From contig NZ_JAHTMW010000029.1 of assembly GCF_026236535.1 (NCBI RefSeq), positions 1-64,000 on the forward strand: a DNA stretch of 64,000 nucleotides, in the 5' to 3' direction. The first letter of the stretch is position 1, and each line of letters opens with the position of its first letter. Both the position numbers and the translations under genes were made by a program. This document shows, in pieces, positions 1 to 64,000 of the stretch. A model generated the notes under the pieces. That model was not told the origin of the DNA, did no database searches, and was given only the letters and a program-made list of their open reading frames with translations. The DNA comes from Streptomyces sp. SKN60. GTDB taxonomy: Bacteria > Actinomycetota > Actinomycetes > Streptomycetales > Streptomycetaceae.

Positions 1-284
1 GGCGAACAGGTCCTCGACGAGGCCCGCCAGGCCGCCGACAAGCGCCGCGCCGACGCCGCCGAACAGGCCGACACCCTCGTGCGCGAGGCGACCGCCGAGG
101 CGGAGCGGCTGACCGCCGACGCCGAGCGGCTCAAGGTGGAGGCCGAGCAGGTCAAGGCGGACGGCGAGGCCGAGGCCGAGGCCCTGCGGGCGGCCGCCCG
201 CGCCGACGGCGAACAGGTCCTCGACGAGGCCCGCCAGGCCGCCGACAAGCGCCGCGCCGACGCCGCCGAACAGGCCGACACCCT
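1..284 (+). repeat. 77-bp exact direct repeat inside scy (1-77 and 208-284)
   Basis: Bases 1-77 and 208-284 are identical, in frame, 207 bp (69 codons) apart. Three further diverged copies of the same block begin their LDEAR codons at 460, 580 and 766. Coiled-coil repeats usually diverge quickly at third codon positions, so exact identity over 77 bp points to recent duplication or gene conversion. Confidence 0.9.
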
Positions 285-1563
285 GGTGGGCGAGGCGACG
301 GCGGAGGCCGAGCGGATCACCGCCGAGGCGGCGGAGCTGCTCGAGTCGGCGGAGCAGGACGCGCAGCGGATCCGTACCGAGTCCGAGCAGGTCAAGGTGG
401 ACGGCGAGGCGCACGCGCAGGCGCTGCGCAGTGCCGCGCTCGCGGACGCCGACCGGATCCTGGACGAGGCCCGCAAGGCCGCGGACAAGCGCCGGGCGGA
501 CGCCGCCGAGCAGGCCGACACCCTGATCGGCGAGGCGACGGCGGAGGCCGAGCGGATCGGCGAGGAGGCGGCGCGCGTCCTCGACGAGGCCCGCGAGGCC
601 GCCGACAAGCGCCGGGCGGACGCCGCCGAACAGGCCGACACCCTGGTCGGCGAGGCGACGGCGGAGGCCGACCGGATCGCCGCGGAGGCGGTACGGGTGC
701 GGGCGGACGCCGAGGCCGCGGCCGAGGAGATGCGGGCCGACGCGCGCGCGGAGGCCGACCGGACGCTCGACGAGGCCCGGGAGGCGGGCGCGAAGAAGCG
801 CGCGGACGCCGCCGAGCAGGCCGACCAGCTCATCGCCAAGGCCCAGGAGGAGGCGCTGCGCGCCACCACCGAGGCCGAGGAGCAGGCGGACACGATGGTC
901 GGCGCGGCCCGCAAGGAGGCCGAGCGGATCGTCGCCGAGGCGACCATCGAGGGCAACTCGCTGGTGGAGAAGGCCCGTACGGACGCCGACGAACTCCTGG
1001 TCGGTGCGCGCTCGGACGCGACCGCCATAAGGGAGCGGGCGGAGGAGCTGCGCGGCCGGATCGAGGGCGAGATCGAGGAGCTGCACGAGCGGGCGCGGCG
1101 CGAGACGGCCGAGCAGATGAAGACGGCCGGCGAGCGGGTCGACAAGCTGGTGAAGGCCGCCGAGGAGCAGCGCGCCCAGGCCGACGAGAAGGCCAAGGAG
1201 CTGGTCTCGGAGGCGACTTCGGAGGCGAGCAAGGTCCGGATCGCCGCGGTGAAGAAGGCCGAGGCGCTGCTGAAGGAGGCCGAGCAGAAGAAGGCCTCGC
1301 TGGTCGCGGAGGCGGAGCGGATCAAGGCCGAGGCCGAGCGGGAGGCCGAGCAGACCGTCACGGAGGGCAAGCGCGAGCTGGATGTCCTGGTGCGCAGGCG
1401 CGAGAACATCAATGCCGAGATCTCCCGTGTCCAGGACGTGCTGGAAGCGTTGGAGTCTTTCGAGACCCCGTCGGCGGGCGGGAAGTCCGAGGGCCGGGAC
1501 GGGGTCAAGGCCGGAGCTTCGACGGGGTCCACTCGTTCGGGGGGCAAGTCCTCCGGTAGCTAG
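1..1563 (+). CDS. scy: Scy-like polarity scaffold, C-terminal part (5' end outside window)
   Basis: The frame is open from the first base, so only the last 520 residues are seen. They are almost entirely Ala/Glu/Arg-rich coiled coil, ending in a Ser/Gly-rich tail after about residue 485. A block beginning LDEAR..AADKRRADAAEQAD recurs five times, at irregular spacing (69, 80, 40 and 62 residues). In Streptomyces, Scy is a long coiled-coil protein that organises the tip growth complex with DivIVA and FilP; the filP gene follows 115 bp downstream, which fixes the identity. Two copies of the block are identical over 77 bp at the DNA level, so length may vary between strains. The identity rests on context plus composition, since a coiled coil alone is not diagnostic. 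Confidence 0.9.
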   Translation, partial: GEQVLDEARQAADKRRADAAEQADTLVREATAEAERLTADAERLKVEAEQVKADGEAEAEALRAAARADGEQVLDEARQAADKRRADAAEQADTLVGEATAEAERITAEAAELLESAEQDAQRIRTESEQVKVDGEAHAQALRSAALADADRILDEARKAADKRRADAAEQADTLIGEATAEAERIGEEAARVLDEAREAADKRRADAAEQADTLVGEATAEADRIAAEAVRVRADAEAAAEEMRADARAEADRTLDEAREAGAKKRADAAEQADQLIAKAQEEALRATTEAEEQADTMVGAARKEAERIVAEATIEGNSLVEKARTDADELLVGARSDATAIRERAEELRGRIEGEIEELHERARRETAEQMKTAGERVDKLVKAAEEQRAQADEKAKELVSEATSEASKVRIAAVKKAEALLKEAEQKKASLVAEAERIKAEAEREAEQTVTEGKRELDVLVRRRENINAEISRVQDVLEALESFETPSAGGKSEGRDGVKAGASTGSTRSGGKSSGS

Positions 1564-1677
1564 CCACTCAAAAGGCTGGACATTCTCCAGATCAAACGGG
1601 CATACGCTCGATGACACGCCGCTTCGACCCCTAGGATTCCCCCTAACACCTCACCGGTCTCATTCGACAGGAACCCC

Positions 1678-2613
1678 ATGAGCGACACTTCCTCCCCCTT
1701 CGGCTTCGAGCTCGTGCGGCGTGGTTACGACCGCGGTCAGGTGGACGACCGCATTACCAAGCTCGTCGCCGACCGTGACAGTGCTCTGGCCCGAATCACC
1801 TCTCTGGAAAAGCGCATCGAGGAGCTGCACCTCGAGACGCAGAACGCCCAGGCTCAGGTCACCGACGCGGAGCCGTCGTACGCCGGTCTCGGAGCGCGCG
1901 TCGAGAAGATCCTCCGGCTCGCCGAGGAGGAGGCCAAGGACCTGCGCGAGGAGGCCCGTCGCGCCGCCGAGCAGCACCGTGAGCTCGCCGAGTCGGCCGC
2001 CCAGCAGGTGCGCAACGACGCCGAGTCGTTCGCCGCCGAGCGCAAGGCCAAGGCCGAGGACGAGGGCGTCCGGATCGTCGAGAAGGCCCAGGGCGAGGCC
2101 AACTCGCTGCGCGCCGAGGCGCAGAAGGACGCGCAGTCGAAGCGCGAGGAGGCGGACGCGCTCTTCGAGGAGACCCGCGCCAAGGCCGCCCAGGCCGCCG
2201 CGGACTTCGAGACCAACCTCGCCAAGCGCCGCGAGCAGTCGGAGCGCGACCTGGCCTCCCGTCAGGCCAAGGCCGAGAAGCGTCTCGCGGAGATCGAGCA
2301 CCGCGCCGAGCAGCTGCGCCTGGAGGCGGAGAAGCTGCGTACGGACGCCGAGCGCCGGGCCCGCCAGACGGTGGAGACCGCGCAGCGCCAGGCCGAGGAC
2401 ATCGTGGCCGACGCGAACGCCAAGGCCGACCGGATCCGTTCGGAATCGGAGCGCGAGCTGGCGGCGCTGACGAACCGCCGCGACTCGATCAACGCGCAGC
2501 TGACCAACGTCCGCGAGATGCTGGCCACGCTGACCGGTGCCGCGGTGGCGGCGGCCGGCTCCCCGATCGACGACGAGCGCACCGCGGGCGTCCCGGCCCA
2601 GCAGACCCGCTGA
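1678..2613 (+). CDS. filP: FilP intermediate-filament-like coiled-coil protein
   Basis: A 311-residue protein, the usual FilP length. The N-terminal segment (about residues 7-40, FGFELVRRGYDRGQVDDRI) is the short DivIVA-like motif, followed by continuous coiled coil to about residue 285 and a short polar tail. FilP forms cytoplasmic filaments near hyphal tips, supports cell stiffness and interacts with Scy and DivIVA. The start at 1678 has an AGGA ribosome binding site 7 bases upstream. It sits directly downstream of scy in the same direction, but the 115-bp gap allows its own promoter. A rho-independent terminator follows at 2636. Confidence 0.93.
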   Translation: MSDTSSPFGFELVRRGYDRGQVDDRITKLVADRDSALARITSLEKRIEELHLETQNAQAQVTDAEPSYAGLGARVEKILRLAEEEAKDLREEARRAAEQHRELAESAAQQVRNDAESFAAERKAKAEDEGVRIVEKAQGEANSLRAEAQKDAQSKREEADALFEETRAKAAQAAADFETNLAKRREQSERDLASRQAKAEKRLAEIEHRAEQLRLEAEKLRTDAERRARQTVETAQRQAEDIVADANAKADRIRSESERELAALTNRRDSINAQLTNVREMLATLTGAAVAAAGSPIDDERTAGVPAQQTR

Positions 2614-2635
2614 GCCCGTCACACCTTCGTAAGAG

Positions 2636-2666
2636 ACCCCCTGTCATTCCGGTGGCGGGGGGTTTT
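2636..2666 (+). terminator. Terminator after filP
   Basis: An ACCCCC arm (2636-2641) pairs with GGGGGT (2658-2663) and is followed by a T run (2663-2666). It separates filP from the ABC exporter genes, whose promoter lies just beyond. Confidence 0.7.
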
Positions 2667-2675
2667 GCGTGCCCT

Positions 2676-2681
2676 TAGGTT
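2676..2681 (+). promoter_or_regulatory. -10 box of a probable leaderless promoter
   Basis: TAGGTT fits the actinobacterial TANNNT -10 box and ends 7 bases before the ATG at 2689, so the transcript would begin at or next to the start codon. No ribosome binding site is present, consistent with leaderless translation. Confidence 0.5.
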
Positions 2682-2688
2682 GGTACGC

Positions 2689-3666
2689 ATGATCGAGCTG
2701 GAGGGTCTCACCAAGCGGTTCGGGTCGAAGACGGCGGTCGACCACCTCACCTTCACCGTGCGCCCCGGGGTGATCACCGGCTTCCTGGGGCCGAACGGGG
2801 CGGGCAAGTCGACGACGATGCGGATGATGCTCGATCTGGACAACCCGACGAGCGGGACGGTCCGGATCGACGGCAAGCACTACCGGGAGCTGCAGGAGCC
2901 GCTGAAGTACATCGGGGCGCTGCTCGACGCCAAGGCGATGCACGGCGGCCGCTCCGCGTACAACAACCTGCTGTGTCTGGCCCAGTCGAACAGGATTCCG
3001 GCCCAGCGGGTCTCCGAGGTGCTCGATCTGGTCGGTCTGACGGCGGTGGCGCGGAAGAAGTCGAAGGGCTTCTCGCTCGGTATGGGACAGCGGCTCGGAA
3101 TCGCCTCCGCGTTGCTGGGCGATCCCGAGATCCTGATGTTCGACGAACCCGTCAATGGTCTGGACCCCGAGGGAATTCACTGGATCCGCAATCTGATGAA
3201 GGCGCTCGCCGCCGAGGGCCGGACGATCTTCGTTTCCAGTCATCTGATGAGTGAAATGGCGCTGACGGCCGATCATCTGATCGTGATCGGGCAGGGAAAG
3301 CTGCTCGCCGACACGTCGATGGCCGATTTCATCCAGCAGAATTCCCGGAGTTACGTACGGCTGCGCTCGCCGCAGCAGGAGCGGCTGCGGGACGTGCTGC
3401 ACGCCAACGGTTTCGTCGCCGTCGAGGCGGGCGGCGGGGTCCTGGAGGTGGACGGCGCGACCACGGAGAAGCTGGGCGAGCTGGCGGCCTCGCAGCAGAT
3501 CGTGCTGCACGAGCTGAGCTCCCAGCGGGCCTCGCTGGAAGAGGCGTTCATGCAGATGACGGCGGCCGCGGTGGAGTACCACGCGCACGGCACGGACATC
3601 CACGCCGGCGGCGACGCCGGGGACCCGGCAGGGCCCCGCTGGGGCGAGAGCTTCGAGGGAGCCTGA
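2689..3666 (+). CDS. ABC exporter ATP-binding protein (first of two paralogous pairs)
   Basis: A 325-residue nucleotide-binding subunit of an ABC-2 type exporter. Walker A is GPNGAGKST near residue 35, the signature region reads SLGMGQRLGIA, and Walker B plus D-loop is ILMFDEPVNGLDPEGI. The C-terminal 100 residues are the extension typical of DrrA/NatA-like exporters. Start 2689 is chosen over an upstream in-frame codon at 2665 because that one overlaps the filP terminator and the -10 box. The membrane subunit follows 3 bp downstream at 3670. It is strongly similar to the ATPase at 4664, so the two pairs arose by duplication. Substrate is not deducible. Confidence 0.9.
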   Translation: MIELEGLTKRFGSKTAVDHLTFTVRPGVITGFLGPNGAGKSTTMRMMLDLDNPTSGTVRIDGKHYRELQEPLKYIGALLDAKAMHGGRSAYNNLLCLAQSNRIPAQRVSEVLDLVGLTAVARKKSKGFSLGMGQRLGIASALLGDPEILMFDEPVNGLDPEGIHWIRNLMKALAAEGRTIFVSSHLMSEMALTADHLIVIGQGKLLADTSMADFIQQNSRSYVRLRSPQQERLRDVLHANGFVAVEAGGGVLEVDGATTEKLGELAASQQIVLHELSSQRASLEEAFMQMTAAAVEYHAHGTDIHAGGDAGDPAGPRWGESFEGA

Positions 3667-3669
3667 TCG

Positions 3670-4449
3670 ATGGCAGCGGTATCCGCGGTCCTGCAGTCGG
3701 AGTGGACCAAGATCCGGACGGTCTCGTCGACGGTGTGGACGCTGGCCAGCGCGCTCGTCGTGACGGTGGCGATGAGCGCGGCGCTGTCCGCGCTGCTCAA
3801 GTCGACCTTCGACGACCTGTCCGAGCTGGAGCAGGCCACCTTCGACCCGACCTTCGTGAGCTTCTCCGGGATGGTGCTCGGCCAGCTGGCGATGGTGGTC
3901 TTCGGTGTGCTCGTCGTCGGCACCGAGTACTCCTCGGGCATGATCCGCACCTCGCTCGCCGCCGTCCCGCAGCGGGCCGCCTTCCTCTTCTCGAAGATCG
4001 CGGTGGCCGGCGTGCTCGCGCTGGTCGTCGGTCTGGTGACCAGCTTCCTGTCCTTCTTCCTCGGGCAGGCGCTGCTCGGCGACCACCGCACCACGATCGG
4101 CGCGGACAACGTGCTGCGGGCGGTGGTCGGCGCCGGGCTCTACATGGCCCTGATCGCGCTGTTCTCGATGGGCGTGGCGACGATGCTGCGCTCCTCGATG
4201 CTGTCGCTCGGCATCCTGGTGCCGTTCTTCTTCCTGATCTCGCAGATCCTGTCAGCGGTGCCGAAGGCGAAGGAGGTCGCCCGCTACTTCCCGGACCAGG
4301 CCGGCTCCAAGATCATGCAGGTGGTGCCGGACGCGATGGGCTCGGAGAAGGCGCCGTACGGGCCGTGGGGCGGGCTCGGGATCATGGTGCTGTGGGTGGT
4401 GGCGGCGCTGCTCGGCGGCTATCTGGTGCTGAAGAAGCGGGACGCCTGA
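3670..4449 (+). CDS. ABC-2 type exporter membrane subunit
   Basis: A 259-residue integral membrane protein with about six hydrophobic helices. The opening segment (SEWTKIRTVSSTVWTL) is the cytoplasmic N-terminus typical of actinobacterial ABC-2 permeases, and the GTEYSSGMIRTSL motif after the second helix is shared with the permease at 5767. It is co-transcribed with the ATPase 3 bp upstream and ends in charged residues (LKKRDA). It would form the transmembrane pore of a DrrAB-like exporter in the cytoplasmic membrane. Confidence 0.88.
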   Translation: MAAVSAVLQSEWTKIRTVSSTVWTLASALVVTVAMSAALSALLKSTFDDLSELEQATFDPTFVSFSGMVLGQLAMVVFGVLVVGTEYSSGMIRTSLAAVPQRAAFLFSKIAVAGVLALVVGLVTSFLSFFLGQALLGDHRTTIGADNVLRAVVGAGLYMALIALFSMGVATMLRSSMLSLGILVPFFFLISQILSAVPKAKEVARYFPDQAGSKIMQVVPDAMGSEKAPYGPWGGLGIMVLWVVAALLGGYLVLKKRDA

Positions 4450-4472
4450 CGGGACCCGGAGTCCTCCCTGAA

Positions 4473-4510
4473 CCGGACCCGATCCGGACCCGATCCGGAC
4501 CCGATCCGAC
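4473..4510. repeat. 11-bp tandem repeat, three full copies
   Basis: The unit CCGGACCCGAT occurs three times head to tail (4473-4505) with a partial fourth copy. It lies 24 bp after the permease stop codon, in the 214-bp gap before the second exporter pair. Confidence 0.85.
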
Positions 4511-4663
4511 CCTGACGCGTCCCTGGTTCTTCCCCCAGGTCTCGATTCCGCTTCGTCGGAACCGTAAACGGCTGGATAAGCTCTTCGCTCATACGGGGGG
4601 CCACGGCCACCGGCCACGACGCCCCGACGAGGACACGACCTGACCTGTCGATGGGGCTGGAGA

Positions 4664-5770
4664 ATGATCGAGGCAGTCGGCCTGACCAAGCGCTACGGCG
4701 CGAAGACGGCCGTGTACAACCTTTCCTTCCAGGTGAGACCCGGCCATGTCACGGGCTTCCTGGGCCCCAACGGCTCGGGCAAGTCGACGACCATGCGCAT
4801 GATCCTCGGCCTGGACATGCCGACCTCCGGCCATGTGACGATCGGCGGGCACCCCTTCCGGCAGCTGCCGAACGCGCCCCGGCAGGTCGGCGCGCTGCTC
4901 GACGCGAAGGCCGTGCACGGCGGCCGCAGCGCCCGCAACCACCTCCTGTCGCTCGCCCAGCTGGCCGGCATCCCGGCCCAGCGGGTCGACGAGGTGCTCG
5001 GCGTGGTCGGCCTGCAGGACGTCGCCCGGCGCCGCTCCAAGGGCTTCTCGCTCGGCATGGGGCAGCGGCTCGGCATCGCGGCGGCCCTGCTCGGCGACCC
5101 GCAGGTGCTGCTCTTCGACGAGCCGGTCAACGGTCTGGACCCCGAGGGCATCCTCTGGGTGCGCAACCTGATGAAGAAGCTGGCCGCCGAGGGCCGCACC
5201 GTCTTCGTCTCCAGCCACCTCATGAGCGAGATGGCGCTCACCGCCGATCATCTGATCGTGATCGGCCGCGGCCAGCTGCTCGCGGACATGAGCGTCAAGG
5301 ACTTCATCTCGGCGAACTCGGCCGACTTCGCCCGGGTGCGCACCCCGCAGACCGAGCCGCAGCAGCGCGAGAAGCTGACCGCGGTGCTCACCGAGGCCGG
5401 CGGCCGGGTGCTCTCGGAGCCGGACGGCGCGCTGCGGGTGACCGGCCTCCCGCTGCCCCGGATCAGCGACCTGGCGCACGGGGCGGACGTCCGGCTGTGG
5501 GAGCTCTCCCCGCACCAGGCCTCGCTGGAGGAGGCGTACATGCGGATGACGCAGGGCGCCGTGGACTACCGCTCCACCGACGACCGGCTCGCGCACCTCC
5601 AGGCGCCGGTGCCGCCGCACCAGCTGCCGCAGGACCCGCAGGCGCAGTACGTGATCCCCGAGGTGCCGCAGCAGGGCTGGTACGCCCCGCCGCCGCCCGG
5701 ACAGAACCCGTACGCCACCGCCCCGCAGGACCCGCAGCAGCCGGGCCAGAACCCCGAGGACGCCCGATGA
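4664..5770 (+). CDS. ABC exporter ATP-binding protein (second pair) with proline/glutamine-rich tail
   Basis: A 368-residue ATPase with Walker A GPNGSGKST, signature SLGMGQRLGIA and Walker B LLFDEPVNGLDPEG. It is a close paralog of the ATPase at 2689 across the whole ABC domain. It differs by a low-complexity tail of about 55 residues rich in Pro, Gln and Tyr (from about residue 312), likely disordered and cytoplasmic. The start is preceded by GGAG only a few bases away. Its stop overlaps the permease start at 5767 (ATGA), so the two subunits are translationally coupled. Confidence 0.9.
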   Translation: MIEAVGLTKRYGAKTAVYNLSFQVRPGHVTGFLGPNGSGKSTTMRMILGLDMPTSGHVTIGGHPFRQLPNAPRQVGALLDAKAVHGGRSARNHLLSLAQLAGIPAQRVDEVLGVVGLQDVARRRSKGFSLGMGQRLGIAAALLGDPQVLLFDEPVNGLDPEGILWVRNLMKKLAAEGRTVFVSSHLMSEMALTADHLIVIGRGQLLADMSVKDFISANSADFARVRTPQTEPQQREKLTAVLTEAGGRVLSEPDGALRVTGLPLPRISDLAHGADVRLWELSPHQASLEEAYMRMTQGAVDYRSTDDRLAHLQAPVPPHQLPQDPQAQYVIPEVPQQGWYAPPPPGQNPYATAPQDPQQPGQNPEDAR

Positions 5771-6609
5771 GCAGCCCGACGCAGCCGATGAACGGGCCGG
5801 CGCCCGCCCCGTACGCGTACACCTCCCCCATCCCGGTCCGCCGGGCGCACCTCGGCGACGCGCTCGCCTCGGAGTGGACCAAGATCCGCTCGGTGCGCTC
5901 CACGATGTGGACGCTGGGGGTCATGGCGCTGCTGATGCTCGGCATCGGGCTCGCGGTCGGCGCGGTCGCCGCCGCCTCGATGTCCGAGTACTCGGAGGAG
6001 CCCGCGCTCGGGCTCGGCTTCTTCGGCGTCCTGCCGGCCTCGATCTGTGTGATCACCCTCGGCGTGCTGACCATCAGCTCCGAGTACGGCACCGGCATGA
6101 TCCGGACCACGCTGACCGCCTGCCCGAGCCGCGGCCGGGTGCTCGCGGCGAAGGCGATCATCTTCTTCGTCCTGGTCTTCACGCTCGTCACGGTGCTCGC
6201 CGGCGTGGTCGGCGCGGCCCAGGTGTCGATGGTCGACGCGGCCACGCCGTCCGCCGGCGAGTGGCTGCGGGCCACCGTCGGCGTGGGGCTCTTCCTGTCG
6301 CTGCTCGGTCTGCTCGGGATGGGCATCGGCGCGATCGTGCGGCACTCGGCGGGCGCCATCACCGTGATGATCGGTGTGCTGCTGCTCCCGCTGGTGGCGG
6401 CCATGTTCATGTTCTCGGAGGCGCTGCGCTCGCTGCAGGCGGCGCTGCTCACGTACGCGCTGCCCTCGCAGATGATCGCGCTCTACAGCGAGACCGCGCC
6501 GTTCGAGGGGAAGGGTCCGGCCGGCTGGGAGCCGGTGCTCATCCTGTTCGGCCTCACGGCGGCCGTGCTCGGCGGCGCGTTCGCGCTGCTCAACAGCCGG
6601 GACGTGTGA
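5767..6609 (+). CDS. ABC-2 type exporter membrane subunit (second pair)
   Basis: A 280-residue membrane protein. An N-terminal Pro-rich segment of about 35 residues precedes the conserved LASEWTKIRSVRSTMWTLG entry into helix 1; about six helices follow. The SSEYGTGMIRTTL motif matches that of the permease at 3670. The start ATG overlaps the upstream stop by four bases. The adjacent ATPase also carries a Pro-rich terminal extension, so the two disordered tails may be a shared feature of this pair. The substrate is unknown. Confidence 0.88.
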   Translation: MSSPTQPMNGPAPAPYAYTSPIPVRRAHLGDALASEWTKIRSVRSTMWTLGVMALLMLGIGLAVGAVAAASMSEYSEEPALGLGFFGVLPASICVITLGVLTISSEYGTGMIRTTLTACPSRGRVLAAKAIIFFVLVFTLVTVLAGVVGAAQVSMVDAATPSAGEWLRATVGVGLFLSLLGLLGMGIGAIVRHSAGAITVMIGVLLLPLVAAMFMFSEALRSLQAALLTYALPSQMIALYSETAPFEGKGPAGWEPVLILFGLTAAVLGGAFALLNSRDV

Positions 6610-6630
6610 CCGCCACTCAGGATCGAGAGC

Positions 6631-6957
6631 TCAGTAGCGCGGCGCGTTGCGGGACCGCTGCACCCGGGTGGTGCGGCGGTCCTTCGCGTTCCAGCAGGCC
6701 TTGTGCCAGTGCCGGCGGTCGTCGACGCCGCCGTACTCGGGCCAGGCCACCAGGTGCGGGGCGCCCGGGGGGATCTCCTGGTCGCAGCCGGGGCAGCGGT
6801 AGCGCTTGCCCGGCGCGCTGGCGCCGGCGACGTGGCGGACGCACCACTCCTCGCCCTGCCAGGTCTCGGTGCTCTGCACACCGCCGTACCGGTCGCCCTG
6901 CTCGCTCTGCCGGTCGGGCTTCGCGCCGCCTCGGGGGCGGTTGTTCCGCGGGGACAC
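6631..6957 (-). CDS. Small zinc-ribbon-like protein of unknown function
   Basis: A 108-residue basic protein. The N-terminal 30 residues are Arg/Pro/Gly-rich and probably disordered. The C-terminal half has CPGCDQEIPPG followed by HLVAWPEYG and HWHKACW, a Cys/His arrangement that looks like a zinc ribbon and ends in an Arg-rich tail, suggesting nucleic-acid contact. The GTG start at 6957 is chosen because GAGG lies 8 bases upstream; a longer frame exists but lacks such a site. Its 3' end faces the ABC permease (convergent, 21-bp gap). I recognise it only as a conserved Streptomyces hypothetical. Confidence 0.7.
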   Translation of the reverse strand: MSPRNNRPRGGAKPDRQSEQGDRYGGVQSTETWQGEEWCVRHVAGASAPGKRYRCPGCDQEIPPGAPHLVAWPEYGGVDDRRHWHKACWNAKDRRTTRVQRSRNAPRY

Positions 6958-7126
6958 TTCGGCACCTCGCTCGGGCTCGGGGACACGGACGGTTCCGTCC
7001 AGCGTACGGGCCGCGACGGGGTGTCCCGGCACGGGGCCGGGGGCGGATCAACGGAAAATCGCAAGAACTTCCCGCGGGGCCGTTGCCTTTGGCACGTGTC
7101 AGACGTTGTTGCCAGTACGAGGGGAC

Positions 7127-7156
7127 GCGTGGGCGAAGTCCGCGTGGGCGAAGTCC
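7127..7156. repeat. 15-bp tandem duplication upstream of the flavoprotein gene
   Basis: GCGTGGGCGAAGTCC occurs twice without gap at 7127-7141 and 7142-7156, about 40 bp before the start codon at 7196, within the probable 5' leader. Confidence 0.9.
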
Positions 7157-7195
7157 GCGAGGGAGACCGCGCCGGGCCGCGAGGAGGCAGAAGCG

Positions 7196-8230
7196 ATGCG
7201 CGTGGGTACGTTCGTGCTGGCCGCCCAGTTTCCGGGGCAGGGCCAGGGTGAGGCACTGCACCGGGCGGTGCGGACGGCGGAGGTCGCCGAGGAGGCGGGC
7301 CTGGACTCGGTCTGGCTGGCCGAGCACCACTTCGTGCCGTACGGGGTGTGTCCCTCGGCGATCACCCTGGCCGCCCTGCTGCTCGGCCGGACCCGCCGGC
7401 TCCGGGTGGGCACGGCGGTCAGCGTGCTGCCGACCGTCCACCCGGTGGCCCTGGGCGAGCAGGCCGCGATGCTGCACGTGACCTCCGGGGGCAGGTTCAC
7501 CCTCGGGGTGGGACGCGGCGGCCCGTGGATCGACCTGGAGGTGTTCGGCGCGGGACTGCCCGCGTACGAACACGGGTTCCCCGACTCCCTCGACCTGCTG
7601 CTGCGCTGGCTGACCGAGCCGAGCGTGGGCGCCCGGGGCGAGCGGTTCTCCTTCCGCGAGGTGGCGGTCGTGCCGCGCCCCGGCGAGCTGATCGGCGGAC
7701 CGGCCGCCCCCGAGGTGGTGGTCGCCTGCACCTCGCGGAACAGCGTGCGGCTCGCGGCCGAGCGCGGCCTTCCGATGCTGCTCGGCATGCACTGCGGCGA
7801 CGAGGAGAAGGCCGAGATGGTGGCCTGCTGGGAGCGGGCCGCGCGGGAGGCCGGACGCACCCCGGACGAGATCGCGGAGATCGGCGCCGGCCATGTCTCG
7901 GCGGGCGTGGTCCAGCTGGCGGACCGTACGGCGGAGGCCTCGGAGGCCTTGGTGAAGGCGATGCCGGGCTGGCTGAAACAGGGTCTCGACGCTCATGTCA
8001 CGGTGGACGGCAGGTTTCGATCGATGCGGGACCCCGTGGCGTACACCGAGCTGCTGTGCGGGCTTCACCCGGTGGGCAGCCCCCGGCTCGCGGCGGACCG
8101 GCTCGCGGCGACCGCGGAGCGCACGGGCATCACCCGCTTCGCGCTGCTCGCGGAGGGTTCCGGCGATCTGGCCGGCACGGAGGAGAACCTGCGGCGCCTG
8201 GGCTCCGAGGTGCTTCCGCTGCTCGTCTGA
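7196..8230 (+). CDS. Luciferase-like (LLM) flavin-dependent oxidoreductase
   Basis: A 344-residue protein of the bacterial luciferase/F420 monooxygenase superfamily. The TIM-barrel hallmarks are visible: AEEAGLDSVWLAEHHF after strand 1-2, GTAVSVLPTVHPVALGEQ, and RFTLGVGRG. Such enzymes use FMNH2 or F420H2; cofactor and substrate cannot be told here. The ATG at 7196 follows GAGGAGG at the right distance, so a longer upstream frame is not needed. It stands alone between convergent and divergent neighbours. Short tandem repeats flank it on both sides. Confidence 0.88.
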   Translation: MRVGTFVLAAQFPGQGQGEALHRAVRTAEVAEEAGLDSVWLAEHHFVPYGVCPSAITLAALLLGRTRRLRVGTAVSVLPTVHPVALGEQAAMLHVTSGGRFTLGVGRGGPWIDLEVFGAGLPAYEHGFPDSLDLLLRWLTEPSVGARGERFSFREVAVVPRPGELIGGPAAPEVVVACTSRNSVRLAAERGLPMLLGMHCGDEEKAEMVACWERAAREAGRTPDEIAEIGAGHVSAGVVQLADRTAEASEALVKAMPGWLKQGLDAHVTVDGRFRSMRDPVAYTELLCGLHPVGSPRLAADRLAATAERTGITRFALLAEGSGDLAGTEENLRRLGSEVLPLLV

Positions 8231-8264
8231 CATGGGTGGTGAGGGGACTCTCCGGGGGTGACGG

Positions 8265-8309
8265 CGAAGTGACGGCCGGCGAAGTGACGACCGGCGAAGT
8301 GACGACCGT
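8265..8309. repeat. 15-bp tandem repeat, three copies
   Basis: The unit CGAAGTGACGRCCGG repeats at 8265, 8280 and 8295, starting 34 bp after the flavoprotein stop codon. Confidence 0.88.
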
Positions 8310-8369
8310 GCCGCCGCGTCCGCGATCAGTGAAGCTCTCCCGCGACGCGGAGCGGCGGCACCAGGCCTG

Positions 8370-8762
8370 TCAGCAGTCGCGCAGTTCCGGCGACTGGTTG
8401 AGAAGCTGCGCCCGTACGGACGTGAAGCGGGCGAGCCGCTCGTCGACCGACGGGTCCAGCGGGAAGACCGCCACCCGGTGGCAGTTCTGGAAAGCGAGGC
8501 GTACCCCGAAGTGCCGCTGCAGCGCACCACGGATGGCATCGCTCGCGAGAGCGCGCAGCAGCTGACCACGTGCCTGCTCGTCCGGCGGCGGCGTCTGGTT
8601 GTCGGCGAAGTCTCCGCCGTCGACCTTCAGCTGGGCCACCAGAGAACTGATCATCTCCCATGCGAAGGGCAGGGAGGTCCGGACGCAGTCGACGAAGGCG
8701 GCTTCGTCGACCTCGCCTCGCTCGGCCTGTTCCAACAGGTCCGGTGAGACGTCGAGCGACAT
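8370..8762 (-). CDS. Conserved small acidic protein (SCO5389-type family)
   Basis: A 130-residue soluble protein, [20 protein letters not shown] at the start, with conserved patches [13 protein letters not shown] and [16 protein letters not shown]. It has no membrane segment or catalytic motif I can name. It matches in position and style a conserved Streptomyces family next to nucS. The ATG at 8762 has an excellent GAGGAGA ribosome binding site. It is transcribed away from nucS, with a 262-bp divergent region between them that holds the nucS promoter. Confidence 0.75.
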
Positions 8763-9010
8763 GGGTTCTCCTCTCGCGACCCCGGCGGGCGGGGTCTTGC
8801 GGGCAGGGACGGGTGGCAGTCGTCGCGCACGCAGCGTGCACGGACGACGACCTCCTGTCCTCCACGGTAAGCGCCGGGTCCTGCCCGCACCAGGAGAATG
8901 GGCGCACAACCGGCCAATAAGTGACGGTGGTTGGGCGCACGCGCCGCGGGCGCCGGGCGGACACCGGCGCCCGCCCGGCGCCCGAATCGCGTGGAGGCTC
9001 GTCCGTCTTG

Positions 9011-9016
9011 TAGCGT
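9011..9016 (+). promoter_or_regulatory. -10 box of probable leaderless nucS promoter
   Basis: TAGCGT fits TANNNT and ends 8 bases before the nucS ATG; no Shine-Dalgarno sequence is seen. Confidence 0.5.
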
Positions 9017-9024
9017 TGCGGACC

Positions 9025-9696
9025 ATGCGTCTCGTCATTGCCCGCTGTTCCGTGGACTACGCGGGCCGGCTCACGGCCCACCTGCCCTCCGCTCCCCGTC
9101 TGATCCTCGTCAAGGCAGACGGCAGCGTCTCGATCCACGCGGACGACCGGGCGTACAAACCGCTCAACTGGATGTCCCCGCCGTGCACCCTCAAGGAGGG
9201 CGTCAACGGCGAGGAGGGCATCTGGACCGTGATCAACAAAGCGGGCGAGAAACTGATCATCACGATGGAGGAGATCCTCCACGACTCCTCGCACGAGCTG
9301 GGCGTCGACCCGGGTCTGATCAAGGACGGCGTGGAGGCGCACCTCCAGGAGCTGCTCGCCGACCGCATCGAGACCCTGGGCGAGGGCTGGACCCTGATCC
9401 GCCGCGAGTACCCGACGGCGATCGGCCCGGTGGACATCCTGTGCCGGGACTCCGACGGCGGCACGGTCGCGGTGGAGCTCAAGCGGCGCGGCGAGATCGA
9501 CGGCGTGGAGCAGCTGACCCGCTATCTGGAGCTGCTGAACCGCGACCCGCACCTGGCGCCGGTGAAGGGCATCTTCGCGGCGCAGGAGATCAAGCCGCAG
9601 GCCCGGGTGCTCGCGAACGACCGCGGCATCGACTGCGTGGTGCTCGACTACGACGCGCTGCGGGGCATCGAGGACGACAAGCTGCGCCTGTTCTGA
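9025..9696 (+). CDS. nucS: EndoMS/NucS mismatch-specific endonuclease
   Basis: A 223-residue protein, the usual length. The N-terminal half is the DNA-binding and dimerisation domain ([16 protein letters not shown]). The C-terminal RecB-like nuclease domain shows [22 protein letters not shown], giving the Asp and Glu-x-Lys metal site, then the QLTRYLELL helix. In actinobacteria, which lack MutS/MutL, NucS cuts both strands at mismatches and drives non-canonical mismatch repair with the beta clamp. The C-terminus (LRLF) resembles the clamp-contacting tail of the family. A bidirectional terminator follows at 9721. Confidence 0.95.
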
Positions 9697-9720
9697 CGCG
9701 CTTCCTGTTGTACGGGTGAG

Positions 9721-9750
9721 GGCCCGGGTGCGAGTGATCGCGCCCGGGCC
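9721..9750. terminator. Bidirectional terminator between nucS and the convergent ATPase gene
   Basis: Arms GGCCCGGGTGCGA (9721-9733) and TCGCGCCCGGGCC (9738-9750) pair with one G-T wobble around a GTGA loop. It lies between two convergent stop codons. Confidence 0.85.
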
Positions 9751-9764
9751 TTCGGCGTATTCCG

Positions 9765-12452
9765 TCAGAGGGTGGGGGCGGTCGAGTTCGTGGAGGCGGA
9801 GTTGCTGGGGCCCTCGGCGGTGCCGGTGGGAGCCGTCGTCGTCGGCGTGGGCGGCGGCGTGGTCGTGGGCGGCGGAGTCGTCGTGGCCGTCGGCGGCGGC
9901 GTCGTGGGCTGCGTCGTCTTCGTCGGCGAGGTCGTCGGCTTCGGCGGCTTCGTCGTCGCTGTCCTGCTCGGCGTCGGGCTGCCCGTCGCCGTCGGCGAGC
10001 CGGTCGGCGTCGGCGAGGTGCCGGCGGTGCCGGTCGCGCCCGGGCTCGGGGTGCCGGTCGCGGTCGGGGACGCCGGGTCGGCGGGGCTCGTTGTCGCGTC
10101 CTCGGTGGGCTCGGCGTCGTCGCCGCCGCCGTCGTCGAGGCCGGCGTCCTGGGTCGCGGTGCTGTCGGAGGTGACCGTGCCGGTGCCCGGGTCGTCGGCG
10201 TCGCCGGAGGTGAGGCCGAGGGTGACCACGGTGCCGAGGACGGCGACGAGTACGGCGCCCGCGCCGACGGCGGCGAGATTGCGGCGGGCCCCGGTGAGGA
10301 GGCCCTTGCGCAGGCCGCCGCCCTTGGCGGGCTCGCGGTCGTCGGGCGGGCCGACGACGACGGTCGCGGGCTCGTCGGTGAACGACGCGAAGGCGTCCAG
10401 GGAGGCCGAGGAGCCGGCCATGGGGCGCGCCGGGGCCGGCGAGGCGAGGTCCGGGAAGGCGGGCTTCACGGGCAGCGGGGCGGCCGCGGGTATGCCGCGC
10501 GGCGGCGAGGCGGGGCCCTCGCGGCGCGGCAGCGGCGCGGTGCGGGCGGTCGGCCCGGCGGACTTCCCGCCCGGCTGACCGGCCGGCCGGCCGCCCTGCT
10601 GTCCGGTCGGCTGTCCGATCGACGGTCCGATCGAGGGTCCGGTCTTCGGCAGGGGCGTGGTCTTCGCGAACGAGGCCGGCTCGGGCTCGGCGTCCACCGG
10701 GGCGGCCTGGCCGGTGAGGTCGGCGACCAGGGCGAGGGCGCGGCGGCCGGCGACGGTGCCGCGCTTGTCGGCGAGGGCGCCGCGCATGCCGATGGAGGCC
10801 TCCAGCTCGGCGCGGGCCCGCTGGAGACTGCCGCGGCAGAGCGCGAGGACGCCCAACTCGTGGTGGAACCAGGCCTCTTCGGCGACCTCGCCGGCCTGGC
10901 GGGCGGCGCCCTGGCCGCCGCGCAGGGCCCGCTCCCAGGCGCTCCAGTGCAGGCCCGCGGCGAAGGCGGGGGCGGCGGCGCGGGCGAGCAGGACGGCGGT
11001 GGCCGGGTGTTCGGGGGCGGTGCCCGGGGACAGCGCGGCAAGGGCGGCGAGCAGCGAGTCGGCCTCGGCGGTCGCGCGCTCGGGGGTGACCGAGGGGTGG
11101 CCGGCCCACCAGGCGTAGTGCTGGGCGACGGCGTGGGCGCGGCCGAGCGGGTCGGGCTCGTAGTTCTGGGCGACCAGCTGGGTGAGGACGCCGGCGGCGA
11201 GGCGGTAGCGGGTGCCGACCGGGGAGAGCAGTCCGCAGGCCATGAGTTCGCCGACGGCGGCGTCGGCGTGGGTGTCGCCGACGAGCGCGGGCAGATGGGC
11301 CTGGTGCGGGACCTCGCCGCCGAGGGCGACGGCGAGCCGCAGGGTGTCCTGGGCGGCGCGGCTGAGCCGGGAGGCGAGCAGCACGGCGGGGGCGGCGCCC
11401 TCGCCGAGGCTCGGCAGCGGCACCTCGCGCAGTTCGACGTCGGGGTCGTCGACGCCGGCGGCCGGAGCCGGAGCCTGGGCGGTGCTGCCGTTGGTGCCGC
11501 CGCCGGGGTTGCCGAAGGCCTCCTCCAGGGCACCGAAGGCGTCGAACTCGGCGGGGCCGACGCGCAGCCGGTCGCGCTGCCGGAGCAGGGCGCCCGCCTG
11601 GACGAAGCGGAGCGGCAGGCCCTCGGACTCGAACCAGAGGTCGCCGGCCCAGTTGACCTCGTCGTCGGTGAGGGCGCGGCCGGTGGCGTGCTCCAGGAGC
11701 TCGACGGCGGCGGCGCGGGCGAGTCCGGTCAGGGCGACCTCTTCGAGGCCGGCCTCGGCCGAGGGCGCGGCTGTGTCCGGGGTGGCGCCGAAGAGGAAGG
11801 CGCAGTCGGGGGTGGCGGCGAGCAGTTCGTCGAGGGCGGCGCCGCCGAACTCCAGGTCGTCGACGACGACGATGGCGCCGATGCGGCGGACCTCCAGGAG
11901 GAGTTCCTCGCGGTCGGGCCGGAAGCCGGGGGCGTACTGGACGGCGTGGAAGAGCTCGTACAGGAGGTCGGTGGGCGTGCGGTGGTGGCCGGAGAGCCGG
12001 ACGACGCCGTCGGGGGCGACCTTGCCGCACTCGGCGGCGACCGCGTCGAGGAGCCGGGTGCGGCCGGAGCCGGCGGGGCCGGTGAGCCGGGCGGAGCGGC
12101 CCCGGGTGAGGTGCTGTACGAGGGTGTCGCGCTGCTCGTCGCGTTCGAGCAGCGGCAGGGCGGGCGCCGCGGGGCCCGGCGGTACGGGCGGGGCGGCGGC
12201 GCGGGCGGCCTCGGCGCGCTCCGGCGCGGTCCTGCGCCGCGGTGCCTTCGGCTGATCCGCGGGCGGACACACCTCGATCTCGCTGCCGTCGAGCGGGTTG
12301 ACGGTGAGCAGGAGGCCGCCGGAGACCAGCCGGGCGGTGCGCACGCGGGCGGGGGCGGTGGACACGGGGGCGGGTGCGGCGGGGCCGGGGCGCACGTCCT
12401 CGCCCTCGGCGGCGTGACCGTATTCCTCGGGTCCCCGGTTGATCGGGTCCAT
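9765..12452 (-). CDS. Large membrane-anchored AAA/STAND-like ATPase with Thr/Pro-rich outer tail
   Basis: An 895-residue protein. Residues 1-125 are mostly disordered with a short conserved patch (LLLTVNPLDGSEIEVCPP). An ATPase domain follows with LTGPAGSGRTRLL as P-loop and IGAIVVVDDLEFGG as Walker B, then helical repeats to about residue 620. One transmembrane helix (LAAVGAGAVLVAVLGTVVTLG) near residue 755 leads to an outside tail of about 120 residues dominated by Thr, Pro and Ser. The P-loop lysine is replaced by arginine. The ATG at 12452 has GGGAG nearby. The architecture suggests an inward signalling ATPase with a wall-spanning tail; the role is not established. Confidence 0.72.
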   Translation of the reverse strand: MDPINRGPEEYGHAAEGEDVRPGPAAPAPVSTAPARVRTARLVSGGLLLTVNPLDGSEIEVCPPADQPKAPRRRTAPERAEAARAAAPPVPPGPAAPALPLLERDEQRDTLVQHLTRGRSARLTGPAGSGRTRLLDAVAAECGKVAPDGVVRLSGHHRTPTDLLYELFHAVQYAPGFRPDREELLLEVRRIGAIVVVDDLEFGGAALDELLAATPDCAFLFGATPDTAAPSAEAGLEEVALTGLARAAAVELLEHATGRALTDDEVNWAGDLWFESEGLPLRFVQAGALLRQRDRLRVGPAEFDAFGALEEAFGNPGGGTNGSTAQAPAPAAGVDDPDVELREVPLPSLGEGAAPAVLLASRLSRAAQDTLRLAVALGGEVPHQAHLPALVGDTHADAAVGELMACGLLSPVGTRYRLAAGVLTQLVAQNYEPDPLGRAHAVAQHYAWWAGHPSVTPERATAEADSLLAALAALSPGTAPEHPATAVLLARAAAPAFAAGLHWSAWERALRGGQGAARQAGEVAEEAWFHHELGVLALCRGSLQRARAELEASIGMRGALADKRGTVAGRRALALVADLTGQAAPVDAEPEPASFAKTTPLPKTGPSIGPSIGQPTGQQGGRPAGQPGGKSAGPTARTAPLPRREGPASPPRGIPAAAPLPVKPAFPDLASPAPARPMAGSSASLDAFASFTDEPATVVVGPPDDREPAKGGGLRKGLLTGARRNLAAVGAGAVLVAVLGTVVTLGLTSGDADDPGTGTVTSDSTATQDAGLDDGGGDDAEPTEDATTSPADPASPTATGTPSPGATGTAGTSPTPTGSPTATGSPTPSRTATTKPPKPTTSPTKTTQPTTPPPTATTTPPPTTTPPPTPTTTAPTGTAEGPSNSASTNSTAPTL

Positions 12453-12643
12453 GGTCCAAGCTCCCAAGCGGCGGGCGATGTGCAGGCGAGCCGACCCTAG
12501 ACGGTTGTCCGGGTCCCGTGAACATCCGGGGGGCGGTGGAGACCAAGACGTCACGGTCTTGTGAGGATTGGGTGTGACGCGTGGTTCGCACAGGTGCTTC
12601 ACAGCCGCGTGTCACGGCCGTGACCTGTGTGCCAGGGAGTGTT

Positions 12644-12679
12644 CGATCAGACGCGAGGAAGCGATCAGACGCGAGGAAG
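12644..12679. repeat. 18-bp tandem duplication over the STAS gene stop codon
   Basis: CGATCAGACGCGAGGAAG is present twice, 12644-12661 and 12662-12679. The stop codon of the STAS gene (12665-12667) lies within the second copy, so the gene's last codons and stop are repeated just after it. Confidence 0.9.
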
Positions 12680-12988
12680 CGATTCCGCTGCGAGCCCGCC
12701 CTCGATCGCGAGGATGCGGTGCAGCCGGGTGGCGACGAGGAGGCGCTGCATCTGCGGCGGCACTCCGCGGAGCACGAGCCGGCGGCCGCAGCGGCCGGCC
12801 CGCCGGTGGGCGCCCATGATGACGCCGAGTCCGGTGGCGTCCCAGGAGTCGAGGCCGGTCAGGTCGAGCACGAGGTCGCCGACTCCGTCGTCGACCGCCG
12901 TGTGCAGGACCGTTCGGGCGTCAGCCGCGCTGCGGACGTCGAGGCGGCCCCCGACGACCAGCTCGGCGTCGTCGCCCCTGATGTGCAT
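12665..12988 (-). CDS. STAS-domain protein, anti-sigma factor antagonist type
   Basis: A 107-residue single STAS domain. It opens MHIRGDDAELVVGGRLDVRS and carries LVLDLTGLDSWDATGLGVIM, the loop that in SpoIIAA/RsbV holds the phosphorylated Ser or Thr. Here the usual DxS(S/T)G is DATG, so the accepting Ser is replaced by Ala followed by Thr; phosphorylation could shift to Thr or be lost. No kinase or sigma gene is adjacent. The ATG at 12988 is preferred over an upstream GTG region because the conserved strand begins there. A 245-bp spacer to the dehydrogenase gene holds no other gene. Confidence 0.8.
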   Translation of the reverse strand: MHIRGDDAELVVGGRLDVRSAADARTVLHTAVDDGVGDLVLDLTGLDSWDATGLGVIMGAHRRAGRCGRRLVLRGVPPQMQRLLVATRLHRILAIEGGLAAESLPRV

Positions 12989-13233
12989 ATGCGCTCCCCG
13001 AGAGTGCTCCGTGTCGTGTGCCCGTCTTCGCAACGCTTGACTGTCTGACTGCCGCATCGGCAGAAGCGTTGCGCCTTGTAAGCGAACCGATATCGAAATT
13101 CACCCCTGGGGGCGATGGCGCCGGGGCGGTCGGACCCCAGTGCGGGAATCGGTGCGCCACCCCGGCGGCAGGGCGCGCCGTGCGGAGCGCCCTGGGGCGC
13201 GCCTGGTGGAGCGCCCCGTGTCCGGTCGAGGTG

Positions 13234-14082
13234 TCAGTACGTGTAGAAGCCCTGCCCGCTCTTGCGGCCGATGTCACCCGCGTCCACCATCCGGCGCATC
13301 AGCTCCGGCGGCGCGAACTTCTCGTCCTGGGACTCCGTGTAGATGTTGTTCGTGGCGTTGACGAGGATGTCGACGCCGGTGAGGTCGGCGGTGGCGAGCG
13401 GGCCCATCGCGTGACCGAAGCCCAGCTTGCAGGCGATGTCGATGTCCTCGGCGGTGGCCACGCCCGACTCGTAGAGCTTGGCGGCCTCGACGACGAGCGC
13501 CGAGATGAGGCGGGTGGTGACGAAGCCGGCCACGTCGCGGTTGACGACGATGCAGGTCTTGCCGACGGACTCGGCGAACTCCCGTGCGGTGGCGAGGGTC
13601 TCGTCGCTGGTCTTGTAGCCGCGGACGAGCTCGACGAGCTGCATCATCGGGACCGGCGAGAAGAAGTGGACGCCGACCACGGCCTCCGGACGCTCCGTCA
13701 CCGCGGCGATCTTGGTGATCGGGATGGCGGAGGTGTTGGAGGCGAGGACCGCGCCGTCCTTGGCGATCTTGTCGAGGGAGCGGAAGATCTCGTGCTTGAC
13801 CTCCAGCTTCTCGAAGACGGCCTCGACCACGATGTCGGCGTCGGCGACGGCGTCGAGCTCGGTGGTGGCGGTGATCCGCCCGAGCGCGGCCTCGGCCTCG
13901 GCGGCCGCCATCTTCCCCTTGGCGACGAAGCGCTCGTACGAGGTCTTGACGGCGTCCGTGCCCCGGGTCAGCGCGGCGTCGGTGACGTCGCGCAGCACGA
14001 CGTCCCAGCCTGCCTGGGCCGAGACCTGCGCGATGCCGGACCCCATGAGTCCGGCTCCGATGACGGCGAGCTTCCTGGCCAC
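13234..14082 (-). CDS. 3-hydroxybutyryl-CoA dehydrogenase
   Basis: A 282-residue NAD-dependent 3-hydroxyacyl-CoA dehydrogenase of the short single-function class, the normal length. The Rossmann motif GAGLMGSGIA is at residue 9, the catalytic histidine is in VGVHFFSPVPMM, and the conserved NTSAIPI and GFGHAMGPLATADLTG stretches are present. It oxidises or reduces 3-hydroxybutyryl-CoA in short-chain acyl-CoA metabolism, including butyryl-CoA and ethylmalonyl-CoA routes. The GTG at 14082 with GAGGGG upstream gives the family N-terminus. The next gene is divergent, 221 bp away. Confidence 0.93.
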   Translation of the reverse strand: MARKLAVIGAGLMGSGIAQVSAQAGWDVVLRDVTDAALTRGTDAVKTSYERFVAKGKMAAAEAEAALGRITATTELDAVADADIVVEAVFEKLEVKHEIFRSLDKIAKDGAVLASNTSAIPITKIAAVTERPEAVVGVHFFSPVPMMQLVELVRGYKTSDETLATAREFAESVGKTCIVVNRDVAGFVTTRLISALVVEAAKLYESGVATAEDIDIACKLGFGHAMGPLATADLTGVDILVNATNNIYTESQDEKFAPPELMRRMVDAGDIGRKSGQGFYTY

Positions 14083-14243
14083 TACTTCCACCCCTCGATG
14101 CCTCAACAACTGTTCACTTCTGGCTCTTCGGCGGAGATTAGCGGGCGGCGGGCGCCATGTGACCGCTAAGTAAGCCACGTCACGCCCGGTTTGACGGACG
14201 TCACACTCACGACACCCCCGGCTTGGCCGGATCCGCGTCACGA

Positions 14244-14262
14244 TATACCCCCTGGGGGTATA
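14244..14262. promoter_or_regulatory. Perfect CsoR-type palindrome over a promoter
   Basis: TATACCCCCTGGGGGTATA is a perfect 19-bp inverted repeat with the C-tract/G-tract layout of CsoR/CstR-family operators (copper or persulfide sensing repressors). A -10-like TAGAGT (14261-14266) overlaps its right edge, so a bound repressor would block transcription of the operon starting at 14304. No csoR-like gene is in the window. Confidence 0.72.
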
Positions 14263-14303
14263 GAGTCTGCTGGGAGTCGAGTGACGAACGGGAGGAGGCC
14301 GCC

Positions 14304-15205
14304 ATGCGCCGGTTCGCCCCGCGCGCCGTCCAGGCGCCGCTGCTGCTGTTGACCGGCATGGTCAGCCTTCAGTGCGGCACGGCGTTCGCCAAGACACTTT
14401 TCGCCCACATCGGACCTCATGCCGCGACCCTGCTGCGGCTGTTGATCTCCGCCGCGCTGCTGTGTCTGTTCTCCCGGCCCGCCGTACGGCTGCTGCGCAG
14501 CCACTGGCGGCTGCTCCTGCCGAGGCGACCTCCCGGCTCCCGCTCGGCGTGGTGGTCACCATCGAGTACAGCGGGCCGCTGCTACTCGCCGCGCTCACCT
14601 CGCGGCGGGCGCTCGACCGCCTGTGGGTGCTGCTCGCCGCCGCCGGGCTGCTCGTCCTGGGCGGCACCCGGGGTCTGGACGACCCGGTCGGCCTCGCCGC
14701 CGCGCTGCTCACCGGGGCGGCGCTGACCGGCTACATCCTGCTCGGCGCCCGGGTCGGGCGGGCCGTGCCGGGCGGCGCGGGCCTGGCCCTCGGGCTCACC
14801 GTCGCCGCCGTGCTCGCGCTGCCCACCGCCCCGCTGCTCGGCATCCCGCCGCTCGGCGCCCTCCTGGAGCCGGCCGTGCTCGGCGCGGCGCTCGCCGTGG
14901 CCGTACTGACCACGGTGATCCCGTTCTCGCTGGAGTTCGCCGCGCTGCGGCGGCTGCCGCCCCGGGTCTTCGCCGTGCTCTCCACGGTCGAGCCGGTCAT
15001 CGCCGCGCTGGCCGGCCTCGCCCTGCTCGGCGAGCACCTCTCGGGCGCCCAGTGGGCCGCCGTGCTGTGCGTCGTCGGCGCCGCGCTCGGCACCGGCATC
15101 GGCGCGGCCGGCGCCGGCGCGGAGCCCACGCCACCCGCGTCCCCCTCCCCCGCACCAACCGATCGATCCCCTTCCCGGAAAGAGAACGGAGTGCACCAGA
15201 CATGA
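14304..15205 (+). pseudogene. EamA/RhtA-type transporter gene broken by an internal deletion and frameshift
   Basis: The start at 14304 has a GGAGGAGG ribosome binding site and encodes FAPRAVQAPLLLLTGMVSLQ, helix 1, then helix 2 and RLLRSHWRLLLP. Beyond about 14525 this frame loses sense, while another frame continues the same family from EATSRLPLGVVVTIEYSGPL to the C-terminus at 15205. From the known EamA layout, helix 3 and the short segment before EATSRLPLG are missing, about 15-20 codons by inference, with a net shift of frame. The stop overlaps the next start (ATGA at 15202), showing the original operon structure. EamA proteins export amino acids or metabolites. Confidence 0.82.
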
Positions 15206-15996
15206 GCCTGACGACCCTTCACACGAGCACGAGCACGAGCACGGCCGCGACCGAGGCCGCCGCCGCCCGCGTCGCGCCCCTCCTGGAGACCGTCTCCCGC
15301 ACCACCCGCTCGGCCGTCCTGATCGCCGGCGGCTACTTCGACACGGCCGCCGGCATCGGCGCCTTCTCACGGAACTCCTTCGCCCTGGGCCTGGAGACCG
15401 GCCGCGCGGCCCGCCGGCTGCACCGCGGCAACAAGGTGGTCCACGACGTCATCGTCAACGACCTCGGCATGTCCTGTTCCACCGACGTCTGCACGGTCCC
15501 GGCCCCGGGCTCGCCCGCCCCCGAGGCGCTCGACCTCGCCCCGCTCGACGCGGCCGCCGCCGCGGCCGGGGTCGCGTACTCCGTCACCCGCGAACGCACC
15601 CTGCGCAACCGCGCCGCCCGCGCGATGAAACCGGCGCTGCGGGCACCGGAACTCGACCCGCCGTTCGCCCGCGAGGGCGACGAGATCCTGTTCCGCTCCC
15701 GGACGTACGCCAAGGTGCTCGCCGGTGTCATGAAGGACGACCACGTGGTGCCGCGCTGCCCGCTGATCGTCGCCGAGTACTTCGCCCGCTACTTCGCGCG
15801 CCTTCGCGCCTTTCCCGACTGCGCCCGCCGCCATGTCATCGACATCAACTCGCTCGCCGACCGGGACAAGGTGACCAAGGGCGCGGAGATCTATCTGCGC
15901 ACCCAGGGCACCCCCGAGGAGGAGATCGTGCTGGTCTTCGCCGACGCGGAGTGCACGGATCCGATCGCCCTGCCGTACACCGCGCAGGACTTCTGA
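15202..15996 (+). CDS. Unrecognised cysteine-containing protein in the CsoR-box operon
   Basis: A 264-residue protein I cannot assign. After a Thr/Ser/Ala-rich start of about 20 residues comes a soluble domain with SAVLIAGGYFDTAAGIGAFS, GNKVVHDVIVNDLGMSC, FRSRTYAKVLAGVMKDD and LIVAEYFARYFARL. Cysteines occur in SCSTDVC, PRCPL, DCARRH and AECTD; the first two are close enough for metal or disulfide chemistry. It starts inside the stop of the broken transporter and precedes a cysteine desulfurase by 47 bp, so a role in sulfur or metal handling is possible but only inferred. It is the only unbroken gene of the operon. Confidence 0.65.
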   Translation: MSLTTLHTSTSTSTAATEAAAARVAPLLETVSRTTRSAVLIAGGYFDTAAGIGAFSRNSFALGLETGRAARRLHRGNKVVHDVIVNDLGMSCSTDVCTVPAPGSPAPEALDLAPLDAAAAAAGVAYSVTRERTLRNRAARAMKPALRAPELDPPFAREGDEILFRSRTYAKVLAGVMKDDHVVPRCPLIVAEYFARYFARLRAFPDCARRHVIDINSLADRDKVTKGAEIYLRTQGTPEEEIVLVFADAECTDPIALPYTAQDF

Positions 15997-16043
15997 GCAT
16001 CCGTCACACGGCAATCCGTCATACAGCGCGAGGGGACAGCGAC

Positions 16044-17232
16044 ATGGCAACGATCTATCTCGACCACCAGGCGACCACCCCGATGGACCCGGCGGTCGCC
16101 GCGGCGATGCTGACGGCCGCCACCGAGTGCTTCGCCAATCCGTCCAGCCCGCACGCGGCCGGCATCCGGGCCTTCCGCGAGGTCGAGCGGGCCCGCGGCA
16201 CGGTGGCCCGGTTCCTCGGGGCGGGGCGCAGCGAGATCTACTTCACCTCGGGCGCGACCGAGGGCAACAACCTGGCGGTCAAGGGGCGGCGGGCCGGACG
16301 CCGCCCGGCCGCCGGCCCGGCCGCGGCATGTGATCACCACGGCGGTGGAGCACAAGTCCGTGCTCGACACCTGCCGTTCGCTGCGCGCGGCGGGCCACGA
16401 GGTGACCGTGCTCCCGGTGGACGCGGCGGGCCGGGTGGACCCGGCGGCGGTGGCGGCGGCGTTACGCCCCGAGACCGCCCTGGTATCGGTGATGCTGGCG
16501 AACAACGAGATCGCGACGGTCCAGCCGGTGGCCGCGATCGCCGAGCTCACCCGGGCGGCCGGGGTGCCGCTGCACTGCGACGCGACCCAGGGCGTCGGCA
16601 CGCTCGCGGTGGACGTGCGCGCGCTCGGCGTGGACCTGCTGACCTTCTCCGGGCACAAGATCTACGGCCCCAAGGGCGTGGGCGTGCTCTACGTGTCGAA
16701 CGCGCTGTCCGACCGGGCCCCGCTGGCGCCGCTGCTGCACGGCGGCGGCCAGGAGCGCGGGCTGCGGGCGGGCACCCTCAACACCGCGGCGGTGATCGGT
16801 CTGGCGACGGCGGTCGAGCTGCTCGCGGCGGGCCGCGAGCGGGAGGCGGCGCGCCTCGCCGGCCTGCGGGCCTGGTTCCTCGCGGAGCTGGCCGGGCTCG
16901 TGCCGTACACGCTCAACAGCGGGACGGACGAGGGCTTCCTGCCGCAGGCGGTGAACCTGTCCTTCGCGGGCGCGGACGCGCAGCAGCTGCTCCTGGAGGT
17001 GACGGAGGTGGCCGTGTCCTCGGGCTCGGCGTGCAACAGCTCCGCGCAGGAGCCCTCGCACGTGCTGTCCGCGATCGGGCTGGCGCCGGAGCGGATCCGG
17101 GGCAGCATCCGGGTGGGCTTCGGCCGGTTCTCCACGGAGGAGGAGGCGGTACGGGCGGCCCGCGCGCTCGCGGCGGGGGTACGGGCCTCCGGCGGCGTGG
17201 CAGCGGCTCAGCCGGCCGGGCGCACCGCGTAG
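16044..17232 (+). pseudogene. Cysteine desulfurase (NifS/IscS-like) with a frameshift
   Basis: The first frame, from the ATG at 16044, carries YLDHQATTPMDPAV, NPSSPHAAG and TSGATEGNN, the PLP-binding N-terminal part. Near 16300-16325, in a C/G-rich run, sense switches to another frame (one extra base), which gives VITTAVEHKSV, the PLP lysine loop FSGHKIYGPKGVG and the active cysteine in SSGSACNSSAQEPSHVL up to the stop at 17232. Rejoined it would be about 396 residues, normal for group I desulfurases. These enzymes take sulfur from cysteine for Fe-S and thiocofactors. The break may be real or a sequencing error in the homopolymer-like run. Confidence 0.83.
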
Positions 17233-17849
17233 TCGAGCACGGCCGCGCTGAGCAGGTCCTCGATCTCGTCGAGCAGGTCGAGGGCCTCGCGGGAGACCTC
17301 GTTCGCCTTGTGCCCGGAGGTCATCCGGTCGCTGATGAACTCGACGACGGCGCCCTGGATCCAGGCGATCTGGCCGCCGACGAGCAGCGGCATCGGGTCG
17401 TCGGGCCCGGTGCCGGCCTCCTCGCGCAGGGCGGCGACGGTGGTCCGGCGGACCTCCTGCTGGAGGGCCATGAGCCGGGCCTGGAGGGTGGGGGCCTCGT
17501 CGATCACCCGCATGAAGTCGGCGTAGCCGTCCATGAGTCCGTACGCGGGCGAGACGGCGGCGAGATGGCCGCGGATCTCGCGGAGCACGGCCCGGGCGGC
17601 GGACTCGCCCGGGTCGCGGCCGCGGATCATCCGGGCGAGGCGGTGGGCGACGCCCTCCATCCGGTCGAGGAAGAGGTCCTCCTTGGCCGGGAAGTAGTTG
17701 TAGACGGTGTTGACGGAGACGTCGGCGGCCTCCGCGATCTCCGCCACCGTCACGGCCTGGAAGCCGCGCTCCAGGAAGAGCCCGGTCGCGATGTCCGAGA
17801 TCCGCTGTTTCGTCTGGCGCTTCTTGCGCTCCCTCAGCCCTTCAGCCAT
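17208..17849 (-). CDS. TetR-family repressor divergent from an ABC exporter
   Basis: A 213-residue TetR regulator. The N-terminal helix-turn-helix is clear (ISDIATGLFLERGFQAVTVA, then AADVSVNTVYNYFPAKEDLF). The C-terminal ligand domain is helical. The ATG at 17849 faces the exporter gene at 17931 across 81 bp that contain two perfect inverted repeats, the likely operators. It probably represses both itself and the exporter until an exported drug-like ligand binds. Its last 25 bp overlap the 3' end of the convergent desulfurase gene. Confidence 0.9.
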   Translation of the reverse strand: MAEGLRERKKRQTKQRISDIATGLFLERGFQAVTVAEIAEAADVSVNTVYNYFPAKEDLFLDRMEGVAHRLARMIRGRDPGESAARAVLREIRGHLAAVSPAYGLMDGYADFMRVIDEAPTLQARLMALQQEVRRTTVAALREEAGTGPDDPMPLLVGGQIAWIQGAVVEFISDRMTSGHKANEVSREALDLLDEIEDLLSAAVLDYAVRPAG

Positions 17850-17880
17850 GCGCTCATCCTAGGCAGCCGTGCACCTCCTT

Positions 17881-17905
17881 GAATTTTGGAGGCGTTGCAA
17901 AATTC
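17881..17905. promoter_or_regulatory. Inverted repeat, candidate TetR operator 1
   Basis: GAATTTTG (17881-17888) and CAAAATTC (17898-17905) are perfect 8-bp arms around a 9-bp spacer, in the TetR/exporter divergent promoter region. It is strikingly AT-rich for this genome. Confidence 0.65.
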
Positions 17906-17906
17906 C

Positions 17907-17930
17907 AGTGACTCTGTTTTTGTAGTCACT
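17907..17930. promoter_or_regulatory. Inverted repeat, candidate TetR operator 2
   Basis: AGTGACT (17907-17913) and AGTCACT (17924-17930) flank a 10-bp T-rich spacer and end right at the exporter ATG (17931). A repressor there would cover the start of a leaderless transcript. Confidence 0.6.
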
Positions 17931-18704
17931 ATGGCAATCATCAGTGCGTCCGGGCTCTCCCGGACCTTCCGCACGCCACGGGGCGAGGTGCACGCGGTCC
18001 GCGGCATCGACCTCACCGTCCGCCCCGGCGAGATCCTCGGCTTCCTCGGCCCGAACGGCGCCGGCAAGTCCACGACCCTGCGCATGCTCAGCACCCTGCT
18101 CCCGCCCACCGGCGGAGCCGCCACCGTCGCCGGCCACGACCTGCTGCGCGACCCCGTCGGCGTCCGCCGGAAGATCGGGTACGTCGCCCAGGGCGGCGGC
18201 GTCGACCCACAGGAGACCGTGCGCTCCGAACTCGTCCTCCAGGGACGGCTCTACGGGCTCCCGCGCGCCGAGGCCGCGGCCCGGGCCGGCGAACTCGCCC
18301 GCGACCTCGACCTCACCGAGCTCCTCGACCGGAGCACCACCGCGCTCTCCGGCGGCCAGAAGCGCCGGCTCGACCTCGCCCTCGGCCTGACCCACCGCCC
18401 CGCGCTGCTCTTCCTCGACGAGCCGACCACCGGCCTCGACCCCGGCAGCCGGGCCGCCCTGTGGGCGCTTGTGCGGCGGCTGCGCGACGAGCACGGCACC
18501 ACCGTCGTCCTCACCACCCACTACCTCGACGAGGCGGACGCCCTCGCCGACCGGCTGGTGATCATCGACCGGGGCGTCGTCGCCGCCGAGGGCTCCCCCG
18601 CGGCGCTCCGCGCCGAGCACGGCGCGGACACCCTCCAGGACGCCTTCCTCGCCATCACCGGGCGCGGCCCCGCGCCCGTCGACACCACCCCCGTCGCCGT
18701 CTGA
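17931..18704 (+). CDS. ABC exporter ATP-binding protein, DrrA-like
   Basis: A 257-residue daunorubicin-resistance-type ATPase. Walker A is GPNGAGKST near residue 40, the Q-loop GYVAQGGGVDP, signature LSGGQKRRLDLALGL, Walker B LLFLDEPTTGLDP and switch histidine in VVLTTHYLDEADAL. The start is the ATG directly after the second operator, with no ribosome binding site, so probably leaderless. It forms an exporter with the permease 38 bp downstream and is controlled by the divergent TetR. It is not closely related to the two exporter pairs near filP. Confidence 0.92.
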   Translation: MAIISASGLSRTFRTPRGEVHAVRGIDLTVRPGEILGFLGPNGAGKSTTLRMLSTLLPPTGGAATVAGHDLLRDPVGVRRKIGYVAQGGGVDPQETVRSELVLQGRLYGLPRAEAAARAGELARDLDLTELLDRSTTALSGGQKRRLDLALGLTHRPALLFLDEPTTGLDPGSRAALWALVRRLRDEHGTTVVLTTHYLDEADALADRLVIIDRGVVAAEGSPAALRAEHGADTLQDAFLAITGRGPAPVDTTPVAV

Positions 18705-18742
18705 CCGCCGCCCGACCGGATCACACTCCAGGAACCCACGCG

Positions 18743-19492
18743 ATGCTTCTCCACGACACCGCGGTCCTCTTCGGCCGCTACGCCCGGCAGACCTTGCGCT
18801 CGCCGTTCCAGATCTTCTTCGGCGCGCTGATGCCGCTGCTCTACCTGTTCTTCTTCGGCCCGCTGCTCACCGGCCTCCCGCTCGGCCGCGAGGGCGACGC
18901 CTGGCAGGTCCTGGTGCCGGGGCTGCTGCTCCAGCTCGGCCTGTTCGGGGCCTCGTTCGCCGGCTTCGCCGTCATCATGGAGAAGAACTGGGGCGTCCTC
19001 GAACGCATGCGGGTCACCCCGGTCAGCCGCCTCGCGCTGCTGCTCGGCCGGACCCTGCGGGACACCGCCCTCTTCCTCTTCCAGGCCGTCCTGCTTGTCC
19101 TCGCCGCCCTGCTCATGGGCCTGCGGGCGCCGCTCGCCGGCGTCCTCATCGGCTTCGGCTTCGTCGCCCTGCTGACCTTCTCGCTCGCCTCGCTCTCGTA
19201 CGTCCTCGCGCTGCGGCTGCCCAGCCCGCAGGAGTTCGGCCCGGCGATCAACACCCTGGCCATGCCCTCGATGCTGCTGTCCGGCCTGATGCTCCCGATG
19301 GCCCTCGCGCCCGGCTGGCTCGACGTGCTCTCGCACTTCATGCCGTTCCGCTATCTGGTGGACGCCGTACGGGACGCGTACGTGGGGCACTACGCGACCC
19401 CGACGATGCTGTACGGCCTCCTCGCCGCGGCCGGACTCGTGACGCTCGCCGTGACGGTCGGCACACGGACGTTCCGCGGGGCCCAGGCGTAA
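18743..19492 (+). CDS. ABC-2 exporter membrane subunit, DrrB-like
   Basis: A 249-residue membrane protein with six predicted helices. Conserved points are the amphipathic N-terminal RYARQTLRSPFQIFFGALMP, the middle NWGVLERMRVTPVSRLALL loop, and the late PSMLLSGLMLPMALAPGWL and FRYLVDAVRDAYVG segments, all typical of the DrrB/ABC-2 family. AGGA precedes the ATG. With the DrrA-like ATPase it would export a lipophilic compound sensed by the TetR protein. Confidence 0.9.
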   Translation: MLLHDTAVLFGRYARQTLRSPFQIFFGALMPLLYLFFFGPLLTGLPLGREGDAWQVLVPGLLLQLGLFGASFAGFAVIMEKNWGVLERMRVTPVSRLALLLGRTLRDTALFLFQAVLLVLAALLMGLRAPLAGVLIGFGFVALLTFSLASLSYVLALRLPSPQEFGPAINTLAMPSMLLSGLMLPMALAPGWLDVLSHFMPFRYLVDAVRDAYVGHYATPTMLYGLLAAAGLVTLAVTVGTRTFRGAQA

Positions 19493-19493
19493 C

Positions 19494-19499
19494 TACGCT
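19494..19499 (+). promoter_or_regulatory. -10 box of probable leaderless promoter
   Basis: TACGCT fits TANNNT and lies 6 bases before the adenosyltransferase ATG at 19506, immediately after the exporter gene stop. Confidence 0.45.
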
Positions 19500-19505
19500 G
19501 GACTC

Positions 19506-20078
19506 ATGGTCAATCTGACGCGCATCTACACCCGCACCGGCGACCAGGGCACCACCGCCCTCGGCGACATGAGCCGGACCGCCAAGACCGATCTGCGGAT
19601 CTCGGCCTACGCCGACGCCAACGAGGCCAACGCCGTCATCGGCACGGCCATCGCCCTCGGGCAGCTCGACGAGGACGTGGTGAAGGTCCTCGTCCGCGTG
19701 CAGAACGACCTGTTCGACGTGGGCGCCGACCTGTCCACCCCGGTGGTGGAGAACCCGCAGTACCCGCCGCTGCGCGTCGAGCAGTCGTACATCGACAAGC
19801 TGGAGGCGGACTGCGACCTCTTCCTGGAGCGGCTCGACAAGCTGCGCTCCTTCATCCTGCCCGGCGGCACGCCCGGCGCGGCGCTGCTGCACCAGGCGTG
19901 CACGGTGGTCCGGCGGGCCGAGCGGTCCACGTGGGCGGCGATGGAGGTGCACGGGGAGACCATGAACCCGCTCACCGCCACGTACCTCAACCGGCTCTCA
20001 GACCTGCTCTTCATCCTTGCGAGGATCGCCAACCGGGAGGTCGGGGACGTCCTGTGGGTGCCAGGCGGGGACCGCTGA
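19506..20078 (+). CDS. PduO-type ATP:cob(I)alamin adenosyltransferase
   Basis: A 190-residue homotrimeric-type corrinoid adenosyltransferase. The ATP-binding N-terminus is TRIYTRTGDQGTTALGDMSR, and RISAYADANEANAVIG plus FILPGGTPGAALLHQACTVV and CVVRRAER-like helices match the PduO family. It makes adenosylcobalamin for enzymes such as methylmalonyl-CoA mutase. The C-terminus ILARIANREVGDVLWVPGG ends at the TGA at 20076. A second, synonymous version of these last 70 bp lies 126 bp downstream, evidence of recombination at this spot. The membrane-protein gene on the other strand overlaps its end by 81 bp. Confidence 0.92.
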   Translation: MVNLTRIYTRTGDQGTTALGDMSRTAKTDLRISAYADANEANAVIGTAIALGQLDEDVVKVLVRVQNDLFDVGADLSTPVVENPQYPPLRVEQSYIDKLEADCDLFLERLDKLRSFILPGGTPGAALLHQACTVVRRAERSTWAAMEVHGETMNPLTATYLNRLSDLLFILARIANREVGDVLWVPGGDR

Positions 20079-20750
20079 CGGGGACACCGACGCACCCTGC
20101 TGCCGGGGGTCCGGGGGTTGTCCCCCGGGGGATGCAGCATCCTTGCCCGGGTGGCGAACCGCGAGGTCGGGGACGTGCTCTGGGTCCCGGGCGGGGACCG
20201 CTGACGGTTCCGCCTCCTTGGGCGCCTTCTTCGGCCAGAGCGCGTACGAGAGCGCGATCACGCCGTGGATGCCGGCCGCCCGCCAGGCGGTCCCGATCCA
20301 GGCCCACAGCGACTCGGTGTTCCCGTCGGGGCCGACGTACCGGATGGCGAGGAGCAGCAGGCCGGAGGCGACGGCCGCGGCGAGCACCGAGCCCAGCCAC
20401 ACCTTGCCCTCGTGGCGGGCCCGGGCCATGCCGTAGCGCGGCGGCTTCACCGGCGGCGGGCCGCCCGCGAGGCGGTGGGCGGCGTGGCCGTCGAGCCACT
20501 TCACCGTGCGGTGGCCGTGGCCGACGGTGTAGCCGATATAGAGCGCGGCGAGGCCGTGCTTCCAGCTGGGGTCGGCGCCGTTCTTCAGGTCGACGGCCGT
20601 CACCACCAGGAGCAGCACCTCCAGGAGCGGCTCGCAGAGCAGCAGCGCGAGGCCGGTGCGCGGCATCCGCAGCAGATAGCGGGCGGCGAGTCCGGCGGCG
20701 AGCAGGACCCAGAAGCCGACCTCGCAGATCACGATCAGCGTGACGATCAC
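19998..20750 (-). CDS. Multi-pass membrane protein with a readthrough tail
   Basis: A 250-residue protein. About residues 1-180 form a membrane domain with four or five hydrophobic helices (VTLIVICEVGFWVLLAAG, LALLLCEPLLEVLLLVV, VWLGSVLAAAVASGLLLL, GIHGVIALSYALW) ending in PKKAPKEAE. I do not recognise its function. The last 70 residues are different in kind: PSAVPARDPEHVPDLAVRHP and PSAVPAWHPQDVPDLPVGDP are two near copies, being the antisense reading of the two versions of the adenosyltransferase 3' end. The natural stop seems to have been lost by that rearrangement. The ATG at 20750 is supported by the hydrophobic start. Confidence 0.7.
   Translation of the reverse strand: MIVTLIVICEVGFWVLLAAGLAARYLLRMPRTGLALLLCEPLLEVLLLVVTAVDLKNGADPSWKHGLAALYIGYTVGHGHRTVKWLDGHAAHRLAGGPPPVKPPRYGMARARHEGKVWLGSVLAAAVASGLLLLAIRYVGPDGNTESLWAWIGTAWRAAGIHGVIALSYALWPKKAPKEAEPSAVPARDPEHVPDLAVRHPGKDAASPGGQPPDPRQQGASVSPSAVPAWHPQDVPDLPVGDPRKDEEQV
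20012..20207. repeat. Duplicated adenosyltransferase 3' end (20012-20081 and 20138-20207)
   Basis: Two 70-bp segments match at 60 positions. Both encode ILAR(I/V)ANREVGDVLWVPGG, then Asp-Arg-stop; nearly all differences are synonymous. The second is therefore an independently evolved version of the same gene end, stranded downstream, with a 39-bp hairpin repeat between them. Confidence 0.88.
20100..20138. repeat. 39-bp hairpin repeat, copy 1
   Basis: Bases 20100-20138 are identical to 25942-25980. The core CCGGGGGTTGTCCCCCGG folds as a 7-bp stem with a TTGT loop. It resembles the REP-like palindromes scattered between Streptomyces genes. Confidence 0.85.
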
Positions 20751-20911
20751 GGGACTCCCCTTTCGGTACGTCTCCAGGCTTCCGTGCGGACGGGGCCCGC
20801 GCGTCGTCGGCGCCGATGAACCGCGGCTACATCCTTCGACGGAGTCCGACGGGGGCGCGGCTCGGCCCGGACGAGGACGCCGGGGCCGGACCCACCGTGT
20901 TGGATGGGGAC

Positions 20912-22108
20912 GTGCGCCTTCCCCGCCCCCACCGCGACGACCTGCTGATCGCCCTCGCCGGACTGGTCGGCGGCCTGATCCTGTGGTTCTTCGGTCTGTT
21001 CGTGACCGGTGACCGGGTCGTCGAGGCGCGCTGGGCCACCCTGGTCCCGCTGACCGTGATGTCGGCGATGGAGGCGCTGCGCCGCACGGCTCCGCGCACC
21101 GCGCTGATCGTCGGCACGCTCGCCATCACGGCGGACCAGTTCACCAACGGCAACCTCGCCACCGTGCTGATGTTCACGGACGTGGTCTACGCGTCGGTGG
21201 TGTACGGCCCGCCGGCCTCGGCGCGCCGCATCCCGTACACCACGGGCCTGATCACCGTGGGGATCACGGTGGGGCTGCTGATCTGGTGGCAGAACGCGAT
21301 CGCGCTGCTCGTGGGCGTGCTCTCGGGCATGATCTCCTTCCTGCCGGCGGTCACCGGGGCCATCGTGCGCAACCACCGGGAGGCGGCGGAGGCCGCCCGG
21401 CTGCGGGCCGAGCAGACCGCGCTGCTCGCCGAGATGGACCGGGCGCAGGCGGTGACCGCCGAGCGCAGCCGGATGGCTCGCGAGCTGCACGACATGGTCG
21501 CCAACCATCTCTCGGCCATCGCGATCCACTCCACCGCCGCGCTGTCCCTGGACGACCCGGCCACCACCCGGCAGGCGCTGACCGTGATCCGGGAGAACAG
21601 CGTGGCCGGCCTCGCGGAGATGCGCCGGCTGATCGGGCTGCTGCGGGACAGCAGCGGGGACGCCGAGCCGGCCGCCGCACCGACCCTGGCCGGTCTGGAG
21701 GCGCTGCTCGCGCAGGCCCGGACGAACGGCGAGTCCAGCGGGCTCGGCTTCGCCCTGGAGGACACCCGGCCCGAGGGCGGCCATCCGCTGCCGGCGCCGG
21801 TGGAGCTGGCCGCGTACCGGATCGTGCAGGAGTCGCTGACCAACGCGCTGAAGCACGCCGCCCCGGGCACCGTCGCCGTGTTCCTGGCCCGTGACGCGCG
21901 GGCGCTGACGGTGCGGGTGACCAGCCCGTACGGTGACCGGCCGGGGCCGCGCGCGCCGGGCTCGGGGGCCGGTCTGGTGGGGATGCGCGAGCGGGTGGCG
22001 CTGCTCGGCGGGGAGTTCGAGGCGGGACCGGTGTCCGCGGACGACGGGACGAAGACCTGGCAGGTGCGGGCGGTGCTGCCCGCGGAGGAGAGGACACCGG
22101 ACGCATGA
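20912..22108 (+). CDS. Sensor histidine kinase, NarX/DesK-type (HisKA_3)
   Basis: A 398-residue membrane kinase. Four or five hydrophobic helices in the first 165 residues form the sensor region, followed by a coiled linker. The dimerisation and phosphoacceptor motif is MARELHDMVANHLSAIAIHS, and the ATP-binding domain shows AAYRIVQESLTNALKHA and GSGAGLVGMRERVALLGG. The GTG at 20912, preceded by GGGGA, is the likeliest start; an upstream frame to 20816 looks like leader. The stop overlaps the response regulator start (ATGA at 22105). The pair lies upstream of the chitinase gene but the signal is unknown. Confidence 0.85.
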   Translation: MRLPRPHRDDLLIALAGLVGGLILWFFGLFVTGDRVVEARWATLVPLTVMSAMEALRRTAPRTALIVGTLAITADQFTNGNLATVLMFTDVVYASVVYGPPASARRIPYTTGLITVGITVGLLIWWQNAIALLVGVLSGMISFLPAVTGAIVRNHREAAEAARLRAEQTALLAEMDRAQAVTAERSRMARELHDMVANHLSAIAIHSTAALSLDDPATTRQALTVIRENSVAGLAEMRRLIGLLRDSSGDAEPAAAPTLAGLEALLAQARTNGESSGLGFALEDTRPEGGHPLPAPVELAAYRIVQESLTNALKHAAPGTVAVFLARDARALTVRVTSPYGDRPGPRAPGSGAGLVGMRERVALLGGEFEAGPVSADDGTKTWQVRAVLPAEERTPDA

Positions 22109-22794
22109 CGGACACAGGCGGTACGGGTGGGGCCCGGGCGAGCGGAGCCCGGGTGATCCGGGTCGTGGTCGCCGAGGACCAGAGCGCGGTACGGGCCGGG
22201 CTGGTGCTGATCCTGGGCAGCGCGCCCGACATCGAGGTGGTGGGCGAGGCGGCGGACGGCGAGCAGGCCGTCGAGCTGGCCCGCGCGCTGCGCCCGGACC
22301 TGGTCCTGATGGATGTGCAGATGCCGAAGCTGGACGGGGTGTCGGCGACCCGGCAGGTGGTGACCGAGGGCCTGGCCGACGTCCTCGTGCTCACCACCTT
22401 CGACCTCGACGAGTACGTGTTCGGGGCGCTGCGCGCGGGCGCCGCCGGCTTCCTCCTGAAGAACACGGACGCCCGGGACCTCATCGAGGCGGTACGGACG
22501 GTGGCGCGCGGCGAGGGGCTGATCGCCCCGGCGGTGACCCGGCGGCTGATCGCCGAGTTCGCGGCCCCGCGCCGCCCCGAGCCCCGGGTCGATCCGGGCG
22601 TCGTGGACCGGCTGACCCCGCGCGAGCGGGAGGTGCTCGGGGCGCTCGGCAGCGGCCTGTCGAACGCGGAGATCGCGGTGCGGCTCGACATGGCGGAGGC
22701 GACGGTGAAGACGCACGTCAGCAAGGTCCTTGGCAAGCTGGAGCTGCGCAGCCGGGTCCAAGCCGCCGTGCTCGCCCAGGAGTTGGGGATCTGA
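22105..22794 (+). CDS. Response regulator, NarL/FixJ family
   Basis: A 229-residue regulator. The receiver domain has the acidic pair in VVVAEDQ, phospho-acceptor Asp in LVLMDVQMPKLDG, the conserved Thr in VLTTFD and Lys in GFLLKNT. The C-terminal LuxR-type helix-turn-helix is LTPREREVLGALGSGLSNAE and then ATVKTHVSKVL. It is translationally coupled to the kinase and is its certain partner. It could regulate neighbouring transport or chitin-related genes but nothing in the sequence shows this. Confidence 0.93.
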   Translation: MTDTGGTGGARASGARVIRVVVAEDQSAVRAGLVLILGSAPDIEVVGEAADGEQAVELARALRPDLVLMDVQMPKLDGVSATRQVVTEGLADVLVLTTFDLDEYVFGALRAGAAGFLLKNTDARDLIEAVRTVARGEGLIAPAVTRRLIAEFAAPRRPEPRVDPGVVDRLTPREREVLGALGSGLSNAEIAVRLDMAEATVKTHVSKVLGKLELRSRVQAAVLAQELGI

Positions 22795-22812
22795 AAGCAC
22801 GCATTCCGACGT

Positions 22813-22854
22813 TGGTCTGGACCTCTTGACGGCTGGTCCAGACCTTTCTACGCT
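22813..22854 (+). promoter_or_regulatory. Chitinase promoter with paired DasR-type repeats
   Basis: TGGTCTGGACCT (22813-22824) and TGGTCCAGACCT (22834-22845) are the direct repeats known from Streptomyces chitinase promoters and fit the DasR-responsive element. A -35 TTGACG (22826-22831) and -10 TACGCT (22849-22854) are 17 bp apart, so the second repeat fills the spacer and the first abuts the -35. Binding would block polymerase until N-acetylglucosamine-derived signals release the repressor. Confidence 0.88.
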
Positions 22855-22928
22855 CGCGGGGCGCGCGCACCCTTTCGGACCACCCCCACCCTTTGTCGTC
22901 CGCAACGTCCGCAACTTGAGGAGCACCG

Positions 22929-24779
22929 TTGAGCACTCAAGCACCGACGCGCAGAACAGGCTTCAGACGCCGGGCCGCCGCCGGTCTGACCGCCCTCGTC
23001 CTGCCCCTGGCCGCGATGATCGGCCTCGCCGCCCCCGCCGAGGCAGCCACCTCCGCGACCGCCACCTATCAGAAGACCCAGGACTGGGGCTCCGGCTTCG
23101 AGGGCAAGTGGACGGTGAAGAACACCGGCACCACCACGCTCTCCTCCTGGACCGTCGAGTGGGACTTCCCCTCCGGCACCGCCGTCACCTCCGCCTGGGA
23201 CGCCACCGTCACCAGCTCCGGAACCCACTGGACCGCCAAGAACGTCGGCTGGAACGGCACCCTCGCCCCCGGCGCGACCATCTCCTTCGGCTTCAACGGC
23301 ACCGGCTCCGGTGCCCCGTCCGGCTGCAAGGTCAACGGCGGCTCCTGCGACGGCTCCGGCGGCCAGCCCGGCGACAACGCCCCCTCCGCCCCCGGCACCC
23401 CGGTCGCCTCCAACATCACCGACACCTCGGTGAAGCTCACCTGGACCGCGGCCACCGACGACAAGGGCGTCAAGAACTACGACGTGCTGCGGGACGGCGC
23501 CAAGGTCACCACGACCACGGGCCTCACGTACACCGACAGCGGTCTGTCCGCCGGCACCGACTACAGCTACACGGTCGTCGCCCGCGACACCATCGACCAG
23601 ACCGGCCCGGCCAGCGCCGCCACCCCGGTCCACACCACCGGCGGCGGAGGCGGCACTCCGCCCCCGAACGTGGTGAAGATGGGCTACTTCACCAACTGGG
23701 GCGTCTACGGGCGCAACTACCACGTGAAGAACATCGTGACCTCGGGCTCCGCGTCCAAGATCACCCACATCAACTACGCCTTCGGCAACGTCTCCGGCGG
23801 CAAGTGCACCATCGGTGACTCCTACGCCGACTACGACAAGGCGTACACCGCCGACCAGTCCGTGGACGGCGTCGCCGACACCTGGGACCAGCCGCTGCGC
23901 GGCAACTTCAACCAGCTGCGCAAGCTGAAGAAGGCCTACCCGAACATCAAGGTCATCTGGTCCTTCGGCGGCTGGACCTGGTCCGGTGGCTTCGGCCAGG
24001 CCGTGCAGAACCCGACCGCCTTCGCGCAGTCCTGCTACGACCTGGTGGAGGACCCGCGCTGGGCCGATGTCTTCGACGGCATCGACCTGGACTGGGAGTA
24101 CCCCAACGCCTGTGGTCTGTCCTGTGACACCAGCGGCCCGAACGCCTTCAAGAACATGATGCAGGCGATGCGCGCCAAGTTCGGCGCCAACGGGATCGTC
24201 ACCGCGGCCGTCACCGCCGACGCCTCCGCCGGCGGCAAGATCGACGCCACCGACTACGCGGGCGCCGCGCAGTACATGAACTGGTTCAACGTGATGACGT
24301 ACGACTTCTTCGGCGCCTGGGCGGCGCAGGGCCCGACGGCCCCGCACTCCCCGCTGACCTCGTACGCCGGCATCCCGCAGCAGGGCTTCAACTCCGCCGA
24401 GGCGATCGCCAAGTTCAAGGCCAAGGGCGTCCCGTCGAACAAGCTGCTGCTCGGCATCGGCTTCTACGGGCGCGGCTGGACCGGCGTCACCCAGTCCGCC
24501 CCCGGCGGCACCGCCACCGGACCGGCGCAGGGCACGTACGAGCAGGGCATCGAGGACTACAAGGTCCTCAAGAACTCCTGCCCGGCCAACGGCACCGTCG
24601 CCGGCACCGCCTACGCCCACTGCGGCACCAACTGGTGGAGCTACGACACCCCCGCCACCGTCAACTCCAAGATGAGCTGGGCCAAGAACAACGGCCTCGG
24701 CGGCGCGTTCTTCTGGGAGTTCAGCGGTGACACCAGCAACGGCGAGCTGGTCGGCGCCATCAACAGCGGTCTGAGCTAG
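22929..24779 (+). CDS. Secreted modular chitinase, CBM2-FnIII-GH18
   Basis: A 616-residue extracellular chitinase. The TTG start at 22929 has GAGGAG 7 bases upstream. Residues 1-40 are a signal peptide with arginine pairs before the hydrophobic core and cleavage near AEAA. A family 2 carbohydrate-binding module (about 42-140, rich in Trp, Gly and Thr) is followed by a fibronectin III domain (about 150-235) and a family 18 catalytic domain to the end. FDGIDLDWEYP carries the DxxDxDxE motif with the acid at Glu390. It cleaves chitin to oligosaccharides. Regulation is by the DasR-type promoter; a strong terminator follows. Confidence 0.96.
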   Translation: MSTQAPTRRTGFRRRAAAGLTALVLPLAAMIGLAAPAEAATSATATYQKTQDWGSGFEGKWTVKNTGTTTLSSWTVEWDFPSGTAVTSAWDATVTSSGTHWTAKNVGWNGTLAPGATISFGFNGTGSGAPSGCKVNGGSCDGSGGQPGDNAPSAPGTPVASNITDTSVKLTWTAATDDKGVKNYDVLRDGAKVTTTTGLTYTDSGLSAGTDYSYTVVARDTIDQTGPASAATPVHTTGGGGGTPPPNVVKMGYFTNWGVYGRNYHVKNIVTSGSASKITHINYAFGNVSGGKCTIGDSYADYDKAYTADQSVDGVADTWDQPLRGNFNQLRKLKKAYPNIKVIWSFGGWTWSGGFGQAVQNPTAFAQSCYDLVEDPRWADVFDGIDLDWEYPNACGLSCDTSGPNAFKNMMQAMRAKFGANGIVTAAVTADASAGGKIDATDYAGAAQYMNWFNVMTYDFFGAWAAQGPTAPHSPLTSYAGIPQQGFNSAEAIAKFKAKGVPSNKLLLGIGFYGRGWTGVTQSAPGGTATGPAQGTYEQGIEDYKVLKNSCPANGTVAGTAYAHCGTNWWSYDTPATVNSKMSWAKNNGLGGAFFWEFSGDTSNGELVGAINSGLS

Positions 24780-24791
24780 TTTCCGTACGAC

Positions 24792-24826
24792 GAAGCGGGG
24801 ACGGCGCAGCACGCCGTCCCCGCTTC
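24792..24826 (+). terminator. Strong terminator after the chitinase gene
   Basis: Perfect 15-bp arms GAAGCGGGGACGGCG and CGCCGTCCCCGCTTC flank a 5-base loop, 12 bp after the stop codon. It also serves the convergent DUF2550 gene. Confidence 0.9.
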
Positions 24827-24856
24827 TTCATGTCTCTACGCGAGATTCACTACGCG

Positions 24857-25309
24857 CTACGCGACATTCACCCTCTGGCCGGGCGGTGCCGCCTCCAGCC
24901 AGGCCAGGAAGCCGGTCAGGGCGTCCTCGCTCATCGCCAGCTCAAGGCGCGTGCCGTTCACCCGGCAGCCCTGGATCACGGAGTCCGAGAGCAGCGCGAG
25001 CTCCTCCTCGCCCTCCGGCATCCGGCGCTCCAGGACCTCGATGGCCGAGCGCTCCATGACGTGCTTGGGGCGGGGCGCGTACGAGAAGACCCGGAACCAG
25101 GCGATCTCGTCACCGCTGTACCGGGCCACCCCGTAGGACCAGCCCTTGCCGCTGCGGTCCGGGGTCTCCGCCACGGGGCTGCGCAGCGAACAGTCGAAGG
25201 TGCCGCCGGCCCGCTGGATGAGCCTGCGGCGCAAGCCGAAGACGAAGAGCCCGATCACCAGAGTCGCGACGACCAGGCCGCACACGAGCAGCGCGAGGAA
25301 CATCTTCAC
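24857..25309 (-). CDS. DUF2550 membrane-anchored protein
   Basis: A 150-residue protein with one N-terminal transmembrane helix (FLALLVCGLVVATLVIGLFV) followed by an Arg-rich cytoplasmic turn and a soluble domain. The pattern GTFDCSLR and KGWSYGVARYSGDEIAWFRV matches the actinobacterial DUF2550 family, always found beside atpC. The start is a GTG, with GGAGG upstream. Its function is not known; position at the tail of the ATP synthase operon is conserved, but here a long hairpin separates it from atpC. Confidence 0.88.
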   Translation of the reverse strand: MKMFLALLVCGLVVATLVIGLFVFGLRRRLIQRAGGTFDCSLRSPVAETPDRSGKGWSYGVARYSGDEIAWFRVFSYAPRPKHVMERSAIEVLERRMPEGEEELALLSDSVIQGCRVNGTRLELAMSEDALTGFLAWLEAAPPGQRVNVA

Positions 25310-25378
25310 CGACCTCCTCGCTGCGTCCCGTGGCCGGCGGAACCGGCCTGACCGAATACGACCTGCATATGCATCGCC

Positions 25379-25439
25379 TCAGCCGCGGCACGGTCCGAAA
25401 CATTCCATCCGGAACATTCCAGCCGTGCCGCGGCTGAGG
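25379..25439 (-). terminator. Terminator of the ATP synthase operon
   Basis: Perfect 16-bp arms CTCAGCCGCGGCACGG (25379-25394) and CCGTGCCGCGGCTGAG (25424-25439) enclose a 29-base loop. It lies 24 bp beyond the atpC stop on the minus strand. A second palindrome, GCGGTCCGCTAGCGGACCGC, spans the atpC stop codon itself. Confidence 0.75.
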
Positions 25440-25462
25440 TCTGGGGCTCTCGGCGCGGTCCG

Positions 25463-25837
25463 CTAGCGGACCGCTACCGCGCGCAGCCGGACCTCGGCGC
25501 GCCGCTCGGCGGCGGCGTCCTCCTCGGCCTTCGCGCGCTCCAGCGCGCGCTCGGCACGCTGGGCGTCGATCTCGTCCGCCAGCTCGGCGATCTCCGCGAG
25601 CAGAGACAGCTTGTCATCGGCGAAGGAGATGAAACCGCCGTGGGCGGCGGCCACGACCGTGCCGCCCTCGCTCGTACGGATCGTCACCGGGCCCGACTCC
25701 AGCACACCGAGCAGCGGCTGGTGGCCGGGCATGACGCCGATGTCGCCGGAGGTGGTACGCGCGATGACCAGGGTGGCCTCGCCGGACCAGACACTCCGGT
25801 CCGCGGCGACCAGCTCGACGTGCAGCTCAGCAGCCAA
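25463..25837 (-). CDS. atpC: F1Fo ATP synthase epsilon subunit
   Basis: A 124-residue subunit with the N-terminal beta-sandwich (ELHVELVAADRSVWSGEATL, then GDIGVMPGHQPLLGVLESGP) and a short C-terminal helical hairpin rich in Ala, Glu and Arg. Epsilon joins gamma to the c-ring and can inhibit ATP hydrolysis. It is the last gene of the operon. The 201-bp gap from atpD is unusually long and holds two strong hairpins, unlike the tight joints elsewhere in the operon. Confidence 0.95.
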   Translation of the reverse strand: MAAELHVELVAADRSVWSGEATLVIARTTSGDIGVMPGHQPLLGVLESGPVTIRTSEGGTVVAAAHGGFISFADDKLSLLAEIAELADEIDAQRAERALERAKAEEDAAAERRAEVRLRAVAVR

Positions 25838-25941
25838 GGGTGGCTCCTCGGGTCACCACCCGGCGGTGCTGCCGGGTGTTGGGTCAAAGTCTAGTAGGGC
25901 GGACGGCGCCGGTGCGCCAGAGCCCTCGCCCCGGCTCTTCT

Positions 25942-25980
25942 CTGCCGGGGGTCCGGGGGTTGTCCCCCGGGGGATGCAGC
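25942..25980. repeat. 39-bp hairpin repeat, copy 2, between atpD and atpC
   Basis: Identical over 39 bp to 20100-20138. In the atp transcript it would fold as a GC-only stem-loop between two essential cistrons. Confidence 0.85.
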
Positions 25981-25993
25981 TAGTGGGCGTGGA

Positions 25994-26023
25994 GAGGGGG
26001 GCGGGACCAGTCCCGCCCCCCTC
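25994..26023 (-). promoter_or_regulatory. Strong intercistronic hairpin after atpD
   Basis: GAGGGGGGCGGGAC (25994-26007) and GTCCCGCCCCCCTC (26010-26023) are perfect 14-bp arms around CA. It starts 16 bp after the atpD stop and precedes the 39-bp hairpin repeat. It may act as a partial terminator or RNA-stability element lowering atpC expression relative to atpD. Confidence 0.7.
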
Positions 26024-26038
26024 AGGCGAGCACGGGGC

Positions 26039-28398
<2,360 letters not shown>

Positions 28399-28418
28399 GA
28401 GTCAGGTCCCTTCCGTCG

Positions 28419-30014
28419 TCACTTCGAGACGTTGACGGCGGAGGCGTCGTCGCCGAGCAGCTTGCCGTCAGAGGTCTCGAACTGCTTCTTGAACTCCGCG
28501 ATGGCGTCGGCGACGGCCGTCAGGGTGTCGTCCGACATCTTCTTGCCCTCGCGGATGGAGGTCATGAGGCTCGCGTGGTTCTGGCGCAGGTACGCAAGAA
28601 GCTCGGCCTCGAAGCGACGGATGTCGGCGACCGGGACGTCGTCCATCTTGCCGGTGGTGCCGGCCCAGACGGAGACGACCTGGTTCTCGGTCGGCATCGG
28701 CTGGTACTGAGCCTGCTTGAGCAGCTCGACCATGCGCTGACCGCGCTCCAGCTGCGCCTTCGACGCGGCGTCCAGGTCGGAACCGAAGGCGGCGAACGCC
28801 TCGAGCTCACGGAACTGGGCCAGGTCCACGCGGAGGCGGCCGGCGATCTGCTTCATGGCCGGGTGCTGGGCGGAGCCACCGACTCGGGAGACCGAGATAC
28901 CGACGTTCAGGGCCGGACGCTGGCCGGCGTTGAACAGGTCGGACTCCAGGAAGCACTGGCCGTCGGTGATGGAGATGACGTTGGTCGGGATGAACGCCGA
29001 GACGTCGTTGGCCTTGGTCTCGACGATCGGCAGACCGGTCATCGAACCGGCACCCAGCTCGTCCGAGAGCTTGGCGCAGCGCTCGAGGAGACGCGAGTGC
29101 AGGTAGAAGACGTCACCCGGGTAGGCCTCACGGCCCGGCGGGCGGCGCAGCAGCAGCGACACGGCGCGGTAGGCGTCGGCCTGCTTCGACAGGTCGTCGA
29201 AGACGATCAGGACGTGCTTGCCCTGGTACATCCAGTGCTGACCGATGGCGGAACCGGTGTACGGCGCCAGGTACTTGAAGCCGGCCGGGTCGGACGCCGG
29301 GGCGGCGACGATCGTCGTGTACTCGAGCGCGCCGGCCTCTTCCAGGGCGCCGCGGACGGACGCGATGGTCGAGCCCTTCTGGCCGACGGCGACGTAGATG
29401 CAGCGGACCTGCTTGTTCACGTCGCCCGAGCGCCAGTTATCGCGCTGGTTGATGATCGTGTCGACGCACAGCGCGGTCTTGCCGGTCTGACGGTCGCCGA
29501 TGACCAGCTGACGCTGACCACGGCCGACCGGCGTCATGGCGTCGACGGCCTTGTAGCCGGTCTCCATCGGCTCGTGCACCGACTTACGGGCCATAACGCC
29601 CGGGGCCTGCAGCTCGAGGGCGCGGCGGCCCTCGGTCGCGATCTCGCCGAGACCGTCGATCGGGTTGCCGAGCGGGTCGACGACGCGACCCAGGTATCCC
29701 TCACCGACACCGACGGAGAGGACCTCGCCGGTGCGCTGCACCGACTGTCCCTCCTCGATGCCGCTGAACTCGCCGAGGACGATCGCACCGATCTCGCGCT
29801 CTTCGAGGTTCAGCGCGAGACCGAGGGTGCCGTCCTCGAACTTCAGCAGCTCGTTCGCCATGGCCGAGGGAAGACCCTCGACCTTGGCGATGCCGTCGCC
29901 GGCCAGGCTGACCGTGCCGACCTCCTCGCGCGAGGCCGCGTCCGGCTGGTACGACTGGACGAAGTTCTCCAGCGCGTCCCGGATCTCCTCCGGCCGGATC
30001 GTGAGCTCCGCCAT
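28419..30014 (-). CDS. atpA: F1Fo ATP synthase alpha subunit
   Basis: A 531-residue non-catalytic nucleotide-binding subunit with P-loop GDRQTGKTA and [29 protein letters not shown]. The ATG at 30014 gives the family start [19 protein letters not shown]; a longer frame runs upstream into non-coding sequence containing a hairpin. Arg in the C-terminal VSRVGGSAQ region serves as the arginine finger for beta sites. It is preceded by a 140-bp intercistronic gap, unusual in this compact operon. Confidence 0.97.
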
Positions 30015-30060
30015 CTGGGTTCCCTGCTCTCCTTGTTGGGCCCGAAGTTTCTTAAGGGGT

Positions 30061-30078
30061 CTGGGGGCCGACCCCCAG
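30061..30078. promoter_or_regulatory. REP-like hairpin between atpH and atpA
   Basis: CTGGGGG (30061-30067) and CCCCCAG (30072-30078) with a CCGA loop. It is of the common Streptomyces intergenic palindrome type and lies upstream of the atpA ribosome binding site on the minus-strand transcript. Confidence 0.65.
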
Positions 30079-30154
30079 GAATCTTCTGCAATCTCTGCAC
30101 GGCCCAACCGGGCCGCTTGTGTTGCCGTGTTGCTGTTCTGCTGTGTGGCTGCCG

Positions 30155-30970
30155 TCAGCCGGCCAGGCGGCGGGTCGCCTCGTCGAGACGCTCCGCGATG
30201 GTGCCGTCGATGACCTCGTCGCCGACCCGCACCGAGATCCCGCCGAGGACCGTGGGGTCCACGTCCAGGTTCAGGTGCATCGGGCGGCCGTACAGCTTGG
30301 CGAGGACGGCGCCGAGGCGCTGCTTCTGCTGGTCGGTCAGCGGCACCGCCGTGGTGACGACGGCGACCATGCGGTCCCGGCGCGCCGCGGCGAGCTTGGA
30401 CAGGGACTCGAGTCCCGCTTCCAGGCTACGTCCCCGGGGCTGGGTCACCAGACGCACGACCAGGCGCTCGGTGACGGCGTCGGCCTTGCCGCCGAGCAGG
30501 CTGCGGAGCAGCTCGCCCTTGGCGGAGGCCGTGGCCTTCTTGTCCGTCAGCGCCGAGCGGAGCTCGTTGCTGGAGGAGACGATCCGGCCGAATCGGAACA
30601 GCTCGTCCTCGACGTCGTCGAGGCCGCCCGCCTTCTGGGCGGCGGTGAGGTCGGCGGTGTTCGCCAGCTCCTCGAGACCGTCGACCAGGTCGCGCGACTG
30701 CGACCAGCGGGAGCGGACCATTCCGGAGACCAGGTCGACGGCGGGGCCGTCCACCTGACCCGACAGAAGGCGCTGTGCGAGTTCGGCCTTGGCCTCGCCC
30801 GCCTGCGCCGGGTCGGTCAGGACCCGACGCAGCGACACCTCGCGGTCGAGCAGCGCGGTGACCGCCGCCAGCTCGCCCGCGAGCTTGCCGGCGTCGACCG
30901 ACGTGTTGTCGGTCAGCGCGTCGAGGGCCTCGCGCGCGGTGCTCAGTGCTTCGCGGCTCGCTCCGTTCAT
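30155..30970 (-). CDS. atpH: F1Fo ATP synthase delta subunit
   Basis: A 271-residue subunit, longer than the about 180 residues of most bacteria, as usual for actinobacteria. Conserved are the C-terminal [20 protein letters not shown] and [20 protein letters not shown]. It links the peripheral stalk to the top of F1. The start overlaps the atpF stop by 4 bp (ATGA), so the two stator genes are coupled. Confidence 0.96.
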
Positions 30971-31512
30971 CGGACGGCCTCGGCCTTCTCCTCGAGCTCG
31001 TCGAGGAACCGGTCGATGGTGCGGCTCTGGCGGGCGTGGTCCTCGAGGGACTCGCCGACCAGCTTCGCGGCCAGATCCGTGGCGAGCTTGCCGACATCCT
31101 GACGCAGCGCGGCGGACGCGGCCTTGCGGTCGGCCTCGATCTGCGTGTGGCCGGCCGCGATGATCTCCTCGCGCTGGCGCTGGCCTTCCGCCTTCATCTC
31201 CTGGATGATCGCGGTGCCCTGCTCCGTCGCCTCCTGGCGGAGACGCGCGGCTTCGTGGCGGGCCTCGGCGAGCTGAGCCTTGTACTGCTCCAGCACACTC
31301 TGAGCCTCGATCTGGGCCGACTCGGCCTTCTCGATGCCACCCTCGATGGCCTCGCGGCGCTCTTCCAGAACCTTGTTGATGTTCGGGAGGAGCTTCTTGG
31401 CGAGGAAGCCGAAGACGATGACGAAGGCGATCAGGCCGATGACGAGCTCGTCGAGATGCGGGATGAGCGGAGGCTGCTCCTCCGCCGCTTCCGCAAGAAG
31501 CAGAGCGTTCAC
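30967..31512 (-). CDS. atpF: F1Fo ATP synthase b subunit
   Basis: A 181-residue peripheral stalk protein: a short N-terminal region, one transmembrane helix (LVIGLIAFVIVFGFLAKKLL) and a long charged helix to the C-terminus forming the dimeric stator. The GTG at 31512 is preceded by GGAAGG. It sits 41 bp downstream of atpE and overlaps atpH. Confidence 0.96.
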   Translation of the reverse strand: MNALLLAEAAEEQPPLIPHLDELVIGLIAFVIVFGFLAKKLLPNINKVLEERREAIEGGIEKAESAQIEAQSVLEQYKAQLAEARHEAARLRQEATEQGTAIIQEMKAEGQRQREEIIAAGHTQIEADRKAASAALRQDVGKLATDLAAKLVGESLEDHARQSRTIDRFLDELEEKAEAVR

Positions 31513-31553
31513 ATCAGTGCCTTCCGTAAAAAGAATCGGGCTGTCGGTCCGGC

Positions 31554-32688
<1,135 letters not shown>

Positions 32689-32913
32689 CGCGGGCTCCTT
32701 CAGCGTGGCGCATAGGTACGGCAACCTCGTTGTGTCGGCGCGGCACGCAGCCGCGGGTCGGCACTGGACTGGTCTTACGGATAAGGGGGCGGCGGTTCGG
32801 CATCGAGCCTCGCGCTGGGACAGGCGCCGCTTCGGATGCCCGCGCCCGCAGTGCCGCAGTTGGCACCGGACGATAGCAGGAAGCCGAACGGCTCTTTATC
32901 CCGGCCCTACCCT

Positions 32914-33327
32914 TCACGACTTCGGTCCCGTTTTGTCGGGCTCGACGTACATGATCTTGGCCTTCATATAGGCCCGGGCCTGGGCGGCGACCCACACGAT
33001 GGTCGTGGCGAGCAGCGTGAAGGCGAAGGCCTTGAAGTCGAACGCCGAGGTGTCCTTCAACAAGGCCAGGAAGATGAAGAGGACCAGCAGCTGGGCCGTG
33101 TAGAGCATCAGTCCCATGGCCTGGAACAGCTGCGGAAGCTTCTTCGCCGTCCGCTGCAGAACCACCAGCCCGATACCCATGAAGAGGAGGACCACGGCGG
33201 TGCCGACGACGGCGCCGAGCGCACCCTTGCCACCGGCGACCACACCGCTGACAACCGTGGCGATGACGCCTACGGCGGCGGTGGGCACTGCGGTGAGCAG
33301 CAGGGTGCGTGCGTCGTTGGACGGCAT
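32914..33327 (-). CDS. atpI: AtpI-like membrane protein, head of the ATP synthase operon
   Basis: A 137-residue protein with four hydrophobic helices (LLLTAVPTAAVGVIATVV, GALGAVVGTAVVLLFMGIG, FQAMGLMLYTAQLLVLFIF, FTLLATTIVWVAAQ). In other bacteria AtpI helps assemble the c-ring or carries Mg2+. The assignment rests on size, topology and position. The ATG at 33327 is chosen for the family-like short N-terminus. The 225 bp before atpB contain no further gene. Confidence 0.85.
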   Translation of the reverse strand: MPSNDARTLLLTAVPTAAVGVIATVVSGVVAGGKGALGAVVGTAVVLLFMGIGLVVLQRTAKKLPQLFQAMGLMLYTAQLLVLFIFLALLKDTSAFDFKAFAFTLLATTIVWVAAQARAYMKAKIMYVEPDKTGPKS

Positions 33328-33504
33328 GGCGGTGTCTCCGCTTGCTGGTGGGGGCGATGGTGTCGTCAGGGACGAGCGTAGGCCCGGTCCGAGGTGTGTC
33401 TCGGGGCCAACAGACCGTCGCACTACGGTCTTTCGGCACTGTCGCCGGGTCTCGTGAACCGTATCACAAACTATTTGAATAGGTCTTTACCCGTGGGTGT
33501 GCCA

Positions 33505-33522
33505 ACTCTCACACGTGAGAGT
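33505..33522. promoter_or_regulatory. Palindrome in the atpI / wecA-like intergenic region
   Basis: ACTCTCACACGTGAGAGT has perfect 8-bp arms around AC. It lies 178 bp upstream of atpI in a stretch that is AT-rich for this genome (33460-33490), where the atp promoter should be. A regulator site is possible; none is known to me with this sequence. The rest of 33328-33610 shows no gene. Confidence 0.4.
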
Positions 33523-33610
33523 GACCCTGCGCGTGTGTGCACGGCAGCGGGGAGATATGTCTGGTAATGGCCTCGAATGCGACTCTCGTCAACCGCGGTT
33601 CACCCACGCG

Positions 33611-34912
33611 TCAACCGCGCGCTCCGGCCTTACTCCGGTCGGAGAAGCGCGAACGGTGACCGATGGCGGTCGCTCCGTTGACTCCGGCCGGCACGGGCTC
33701 GCGCTCCTCCAGGACGGCGGCCGGCTCCGGTTCCACGACGACGCGGCGGCGCCGGTAGCGCGGCGGCACGACGGCCTCCGCCCAGCGCGGGGCGCGCGGC
33801 GTGAAGCGGGGCAGCAGGAGCAGCACCAGGCCGACCGCGCTCAGGAAGACCACGGCGAGGACGATCCACATCGAGGTCGAGTGCACCGAGTAGGCCAGCG
33901 TGCCGAAGGCGATGAGCGCCGACCAGAAGTACATGATCAGCACCGCGCGGCTGTGCGAGTGCCCGATCTCCAGGAGCCGGTGGTGCAGGTGCCCGCGGTC
34001 CGCCGCGAACGGCGACTGGCCCTTCCACGTACGGCGCACGATCGCCAGGACCAGGTCGGCCATCGGGATCGCGATGATGGTCAGCGGCAGCACCAGCGGG
34101 ATGAAGACCGGCAGCGCCGCGTGCGTGGCCGCCTTCGTCGACCCCTCGAAGATCCGCAGCGCGTCGGGGTCGACCTGGCCGGTGATGGAGATGGCCGAGG
34201 CGGCCAGGATCAGGCCGATCAGCATCGAGCCGGAGTCACCCATGAAGATCCGCGCCGGGTGCATGTTGTGCGGCAGGAAGCCCAGGCACATGCCCATCAG
34301 GATCGCGGCGAAGAGCGTCGCGGGGGCGGCCGCCTCGATGCCGTAGCTGAACCAGATCCGGTACGCGTAGAGGAAGAAGGCGGCGGCGGCGATGCACACC
34401 ATGCCGGCGGCGAGGCCGTCGAGGCCGTCGACGAAGTTCACGGCGTTGATGGTGAGGACGACCAGGGCGACGGTCAGGAGGGTGCCCTGCCACTGGGTGA
34501 GCGCGACCGTGCCGACGCCCGGGATGGGCAGCCACAGGATCGTCAGACCCTGCATGACCATCACGCCCGCGGAGATCATCTGCGCGCCGAGCTTGATCAG
34601 CGCGTCCAGCTCGAACTTGTCGTCGAGGACGCCGATCAGCCAGATCAGGGCGGCGCCGGAGAGCAGCGCGCGGGGCTCGTTGGACAGTTCGAAGACGCTG
34701 TTGAGGTTCTGCAGGTGGTCGGCGACGAGCAGGCCGGCGCACAGCCCGAAGAACATGGCGATGCCACCGAGCCGCGGAGTCGGTTCTCGGTGCACGTCGC
34801 GGGCGCGGATCTCCGGCATCGCGCCGGTCGCGATGGCGAACTTCCGCACCGGACCGGTCAGCAGATAGGTCACCGCGGCCGTGACACAGAGCGTCAGCAG
34901 GTAATCACGCAC
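33611..34912 (-). CDS. WecA/MraY-type undecaprenyl-phosphate glycosyl-1-phosphate transferase
   Basis: A 433-residue membrane protein with about eleven helices. Family motifs are REPTPRLGGIAMF, GVLDDKFELD, INAVNFVDGLDGLAAG, ARIFMGDSGSMLIG and the HLHH-containing DRGHLHHRLLEIGHS, which bind Mg2+ and the UDP-sugar. It would transfer GlcNAc-1-phosphate or a related sugar phosphate to undecaprenyl phosphate for wall glycopolymers. The tail of 70 residues is cytoplasmic, Arg- and Pro-rich. The GTG at 34912 is the likely start; a GTG four codons earlier is possible. Confidence 0.9.
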   Translation of the reverse strand: MRDYLLTLCVTAAVTYLLTGPVRKFAIATGAMPEIRARDVHREPTPRLGGIAMFFGLCAGLLVADHLQNLNSVFELSNEPRALLSGAALIWLIGVLDDKFELDALIKLGAQMISAGVMVMQGLTILWLPIPGVGTVALTQWQGTLLTVALVVLTINAVNFVDGLDGLAAGMVCIAAAAFFLYAYRIWFSYGIEAAAPATLFAAILMGMCLGFLPHNMHPARIFMGDSGSMLIGLILAASAISITGQVDPDALRIFEGSTKAATHAALPVFIPLVLPLTIIAIPMADLVLAIVRRTWKGQSPFAADRGHLHHRLLEIGHSHSRAVLIMYFWSALIAFGTLAYSVHSTSMWIVLAVVFLSAVGLVLLLLPRFTPRAPRWAEAVVPPRYRRRRVVVEPEPAAVLEEREPVPAGVNGATAIGHRSRFSDRSKAGARG

Positions 34913-35019
34913 GGGCTGCCCCACAGGAATCGCTGGCCATCTCAGCCCCACACCCTAGCCGGGCCGTCCCCATGGTTGAGGACATACGGGTGGCGCGAAC
35001 GGTTGCGGTGGGACCCGCG

Positions 35020-36273
35020 CTACCGGCCATACGGGGGAAAACGCCCTGCTAGTGCGCGTACTTCCGCGCGTACCCGGGCCGTCTCCTCCGCGTCGTCCCG
35101 CAACGCGGCGGTGAACAATCCCGCAATTCTCGCCATCTCGGGGGCACCCATGCCCTGGGTGGTGACGGCCGCGGTGCCGAGCCGGATGCCGCGGCCGTCC
35201 CCGTACGGCAGCGCGCAGGTGTCGAGCACGATGCCGGCGGCGCCGAGCCGGGCGCGCGCGGTGCGCCCGTCGACGCCGAGCGGGGCGGGGTCGGCGGTGA
35301 TGAGGTGGGTGTCGGTGCCGCCGGTGGTCAGCGCGAAGCCCTCGGCGGCGAGGGCGGCCGCGAGCACCCGGGCGTGCTCGACCACCTGATGGGCGTACGT
35401 GGTGAAGGCCGGGGTGGACGCCTCGCCGAAGGCCACCGCCTTGGCCGCGATCGTGTGCATCTGCGCACCGCCCTGGGAGAACGGGAACACCGCCCGGTCC
35501 ACCCGCTCGGCCAGCTCGGCCCCGCACAGCAGCAGCCCGCCGCGCGGCCCGCGCAGCACCTTGTGGGTGGTGCCGCAGACGATGTCGGCGTACGGCACGG
35601 GGCTCGGCGCCGCGCCGCCGGCGATCAGGCCGAGGGGGTGGGCGGCATCGGCGATGAGGTACGCGCCGACCTCGTCGGCGATGGCGCGGAAGAGGGGGTA
35701 GTCGAGGTGCCGGGGGTAGGAGATCGAGCCGCAGACGATCGCCTTGGGGCGGTGGTGCCGGGCGAGGGCGGCGACCTGCTCGTAGTCGACGAGCCCGGTC
35801 TCGGCGTCGACGCCGTACGGGACGAAGTCGAACCAGCGGCCGGAGAAGTTGGCGGGCGAGCCGTGGGTGAGGTGCCCGCCGTACGCGAGGCCCATCGCGA
35901 GCACGGTGTCGCCGGGGCGCAGGAGCGCGGCGTAGGCGGCGAGCACGGCGGAGGAGCCGGAGTGCGGCTGTACGTTGGCGTGCTCGGCCCCGAAGAGCGA
36001 CCGGGCGCGGTCGATCGCGATCCGCTCGACGGCGTCGACATACTCACAGCCGCCGTGGTGCCGGGCGCCCGGGTAGCCCTCGGCGTACTTGTTGGCGAGC
36101 TGCGACCCCAGCGCGGCGAGCACCGCGCCCGAGGTGAAGTTCTCGGCGGCGATCAGCTGCAGGCTGTCCCCCTGCCGCCGCACCTCCCCGAACAGCACGT
36201 CGGCGACCTCGGGATCCTGACGGCGCAGCACGTCGAGCCCGTGCTCGGCTTCGATGGGAGCGGTGACCGGCAT
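35020..36273 (-). CDS. glyA: Serine hydroxymethyltransferase
   Basis: A 417-residue PLP enzyme. The PLP lysine is in VCGTTHKVLRGPRGG, substrate contacts in YAEGYPGARHHGGCEYVD, and GGTDTHLI near the C-terminus. It converts serine and tetrahydrofolate to glycine and methylene-tetrahydrofolate. Streptomyces often have two copies; which one this is cannot be told here. No glycine riboswitch-like element is visible upstream. The gene is separated by about 110 bp from neighbours on each side. Confidence 0.94.
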   Translation of the reverse strand: MPVTAPIEAEHGLDVLRRQDPEVADVLFGEVRRQGDSLQLIAAENFTSGAVLAALGSQLANKYAEGYPGARHHGGCEYVDAVERIAIDRARSLFGAEHANVQPHSGSSAVLAAYAALLRPGDTVLAMGLAYGGHLTHGSPANFSGRWFDFVPYGVDAETGLVDYEQVAALARHHRPKAIVCGSISYPRHLDYPLFRAIADEVGAYLIADAAHPLGLIAGGAAPSPVPYADIVCGTTHKVLRGPRGGLLLCGAELAERVDRAVFPFSQGGAQMHTIAAKAVAFGEASTPAFTTYAHQVVEHARVLAAALAAEGFALTTGGTDTHLITADPAPLGVDGRTARARLGAAGIVLDTCALPYGDGRGIRLGTAAVTTQGMGAPEMARIAGLFTAALRDDAEETARVRAEVRALAGRFPPYGR

Positions 36274-36382
36274 GACGCACTCCGTGCGTGAGGGGGGACC
36301 TGAAACCCCACTCTAGGCACCAACCCCCACCCCCGCCCCCGGAACTGCTCCATGGGCCTCCAGAGCCCCACGAGGGGCCCTT

Positions 36383-37036
36383 CTAGCGCCGCGCCCGCAC
36401 CCCGGTCAGCGCCGTCACCACCGGGTCCAGCGCCTGCTGAATCTCGTCGCCGATCGAGCGGAAGAACGTGATCGGCGCCCCGTACGGGTCGTTCACCTCG
36501 TCCGCCTCCAGCGACGGGGCCAGGAGCCACCCGCGTAGAGCCGCGGCAGCGCGGACCAGGGCACGCGCGCGGTCGACCGTGCCGTGGCCGTCGCGGGGGT
36601 CCGGGAGGGTGGCCGGGTCTATGGCGCGGACGAGGCGGGTGAACTCCTTCAGGGTGAAGGTGCGCAGGCCCGCCGAGTGGCCCATCGAGATGACCTGCGC
36701 GCGGTGGTCGCGGGTCGCGGTGAGGACCAGGTCGGCGCGGATGACGTGCTCGTCGAGGAGCTCGCGGCCCATGAAGCCGCTGAAGTCCGCGCCGAAGTCC
36801 GCGAGGACCTGCTCCGCGTTGGACTCCATCGGGGCGCCCTCGTGGCCCCAGGTGCCCGCGCTCTCCACGATCAGGCCGCCGCCCATGGGGTCGCCGAGCC
36901 GGTCGATCAGGGCATGGCGGGTCAGCCGCTCGGTGATCGGCGAGCGGCAGACGTTGCCGGTGCTGACGTGGAGGATGCGGAAGGTCTTGCCGTCGTGCTC
37001 GTGCCCCGCTATGCCACGCCCCTCAGGGGCGGTCAA
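36383..37036 (-). CDS. Low-molecular-weight protein tyrosine phosphatase-like, nucleophile replaced by serine
   Basis: A 217-residue protein whose N-terminal half matches the low-molecular-weight phosphatase fold. The P-loop reads HVSTGNVCRSPITERL. In the family the loop is C-x5-R-S and its first cysteine is the nucleophile; here that position is Ser, while Arg, the second Cys and the Ser are kept. The general acid region could be LPDPRDG. Activity as a phosphatase is therefore doubtful. The TTG start at 37036 overlaps the tsaC stop (TTGA) and has GAGGTGG upstream. The location between tsaC and glyA suggests coupling with t6A synthesis or wall growth but no direct link is shown. Confidence 0.8.
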   Translation of the reverse strand: MTAPEGRGIAGHEHDGKTFRILHVSTGNVCRSPITERLTRHALIDRLGDPMGGGLIVESAGTWGHEGAPMESNAEQVLADFGADFSGFMGRELLDEHVIRADLVLTATRDHRAQVISMGHSAGLRTFTLKEFTRLVRAIDPATLPDPRDGHGTVDRARALVRAAAALRGWLLAPSLEADEVNDPYGAPITFFRSIGDEIQQALDPVVTALTGVRARR

Positions 37037-37680
37037 TTCGCCACCTCGAGGTCGGGTACCACCTTCCGGAGCTCCTCCGCCGTGAGCGCGCCCTCGCGCA
37101 GCAGCACCGGCACCTTGCCCGTCACGTCCACGATGGACGACGGCACGTTGCCGGGGGTCGGGCCGCCGTCGAGGTACACGGAGACGGAGTCGCCGAGCAT
37201 GCCCTGCGCCGCGTCGCAGTCCTCCGGCGCCGGGTGCCCGGTGAGGTTCGCCGAGGAGACCGCCATCGGGCCGACCTCCGTGAGCAGCTCGATCGCGACC
37301 GGGTGCAGCGGCATCCGGATCGCGACGGTGCCCCGGGTGTCGCCGAGGTCCCACTGCAGCGACGGCTGGTGCTTGGCGACCAGCGTCAGCGCGCCCGGCC
37401 AGAACGCGTCGACGAGCTCCCACGCCATCTCGGAGAAGTCCGTGACCAGGCCGTGCAGGGTGTTCGGGGAGCCGATGAGCACGGGCGTGGGCATGTTGCG
37501 GCCCCGCCCCTTCGCGGCGAGGAGGTCCGCGACGGCCTCCGAGCCGAAGGCGTCCGCGCCGATCCCGTACACCGTGTCCGTGGGAAGGACGACCAGCTCG
37601 CCGCGGCGTACGGCGGACGCGGCCTCACGCAGACCCGTCGCCCGGTCCGTCGCCTCGTTGCAGTCGTATCGCCGAGCCAT
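37033..37680 (-). CDS. Sua5/TsaC-type threonylcarbamoyl-AMP synthase
   Basis: A 215-residue YrdC-domain protein with GELVVLPTDTVYGIGADAF and KGRGRNMPTPVLIG, the nucleotide and threonine binding face, and SSANLTGHPAPEDC. It makes threonylcarbamoyl-AMP from Thr, bicarbonate and ATP, the first step of t6A37 on ANN-reading tRNAs. It is 40 bp downstream of prmC and overlaps the phosphatase-like gene, fitting a translation-related operon. Confidence 0.94.
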   Translation of the reverse strand: MARRYDCNEATDRATGLREAASAVRRGELVVLPTDTVYGIGADAFGSEAVADLLAAKGRGRNMPTPVLIGSPNTLHGLVTDFSEMAWELVDAFWPGALTLVAKHQPSLQWDLGDTRGTVAIRMPLHPVAIELLTEVGPMAVSSANLTGHPAPEDCDAAQGMLGDSVSVYLDGGPTPGNVPSSIVDVTGKVPVLLREGALTAEELRKVVPDLEVAN

Positions 37681-37720
37681 CAGTCCCGGTCCTCCTCGTA
37701 CACGTCGTGCGTCTGCCTGG

Positions 37721-38566
37721 TCATGGGGTCGCCTTGCGGGCGGTCGCGAAACGCGGCCGGTTGTTCAGGTCGGGGTGGTCGGCGGCGTCCGCCCAGCCGG
37801 CCTCCTCGTTGAAGATCCACGGCACCTGGCCGCCCTGCGTGTCCGCGTGCTCGATGACCACCAGGCCACCGGGCCGCAGCAGCCGGTGCGCGGTGCGCTC
37901 GATGCCGCGGATGGTGTCGAGGCCGTCCTCGCCGGAGAAGAGGGCCATCTCCGGGTCGTGGTCGCGGGCCTCGGGCGCCACGTACTCCCACTCGGTGAGC
38001 GGGATGTACGGCGGGTTGGAGATGACCAGGTCGACCTGCCCGTTGAGCTCCGGCAGCGCGGTGAGCGCGTCGCCCTCGTGCAGCACCACACGGGAGCCGT
38101 CGACGTTCTTGCGGGTCCACACCAGCGCGTCCTCGGACAGCTCCACGCCGTGCACGCGCGAGCGCGGCACCTCCTGGGCCAGCGCGAGCGCGATCGCGCC
38201 GGAGCCGGTGCACAGGTCGACGATCAGCGGTTCGACGACGTCCATCGCCCGCACCGCGTCTATGGCCCAGCCGACCACGGACTCGGTCTCGGGGCGCGGC
38301 ACGAAGACGCCGGGGCCGACCTGGAGCTCCAGGTAGCGGAAGAACGCGCGGCCGGTGATGTGCTGGAGCGGCTCGCGCGCCTCGCGGCGGGCGATGGCCT
38401 CCCAGTAGCGGGCGTCGAAGTCCGCGTCCTTGACGTTGTGCAGCTCCCCCCGCTTGACGCCGTGCACGAACGCGGCGAGCTCCTCGGCGTCGAAACGCGG
38501 TGAGGGAACGCCGGCGTCGGCCAGCCGCTGGGTGGCCTGGGCCACCTCGGCAAGCAGCAGGTTCAC
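37721..38566 (-). CDS. prmC: Peptide chain release factor N5-glutamine methyltransferase
   Basis: A 281-residue HemK-family enzyme. The N-terminal helical domain recognises the release factor (LLAEVAQATQRLADAGVPSP), and the SAM domain has VDLCTGSGAIALALA and the NPPY motif in DLVISNPPYIPL that holds the target glutamine. It methylates the GGQ glutamine of RF1/RF2. The gene for RF1 is directly upstream (47-bp gap). The GTG at 38566 is chosen for its GGAGG site and the conserved N-terminus; a longer frame to 38599 exists. Confidence 0.94.
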   Translation of the reverse strand: MNLLLAEVAQATQRLADAGVPSPRFDAEELAAFVHGVKRGELHNVKDADFDARYWEAIARREAREPLQHITGRAFFRYLELQVGPGVFVPRPETESVVGWAIDAVRAMDVVEPLIVDLCTGSGAIALALAQEVPRSRVHGVELSEDALVWTRKNVDGSRVVLHEGDALTALPELNGQVDLVISNPPYIPLTEWEYVAPEARDHDPEMALFSGEDGLDTIRGIERTAHRLLRPGGLVVIEHADTQGGQVPWIFNEEAGWADAADHPDLNNRPRFATARKATP

Positions 38567-38613
38567 GCTGGTCCTCCGTGGTGCGGGTGGGGCTGACAAG
38601 TACGGGCGCTGGC

Positions 38614-39690
38614 TTACGCGTTGGCGAGCTTCGCCGCCGAGTCCGCGTCCACGCAGGCCTGGATGACGGGGTCGAGTTCGCCGTCGAGCACCTGGTCCAG
38701 GTTGTACGCCTTGAAGCCGACGCGGTGGTCCGAGATGCGGTTCTCCGGGAAGTTGTACGTACGGATCTTCTCGGAGCGGTCGACGGTGCGGACCTGGCTG
38801 CGGCGGGCGTCGGCGGCCTCGGCCTCGGCCTTCTCCTGCGCGGCGGCGAGCAGCCGGGAGCGGAGGATGCGCATGGCCTGCTCCTTGTTCTGGAGCTGGC
38901 TCTTCTCGTTCTGGCAGGAGGCGACGATGCCGGTCGGCAGGTGCGTGATGCGGACCGCGGAGTCGGTGGTGTTGACCGACTGGCCGCCGGGGCCGGACGA
39001 GCGGTAGACGTCGATGCGCAGGTCGTTGGCGTGGATCTCCACGTCGACCTCCTCGGCCTCCGGGGTGACGAGCACGCCGGCGGCGGAGGTGTGGATGCGG
39101 CCGGCCGACTCGGTGGCGGGCACGCGCTGCACGCGGTGCACCCCGCCCTCGTACTTCAGCCGGGCCCAGACGCCCTGGCCGGGCTCGGTCGCGCCGTTGC
39201 CGCCCTTGGTCTTCACGGCGACCTGGACGTCCTTGTAGCCGCCGAGCTCGGACTCGGTGGAGTCGATGATCTCGGTCTTCCAGCCGATCCGCTCGGCGTA
39301 GCGGAGGTACATCCGGAGCAGGTCGCCGGCGAACAGGGCGGACTCGTCGCCGCCCGCGCCGGCCTTGATCTCCAGGATGACGTCCTTGTCGTCGCTGGGG
39401 TCACGCGGAACGAGCAGCAGGCGGAGCTTGTCGGTGAGCTCCTCGCGCTGCTTCTCCAGCTCCTTGACCTCGGCGGCGAACTCGGGGTCCTCGTGCATCA
39501 GCTCGCGGGCCGTCTCGATGTCGTCACCGGTCTGCTTCCAGGAGAGATAGGTGGCGACGATCGGGGTCAGCTCGGCGTACCGCTTGTTCAGCTTGCGCGC
39601 GTTGGCCTGGTCGGCGTGGACCGAAGGATCGGCGAGCTGCTTCTCGAGGTCGGCTCGTTCGCCGACCAGTTCCTCGACCGCCTCGAACAT
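38614..39690 (-). CDS. prfA: Peptide chain release factor 1
   Basis: A 358-residue RF1. The GGQ loop is in [19 protein letters not shown] and the stop-codon reading motif of RF1, PxT type, lies in the middle domain near [13 protein letters not shown]. It releases peptides at UAA and UAG. The ATG at 39690 has GGAG upstream. It is followed by its own modification enzyme, prmC. Confidence 0.97.
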
Positions 39691-39733
39691 CGGGGGCTCC
39701 TGGGGTTTTCGTCAGTTGCTACGGGGACGGCAA

Positions 39734-39781
39734 AGCGCCGGTCCCGGCCGCCCCGCGCAGGGGCAGCCGAAGACCGGCGCT
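39734..39781 (-). terminator. Terminator after rpmE
   Basis: Arms AGCGCCGGT (39734-39742) and ACCGGCGCT (39773-39781) close an outer stem 8 bp beyond the rpmE stop on the minus strand, separating rpmE from prfA. Confidence 0.65.
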
Positions 39782-39789
39782 GTGGCTCG

Positions 39790-40014
39790 CTACTTCTTGG
39801 CGGAGCCGGCAGCCTTGCCGAAGCGGGCCTCGAAGCGGGCGACGCGGCCGCCGGTGTCGAGGATCTTCTGCTTGCCCGTGTAGAACGGGTGGCACTCGGA
39901 GCAGACCTCGGCACGGATGGTGCCCTCGGTGAGGGTGCTACGGGTGGTGAACGACGCGCCACAGGTGCAGCTGACCTGGGTCTCGACGTACTCGGGGTGG
40001 ATCTCGCGCTTCAA
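39790..40014 (-). CDS. rpmE: Ribosomal protein L31, zinc-binding form
   Basis: A 74-residue protein of the Cys-containing L31 type: [14 protein letters not shown] and [14 protein letters not shown] supply the zinc ligands. Streptomyces also carries a Cys-free L31 used under zinc shortage; this is the zinc-loaded form. The TTG start at 40014 is supported by AGGAGA 6 bases upstream and by the family start LKREIHPEY. The C-terminal Lys/Ala tail is typical. Confidence 0.95.
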
Positions 40015-40159
40015 GGTGTCTCCTAGTTCCGGGAGGGCTCCGGGTCGCCCGTGCGGGATGCACATGCGTGAACCGGGGCCGACGTACCAGTCTGCCAGGA
40101 CCGGCCGCATCTCCCAAAACCGGGGTCGGTGCGGAACTATTCCTGGGTGCCCTGCGGGG

Positions 40160-41251
40160 TCATTTCACCAGGCCGGCGGCCTGGCCGGTGGCGGCGTCCC
40201 TGGTGGCCGACCCGGGGATCGGCCTGTCCGCCTTGAGCGCCGCCCAGACCTGCTTGCCCTGGGCCTCCAGGGGCACGACGCGGTTGGGGTCGCGGGGGTC
40301 GTACTCGACCGGCAGCGTGATCATGTGGACGTCGTCGGCGCCGAGCCCGGACAGGCCCTTGGCGAAGCCCATCAGCTCGTTCACGGAGTCGAGCTCGGAG
40401 TCCGGCGTGATGGCCTTGGTGGCGGTGTCGGCGAGGTCGAAGAGCGTCTTGGGGTTGGAGAAGACGCCGACGCTCTTCACCTGGTCGATGAAGGCCTTCA
40501 TGAAGGCCTGCTGGAGCTGGATGCGGCCGAGGTCGCTGCCGTCACCGACGCTCTTGCGGGTGCGGACCAGGCCGAGGGACTGCTCGCCGTCGAGGGTGTG
40601 GGTGCCCGGTGGGAGGTCGAGGTGGCTCTTGGCGTCCTTGATGGCCTTGGTGGTGGTGATCTCGACGCCGCCGAGCTTGTCGATGAGCTTCTTGAAGCCG
40701 GTGAAGTCGACCTCGATGTAGTGGTCCATGCGGATGCCGGACATGGCCTCGACGGTCTTCACGGCGCAGGCCGGGCCGCCGACCTCGTACGCCGTGTTGA
40801 ACATGGCCCGGTGCTCGGCGGGGGCGGTGGTGCCGTCGCCGGAGGTGCACCGCGGGCGGTCGATCAGGGTGTCGCGCGGGATGGAGACCACGGAGGCCTT
40901 CTTGTGGCCCTCGTAGACGTGCACCACCATCGCGGTGTCGGAGCGGGCGCCGCCCTCGTCCTTGCCGTACGCGCCGTTGGCGCCGGAGCGGGAGTCGGAG
41001 CCGAGGACGAGGATGTCCATCGAGCCGTTGTCGACGTTCTCGGGCCGGTCCTTGCCGAGCGCCCCGTTGATGTCGACGCCTTCGAGGTTGCCGTTGAGCT
41101 TGAAGTACACGTAGCCGAGTCCGGAGCCGCCGGCGAGGACCAGCACGGCGGCGCTCCACGCGGCGACGACCGCGGCGCGGCGGCCCCTGGCGGGCGGCCT
41201 GCGGCGGCGGCCGCCGGCTCGTATTCGGCCGTTGCTGTTCTGCTCGGTCAT
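40160..41251 (-). CDS. LytR-CpsA-Psr family glycopolymer transferase
   Basis: A 363-residue type II membrane protein: about 20 Arg-rich cytoplasmic residues, one helix ([20 protein letters not shown]) and an outside LCP domain. Family motifs are [33 protein letters not shown] followed by SIPRDTLI, and [23 protein letters not shown] enzymes attach teichoic-acid-like or other glycopolymers to peptidoglycan. It is a single gene bounded by a terminator upstream and rpmE downstream, near the WecA-like gene that could begin such a polymer. Confidence 0.93.
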
Positions 41252-41351
41252 CGTCTTCCCTCAGCCCTATGGTTCACCTTGTGTGACGGCAAGGCACCCG
41301 AAAGGGTTGCACGGGCGGCTGTGAGGTTTCGATGAGCGACGGCCGGTGACG

Positions 41352-41390
41352 CGACTGCGCCCACCGAGCGGGGCTCGGTGGGCGCAGTCG
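41352..41390 (-). terminator. Strong terminator downstream of rho
   Basis: Perfect 18-bp arms CGACTGCGCCCACCGAGC and GCTCGGTGGGCGCAGTCG flank a 3-base loop, 69 bp after the rho stop on the minus strand, upstream of the LCP gene. T-rich sequence follows on the plus side. Confidence 0.85.
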
Positions 41391-41458
41391 TTTGTGCAGG
41401 TCACGGCGAGGTTACGACCCAGGGGTCGCCGTCACGCCGTGTGACGAGGATCTCGGCG

Positions 41459-43522
41459 TCAGTCGTTGCCGCCGCCGGGCGTCGTCTTCTGGATCTGCAG
41501 CAGGAACTCGGCGTTCGACTTCGTCTGCTTGAGCTTGTCGAGCAGCAGCTCGATCGCCTGCTGCTGGTCGAGCGCGTGCAGCACCCGGCGCAGCTTCCAG
41601 GTGATGGAGAGCTCCTCGCTGCCGAGCAGGATCTCCTCCTTGCGCGTACCCGAGGCGTCGACGTCGACGGCCGGGAAGATGCGCTTGTCGGCGAGCTTCC
41701 GGTCGAGCTTGAGCTCCATGTTGCCGGTGCCCTTGAACTCCTCGAAGATCACCTCGTCCATGCGCGAGCCGGTGTCGACGAGCGCGGTGGCCAGGATGGT
41801 CAGCGAGCCGCCGTCCTCGATGTTGCGCGCGGCACCGAAGAAGCGCTTCGGCGGGTAGAGCGCGGTCGAGTCGACACCACCGGACAGGATGCGGCCGGAG
41901 GCGGGCGCCGCGAGGTTGTACGCGCGGCCCAGGCGGGTGATCGAGTCGAGCAGGACGACCACGTCGTGACCCAGCTCCACGAGGCGCTTGGCGCGCTCGA
42001 TGGCCAGCTCGGCGACGGTGGTGTGGTCCTCGGCGGGACGGTCGAAGGTCGAGGAGATGACCTCGCCCTTCACCGACCGCTGCATGTCGGTGACCTCTTC
42101 CGGACGCTCGTCGACGAGGACGACCATCAGGTGGCACTCGGGGTTGTTGTGGGTGATCGCGTTGGCGATCGCCTGCATGATCATGGTCTTGCCGGTCTTC
42201 GGCGGGGCCACGATCAGACCGCGCTGGCCCTTGCCGATCGGCGACACGAGGTCGATGATCCGCGTGGTCAGCACGCCCGGGTCGGTCTCCAGACGGAGGC
42301 GGTCCTGCGGGTACAGCGGGGTGAGCTTGTTGAACTCGGGGCGGCCGCGGCCGGACTCCGGCGCCATGCCGTTGACCGAATCCAGGCGCACGAGCGCGTT
42401 GAACTTCTCGCGGCGCTCGCCCTCCTTCGGCTGGCGCACGGCACCGGTGACGTGGTCGCCCTTGCGCAGGCCGCTCTTGCGGACCTGGGCGAGGGAGACG
42501 TACACGTCGTTCGGGCCGGGCAGGTAGCCGGAGGTCCGGATGAACGCGTAGTTGTCGAGGATGTCGAGGATGCCCGCGACGGGGATCAGCACGTCGTCCT
42601 CGGAGACCTGCGGCTCGCCGGTCGCGAAGTCGTCACGGCCGCGACGGCCACGACGGTCGCGGTAGCGGCCGCGACGGCCCCGACGGCCGCCCTCGAAGTC
42701 GTCGTCGTCCTGCGGGCCGGCCTGACCGCCCTGCTGGCCCTGACCCTGGCCGGCCTGCTGGCCGCCCTGGCCCTGGCCGCCCTGACGCTGGCGCTGGCCG
42801 CCCTGGCCACCGCCCTGCTGGTCGTCGCCCTTGCGGTCGCGCTGGCGGTCGCGGCGGTCGCGGCGGTCACCGCGCTCGCCCCGCTCACCGCGGTCGCGGC
42901 GGCCCCGGCCCTCGGCGCCGTCGGCGGCGGCCTCGGCCTTGGCGTCGGTCGCGGCCTGCGGCTCCGCCTTGGTCTCCGTGCGAGCCTCGGTACGGGTCTC
43001 GGTCTTGACGGCCTGCGCGGTCTCGGCCTTGGCCTCGCCCTCCGGCGAACCGGCGGGGGCGGTGGCGCGCCGGCGGCGGCGCTCGCCGGCCGGGGCCTCG
43101 CCCGCCGGCTGGCCCGGGATCTCGATCTGCTGCTGGGCGCTCTCGCCCTGCTCGGCCTTCTCGGCCTTGGGCGCGGCGGTCTCGGCGGCGGACTCGCCCG
43201 TGCGGGCCTTGGAGGTGGCGCGGCGCTTCGGCTTGGTCTCGGCGGCGTCGCCGGACTTGGCGGGCGCGGCGGAACCGGCGGCGGAGCCCCCGGCCTGCGC
43301 CTCCTTGATGACCTCGATCAGCTGGCTCTTGCGCATCCGCGCGGTGCCCCTGATGCCGAGGCCGGACGCGACCTGCTGCAGCTCGGCCAGGACCATGCCC
43401 TCGAGGCCGGTGCCGGAGCGGCGGCGCCGTGCGGTGGTGCCAGTGGCAGCACCTGCGGCGGGCGCGGTGGTGTCGACACTGTTGTCGGCAGTCACGCCCA
43501 TCAGATCGGTGGTGTCGCTCAC
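41459..43522 (-). CDS. rho: Transcription termination factor Rho with long disordered insert
   Basis: A 687-residue Rho, far longer than the 419 residues of E. coli. An N-terminal domain ([20 protein letters not shown]) is followed by about 230 residues rich in Ala/Glu/Lys, then Arg/Asp/Gly, then Gln/Gly (repeats such as [10 protein letters not shown]), then an RNA-binding domain ([20 protein letters not shown]) and the RecA-like motor with P-loop APPKTGKT and [14 protein letters not shown]. Such inserts bind RNA and can promote condensates in actinobacteria. The GTG at 43522 is chosen for AAGGA spacing and the family start VSDTTDLMG. Confidence 0.95.
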
Positions 43523-43942
43523 GAAGGGTCCTTCCCTGGAGCGGACGTCGGCCATCTGGCTCGGCGACCGGTTGTGCTGTCCGGCAGCGGTCCTGCTTGG
43601 TGGACCGTGTCGGGGCGGTGGTCCCGCCGGGTGCGGCGGAGAGAGAAAAACATGCGTTGGTCCGGCCCGAGCGCCCCCTGCTCGGCCCTCGACGAGAAAG
43701 AACGAGGGGTGTCGCGCCGGTTCCGGAGCGTGCTCGAAACTGCTCAGGCAGGCTGCTCAGGCAGTGGAGGAGGCTCCCGGAAGAATCAGTGGTCCCGGAC
43801 GGGGACACTCAGCACCGCGTCTCGTAGACGTCGGGTGCAGACTTGAGGTTAACACTACCGGCTCCAACAAACATTCCCCCTCTCCGTCACCGGCAATCCC
43901 GTGTCCGCGCGGTCCGGCTCGGAGACCGCGCGGCCGGGTACG
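43523..43942. other. Intergenic region between thrB and rho
   Basis: No gene is seen on either strand. It holds the thrB terminator hairpin at 43905-43933 and, nearer to rho, the region that should contain the rho promoter and a leader; no clear -10/-35 pair was found. Confidence 0.6.
43905..43933 (-). terminator. Terminator after thrB
   Basis: CCGCGCGGTC (43905-43914) pairs with GACCGCGCGG (43924-43933) around a 9-base loop, starting 9 bp past the thrB stop. Confidence 0.75.
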
Positions 43943-44860
43943 TCAGGGCGCGAGCGGCAGCACGCTCGCACCGGGCATGTCGAGCTCGAGCCGGTTCGCG
44001 GCCCAGCCCTCGCCCGCAAGCAGGGCGACCTTGTCGGCCGTCCCGTGTTCGGCCAGCGCGAGGACCGTGGGGCCCGCGCCGGAGATGACCGCGGGGATCC
44101 CGTCCGCCCGCAGCCGGTGCACCAGGGCGAGGCTCTCCGGCATCGCGGGGGCCCGGTACTCCTGGTGCAGCTTGTCCTCGGTGGCCGCGAGCAGCAGTTC
44201 GGGGCGGCGGGTCAGGGCCTCGACGAGGAGGGCGGCGCGGCCGGCGTTGGCGGCGGCGTCGACGTGCGGGACGGTGCGCGGGAGCAGACCGCGGGCGGTC
44301 TCGGTGAGCACCGGCTTCCCGGGGACGAAAACCACCGGAACGATGGAATCGGAGGGTTCCATCCTGATCGCCCGCGCGGCGCCGGCCTCGGTCCAGGCGA
44401 GCGTGAATCCGCCGAGCAGACAGGCGGCGACGTTGTCGGGGTGCCCCTCGATCTCGGTGGCGAGTTCGAGCAGTGCCGTCTCGTCGAGGCGGGCGTCGCC
44501 GCCTATGGTCACGGCGCGGGCGGCGACGATGCCGGCGCAGATGGCGGCGGAGGAGGAGCCGAGGCCGCGGCCGTGCGGGATGCGGTTGGCGCAGACGACC
44601 TCGAGGCCGCGCGGCTGCCCGCCGAGCAGGTCGAAGGCCGTGCGCATCGAGCGGACGAGCAGGTGGCTCTCGTCGCGGGGCAGGGTGTCGGCACCCTCGC
44701 CGGCGATGTCGACGTGCAGCCCGGAGTCGGCGACCCGGACGACGACGTCGTCGTACAGCCCGAGGGACAGCCCGAAGGCGTCGAATCCGGGGCCGAGATT
44801 GGCACTGCTGGCGGGAACGCGCACCCGTACGGCGGCGGCGCGGAACGCTGGACCGGCCAT
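43943..44860 (-). CDS. thrB: Homoserine kinase
   Basis: A 305-residue GHMP kinase. The N-terminal substrate loop is VRVPASSANLGPGFDAFGL, the ATP loop is PHGRGLGSSSAA and the C-terminal motif is ISGAGPTVLAL. It phosphorylates homoserine for threonine synthase. The ATG at 44860 is placed to give the conserved start; AAGGAG lies 12 bases upstream. A 389-bp gap separates it from thrC, which is longer than usual for this operon. Confidence 0.95.
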   Translation of the reverse strand: MAGPAFRAAAVRVRVPASSANLGPGFDAFGLSLGLYDDVVVRVADSGLHVDIAGEGADTLPRDESHLLVRSMRTAFDLLGGQPRGLEVVCANRIPHGRGLGSSSAAICAGIVAARAVTIGGDARLDETALLELATEIEGHPDNVAACLLGGFTLAWTEAGAARAIRMEPSDSIVPVVFVPGKPVLTETARGLLPRTVPHVDAAANAGRAALLVEALTRRPELLLAATEDKLHQEYRAPAMPESLALVHRLRADGIPAVISGAGPTVLALAEHGTADKVALLAGEGWAANRLELDMPGASVLPLAP

Positions 44861-45249
44861 CGCTCGATGACTCTCCTTGACTTGCGGGGTGGCTCGAAGG
44901 AAGTGCGGAGAACCCGGGGGCCGTTCGCGCCTCACGGGCGACGGCAACAACACCGCACATCTGCGGCGGGGCGGGTTGGGCACAGCCTATCGAAGGAAGG
45001 TTCTGTCGCGACATAGGGCGCACAGGAGGCGCACGATGCGTGTCGCGCGCCAACCTGTGCGCCTATGTAGGTTCCTGATCGGGTTTGCCCCTTGATCGGA
45101 AACCAAGGGGCACCGTTTTCAGGCCAGAATTTCGGGCGAGAGTGTCAGGTGAGGCTCCCGGCCGGGATTCCCGGGCCGAGACCCTCGGGCCGGACGCTCA
45201 GGCGGGATCCTCTGGCCTGATCCTCGGGCCGGATCCTCAGGCCGGATCC
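44861..45249. other. Intergenic region between thrC and thrB
   Basis: No gene seen. The side near thrC is filled with a 13-bp tandem repeat (45179-45256). A short TATGTAGG-containing AT-richer stretch near 45060 might carry a thrB promoter on the minus strand but this is weak. Confidence 0.5.
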
Positions 45250-45256
45250 TCAGGCC
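45179..45256. repeat. 13-bp tandem repeat, four good and two degenerate copies
   Basis: The unit GGATCCTCAGGCC repeats at 45205, 45218, 45231 and 45244 with few changes; two degenerate units precede it from 45179. The last copy overlaps the thrC stop codon (45250-45252). Confidence 0.9.
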
Positions 45257-46320
45257 AGGCCGAGGCGCTCGGCGGCGGCCGAGGCGTCGACCGGGACGGT
45301 CACCGGCTGCGGGGCGCCGGCGACGGCCCAGTCGGGGTCCTTGAGGCCGTTGCCCGTGACCGTACAGACGATGGTCTGGCCCGGGTCGACCTTGCCCTGC
45401 GCGGCGGCCTTGAGGAGGCCGGCCACCGAGGCGGCCGAGGCGGGCTCGACGAAGACGCCCTCCTGAGCGGCCAACAGGCGGTAGGCCTGCAGGATCTCAC
45501 GGTCCGTCACCTCGTCGATGAAGCCGCCGGACTCGTCGCGCGCGGCGATCGCGTAGTCCCACGAGGCCGGGTTGCCGATGCGGATCGCGGTGGCGATCGT
45601 CGACGGGTCCTTGACGACCTCGCCGCGCACGAGGGGCGCGGAGCCGGAGGCCTGGAAGCCCCACATGCGCGGGCGGTGGGTGGCGAGGCCGTCGGTGGCG
45701 TACTCGCGGTACCCCTTCCAGTACGCCGTGATGTTGCCGGCGTTGCCCACGGGCAGCACGTGGATGTCGGGGGCGTCGCCGAGCATGTCCACGATCTCGA
45801 AGGCGGCGGTCTTCTGGCCCTCGATACGCACCGGGTTCACGGAATTGACCAGCGCGACCGGGTAGTTGTCGGACAGCGCGCGGGCCAGGTCCAGGCAGTC
45901 GTCGAAGTTGCCGTCGACCTGGAGGATCTTCGCGCCGTGCACGAGGGCCTGGCCCATCTTGCCGAGCGCGATCTTGCCCTGCGGGACGAGCACCGCGGAG
46001 ACCATCCCGGCGCGCACCGCGTACGCGGCGGCGGAGGCCGAGGTGTTGCCGGTGGACGCGCAGATGACGGCCTGCGCGCCCTCCTCCTTGGCCTTCGAGA
46101 TGGCCATGGTCATGCCGCGGTCCTTGAAGGAACCGGTGGGGTTGGCGCCCTCGACCTTGAGGTGCACCTCGCAGCCCGTGCGCTCGGAGAGGACCTGAGC
46201 GGGGACGAGCGGCGTGCCACCCTCACGGAGCGTGACGACCGGCGTCGTGTCCGTGACCGGAAGACGGTCCCGGTACTCCTCGATGATGCCGCGCCACTGG
46301 TGGGTGCCCTTGGTGATCAT
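45250..46320 (-). CDS. thrC: Threonine synthase
   Basis: A 356-residue PLP enzyme of the short class. The PLP lysine is in [18 protein letters not shown], followed by the [15 protein letters not shown] phosphate-binding loop and [16 protein letters not shown]. It converts phosphohomoserine to threonine. The ATG at 46320 lies 6 bp after the hom stop, so the two are co-translated. The 3' end runs into a tandem repeat. Confidence 0.96.
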
Positions 46321-46326
46321 GGGTCC

Positions 46327-47628
46327 TTACTCCCCTTCAACACGCATGATGCTGGCGACACCGCGCACGGTGTCGAGCTTGCGCAGCGCCTCGACGGTCC
46401 CGGAGAGGGCGGCGTCGGGCGCGCGGTGGGTGACGACGACGAGCGAAGCCTCGCCGTCGCCGTCCTGGCGACCGTGCTGGCGCACAGTGTCAATGGATAC
46501 GCCGTGCTCGGCGAAGACCGTCGCGACCTGGGCGAGCACGCCCGGCTTGTCGGCCACGTCGAGACTGATGTGGTACCGCGTCACCACGTCGCCCATGGGG
46601 CTCACGGGCAGCTGGGTGTACGCGGACTCGCCGGGGCCCGTCGCCTCGTTGAGACGGTTGCGGCAGACGGCGACGACGTCGCCGAGGACGGCCGAGGCGG
46701 TCGGCGAGCCGCCGGCGCCCGGACCGTAGAACATGAGCCGCCCGGCGGCCTCCGCCTCGACGAAGACCGCGTTGTACGCCTCGCGGACCGAGGCGAGCGG
46801 GTGGCTGAGCGGGATCATCGCGGGGTGCACGCGCGCGGTGACGGACTCGCCGTCGGCGGCCCGCTCGCAGATCGCGAGCAGCTTGATGGTGCAGCCCATC
46901 TGCTTGGCGGAGGCGAAGTCGGCGGCGGTGACCTCGGTCATGCCCTCGCGGTAGACGTCGTCGAGACGCACGCGCGTGTGGAAGGCGATTCCGGCCAGGA
47001 TCGCGGCCTTGGCGGCGGCGTCGAAGCCCTCGACGTCGGCGGTCGGGTCGGCCTCGGCGTACCCGAGCGCGGTGGCCTCGTCCAGGGCCTCGGAGTAGCC
47101 CGCCCCGGAGGTGTCCATCTTGTCGAGGATGAAGTTGGTCGTGCCGTTGACGATGCCCATCACCCGGTTGATCTTGTCGCCGGCGAGGGACTCGCGCAGC
47201 GGCCGGATCAGCGGGATGGCACCGGCAACGGCGGCCTCGTAGTAGAGGTCCTGGCCGCTCTCGATGGCGGCGGAGTGCAGGGCCGCGCCGTCCTGGGCGA
47301 GCAGCGCCTTGTTGGCGGAGACCACGGAGGCGCCGTGCTCGAAGGCGGTGGTGATGAGGGAGCGGGCCGGCTCGATGCCGCCGATGACCTCGATGACGAC
47401 GTCGATGTCCCCGCGTTTCACGAGGGCGGTCGCGTCGGTGGTGATCAGCTCGGCGGGGACGCCGCCGCGCACCTTGTCGGGCCGGCGGACGGCCACGCCG
47501 GCGAGCTCGACCGGCGCGCCGATGCGCGCGGCGAGGTCGTCGGCGTGCGTCGTCATGATGCGCGCCACCTCTGAGCCGACCACTCCACAGCCCAGCAGCG
47601 CCACCTTCAGCGGACGCGTACGCATCAT
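46327..47628 (-). CDS. hom: Homoserine dehydrogenase
   Basis: A 433-residue enzyme with N-terminal NAD(P)-binding domain (VALLGCGVVGSEVARIM), catalytic part (EAAVAGAIPLIRPLRESLAG, then IVNGTTNFIL and GYAEADPTADVEGFDAAAK) and a C-terminal ACT domain (ISLDVADKPGVLAQVATVFA) that mediates threonine feedback inhibition. It reduces aspartate semialdehyde to homoserine. Two ATG codons in a row begin the gene; the first has GAGG at the better distance. Confidence 0.96.
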   Translation of the reverse strand: MMRTRPLKVALLGCGVVGSEVARIMTTHADDLAARIGAPVELAGVAVRRPDKVRGGVPAELITTDATALVKRGDIDVVIEVIGGIEPARSLITTAFEHGASVVSANKALLAQDGAALHSAAIESGQDLYYEAAVAGAIPLIRPLRESLAGDKINRVMGIVNGTTNFILDKMDTSGAGYSEALDEATALGYAEADPTADVEGFDAAAKAAILAGIAFHTRVRLDDVYREGMTEVTAADFASAKQMGCTIKLLAICERAADGESVTARVHPAMIPLSHPLASVREAYNAVFVEAEAAGRLMFYGPGAGGSPTASAVLGDVVAVCRNRLNEATGPGESAYTQLPVSPMGDVVTRYHISLDVADKPGVLAQVATVFAEHGVSIDTVRQHGRQDGDGEASLVVVTHRAPDAALSGTVEALRKLDTVRGVASIMRVEGE

Positions 47629-47800
47629 CCGACCTCGTCTCTCGTACCTACTGATCCGTATCTCTACGGTCGTTTCCCTGGTGGGAGCTCCGGGGAATCT
47701 CCGGGGGATCCCCACGGTGGAACCAGTCTCACTCACCGGACGCCCGTTTCAGGGCATAGTCCGAATGGCGAGACATGGTTTCCATCACGTGACTATTTCA

Positions 47801-49192
47801 TCACCCGACGTCGAGACGCAGGAGATCTTCCTCCGTCTCGCGGCGCACGATGACGCGTGCTTCCCCGTCCCGTACGGCCACGACCGGCGGGCGCAGCGCG
47901 TGGTTGTAGTTGCTGGCCATGGAGCGGCAGTACGCGCCGGTCGCGGGCACCGCGATCAGGTCGCCAGGCGCGAGGTCGGCCGGCAGGAAGGCGTCGCGCA
48001 CGACGATGTCGCCGCTCTCGCAGTGCTTGCCCACGACACGGGTCAGCATCGGTTCGGCGTCACTCGTACGGGAGACCAGCGCGACGCTGTACTCGGCGTC
48101 GTACAGCGCGGTGCGGATGTTGTCCGACATGCCGCCGTCGACGGAGACATAGGTGCGCAGCCCCTCCAGCGGCTTGACCGTGCCCACCTCGTACAGGGTG
48201 AAGGCGGTGGGCCCGACGATGGCGCGGCCGGGCTCGACGGAGATGCGGGGGGTGCGGAGCCCGGCGGCCTCGCACTCGCGCGAGACGATCTCGGTGAGCG
48301 CCTTGGCGATGTGATGCGGCTCGCGCGGGTCGTCGTCGGAGGTGTACGCGATGCCGAGCCCACCCCCGAGGTCGATCTCGGGCAGCTCGACGCCGTGCTC
48401 GTCGCGCACCTCGGCGAGCAGCTGGACGACGCGCCGGGCGGACACCTCGAAGCCGGCCATGTCGAAGATCTGGGACCCGATGTGGGAGTGGATCCCGATG
48501 AGTTCGAGACCGTCGAGGTTCAGCGCCCGCCGCACCGCCTCGGCGGCCTGTCCGCCGGCGAGCGCGATGCCGAACTTCTGGTCCTCGTGGGCGGTGGCGA
48601 TGAACTCGTGGGTGTGCGCCTCGACGCCGACGGTGACGCGGATCTGCACGCGCTGCCGCTTGCCGAGGGACTGCGCGATGTGCGCGACCCGCACGATCTC
48701 CTGGAAGGAGTCGAGCACGATCCGCCCGACGCCGGCCTCGACCGCGCGGTGGATCTCGTCCGTGCTCTTGTTGTTGCCGTGGAAGGCGATGCGCTCGGCC
48801 GGCATGCCGGCGGAGAGGGCGGTGGAGAGCTCGCCGCCGGAGCAGACGTCGAGGTTGAGCCCCTCTTCCTTGAGCCAGCGCACGACGGCGCGGGAGAGGA
48901 AGGCCTTGCCCGCGTAGAACACGTCGGCGTCCTTGCCGAAGGCGTCGGCCCAGGCGCGGCAGCGGGCGCGGAAGTCGTCCTCGTCGAGGAAGTAGGCGGG
49001 GGTGCCGAACTCCTCGCGGAGCCGGGTCACGGAGAGCCCGCCGACGGTGAGCTGCCCCTGCTCGTCCCGCTCGACGGTCCGGGACCAGACCTTGGGGTCG
49101 AGCCGGTTGAGGTCGGCGGGAGGCGCGGAGTAGTGCCCCTCGGGGAGGACGTCGGCGTGGCGGGGCCCGGCGGGGTGGGCGGAACGGCTCAT
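47801..49192 (-). CDS. lysA: Diaminopimelate decarboxylase
   Basis: A 463-residue fold-III PLP decarboxylase. The PLP lysine is in [17 protein letters not shown], the phosphate loop is GGGLGIAY, and the C-terminal substrate cysteine lies in KHCESGDI. It converts meso-diaminopimelate to lysine. The ATG at 49192 gives the actinobacterial N-terminal extension; 13 bp separate it from the upstream nrtL gene. Gene order lysA-hom-thrC-thrB is typical of Streptomyces. Confidence 0.96.
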
Positions 49193-49205
49193 GTCTCTGC
49201 GTCTT

Positions 49206-50171
49206 TCAGATCTGGTCGGGTGCGCTGATGCCGAGCAGGGAGAGGCCACCGGCGAGCACCGTCCCGGCGGCTTCGGCGAGCGCGAGCCGGGAGCGGTGGG
49301 CGGCCGAGGGTTTCTCGTCGCCGAGGGGCAGGACGGTGTGCTGGTACGCGAGGAACGCGTCGGCGAGCCCCTCCAGGTGCCGGGCGACCCGGTCGGGGGC
49401 GCGGTGGCGGGCGGCGGAGGCGAGGACGTCGGGGTGGTCGCCGAGGAGGGTGAGGAGGTCGGGCGCGTCGACGGGTTCGGCGTACGCGGCGCTGATGCCG
49501 AGCTGTGCCCCGTTACGAAGGAGGGCTCGGCTCCTGGCATGGGCGTACCGCACCCGGAAGAGCGGATTGCGCTCGTGCTGGACGAGGAGCGGCGCGCCGG
49601 AGAGGGCCCGGTCGTGGGCGGCGGGCCGGAGGAGGGCCCAGCGGGCGGCGTCGGTGCCGAGGAGGTGAGGCTCGTACGGGGCGGGGAGCACCGGGATCCG
49701 CTCACCGGCGGGATCGAGGCGGGCGTCGGCCCCCTGGGAGCGGAGGAGCGCGAGGACGGTCTCGGTGAGGAGGCGGGCGCGGGGCTCGTCGGTGGCCCGG
49801 AGCCGGATGCGCTGCCCGGAGAGCAGAGAGGAGTGCCCGTACAAGGCGCCGGCAGCGAGGATCTCGCGCACGACCTGGTCCTGTCCCCCGTCCTCCAGGG
49901 TGAAGTTGAGGAACCCGGGCCCGGTGATGTCGACGGAGCGGACGCCGGGGCTGTCGTGGAGCCGTTCCTTCAGGATCGCGGCGACGGCGCGGGCGTCGAG
50001 CCCGGAGGGCCGGGCGAGGCTGAGCGCGACGCTGCTGGCGTAATCGCCGGTGCCGCCGGGCCGGGGCCGCTCGACCTTGACGCGCGCGGGCACACCGACC
50101 CGCAACGCACCCTCGTCGACCGCACGGCGCACGGCGTGCAGCACGGTGAGGGAGAGGTCCGCGGGGGTCAC
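49206..50171 (-). CDS. nrtL: NrtL-type arginyl-tRNA synthetase-related protein lacking the catalytic core
   Basis: A 321-residue relative of arginyl-tRNA synthetase. The N-terminal part ([20 protein letters not shown], then [20 protein letters not shown] and [10 protein letters not shown]) matches the additional N-terminal tRNA-contacting domain, and the C-terminal helical part ([20 protein letters not shown]) matches the DALR anticodon-binding domain. The HIGH and KMSKS catalytic domain between them is absent or eroded. It may bind tRNA-Arg without charging it. It lies upstream of lysA and 717 bp from a tRNA-Arg gene. Function is unproven. Confidence 0.85.
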
Positions 50172-50249
50172 GGGACAAGCCTAGGGGAGGAGGGGGGTAC
50201 GAACGCGAACGGGTTTCGGCATGTGGGCGGTGGGGGGCCGGCCCCGCGG

Positions 50250-50720
50250 TCAGGCTTCTCCGGCGCAGCGGCTCGAACTCACTGCGGGCGGCTCCTCGGC
50301 GCCGTCCTGCCCCTGCCCACCGCCCGCTCCCCCACCGTCCCGCGGCCCGCGCCGCTCCCGGTGCATGAGCTGCCGCACGACCCGCACCAGCTCGGCCGGC
50401 TCGAAGGGCTTGGCGAGGAACGCGTCGACCCCGGAGAGGCCGCCGCCGTCCGTGTCGTACTCGGTGCAGGCACTGATGATCGCCACCGGCAGATCTCTGG
50501 TCCGCGGATCCTCCCGCAGCCGCGCGGCGGTCTTCAGCCCGTCGAGCCGGGGCATGACGACGTCCAGGGTGACGACATCAGGACAGACCTCATGCACGAC
50601 ATCCAGACACTCGGCACCATCGGCCGCGGTCACCACCTCGAACCCCTCGAGTTCGAGATTGACCCTGATCAGCTGGCGGATCACCCGGTTGTCATCCACA
50701 ACCAGCACCCGCCCGGACAC
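50250..50720 (-). CDS. Single receiver-domain response regulator
   Basis: A 156-residue protein made of one receiver domain and a Gly-rich tail of about 35 residues. The acidic pair is in VLVVDDNRVIRQLIRV, the phospho-acceptor Asp in DVVTLDVVMPRLDGLK, the switch Ser in AIISACTEYD and the Lys in AFLAKPFEP. There is no output domain, so it acts by protein contact like CheY/Spo0F. No kinase is nearby. The GTG at 50720, with GAGG 10 bases upstream, gives the family start VSGRVLVVDD. Confidence 0.88.
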   Translation of the reverse strand: MSGRVLVVDDNRVIRQLIRVNLELEGFEVVTAADGAECLDVVHEVCPDVVTLDVVMPRLDGLKTAARLREDPRTRDLPVAIISACTEYDTDGGGLSGVDAFLAKPFEPAELVRVVRQLMHRERRGPRDGGGAGGGQGQDGAEEPPAVSSSRCAGEA

Positions 50721-50887
50721 GCCTGACACACCTCGAGAGTAGGACCCGCGCAGCCACTGCGTCCGGCTTTTGCCCACTTCTGACCCGTGCGAGGGACCCC
50801 CACCCCGGTGACGCCCCGGAAATACCTGTTCACAGGCACACTCCGAGAGCTGGTAGTGTTCTTCCCGTCGCCGCGACAAGCGGTGAG

Positions 50888-50959
50888 GCCCCCGTAGCTC
50901 AGGGGATAGAGCAACGGCCTCCGGAGCCGTGTGCGCAGGTTCGAATCCTGCCGGGGGCA
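50888..50959 (+). tRNA. tRNA-Arg (anticodon CCG)
   Basis: The acceptor arms GCCCCCG (50888-50894) and CGGGGGC (50952-50958) pair fully; the D-arm TAGCTCAGGGGATAGAGCA, anticodon stem ACGGC/GCCGT with loop CTCCGGA, and T-loop GGTTCGAATCC are all in place. The anticodon CCG reads CGG. CCA is not encoded. A terminator follows 20 bp later. Confidence 0.97.
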
Positions 50960-51343
50960 CTTCGCAGAAGTGCCAGACAGACCCCGTGATCAGCGGAAAC
51001 GCTGAGGACGGGGTCTTGTTGTATGTGCGGGCGTGTGCCGCCCTGAGCGGCTGTATGACGGGGGCCCGCGGCCTATTCGAACTCGCCGCCGTCGGAGCGC
51101 TCACCAACGGCGGTGTCGTCCAGCGCCGTCGTCGCCCAGTGAGGTGCGGACCTGTCCGGGGCGGGCGGGTCTGATGCGGAACTCATCGCGATCAAGGGTG
51201 CGGGTGGGGCTGTGGATCCGCCGGTCTCCAGCGGCGAGCGGCCCACCGTCAGGTCATGGACTCCTCAGACGAGGTGGCCGCTACAAGGGCAGATCGGTTC
51301 TCGGGCAGCCTGTCGAGGCCCAGCGAGCCCGCTTGCCGCTCGC
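50960..51343. other. Intergenic region after tRNA-Arg
   Basis: Beyond the tRNA terminator I see no gene. Open frames here have no ribosome binding sites or recognisable content. No second copy of the tRNA 3' end was found. Confidence 0.6.
50979..51020 (+). terminator. Terminator of tRNA-Arg
   Basis: Outer arms AGACCCCGT (50979-50987) and ACGGGGTCT (51008-51016) enclose an inner stem CAGCG/CGCTG with a GAAA tetraloop; TTGTT follows. Confidence 0.85.
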
Positions 51344-52597
51344 TCAGCCTTCCGCGTCCCGTTCCTCCTCACCCGCACGCAGACGACGGGCTCGATCGGC
51401 GATGCCGCTGGAGAGCTTCCCCTTCACCGAACTGGCCCGGTCGAGGGTCCCGTTGCCGAGATTTCTGGCGGCTACGACGCCCTTCGCACCGGTCTCAAGC
51501 GCCTTGTCCCTCGCCTCCGCCGCCGCGGCCACCCATCGTCTCGTCTCCGACGCCTGGCGACCGGACTCGATCCCGAGCCGCCCGTGGAAGTCGTGCACGC
51601 CGACCACGACCTGGTTGCTCGACTGGACCACGGCCGGGGACTTGGCCGGGTGCAGCAGCACCTTCGCGTTGGCCTCGTCGGCGGCCGCGTTCATCCGGGC
51701 CACCAGCCGCTCGGTGCTCCGCGAGATGAGCTCCAGCCGACTCCGCCGGGCGATCCGGATCCCGTCGCGATGCCGGTCCAGCTCCTCCGGAGTCGCATCC
51801 ATCACCCGGTCGAGTTCGAGCACGGCGACCGCGTCCTGGAGCTGGAAGCAACGAGCCAGAACGGCGAGCCACTGCCGAGCCTTGGCCTCGGCTTCCTCGG
51901 CCGCCGCGGCGAGCTCACCGATCTTGGCCTTCTGTTCCATCTTCTCCGCGAGCGCGTCGAGCCGGCGGAGCGCGTACACCTGGGTCGTCGCGATCGTCTC
52001 CGGCGTGGCCTGCACCTTCGACCAGGTGATGTCGGAGACCCTGCCCACCTCGTCCCGGATGGTCATGGCGTCGGTGATCACGAGCTCCGCTCCGATCATC
52101 TTCGCCACGGCTTCGTCCTCCTGGGCGCGGAGCACGTCGACGAGCTTCTCGTCGATGGCGGCGAGATAGTCGGTGATCTCGTCCATGGTCTGCTGCATGG
52201 CGAGCTGTGCCATGAGCGCCGCGGCGTTGGCCAGTTGCGCCGGGTTGCCCCGCAGTGGTCCCGAATCCTTCGCGAATTCGACGAATCCCTTGATCTGGCC
52301 CTTGGGCCCCTTCAGCACTCCTGTGCTGAGACCCGTCTCGGCGCTCTTCCTCAGCCCGAGCTTGTCGATCCGCTGCGCGGACTCTTTGGTCAGCTTCACC
52401 CAACGGCTCGACTGGGCGGCGATGTCGGAGCCCGCCTGCGCGGCTCCGGCCGCGTTACCGAGGGCGGACCGGAACGGACGCCGTCGCAGGGCCTGCGACG
52501 GCAGCCCTTCGGTGACGAGGAAGCGTTCGACCGCTGCCTGATCCCCGATGACCGCCAGGCCGTCGCCGTCCCTGATCAGCTCGATCTCGTCATCCAT
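51344..52597 (-). CDS. Unrecognised helical protein next to tRNA-Arg
   Basis: A 417-residue, mostly alpha-helical soluble protein rich in Ala, Glu, Arg and Ser, without membrane segments. It opens MDDEIELIRDGDGLAVIGDQ, a short strand-rich domain, then long helices such as QLANAAALMAQLAMQQTMDE and LAEKMEQKAKIGELAAAAEE with conserved AVVQSSNQVVVGVHDFHGRL. I do not recognise the family. The ATG at 52597 has AAGGAG 5 bases upstream and starts 2 bp after the stop of a broken upstream frame, so both were one operon. Confidence 0.65.
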   Translation of the reverse strand: MDDEIELIRDGDGLAVIGDQAAVERFLVTEGLPSQALRRRPFRSALGNAAGAAQAGSDIAAQSSRWVKLTKESAQRIDKLGLRKSAETGLSTGVLKGPKGQIKGFVEFAKDSGPLRGNPAQLANAAALMAQLAMQQTMDEITDYLAAIDEKLVDVLRAQEDEAVAKMIGAELVITDAMTIRDEVGRVSDITWSKVQATPETIATTQVYALRRLDALAEKMEQKAKIGELAAAAEEAEAKARQWLAVLARCFQLQDAVAVLELDRVMDATPEELDRHRDGIRIARRSRLELISRSTERLVARMNAAADEANAKVLLHPAKSPAVVQSSNQVVVGVHDFHGRLGIESGRQASETRRWVAAAAEARDKALETGAKGVVAARNLGNGTLDRASSVKGKLSSGIADRARRLRAGEEERDAEG

Positions 52598-52599
52598 GG

Positions 52600-52943
52600 T
52601 CACTCCTTCGTCGCGGCCCGGACCGGGTGCTCTCCTCCGGTCCGGGCCGCATGGGCGGTGGCGCGCGTCAGGCTTCCGGGTGGTGAGGGCCGTGGCCCCA
52701 GGGGCAGGGTGAGGACGGAGGCGCGGTTCTCGCCGTCCACGAGGGGCGTCGTCAGGCCGACGCCGGCCGCCGCCATACGGTCGTTCTCGGTGAGGACGAG
52801 GGCCTTGGTGCGGCAGGTACCGTGCCTGGCCTCGCCCTTCCGCACGGTGTGGCGGAGGTGTCGAGACTGCGGTCGATGTCGTCGCGGTTGATCCCGCAGA
52901 GGTGGAAGGAGAGGGCGTCGAGCCGGAACCGCCCCGCGATCAT
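52600..52943 (-). pseudogene. Probable frameshifted small gene upstream of the helical protein
   Basis: One frame gives MIAGRFRLDALSFHLCGINR and DDIDRSLDTSA from 52943; another then gives TVRKGEARHGTCRTKALVL, TENDRMAAAGVGLTTPLVDG and a stop at 52600. Each half looks like protein while the complementary half looks random, which suggests a one-base frame change near 52860. The stop directly precedes the next start. The family is unknown, so this reading rests only on composition and context. Confidence 0.4.
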
Positions 52944-53086
52944 CTGCGTCGCCAAGCCCGTTCTTCCCTTGCGCATTCGCGTGGCCCGTGCGGGCACACG
53001 ATTCCCCATCGGAGATCGCCCACACGGCACGATGCGGACAGACCCCATCCCCGCGCGCAGCGTATACGACAACCTCAATTCAAGTG

Positions 53087-53125
53087 AGAGGAAGGCCCGT
53101 TGACACAGCCAACGGGCCTTCCTCT
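53087..53125 (-). terminator. Terminator downstream of the MarR gene
   Basis: Perfect 16-bp arms AGAGGAAGGCCCGTTG (53087-53102) and CAACGGGCCTTCCTCT (53110-53125) with a 7-base loop, 20 bp past the marR stop on the minus strand. Confidence 0.85.
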
Positions 53126-53145
53126 TCACGATCCCCGGGGTCAGA

Positions 53146-53601
53146 TCAGCCCAGCCGGAGTTCCTGTTGGGCGTGGGCCACGCGGAAGAGGGCCTCCGCG
53201 ATGGTGGTGGATTCGTCGTCGGTGAGGTGGCGGGAGAAGTGTTCCCAGATGCCGGCCATGTAGGCGGGGGCCGTGGCGTGGATGGCGGCGCGGCCGGCTT
53301 CGGTGATGGTGGCCCAGGTGACGCGTTTGTCCGTGGGGTCCGGGCGCTTGGTGACCAGGCCTGATCGGGCCATCTCGTCGACCAGGCGACTGACGCGGGT
53401 GCGGCTGAGGACGACCCGTTCGGCTACCTCCTGCATGCGCAGGCCCTGGTCGCCGCCGCTCCTGACTTCCAGGAGGACGTCGTACCAGGTCAGCGGGATG
53501 GTGCCATTGCGCGCCACATCACTCTCGATGGCGCGCACGGCGGCGCTGTGGGCGAGAAGCAGGGCTCGCCAGGCCTCGAGTCGGTGCTCACCTTCGTTCA
53601 C
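53146..53601 (-). CDS. MarR-family regulator
   Basis: A 151-residue winged-helix protein. The recognition region is MQEVAERVVLSRTRVSRLVD followed by the wing GLVTKRPDPTDKRVTWATIT. The GTG start at 53601 has a TANNNT-type box (TACACT on the minus strand, complement of 53609-53614) 7 bases upstream and no ribosome binding site, so likely leaderless. It is divergent from a rhodanese gene, with two near-identical direct repeats between them. MarR proteins with such partners often sense oxidants, sulfur species or phenolics; the ligand here is unknown. Confidence 0.88.
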   Translation of the reverse strand: MNEGEHRLEAWRALLLAHSAAVRAIESDVARNGTIPLTWYDVLLEVRSGGDQGLRMQEVAERVVLSRTRVSRLVDEMARSGLVTKRPDPTDKRVTWATITEAGRAAIHATAPAYMAGIWEHFSRHLTDDESTTIAEALFRVAHAQQELRLG

Positions 53602-53626
53602 AGGGACGAGTGTAACGGGACTTGCG

Positions 53627-53671
53627 TGCGTGCGCACGCATTGATTAATGTGTGTGCGGACGCACTGATTA
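53627..53671. promoter_or_regulatory. Tandem operator-like repeats between marR and rhodanese genes
   Basis: Two 21-bp copies, 53627-53647 and 53651-53671, match at 18 positions; each has a TGYGTGCG..CGCA half followed by TGATTA. The first also contains the palindrome TGCGTGCGCACGCA. They start 24 bp apart. They probably bind the MarR protein and control both directions. Confidence 0.65.
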
Positions 53672-53695
53672 GCCACTCATGCTGGAGGCACGGAC

Positions 53696-54025
53696 ATGGT
53701 CCAGAAGATCACCCGCGACGAGCTGCAGAAGAAGATCGACGAGGGCCTGGTGACGGTCGTCGAGGCGCTGCCGCTGTCGTACTACGCCGACAAGCACCTC
53801 CCCGGCGCCCTCAACCTGCCGCTCGACCAGGTGGACGAGCTGTCCCCGACCCTGCTCCCGAACAAGGACGCGGCGATCGTCACCTACTGCGCCGACGGCC
53901 CCTGCCCCAACTCGGGCATCGCCGCCGAGCGTCTGGTGGAGCTCGGCTACACCGACGTGCGCGAGTACTACGAGGGCAAGGCCGACTGGGTCGAGGCCGG
54001 CCTGCCGACCGAGTCCGGCGCCTGA
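53696..54025 (+). CDS. Single-domain rhodanese-like protein
   Basis: A 109-residue rhodanese domain. The active loop is YCADGPCPNSG with cysteine nucleophile candidate at the first Cys, and LPGALNLPLDQV is the conserved CH2A-like motif. It would carry sulfane sulfur as a persulfide. GGAGG precedes the ATG. The YceI gene follows 48 bp downstream in the same direction, and both are probably under the divergent MarR. Confidence 0.9.
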   Translation: MVQKITRDELQKKIDEGLVTVVEALPLSYYADKHLPGALNLPLDQVDELSPTLLPNKDAAIVTYCADGPCPNSGIAAERLVELGYTDVREYYEGKADWVEAGLPTESGA

Positions 54026-54073
54026 GACCGCCGGTCTCCGACCTCCGACCTCCGAACAGAGGACGCGACTGAC

Positions 54074-54643
54074 ATGACCACTTCCCCGACTCGTACCGTC
54101 GACGGCGTGGAGCTGCCCGCCGTCGGCACCTGGAAGATCGACCCGGGCCACGCCGAGGTCGGCTTCCTCGGTCGCCACTTCATGCTGACCAAGGTCCGCG
54201 GCCGGTTCACCGGCGTCGACGCCACCATCGAGATCGGCGAGCGGCCCGAGGACAGCAAGGTCACCGCCGTCATCGACATGGCGAGCGTGGACAGCGGCGA
54301 CCAGACCCGCGACGACCACCTGCGCTCGGGCGACTTCTTCGACGTGGAGAAGTTCCCGAAGGCCACCTTCACCTCCACCCGGGTGACCTGGGACGGCAAG
54401 CGCGGCACCCTCAGTGGCGACCTCACCATCAAGGACGTCACCAAGCCGGTGACCCTGGAGGTCGACTACCTCGGGCACGCCCGCGACCCGTGGGGCAACG
54501 ACCGTACGGTCTTCTCCGCCCACGGCAAGGTCAACCGCGAGGACTGGGGCCTGACCTGGAACATGGTCCTGGACTCCGGCGGCATCCTCGTCTCCAAGGA
54601 GATCGAGCTGTCCCTGGAGCTCGAGGCGATCAAGGAGAACTGA
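54074..54643 (+). CDS. YceI-family lipid-binding-like protein
   Basis: A 189-residue beta-barrel protein of the YceI family. Motifs are GTWKIDPGHAEVGFLGRHFM, VRGRFTGVDATIEIG and GTLSGDLTIKDVTKPVTLEV. YceI proteins bind long polyprenoid-like ligands; this one lacks a signal peptide and is cytoplasmic. It is operonic with the rhodanese gene. A bidirectional terminator follows. Confidence 0.92.
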   Translation: MTTSPTRTVDGVELPAVGTWKIDPGHAEVGFLGRHFMLTKVRGRFTGVDATIEIGERPEDSKVTAVIDMASVDSGDQTRDDHLRSGDFFDVEKFPKATFTSTRVTWDGKRGTLSGDLTIKDVTKPVTLEVDYLGHARDPWGNDRTVFSAHGKVNREDWGLTWNMVLDSGGILVSKEIELSLELEAIKEN

Positions 54644-54663
54644 CCTCCTGACGCCCGGCCACG

Positions 54664-54703
54664 AAGGGCCTCGGTCGTGCCTGCTCGCACGGCCGAGGCC
54701 CTT
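54664..54703. terminator. Bidirectional terminator between yceI and tetR
   Basis: 17-bp arms starting AAGGGCCTCGG (54664-54680) and ending CCGAGGCCCTT (54687-54703) pair with one wobble around CTGCTC. It isolates the YceI operon from the convergent TetR gene. Confidence 0.85.
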
Positions 54704-54719
54704 GCCTCGCGCCGCGCGC

Positions 54720-55331
54720 TCAGGCGCCGGTGATCCGGGCCACCAGGGCGAGCAGCGTGCCCCGGATCCGGTCGCCGTCGAACTCGCCCTCCCGCAGCGC
54801 GTGCTGGAGGTCCGAGTCCAGGGGCGCGAGGAGCAGATGCGCGCCACAGTCGGCGTCGAGATCCGGACAAGCCTCGCGGAGCAGAATGGTCAGGTGCACG
54901 CGCCAGAAGGCGTACGAACCTATCTGGTAGCGCGCGCCCGGCGCGGCCGTCTCCGACAGCCGTACCAGCTCCAGGTTCTCGTCCAGAAGGTCCAGGTAGG
55001 CGCCGAAGAAGGCGGTGATGCGCGCCGCCGCCGGAGCGCCCGGGCCGAGCGGTGGCGGGCCGTGCAGGATGCGCTCCTGAAGGCGGCTGTCCTGCGCGTC
55101 GAGCAGGGCGGCGGCCAGCCCTGCCTTGCTGCCGAACCTGCGGAAGAGCGTGCCCTTGCCGACGCCGGCCGCGGCGGCGATGGCGTCCATGGACACGTTC
55201 GCCACACCGCGCCGGTCGAAGAGTTTCTGGGCGGCGGCAAGGATCCGCAGCCGGTTGCGCGCGGCGTCCGAGCGCTCGGCCGGCGGCTCGTGCAGGGCGC
55301 AGGGCAAGGGCGCGGGCGAGAGGTTCTGCAC
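54720..55331 (-). CDS. TetR-family regulator divergent from the nitroimidazole-type operon
   Basis: A 203-residue TetR protein. The DNA-binding part is RLRILAAAQKLFDRRGVANV, then AAAAGVGKGTLFRRFGSKAG. The C-terminal ligand domain is helical with an acidic stretch DLDADCGAH. The GTG at 55331 has GAGG 7 bases upstream and gives the usual length; the frame is open for another 140 codons upstream but reads low-complexity sequence from a tandem repeat. It faces the operon that begins at 55972 across 640 bp and is the best candidate for its regulator. Confidence 0.88.
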   Translation of the reverse strand: MQNLSPAPLPCALHEPPAERSDAARNRLRILAAAQKLFDRRGVANVSMDAIAAAAGVGKGTLFRRFGSKAGLAAALLDAQDSRLQERILHGPPPLGPGAPAAARITAFFGAYLDLLDENLELVRLSETAAPGARYQIGSYAFWRVHLTILLREACPDLDADCGAHLLLAPLDSDLQHALREGEFDGDRIRGTLLALVARITGA

Positions 55332-55445
55332 GCGGGGCCTCGGTTCTTTCTCCGTGGGGATGGCGGAGCGGGGGCGGCGTACGTGCAGTGTACGGGGAAT
55401 GGTCCAGGCCGGACCGTCGCGGCGCCGTGACCCGAGCACGGAGCA

Positions 55446-55531
55446 CCCACCGATCGCCCACCGACCGTGTCGACCGCCCACCGATCGCCCACCGATCGCC
55501 CGCCGGCCGCCCGACGGCCACCCGACGACCG
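55446..55531. repeat. 11-bp tandem array in the tetR/rohP divergent region
   Basis: CCCACCGATCG occurs at 55446, 55477 and 55488, with one-base to four-base variants at 55457, 55499, 55510 and 55521. The 11-bp period is about one DNA turn. Confidence 0.85.
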
Positions 55532-55774
55532 GCCCTCGAACCGACCCCCCGTCCGACCGCAAACCGACCATCGTGCGACGGCCATATGACCATCGCGCAA
55601 CCGGCGTCCAGAAGATGGCCCACTCCTTGGCGAGCCGCTTGTACCGCCGCCGCCGACTGTGACAGAGTCCCCAATCGGACCGCAGTCCGTTTACGGGGGT
55701 AATCATGGCTGTATCGCGATCCGGCAGGAGCACTACGACCTCCTCCCGCAGACGCATTCACTCCACCGTTCCGT

Positions 55775-55799
55775 AGGACATCCCCAGGACATCCCTGGG
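55775..55799. promoter_or_regulatory. Direct and inverted repeat cluster, candidate operator
   Basis: AGGACATCC occurs at 55775-55783 and 55786-55794 (11 bp apart), and CCCAGG (55783-55788) pairs with CCTGGG (55794-55799). It lies 170 bp upstream of rohP and could bind the divergent TetR protein. Confidence 0.45.
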
Positions 55800-55971
55800 A
55801 CGTCGCCGCACCCGCATCCCCGTCCGCAGGGACGGTTCCCGCGTGCCCCAAGGCCGCGGCCTGCAACGAGAAATCCTCTTGAGCACGAGCCGGACCGGCC
55901 GGCGCCGCCATGCGCCCGCCCGCCCGACCCGCCCGTGCTCCTCATCCGTACGCCGTACGACCGGAGGAACC

Positions 55972-57138
55972 ATGACCGTGCACGCCGACACCTTCCTGGA
56001 CCTGACCCAGCACGAGATCCAGGCGCTCCGCACCGAGTTCAACCTCGCCGACGCCCACACCCACCAGCGCCAGTCCGCCTCCCAGCACGGGATCGTCGAG
56101 CGGCTGCCGCAGCTGTGGTACGAGGCCGAGGAAGGCCTCCAGGCCACCTACGAACAGCGTTTCACCGAGGCCTTCTTCCGCCTCCACCGCCAGCCCACCG
56201 CACTGGAGAAGAACAAGACGCTGCTGTCCTACGCGGCGTCCATCTCCACCATGGTCGTGGCGATGTACCTCAAGCGGCAGCGCATGGCCGTGACCCTGGT
56301 CGAGCCCTGCTTCGACAACCTGCACGACGTGCTGTCGAACATGGGCGTGCCGCTCTACCCCATCGACGAGTCCGCGCTGCACGACGTCGACCGCATCTAC
56401 ACCGAGCTCAAGCGCCGGGTCCGCACCGACGCGCTCTTCCTCGTCGACCCCAACAACCCCACCGGCTTCAGCCTGATGTCGCACGGCCGCCGGGGCCTGG
56501 AGGAGGTCGTCCGGTACTGCAAGGACCACGACAAGCTCCTGGTCATCGACTTCTGCTTCGCGTCCTTCACGCTGTACGACGAGGAGCTCGCCCGCTTCGA
56601 CGTGTACGAGCTCCTGGAGAACTCCGGCGTCCGCTACCTGGTCATCGAGGACACCGGCAAGACCTGGCCCGTGCAGGACGCCAAGGCCGCGATGCTCACC
56701 GCCAGCGACGACATCAAGGAGGACGTGTACAACCTGCACACCAGCGTCCTGCTCAACGTCTCGCCCTTCGTCCTCAACATGCTGGCCGAGTACATAGAGA
56801 ACTCGGCCAAGGACGGCATGGCCTCGGTCCGCGACCTCCTCGACGTCAACCGGGCCGCGGTCAAGGAGGCCCTGGCCGGCACGATCCTGGAGTACCAGGA
56901 GCCGATCGCCAAGACCAGCGTGGCCTGGGCGAAGATCCGGCACCCCGAGCTGACCGCGACCGAGCTGCAGCGCGAACTGCGCGGCGAGGGCGTGTACGTG
57001 CTGCCCGGCCGCTTCTTCTTCTGGAACGAGCCCGGCAAGGGCGAGCCCTACATCCGGATGGCCCTGGCCCGCGAGCCGGAGATGTTCGCCGGGGCGATGA
57101 AGCGCCTGCGGGAGGTGCTGGACCGCTATGCCGGCTGA
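55972..57138 (+). CDS. rohP: RohP-like PLP-dependent arginine oxidase/hydroxylase
   Basis: A 388-residue fold-I aminotransferase-like protein. PLP contacts are in [20 protein letters not shown], and Lys230 in [10 protein letters not shown] forms the Schiff base. In azomycin synthesis RohP (as MppP in enduracididine synthesis) uses O2 and PLP to turn L-arginine into 4-hydroxy-2-ketoarginine. The assignment rests on the fold plus the adjacent RohR- and RohS-type genes. The ATG at 55972 has GGAGGA 6 bases upstream; a longer open frame upstream reads the regulatory region. Its end overlaps the next gene by 11 bp. Confidence 0.83.
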
Positions 57139-57685
57139 CACGACCAGCACGACACCCCTCGACGACGCCGAGCCGTTCATCGACGCCGATCTCTTCCTCG
57201 GCATGAACAGCGCCGACGACGACGTCCGCATCGCCTGCAAGGCGTTCTTCGTCGAACGGCTCGGCGGGCGGGTGACGATGAGCCTGGAGCAGGTGGGTCG
57301 CTGCGACGACGTCATCTGGGGCTACTCGCGCGAACTCCAGGACCTCTACTACCCGTTCATGGACCACCTCCACACGGTCATGGACATCAGCCGGGAGGGG
57401 TACGAGCCCGCCGACGCGCAGCTCGCCCTCGCCGAGGACTCCGGCCTGCCCGCACGGCTGCCGTTCACCGACCGGCTGCTGCTCGCCCAGGTGATCCATC
57501 GCAAGGGCCTGCTCCACACGGCGGGCCCGCGCCTGGGCGCCTTCGGAGGGCTTCCGGTCCGCACGGTGGCCGCCCGGCCGGCCGGCGCGCCGGAGCCCTC
57601 CTTCCCCGAGCCGCTGGAGCGGCTCTACCGCACGTCGCTGGCCCTGCGCCTGCCCCTTCCCCCGTCCCTGCCCGAGGGAGCGTGA
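57128..57685 (+). CDS. Small protein in the RohQ position, function inferred
   Basis: A 185-residue protein opening with a polar stretch and then [40 protein letters not shown] and [14 protein letters not shown]. Acidic residues in FIDADLF and the RCDD turn look like a metal- or substrate-binding face; I do not recognise the fold from the sequence alone. In the azomycin pathway a separate protein, RohQ, closes guanidinoacetaldehyde to 2-aminoimidazole, and by gene order this is the candidate. It starts inside rohP and ends one base before the rohR start, so all are coupled. Confidence 0.6.
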
Positions 57686-57686
57686 G

Positions 57687-58484
57687 ATGTTCCAGGGAGT
57701 GATCGCGGCCCTGGTGACGCCGCTCTCGGAGACCGGAGAGGTCTCCGAGAGCGGGGTCGCCCGGCTGCTGGACAGCATCCGTCCGCACGTCGACGCCCTG
57801 CTGCCCAACCTCAGCACCGGCGAGGGCCGGTGGCTGACCGACCGCCAGTGGGAGGCCATGCTCACGGCGACCGTGAAGCACGCGGGTGGCCTGCCCGTCC
57901 TCGCCGGCGTGCTGCGCCCCACCACGGACCAGGTCCTGGAGCGGGCCCGGGTCGCCGCCGACCTCGGCGCGCACGGGCTCGTCAGCACCACCCCGTACGG
58001 CTCCGGCGTCACCCAGGACCAGATCCACCGGCACTTCGCCGAGCTCGACGCCCGCGCCGGGCTCCCGGTCGTCGCGTACCACGGCACCGAAGTCGCCGAC
58101 AACTGCGCCGACTTCGAGACGCTGCTGCGCATCTGCGAGCTGCCGTCGATCGTGGGCGTCAAGGACTCCTCCGGCAGCTCCGCCTTCACCCGGCGGCTCG
58201 TCGAGGCCGCGCCCGGCGCCCGCGTCTACGCCGGTCTCGAACACCTGCTGCTCGAGTCCGGGGCCGTCGACGGGTACGTGGTGGCGCTCGCCAACCTCGA
58301 ACCGGCGCTGTGCGCCGACCTGTTCGCCGGCCGGCTCGACGACCCGGCCGTGCGGCTGACCGAGGCCGTGGAGCGGTACGGCCTGGAGGAGGACGACTGG
58401 TACGTACGGGTCAAGACCGCGCTGTACGAGCGCAGCGTGCTGGAGACGGACCGGACCGTGGACACGGGAGAGGTCGGGGGATGA
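57687..58484 (+). CDS. rohR: RohR-like retro-aldolase, DHDPS/NAL family
   Basis: A 265-residue TIM-barrel class I aldolase. It opens MFQGVIAALVTPLSETGEVS, carries NLSTGEGRW in place of the usual GTTGE loop, a tyrosine in VVAYHG, and the Schiff-base Lys159 in IVGVKDSSGS. In the azomycin pathway RohR splits 4-hydroxy-2-ketoarginine to guanidinoacetaldehyde and pyruvate, the reverse of pyruvate aldol addition done by DHDPS. It is shorter than lysine-pathway DHDPS (about 295). Its stop overlaps the rohS start (ATGA). Confidence 0.82.
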   Translation: MFQGVIAALVTPLSETGEVSESGVARLLDSIRPHVDALLPNLSTGEGRWLTDRQWEAMLTATVKHAGGLPVLAGVLRPTTDQVLERARVAADLGAHGLVSTTPYGSGVTQDQIHRHFAELDARAGLPVVAYHGTEVADNCADFETLLRICELPSIVGVKDSSGSSAFTRRLVEAAPGARVYAGLEHLLLESGAVDGYVVALANLEPALCADLFAGRLDDPAVRLTEAVERYGLEEDDWYVRVKTALYERSVLETDRTVDTGEVGG

Positions 58485-59398
58485 AGGCAGCCACCACGAC
58501 GACGACAGACCGTGTGCCCGGCCCCCGCCCCGGCGGGGCCGACACCGACGCCAACGCCGACGCCAACGCCGAATCGGCGCACCGCGAGCTGTTCCGGCTC
58601 AACCGCTCCCGTCTCGACTCCCGGCTGCTCGCCCGGGTCGAGGAGATCGAGAAGGGCTGGATCCTGCCGCTGATCGACTCGGTCGAGGCGACCGGCGAGC
58701 CGGTGCCCGACCGGGCCGCCTGGCAGCGGCTGCTCGACGGGCTGCTCGCCGAGGAGCGCGAGCCGAGCCCGGCCGGCACGTATCTGGCCGACGAGGCGAG
58801 CCGCGAGGAATTCACGCTGGTGGTGCGGGAGTTCGCGCTCGACGGGCTGACCGAGGCGCAGAACTTCTTCCCCGCCGTGCCCCGGCTGCCGATCAAGTCG
58901 CAGATGGCGGTGATGCGGGTCCTCATCGACGAGTTCGGCTGCGGAAACCTCCAGCAGGCGCACTCCCAGCTCTATCGGCTGCTCCTGGCCGAGCTGGGTC
59001 TGCCGACCGAGCCGGAGCACTTCGTCGACACCACCGCGGACGAGACCTTCCAGTTCCTGAACGTCTTCTACTGGCTCACCCAGCGCGCCCCGCACGTCGA
59101 GTACTTCCTGGGCGCGCTCGCCTATCTGGAGGCCTCCATCCCGGACGCCTTCACCTACCAGGCGCGGGCCTGCGAGCGGCTCGGCATCGCGCACGGCCGC
59201 TACTACACCGAGCACCTGCACATCGACACCTTCCACATGCAGGAGATGCAGCTGGCCATCAAGGAGTACGAGGCGGCGCACGGCCTCGATCCGGCGCGGC
59301 TGTGGACGGGTGCCCGGCTGCTCTCCGGGCTGATCGGCGGCGCCTTCGACGCGGCCGTGGCCCGTGCGCGGGAGCTGGCCGGCGGGGCGGTGGCATGA
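58481..59398 (+). CDS. rohS: RohS-like heme-oxygenase-fold diiron N-oxygenase
   Basis: A 305-residue protein of the heme-oxygenase-like diiron oxidase family. After 30 disordered residues comes an all-helical domain. Candidate iron ligands are Glu125 (LTEAQ), Glu151 (IDEFGCG), His161, then His245, Asp249 and His252 in EHLHIDTFHMQE. The spacings 26, 10, 84, 4 and 3 nearly equal those of the diiron N-oxygenase SznF (26, 10, 86, 4, 3). In S. cattleya RohS oxidises 2-aminoimidazole to 2-nitroimidazole. It overlaps rohR and the next gene by 4 bp each. Confidence 0.85.
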   Translation: MKAATTTTTDRVPGPRPGGADTDANADANAESAHRELFRLNRSRLDSRLLARVEEIEKGWILPLIDSVEATGEPVPDRAAWQRLLDGLLAEEREPSPAGTYLADEASREEFTLVVREFALDGLTEAQNFFPAVPRLPIKSQMAVMRVLIDEFGCGNLQQAHSQLYRLLLAELGLPTEPEHFVDTTADETFQFLNVFYWLTQRAPHVEYFLGALAYLEASIPDAFTYQARACERLGIAHGRYYTEHLHIDTFHMQEMQLAIKEYEAAHGLDPARLWTGARLLSGLIGGAFDAAVARARELAGGAVA

Positions 59399-60732
59399 GC
59401 GCGCCCGATGAGAACAGGGCCCCCGAGCCCACCCCCGCACCGCCCCGCGAGCCCGTCCTCGAAGAGCTCCCCGGCGACCGGCTCCGGGTCCGCGTCGCCG
59501 GGCAGGAGTTCGTCGTCGGCGCCTCCTGCCCGCACCGCAAGGGCCGGCTCGTGCACGGTTACGTCAACCCGCGGACGCTGCGGATCAGCTGCCCGCTGCA
59601 CCACAGCGCCTTCGACCTGGCCACCGGCTGCCCGGCCGGCGGCCCGACCGAGGATCCGCTGCCGGTGTACCGGGCGGGCGTCTGGCCCGGCTACTACCGG
59701 GCCGAGGAGGTCTGGCTGCCCGCCTCGGAGCAACTGCTCGACTGGGGCGAGGAGTTCCACGAGCTGATGCTCGGCGACGACCTGCGCATGGCGGCCTTCA
59801 AGTCCGCCGTGACCGAGGCCGTACGCCCCGGGGACACCGTCCTCGACCTGGGCACCGGCACCGGCATCCTGGCCCTGTGGGCCTTGGAGGCCGGGGCCGC
59901 CAAGGTCTACGGCATCGACCTCAACGAGAAGGTCCTCGACGCGGCGGTCGAGCGGCTCGACGCGGCCGGCTTCGCCGACCGGTTCGAGCCACTCCTCGGC
60001 CTCTCCTTCGACCTGGAGCTGCCCGAGCGGGTCGACATCGTCGTCTCCGAGATCATGGGGAACCTCGCCGACAACGAGAACTTCTCCGCCATCCTCGACG
60101 ACGCCCGCGAACGGTTCCTGCGCCCCGGCGGCCTCATGCTGCCGCGGGTCGTCGACAGCTTCCTGGTGCCGGTGGCCGCCGAGGAGGCGCACGCGCAGCT
60201 GACCGGCGAGGGGCCGCGGGACGCGGGCGGGCCGGAGGCGTTCGCCGCCCTGCTCGCGGCGCGCGGCGCGAAGGACCCGTGCGCGCTGTACTACGACGTG
60301 ATCCTGCCGGTCGCCGGGCATCTCGCCTCGCCCCGGCTGGTCCGCCGCTACGAGCCCGAGCGGCCGGAGGCCGCCCCGACCTCGTACGACGTGCCGCTGG
60401 TCTACACGGTGCAGCGGGACGGCGTGCTCACCGGCTTCAAGGGGTACTTCGCCGCCCGGCTCTCCGAGACCGTCTCGCTGGACATCTCCGGCGACGACAT
60501 CGCGGGCCGCACCACCTCCGACAGCTGGAAGCACTGCTACCTGCCGATCGAGCGGCCGGTACGGGTGCGGCGCGGCGACCGGATCGCGATGACCCTGGCC
60601 CGGGCGGCGGGCCGCGACGGCAGCCCCTTCGGCCAGACGTACACGTGGAAGGGGCGGGTCCTCTCCGGCACCCGGGTGGTGGCCGAATTCGATCACAGCA
60701 CCGGGACCGTCGAAACCGCCCCGTCCGACTAG
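59395..60732 (+). CDS. Fusion of a Rieske [2Fe-2S] domain and a PRMT-like methyltransferase
   Basis: A 445-residue two-domain protein. Residues 1-115 form a Rieske ferredoxin-like domain with Cys45-x-His47 and Cys66-x2-His69. The rest is a class I SAM methyltransferase of the protein-arginine-methyltransferase type: VLDLGTGTGILALW (motif I), GIDLN (acidic ribose contact), and the double-E loop with Glu219 (SEIMG) and Glu228 (DNENF), nine residues apart as in PRMT1. The THW loop is changed to DSWKH. A beta-barrel follows. It may methylate a guanidine or cyclic guanidine while the Rieske domain passes electrons, perhaps to RohS. Translation is coupled to rohS. Confidence 0.8.
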   Translation: MSAPDENRAPEPTPAPPREPVLEELPGDRLRVRVAGQEFVVGASCPHRKGRLVHGYVNPRTLRISCPLHHSAFDLATGCPAGGPTEDPLPVYRAGVWPGYYRAEEVWLPASEQLLDWGEEFHELMLGDDLRMAAFKSAVTEAVRPGDTVLDLGTGTGILALWALEAGAAKVYGIDLNEKVLDAAVERLDAAGFADRFEPLLGLSFDLELPERVDIVVSEIMGNLADNENFSAILDDARERFLRPGGLMLPRVVDSFLVPVAAEEAHAQLTGEGPRDAGGPEAFAALLAARGAKDPCALYYDVILPVAGHLASPRLVRRYEPERPEAAPTSYDVPLVYTVQRDGVLTGFKGYFAARLSETVSLDISGDDIAGRTTSDSWKHCYLPIERPVRVRRGDRIAMTLARAAGRDGSPFGQTYTWKGRVLSGTRVVAEFDHSTGTVETAPSD

Positions 60733-60776
60733 TCGTCCAGCACAACAACCAATCACCACGGGGGAGTTCACCAAGG

Positions 60777-63700
60777 ATGACGATCAGCACAGGAAGCACC
60801 TCTCAGGGCGCGACGGAGCGGCACCCGGACGGGCGGCCGGTCCGTACGTACGACGTCGTGGCCCTCAACGTCCCGATCGCGTACAACGCCTTCGGCGACC
60901 ACGACCGCAACGGCGCGCTCTACACGCTCGCCTCGGACGCGCCGGAGCTGCGGGAGCTCGCGGCCTCCTGGCCGCAGCCGTTCCCCAGCTATCTGGAGCA
61001 CCCCGAGCTGGTGCCCGGTCCGCACCCGCTCGCCCGCCCGCTGGTCCTGCGGGTCCGGCGCGGCGAGCGGCTGCGGGTGCGGCTGACCAACGAGCTCTCG
61101 CGGCGGGTCGGCATCACCCTGCAGGGCGTGCGGTACGACGTGCGCACGACGGACGGCCTGGCGGCGGGCGCGAACCCGGACACGAGCGTGGCGCCGGGCG
61201 ACACCCGGGTGTACGAGTGGCTGTGCGAGCACGAGGGCGTGTTCCACTTCGGCGACATGTCCGACGCGCGGGGCGAGGGCTCGCAGAGCCACGGCATGGT
61301 CGGCGCGGTGGTGGTCGAGGCGCCGGAGGCGACCTGGACCGACCCGGAGACGGGCGGGCCGCTGGCCACCGGCCTGTACGCGGACGTGCACCTCCCGGAC
61401 CGCAGCTTCCGCGAGTTCGTGGTCTTCATGATGGAGTACCCGAGCAACGACAACCCGGTGACGCCGCCGCCGATGCCGGGGCACGGAGGCGGGCACGGCG
61501 GGCACGACGGCGGGAGCGGCGAGGGCGGGCACGAGGGGCACGCACTGGCCGCCGAGGTCGGCGCCGGCGCCGACGCCTCCGCTCCGGGCTTCGAGAACGG
61601 CATCTACCGCCCCTCCGCCACCGGCGCCCCGGCGCTCCGCCCCGGCACCTCCGACACCATCGACGACCTCACCCCGCTCAACAACGCGATGCTGCCGGTC
61701 AACCACCGCATCGAGCCGATGGAGTGGCGGATGTACCGCTACCACCGGCTCCTGGAGCAGGGGAAGATCGACCCGGTCCGCGACGCCATGATCGGCGAGG
61801 AGATGCACCACAGCTCCTGGCTGTTCGGCGACCCGGCGACGCCCGTACTGCGCGGCTACTCCGGCGACCCGACCGTGATCCGCCTGGTCCACGGCGGCAT
61901 GCGCGACACCCATGTCTTCCACACCCACCTGCACCAGTGGCGGGTGCGCGCGGAGGACGAGAACGCGCCGATCGTCGACTCGGTCAGCATCGGCCCGCAG
62001 GAGGCCATGACCCTCGAACTCATCGGCGGTCTCGGGTCGAAGCAGGGCGCGGTCGGCGACTCGATCTGGCACTGCCACATGTACGTCCACTTCCACATGG
62101 GCATGTGGGGCCTGTTCCGGATCTTCGACACCCTCCAGGACGGCACCGGTCACTACCCCGACGGGCGGCCCGTGCAGGCGCTCGTACCGCTCCCCCATCG
62201 TGCGGCGCCGCCGGAGCCGACGCCCGAGCGGCCCGGCTTCCCCGGCTTCATCACCCAGTCGGCGACCTTCCCGCAGAAGAACCCGCGGCCGCCGCGGACC
62301 CCGCTGCAGCCGCCGGGCATGGGCCGGGAGCCCACTCCTCTGGAGCTCGCCGCGTTCGTGGACGACCCGCAGCCCGGCGAGGCGTTCACGAAGATCGGGC
62401 CGGGGGACGCGCCCGTACGCCGCTTCCACCTGGTCGTCACCAACGGCACGCTCTACTACCACGGGGACCCGACCGACGAGCACGCCACGACCTGGCACGA
62501 CCACAACGCCCACTTCTACGTCCTTGCCGAGGAGATCGAGGAGGCCGGCGGCCTGGAGGAGTTCAAGCGGCAACTGGCGGCGGGCGAGCGCACGTTGGAG
62601 CCGCTGGTCATCCGGGCCAACAAGGGCGAGGTCCTGGAACTCACCCTCACCAACGCCCTGCCGCCCGGCCCGCAGAAGGAGTCGGCGTTCGACGCGCCGC
62701 TGCCCTTCCAGCCCGAACTCGGCCTGCACACCCACCTGGTGAAGTACGACCCGCTGGTCTCCGACGGCTCGGCGGTGGGCTGGAACTACCTGTCCGCGAC
62801 CACGACCGCCGACCAGGGCGAGGAGGCGTTCGGGCAGTACAACTCGTGGACGTACCGCTGGTACGTGGACGAGGAGTTCGGCACCGTCCTCTTCCACGAC
62901 CATCTGCTCGCCAACTACCGCCAGCGGCACGGTCTGTTCGGCGCGCTGATGGCCGAGCCGGAGGGCGCGACCTGGGTGTCGCCGGAGGATCACGGCAAGG
63001 AGCTGCGGCGCGGTACGCAGGCGGTCGTCAAGCTCGCCGACGGCACGTCGCACCGCGAACTGGTCCTGGCCATCGGCGACTTCGTGCCGATGGTGCGGCA
63101 CGGGCACGGCGACCACGGCGGGCCGATCAATCCGCCGCCGGCCCCCGGCGCGCCCGACGACCAGGGCGTGATGGGCGTCAACTACCGCAGCGAGCCGCTG
63201 TCCGAGCGGGGCGGGGACCCGGCGCACTGGTTCTCCAGCGCCGAACACGGCGACCCGGGCACGCCGCTGCTTCGCGGCTACCCCGGCGAGGACCTGCGCG
63301 TGCACGTCGTGCAGGGCTCGCACGACCTCCAGCACAGTTTCACGATCTCCGGGGCACGCTGGCGGGAGTGGGCGGGCCGGGAGGACACCGCCTGGCGCAA
63401 CCAGCAGACCTTCGGCATCTCGAACGTCGCCCAGATGCGGCTCGCCCCGACGCTGAGCGCCGGCGACCACCTGTGGTCGTTCAGCGCGGGCAACGACCTG
63501 TGGCTGGGCTGCTGGGGTCTGCTGCGGCTGCACGAGCGCCCGCAGGCGGACCTGCCGCCGCTGCTGAGCCCGGGGCACCCGGCGCCGGTGCCGGCACCGG
63601 TGCCGCTTCCGCCGCGCCGCCGGGTGCGACGGCACACCGTACGGGCCCGTTCCCAGGTCATCGAGTACAGCCCGCTGCGCACCGACCCGTACGGGCTCGT

Positions 63701-64000
63701 GTTCAGCGCCGAGGGGGACGGCGGCCCGGAGGAGGGCCCGCTGGTGCTGCGCTGCCGGGCCGGCGAGTGGGTGGAGGTCACCCTGGTGAACGAACTGGAC
63801 GGGCCGCCGCCCGCCAGCCCGCTGGACCCGCGGCTGATGAACGAGGCCGACCCGGGAGCCCGTACGGTCTCCGGCCGGGTCTCGCTGCACCCCACCCTGC
63901 TCGACTTCGACGTGCGGACGGACGACGGCGCGCACGTCGGCCGCAACTCCGACTCGACGGTGAAGCCGGGATCCTCGCGGACCTACCGCTGGTTCGCCGG
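60777..64000 (+). CDS. Very large multicopper oxidase, MnxG-like (3' end outside window)
   Basis: At least 1,074 residues are open to the window end, far more than the about 500 of normal multicopper oxidases. Cupredoxin repeats carry HVFHTHLHQW (about residue 380), the type 1 copper motif HCHMYVHFHMGMWG (about 430), TTWHDHNAHF, LGLHTHL and HDHLLANYRQRHGLFG. A His/Gly-rich loop GHGGGHGGHDGG lies near residue 235. There is no signal peptide, so it may act in the cytoplasm. MnxG-type oxidases oxidise Mn or organic substrates. It begins 44 bp after the fusion gene and is likely in the same operon. Confidence 0.82.
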   Translation, partial: MTISTGSTSQGATERHPDGRPVRTYDVVALNVPIAYNAFGDHDRNGALYTLASDAPELRELAASWPQPFPSYLEHPELVPGPHPLARPLVLRVRRGERLRVRLTNELSRRVGITLQGVRYDVRTTDGLAAGANPDTSVAPGDTRVYEWLCEHEGVFHFGDMSDARGEGSQSHGMVGAVVVEAPEATWTDPETGGPLATGLYADVHLPDRSFREFVVFMMEYPSNDNPVTPPPMPGHGGGHGGHDGGSGEGGHEGHALAAEVGAGADASAPGFENGIYRPSATGAPALRPGTSDTIDDLTPLNNAMLPVNHRIEPMEWRMYRYHRLLEQGKIDPVRDAMIGEEMHHSSWLFGDPATPVLRGYSGDPTVIRLVHGGMRDTHVFHTHLHQWRVRAEDENAPIVDSVSIGPQEAMTLELIGGLGSKQGAVGDSIWHCHMYVHFHMGMWGLFRIFDTLQDGTGHYPDGRPVQALVPLPHRAAPPEPTPERPGFPGFITQSATFPQKNPRPPRTPLQPPGMGREPTPLELAAFVDDPQPGEAFTKIGPGDAPVRRFHLVVTNGTLYYHGDPTDEHATTWHDHNAHFYVLAEEIEEAGGLEEFKRQLAAGERTLEPLVIRANKGEVLELTLTNALPPGPQKESAFDAPLPFQPELGLHTHLVKYDPLVSDGSAVGWNYLSATTTADQGEEAFGQYNSWTYRWYVDEEFGTVLFHDHLLANYRQRHGLFGALMAEPEGATWVSPEDHGKELRRGTQAVVKLADGTSHRELVLAIGDFVPMVRHGHGDHGGPINPPPAPGAPDDQGVMGVNYRSEPLSERGGDPAHWFSSAEHGDPGTPLLRGYPGEDLRVHVVQGSHDLQHSFTISGARWREWAGREDTAWRNQQTFGISNVAQMRLAPTLSAGDHLWSFSAGNDLWLGCWGLLRLHERPQADLPPLLSPGHPAPVPAPVPLPPRRRVRRHTVRARSQVIEYSPLRTDPYGLVFSAEGDGGPEEGPLVLRCRAGEWVEVTLVNELDGPPPASPLDPRLMNEADPGARTVSGRVSLHPTLLDFDVRTDDGAHVGRNSDSTVKPGSSRTYRWFA

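Follow-up and report, generated by a model that had tools for sequence, protein, structure and literature searches.

An azomycin-type roh operon in Streptomyces sp. SKN60 and a type of roh cluster extended by a putative guanidine methyltransferase

The nitroimidazole drugs have azomycin as their parent compound. The right end of the DNA analysed here raises the question of whether it encodes the whole azomycin pathway, and of what the genes that prolong the operon would add to the product. The window, meaning the whole analysed stretch of 64,000 nucleotides from Streptomyces sp. SKN60, comprises bases 1–64000 of a contig of 92,668 bases in a genome of 7.87 Mb.

All five ORFs of the operon and the start of a sixth were located on the forward strand, at 55972–60732 and from 60777 on, and the GC3 of each ORF was 0.93–0.98. 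A preliminary description had listed a PLP enzyme, a 185-residue protein, a DHDPS-family aldolase and a heme-oxygenase-like diiron protein, continuing into a Rieske-methyltransferase fusion and a giant copper oxidase, and every one of these was present in the given order. The genes encode RohP, an O2- and PLP-dependent arginine oxidase/hydroxylase of 388 residues (55972–57138); RohQ, a cyclodehydratase by its position, of 185 residues (57128–57685); RohR, a retro-aldolase of the DHDPS family with 265 residues (57687–58484); RohS, a heme-oxygenase-like diiron N-oxygenase of 305 residues (58481–59398); the fusion protein of 445 residues (59395–60732); and an MnxG-family giant multicopper oxidase of 1288 residues (60777–64643, the window ending at 64000). 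The genes had also been said to overlap or abut at all joints, which was true from rohP to the fusion gene, with an 11 bp overlap at P/Q, a 1 bp gap at Q/R and ATGA overlaps at both R/S and S/fusion, but not of the fusion and oxidase genes, which lay 44 bp apart. The stop codon of the oxidase gene overlapped the start of a DsbA-like gene, again as ATGA, and the latter gene ended at the position equal to 65374, beyond the window edge. Farther downstream, genes for an M4 peptidase, a phosphopantetheinyl transferase, Ku and LigD appeared to be ordinary neighbours. Upstream of rohP, genes were found for a MarR-family regulator (53146–53676, reverse strand; Pfam MarR_2, E 5e-14), a small rhodanese-domain protein (53696–54025, forward strand; Pfam Rhodanese, E 2e-12) and a YceI-family protein (54074–54643, forward strand; Pfam YceI, E 3e-51), with 77%, 78% and 92% identity, respectively, to the genes of another roh locus, L044. 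They were followed by a gene for a TetR-family regulator with an uncertain start codon (54720–55340, reverse strand; Pfam TetR_N, E 1.5e-16; 79% to locus L042).

According to excerpts of PMC10724926, arginine is converted to 2-aminoimidazole via RohP, RohR and RohQ, and RohS oxidizes 2-aminoimidazole to azomycin. The RohP of the window scored 673 bits against PDB 6c3a and 220 bits against MppP. The entry 6c3a is filed as an 'uncharacterized protein', and we take it to be RohP of Streptomyces cattleya. Since the RohP of locus L049 (genome G005) agreed with 6c3a at every one of the 379 aligned residues, L049 was regarded as the S. cattleya cluster; the origin of RohP from this species is given in a part of the review PMC7497351. 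An alignment of the window with the S. cattleya Roh proteins, which the preliminary description had proposed as a check, gave identities to L049 of 76% for P (tblastn), 64% for Q, 55% for R and 64% for S, and those for the methyltransferase and the oxidase were 65% and 74%. The motif EDTGKTWP of RohP, whose Lys is presumably the PLP lysine, was kept in all 31 aligned loci. RohQ matched Pfam DUF6190 (E 2e-61) and RohR matched Pfam DHDPS (E 1e-26), with the Tyr and Lys that we take to be the DHDPS catalytic residues at their positions in 31 of 31 aligned loci. RohS matched PDB 9pfw (E 1.5e-56), 9pfx, named 'PbrRohS' (E 4e-56), and SznF (E 3e-11). Its set of diiron ligands, E/E/H/H/D/H, consisting of E, E and H along with HxxxDxxH, was conserved in all of 30 loci. 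With the ATG at 58481 as codon 1, the ligands were E125, E151, H161, H245, D249 and H252, and the spacing of the six positions is presumably that of SznF. The genes for RohQ, RohR and RohS stood beside that for RohP in this order, in L049 as well.

The PLP enzyme might instead belong to a set for an enduracididine-type or other arginine pathway, as MppP was the best NCBIfam model for P, with 199 bits. This score is far under the curated cut-off of 450, the two bit scores given above favour 6c3a over MppP, and the genes for Q, R, S and the Rieske protein then follow as in L049. An identity as MppP was rejected on the scores, and we regard an enduracididine-type role as exceedingly improbable. 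A chance origin of the operon was excluded because of the strong gene homology and the repetition of the gene order in the 54 loci described below. The reading of P, Q, R and S as the azomycin set was upheld by the scores of RohP and by the match of RohS to a solved RohS with its ligands kept, and the window is supported as carrying a predicted complete azomycin-type (roh) biosynthetic operon at the gene level.

For comparison, 54 distinct loci were assembled from the window, ten named contigs, twenty stretches of family genomes and 23 further stretches. L015, which held only P-Q-R at a contig end, was left out before counting, and four loci duplicating L036, L037, L038 and L044 were removed. 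All 54 RohP rows differed. RohP-like matches from nine genomes (L025–L033, 33–44% identity) were also dropped, as tblastn found neither Q nor R within 1.5 kb on each side. A threshold of 70% RohP identity to the window divided the loci into 26 of type A, including the window, and 28 of type B; type A was separated in the tree with a support of 99/96 (midpoint rooting, for drawing only). The methyltransferase was present in 25 of the 26 type A loci and in none of the 28 type B loci. In the stretches covered, the oxidase occurred in 17 type A loci and in no type B locus. The MarR/rhodanese/YceI module was likewise found in type A (25/26, of which 24 in the comparison of loci and the window checked separately) and not in type B (0/28). 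The other genes were shared by both types: rohQ in 24/26 and 28/28, rohS in 25/26 and 28/28, DsbA in 22/26 and 26/28, and TetR relatives in 12/26 (the window's own copy lying outside the stretch used) and 19/28 of the type A and type B loci, respectively. Two type A loci were without rohQ. In type A, the genes for S, Rieske and methyltransferase were missing from L052 alone; this locus kept P-Q-R, downstream of which an apparent transposase and fragment ORFs were seen, and it is, to judge from its sequence, a decayed cluster. In L050, also of type A, the methyltransferase gene contained an in-frame TGA and the oxidase was absent. Four type A loci were without DsbA: the stretches of both L036 and L040 end inside the oxidase, whereas L050 and L052 have seemingly lost the gene.

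Four genomes (G242, G379, G998 and G1013) contained two clusters, in each case one of type A and one of type B. G1013 belongs to the same genus as the window genome, and Streptomyces sp. Root431 has the same roh stretch as G1013. The presence of one cluster of each type in all four genomes favours a changed product of type A, and is suggestive only, because about half of the loci belong to each type. The division of roh clusters into two types looks new within the literature searched. Among its top matches there was no paper on the methyltransferase or the oxidase of roh clusters; the primary azomycin papers lie outside that set, and the extension may already be described there.

The fusion protein consisted of a Rieske domain at about residues 20–95 (Pfam Rieske, E 8e-9) and a PRMT-like methyltransferase at about residues 100–445 (Pfam PRMT5_C, E 6e-9). 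The cluster-binding motif CxH...CxxH appeared in the window as CPHRKG and CPLHHS, and CPH and CPLH were present in all 30 Rieske sequences compared. With matches counted at E 1e-3 or better, a Rieske ORF was found 3' of rohS in 53 of the 54 loci, in both types (25/26 in type A, 28/28 in type B), and it encoded a small stand-alone protein in the 13 type B loci with ORFs read. Excerpts of PMC12713392 describe rohPQRST of S. eurocidicus and Pseudomonas as a five-gene azomycin cluster, with the five core genes in one operon as in the window; the words 'methyltransferase', 'Rieske' and 'copper' are absent from the main text of two azomycin papers including this one. Because of the regular occurrence of the Rieske ORF after rohS, the Rieske half of the fusion very probably represents RohT, the product of the fifth gene already described. 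The preliminary description had spoken of two extra enzymes, and this stands for the methyltransferase and the copper oxidase but very probably not for the Rieske half. RohT would be the electron donor to the diiron centre of RohS; in assays of RohS, phenazine methosulfate and NADH were used (excerpts of PMC10724926). The methyltransferase and the oxidase are not peculiar to the window strain, as both occur in the S. cattleya cluster, which has P, Q, R, S, Rieske, methyltransferase, oxidase and DsbA in the same order as the window; the Rieske protein and the methyltransferase are encoded there by separate genes, whereas they form one protein in the window.

The closest solved relatives of the methyltransferase were PRMTs, the best being PRMT4.2 (E 6e-22). 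In a fold search the top matches were PRMT6 and CARM1 (E about 1e-21, TM-score to the target about 0.6–0.7, 20–25% identity), on a structure model of moderate quality with a mean pLDDT of 63.5 and a pTM of 0.58. The SAM motif was kept, and the glutamates of the double-E loop (E219 and E228) were invariant in 10 sequences. Their distance of nine residues is presumably that of PRMT1. At the position of the THW loop, where we take PRMT1 to have THWKQ, the window has SDSWKH, in which W and K are kept. With PRMT6, PRMT4 and PRMT1 the methyltransferase shares the fold, the SAM motif and the double-E loop, and also the THW-loop W; it differs from the PRMTs in its low identity, its fusion to a Rieske domain and its place in a small-molecule operon. 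Of 394 family genomes, seven carried it, and each of these also encoded a type A RohP. In a class sample of 394 genomes, overlapping the family sample, only its own genome and one partial match of 44% (G119) were detected. This match, the nearest other relative, adjoins an apparent YcaO-like peptide-maturation gene, and in view of this neighbourhood it was not counted as a roh gene. A 47% match covering the later portion of the methyltransferase (query 197–437) was obtained on a plasmid of P. aeruginosa, where the annotation shows no neighbouring roh genes. The dN/dS values of the methyltransferase were 0.15–0.33 in six pairs, showing purifying selection. Its pairwise distances followed those of RohP with r=0.97 (13 loci), as did the distances of R, S and the oxidase.

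Among the type A loci, Rieske and methyltransferase were separate in 11 and formed one reading frame without a stop in 14. The fusions were distributed over two clades of 8 and 6 loci, with supports of 100/100 and 99/95; both one and two fusion events are possible, since the branch order within type A is not resolved in the tree. The occurrence of the fusion in two supported clades argues that the Rieske protein and the methyltransferase act together. A guanidine methyltransferase would fit this pathway, because arginine, the intermediates and 2-aminoimidazole are all guanidines and because SznE and SznF offer a precedent for the pairing. In streptozotocin biosynthesis, excerpts of PMC11705231 describe a guanidine methyltransferase, SznE, together with an HDO oxygenase, SznF; the likeness of SznE to the methyltransferase of the window is one of described role. 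SznF, unlike RohS, carries a cupin domain in addition, and its pathway yields an N-nitrosourea.

The oxidase matched MnxG of Bacillus PL-12 (PDB 9bxa) with E 2.9e-212; the alignment fell into four stretches within residues 22–1285, and the lengths are comparable (1227 residues for MnxG, 1288 for the window oxidase). The type 1 and trinuclear copper motifs, including HCHxxxHxxxxM and HxH, which MnxG shares, were kept; the roles of these motifs as copper ligands are those we presume. Across the aligned roh loci, the first two motifs were present in 15 of 15, and the last two in all 14 that reach them. In the type A loci that have it, the oxidase gene lay after the methyltransferase and before DsbA, with DsbA elsewhere in L043. 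The oxidase is not essential for a product common to all type A loci, as it was absent from 9 of the 26, one of them the decayed L052.

We put a probability of about 0.45 on the reading that the window carries a type A operon in which RohT transfers electrons to RohS, the methyltransferase N-methylates 2-aminoimidazole or azomycin, and the oxidase serves a later step or protection. On the basis of homology and gene order, RohP, RohR and RohQ are predicted to make 2-aminoimidazole from arginine and RohS to oxidize it to 2-nitroimidazole; electrons would pass from RohT to the diiron centre of RohS. The PRMT-like methyltransferase, joined to RohT in the window strain, would work beside RohS, and with its double-glutamate guanidine clamp it may N-methylate either the cyclic guanidine 2-aminoimidazole or azomycin, so as to yield a product of the 1-methyl-2-nitroimidazole type. 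Methylation is placed at 2-aminoimidazole or azomycin because the methyltransferase is fused to the presumed partner of RohS, and this substrate assignment is our best guess. The MnxG-type oxidase, optional in type A, could protect the cell or catalyse a copper-dependent oxidation at a later step, and for the DsbA-like protein and the MarR/rhodanese/YceI module we guess at redox protection and sensing. What counts against this reading is the lack of the oxidase in 9 of 26 type A loci, the two type A loci without rohQ, the moderate structure model and the azomycin production by S. eurocidicus and strain JCK-8368 that is taken up below.

The methyltransferase could also act first, on free L-arginine like SznE, with N-methylated arginine passing through RohP, RohR, RohQ and RohS to a methylated nitroimidazole. 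Such an order would suit the role of SznE, which methylates the guanidino group of arginine in partnership with an HDO enzyme (excerpts of PMC11705231), the PRMT fold with its double-E loop and the relationship of RohS to SznF; yet the fusion partner is the Rieske protein beside the last enzyme, RohS, and not RohP, while RohP, RohQ and RohR are common to type B, which is without the methyltransferase in the stretches read, and no special methylarginine enzymes are evident. We therefore consider methylation of arginine unlikely. A product of plain azomycin, with the methyltransferase, oxidase, DsbA and YceI serving self-protection or regulation, appears doubtful, albeit somewhat less so. The clusters of S. 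olivoreticuli and S. griseocarneus and the loci L039–L041 were type A, and all of these we take to be kin of S. eurocidicus, with L039 and L041 as the sequenced kin that speak for an unchanged product. According to excerpts, azomycin itself is produced by S. eurocidicus, whose cluster is given as rohPQRST (PMC12713392), and strain JCK-8368, near S. eurocidicus by 16S, also makes azomycin (PMC12511057). If S. eurocidicus is type A, methylation would not be obligatory, and at least some azomycin would leave the cell unmethylated. The dispensability of the oxidase (17/26) points in the same direction. Against an unchanged product, the methyltransferase has retained both its SAM motif and its double-E loop and shows purifying selection, its fusion to the presumed electron donor of RohS fits a role in the pathway better than one in regulation, and the four double-cluster genomes hold one cluster of each type.

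It is also conceivable that the oxidase is a manganese oxidase adjoining roh by chance and acting independently, as its nearest solved relative is the manganese oxidase MnxG. In line with this, a stand-alone homologue (L087) was found in G364, a type B genome, on another contig than the roh cluster, and homologues exist on Pseudonocardia plasmids in which tblastn detected no RohP; the one that was read (L073) had lost copper motifs. The neighbours of the G364 oxidase, judged by their printed protein sequences, were ammonium transporter and arginine biosynthesis genes. However, the gene has a recurrent place between methyltransferase and DsbA in an antibiotic operon, with the ATGA overlap into DsbA in the window, and unlike MnxG it has no adjoining genes for MnxE and MnxF, for which the 44-bp gap before it and the 4-bp overlap after it leave no room within the operon. 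MnxE and MnxF are required by Mnx according to excerpts of PMC5622069. In addition, the oxidase was detected in only 5 of 70 chosen genomes (a non-random sample, searched in frame), four times inside type A clusters and once as the stand-alone gene, and no hydrophobic signal stretch was seen at its start on inspection of the sequence. An independent manganese oxidase is thus quite improbable.

The preferred reading, in which N-methylation is coupled to RohS, can be extended to the type A clusters in general, including that of S. cattleya. Their end product may be an N-methylated, possibly further oxidized nitroimidazole, formed by a PRMT-like enzyme that has been recruited for methylation of a cyclic guanidine and is linked to the N-oxygenase's electron donor, with the MnxG-type oxidase as a small-molecule biosynthetic enzyme; we offer this proposal tentatively, as a possibility held at less than even odds. 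What is novel here is the type A extension: with a methyltransferase and often a giant oxidase beside the azomycin genes, a bacterium may make a modified azomycin, as far as can be read from the genes. If true, a PRMT-like enzyme and an MnxG-like oxidase would be working on small molecules. The extension is directly relevant to S. cattleya, from which the characterized RohP comes (in part of PMC7497351), and a clear division between plain clusters and clusters with a guanidine methyltransferase dedicated to them would suggest that there are natural nitroimidazoles still unrecognized.

A gene for a DsbA-like protein accompanied the roh clusters of both types, being found at 22 of the 26 type A loci (at least 70% RohP identity to the window) and 26 of the 28 type B loci (the rest). 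The gene was located downstream in most type A loci and upstream of rohP in type B loci; in L004, the stretch holding the window's own roh cluster, it occupied 9141-9875, equivalent to 64640-65374 in window numbering. The roh-linked DsbA-like protein possibly serves in redox protection. Four genomes harbored two roh clusters, one of type A and one of type B each (G379, L047/L063; G242, L048/L062; G998, L120/L130; G1013, L112/L125).

The gene rohQ was missing in two type A loci, L039 of S. griseocarneus and L040 of Streptomyces sp. UNOC14_S4, where rohR directly followed rohP (at 11146-11187 and 3981-4028, respectively), leaving no room for a gene. Ring closure in these loci may be spontaneous or the work of another enzyme. 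The locus L052 of genome G165 retained a remnant with rohP, rohQ and rohR only (4907-7366, oriented), followed by ORFs resembling transposases and gene fragments. The remnant could provide 2-aminoimidazole but no azomycin, or could be a dead cluster.

A relative of the giant multicopper oxidase of the roh operon was detected on the Pseudonocardia plasmid pBCI2-1 (L073, 7989-11759), as a 1256-aa protein with 53% identity, preceded by a SARP regulator. Copper motifs kept by the aligned roh oxidases were lost in this relative.

The later part of the PRMT-like roh methyltransferase showed 47% identity to a 253-aa 'hypothetical protein' on the Pseudomonas aeruginosa plasmid NZ_OP378668.1 (L045, 8965-9726); mer and conjugation genes lay nearby, and no roh genes were annotated around it. 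Another PRMT-like protein, encoded on the minus strand of L086 (G119), possessed an additional N-terminal region and neighbored a gene read as YcaO-like, for peptide maturation. L086 possibly represents PRMT folds put to another use in natural-product clusters.
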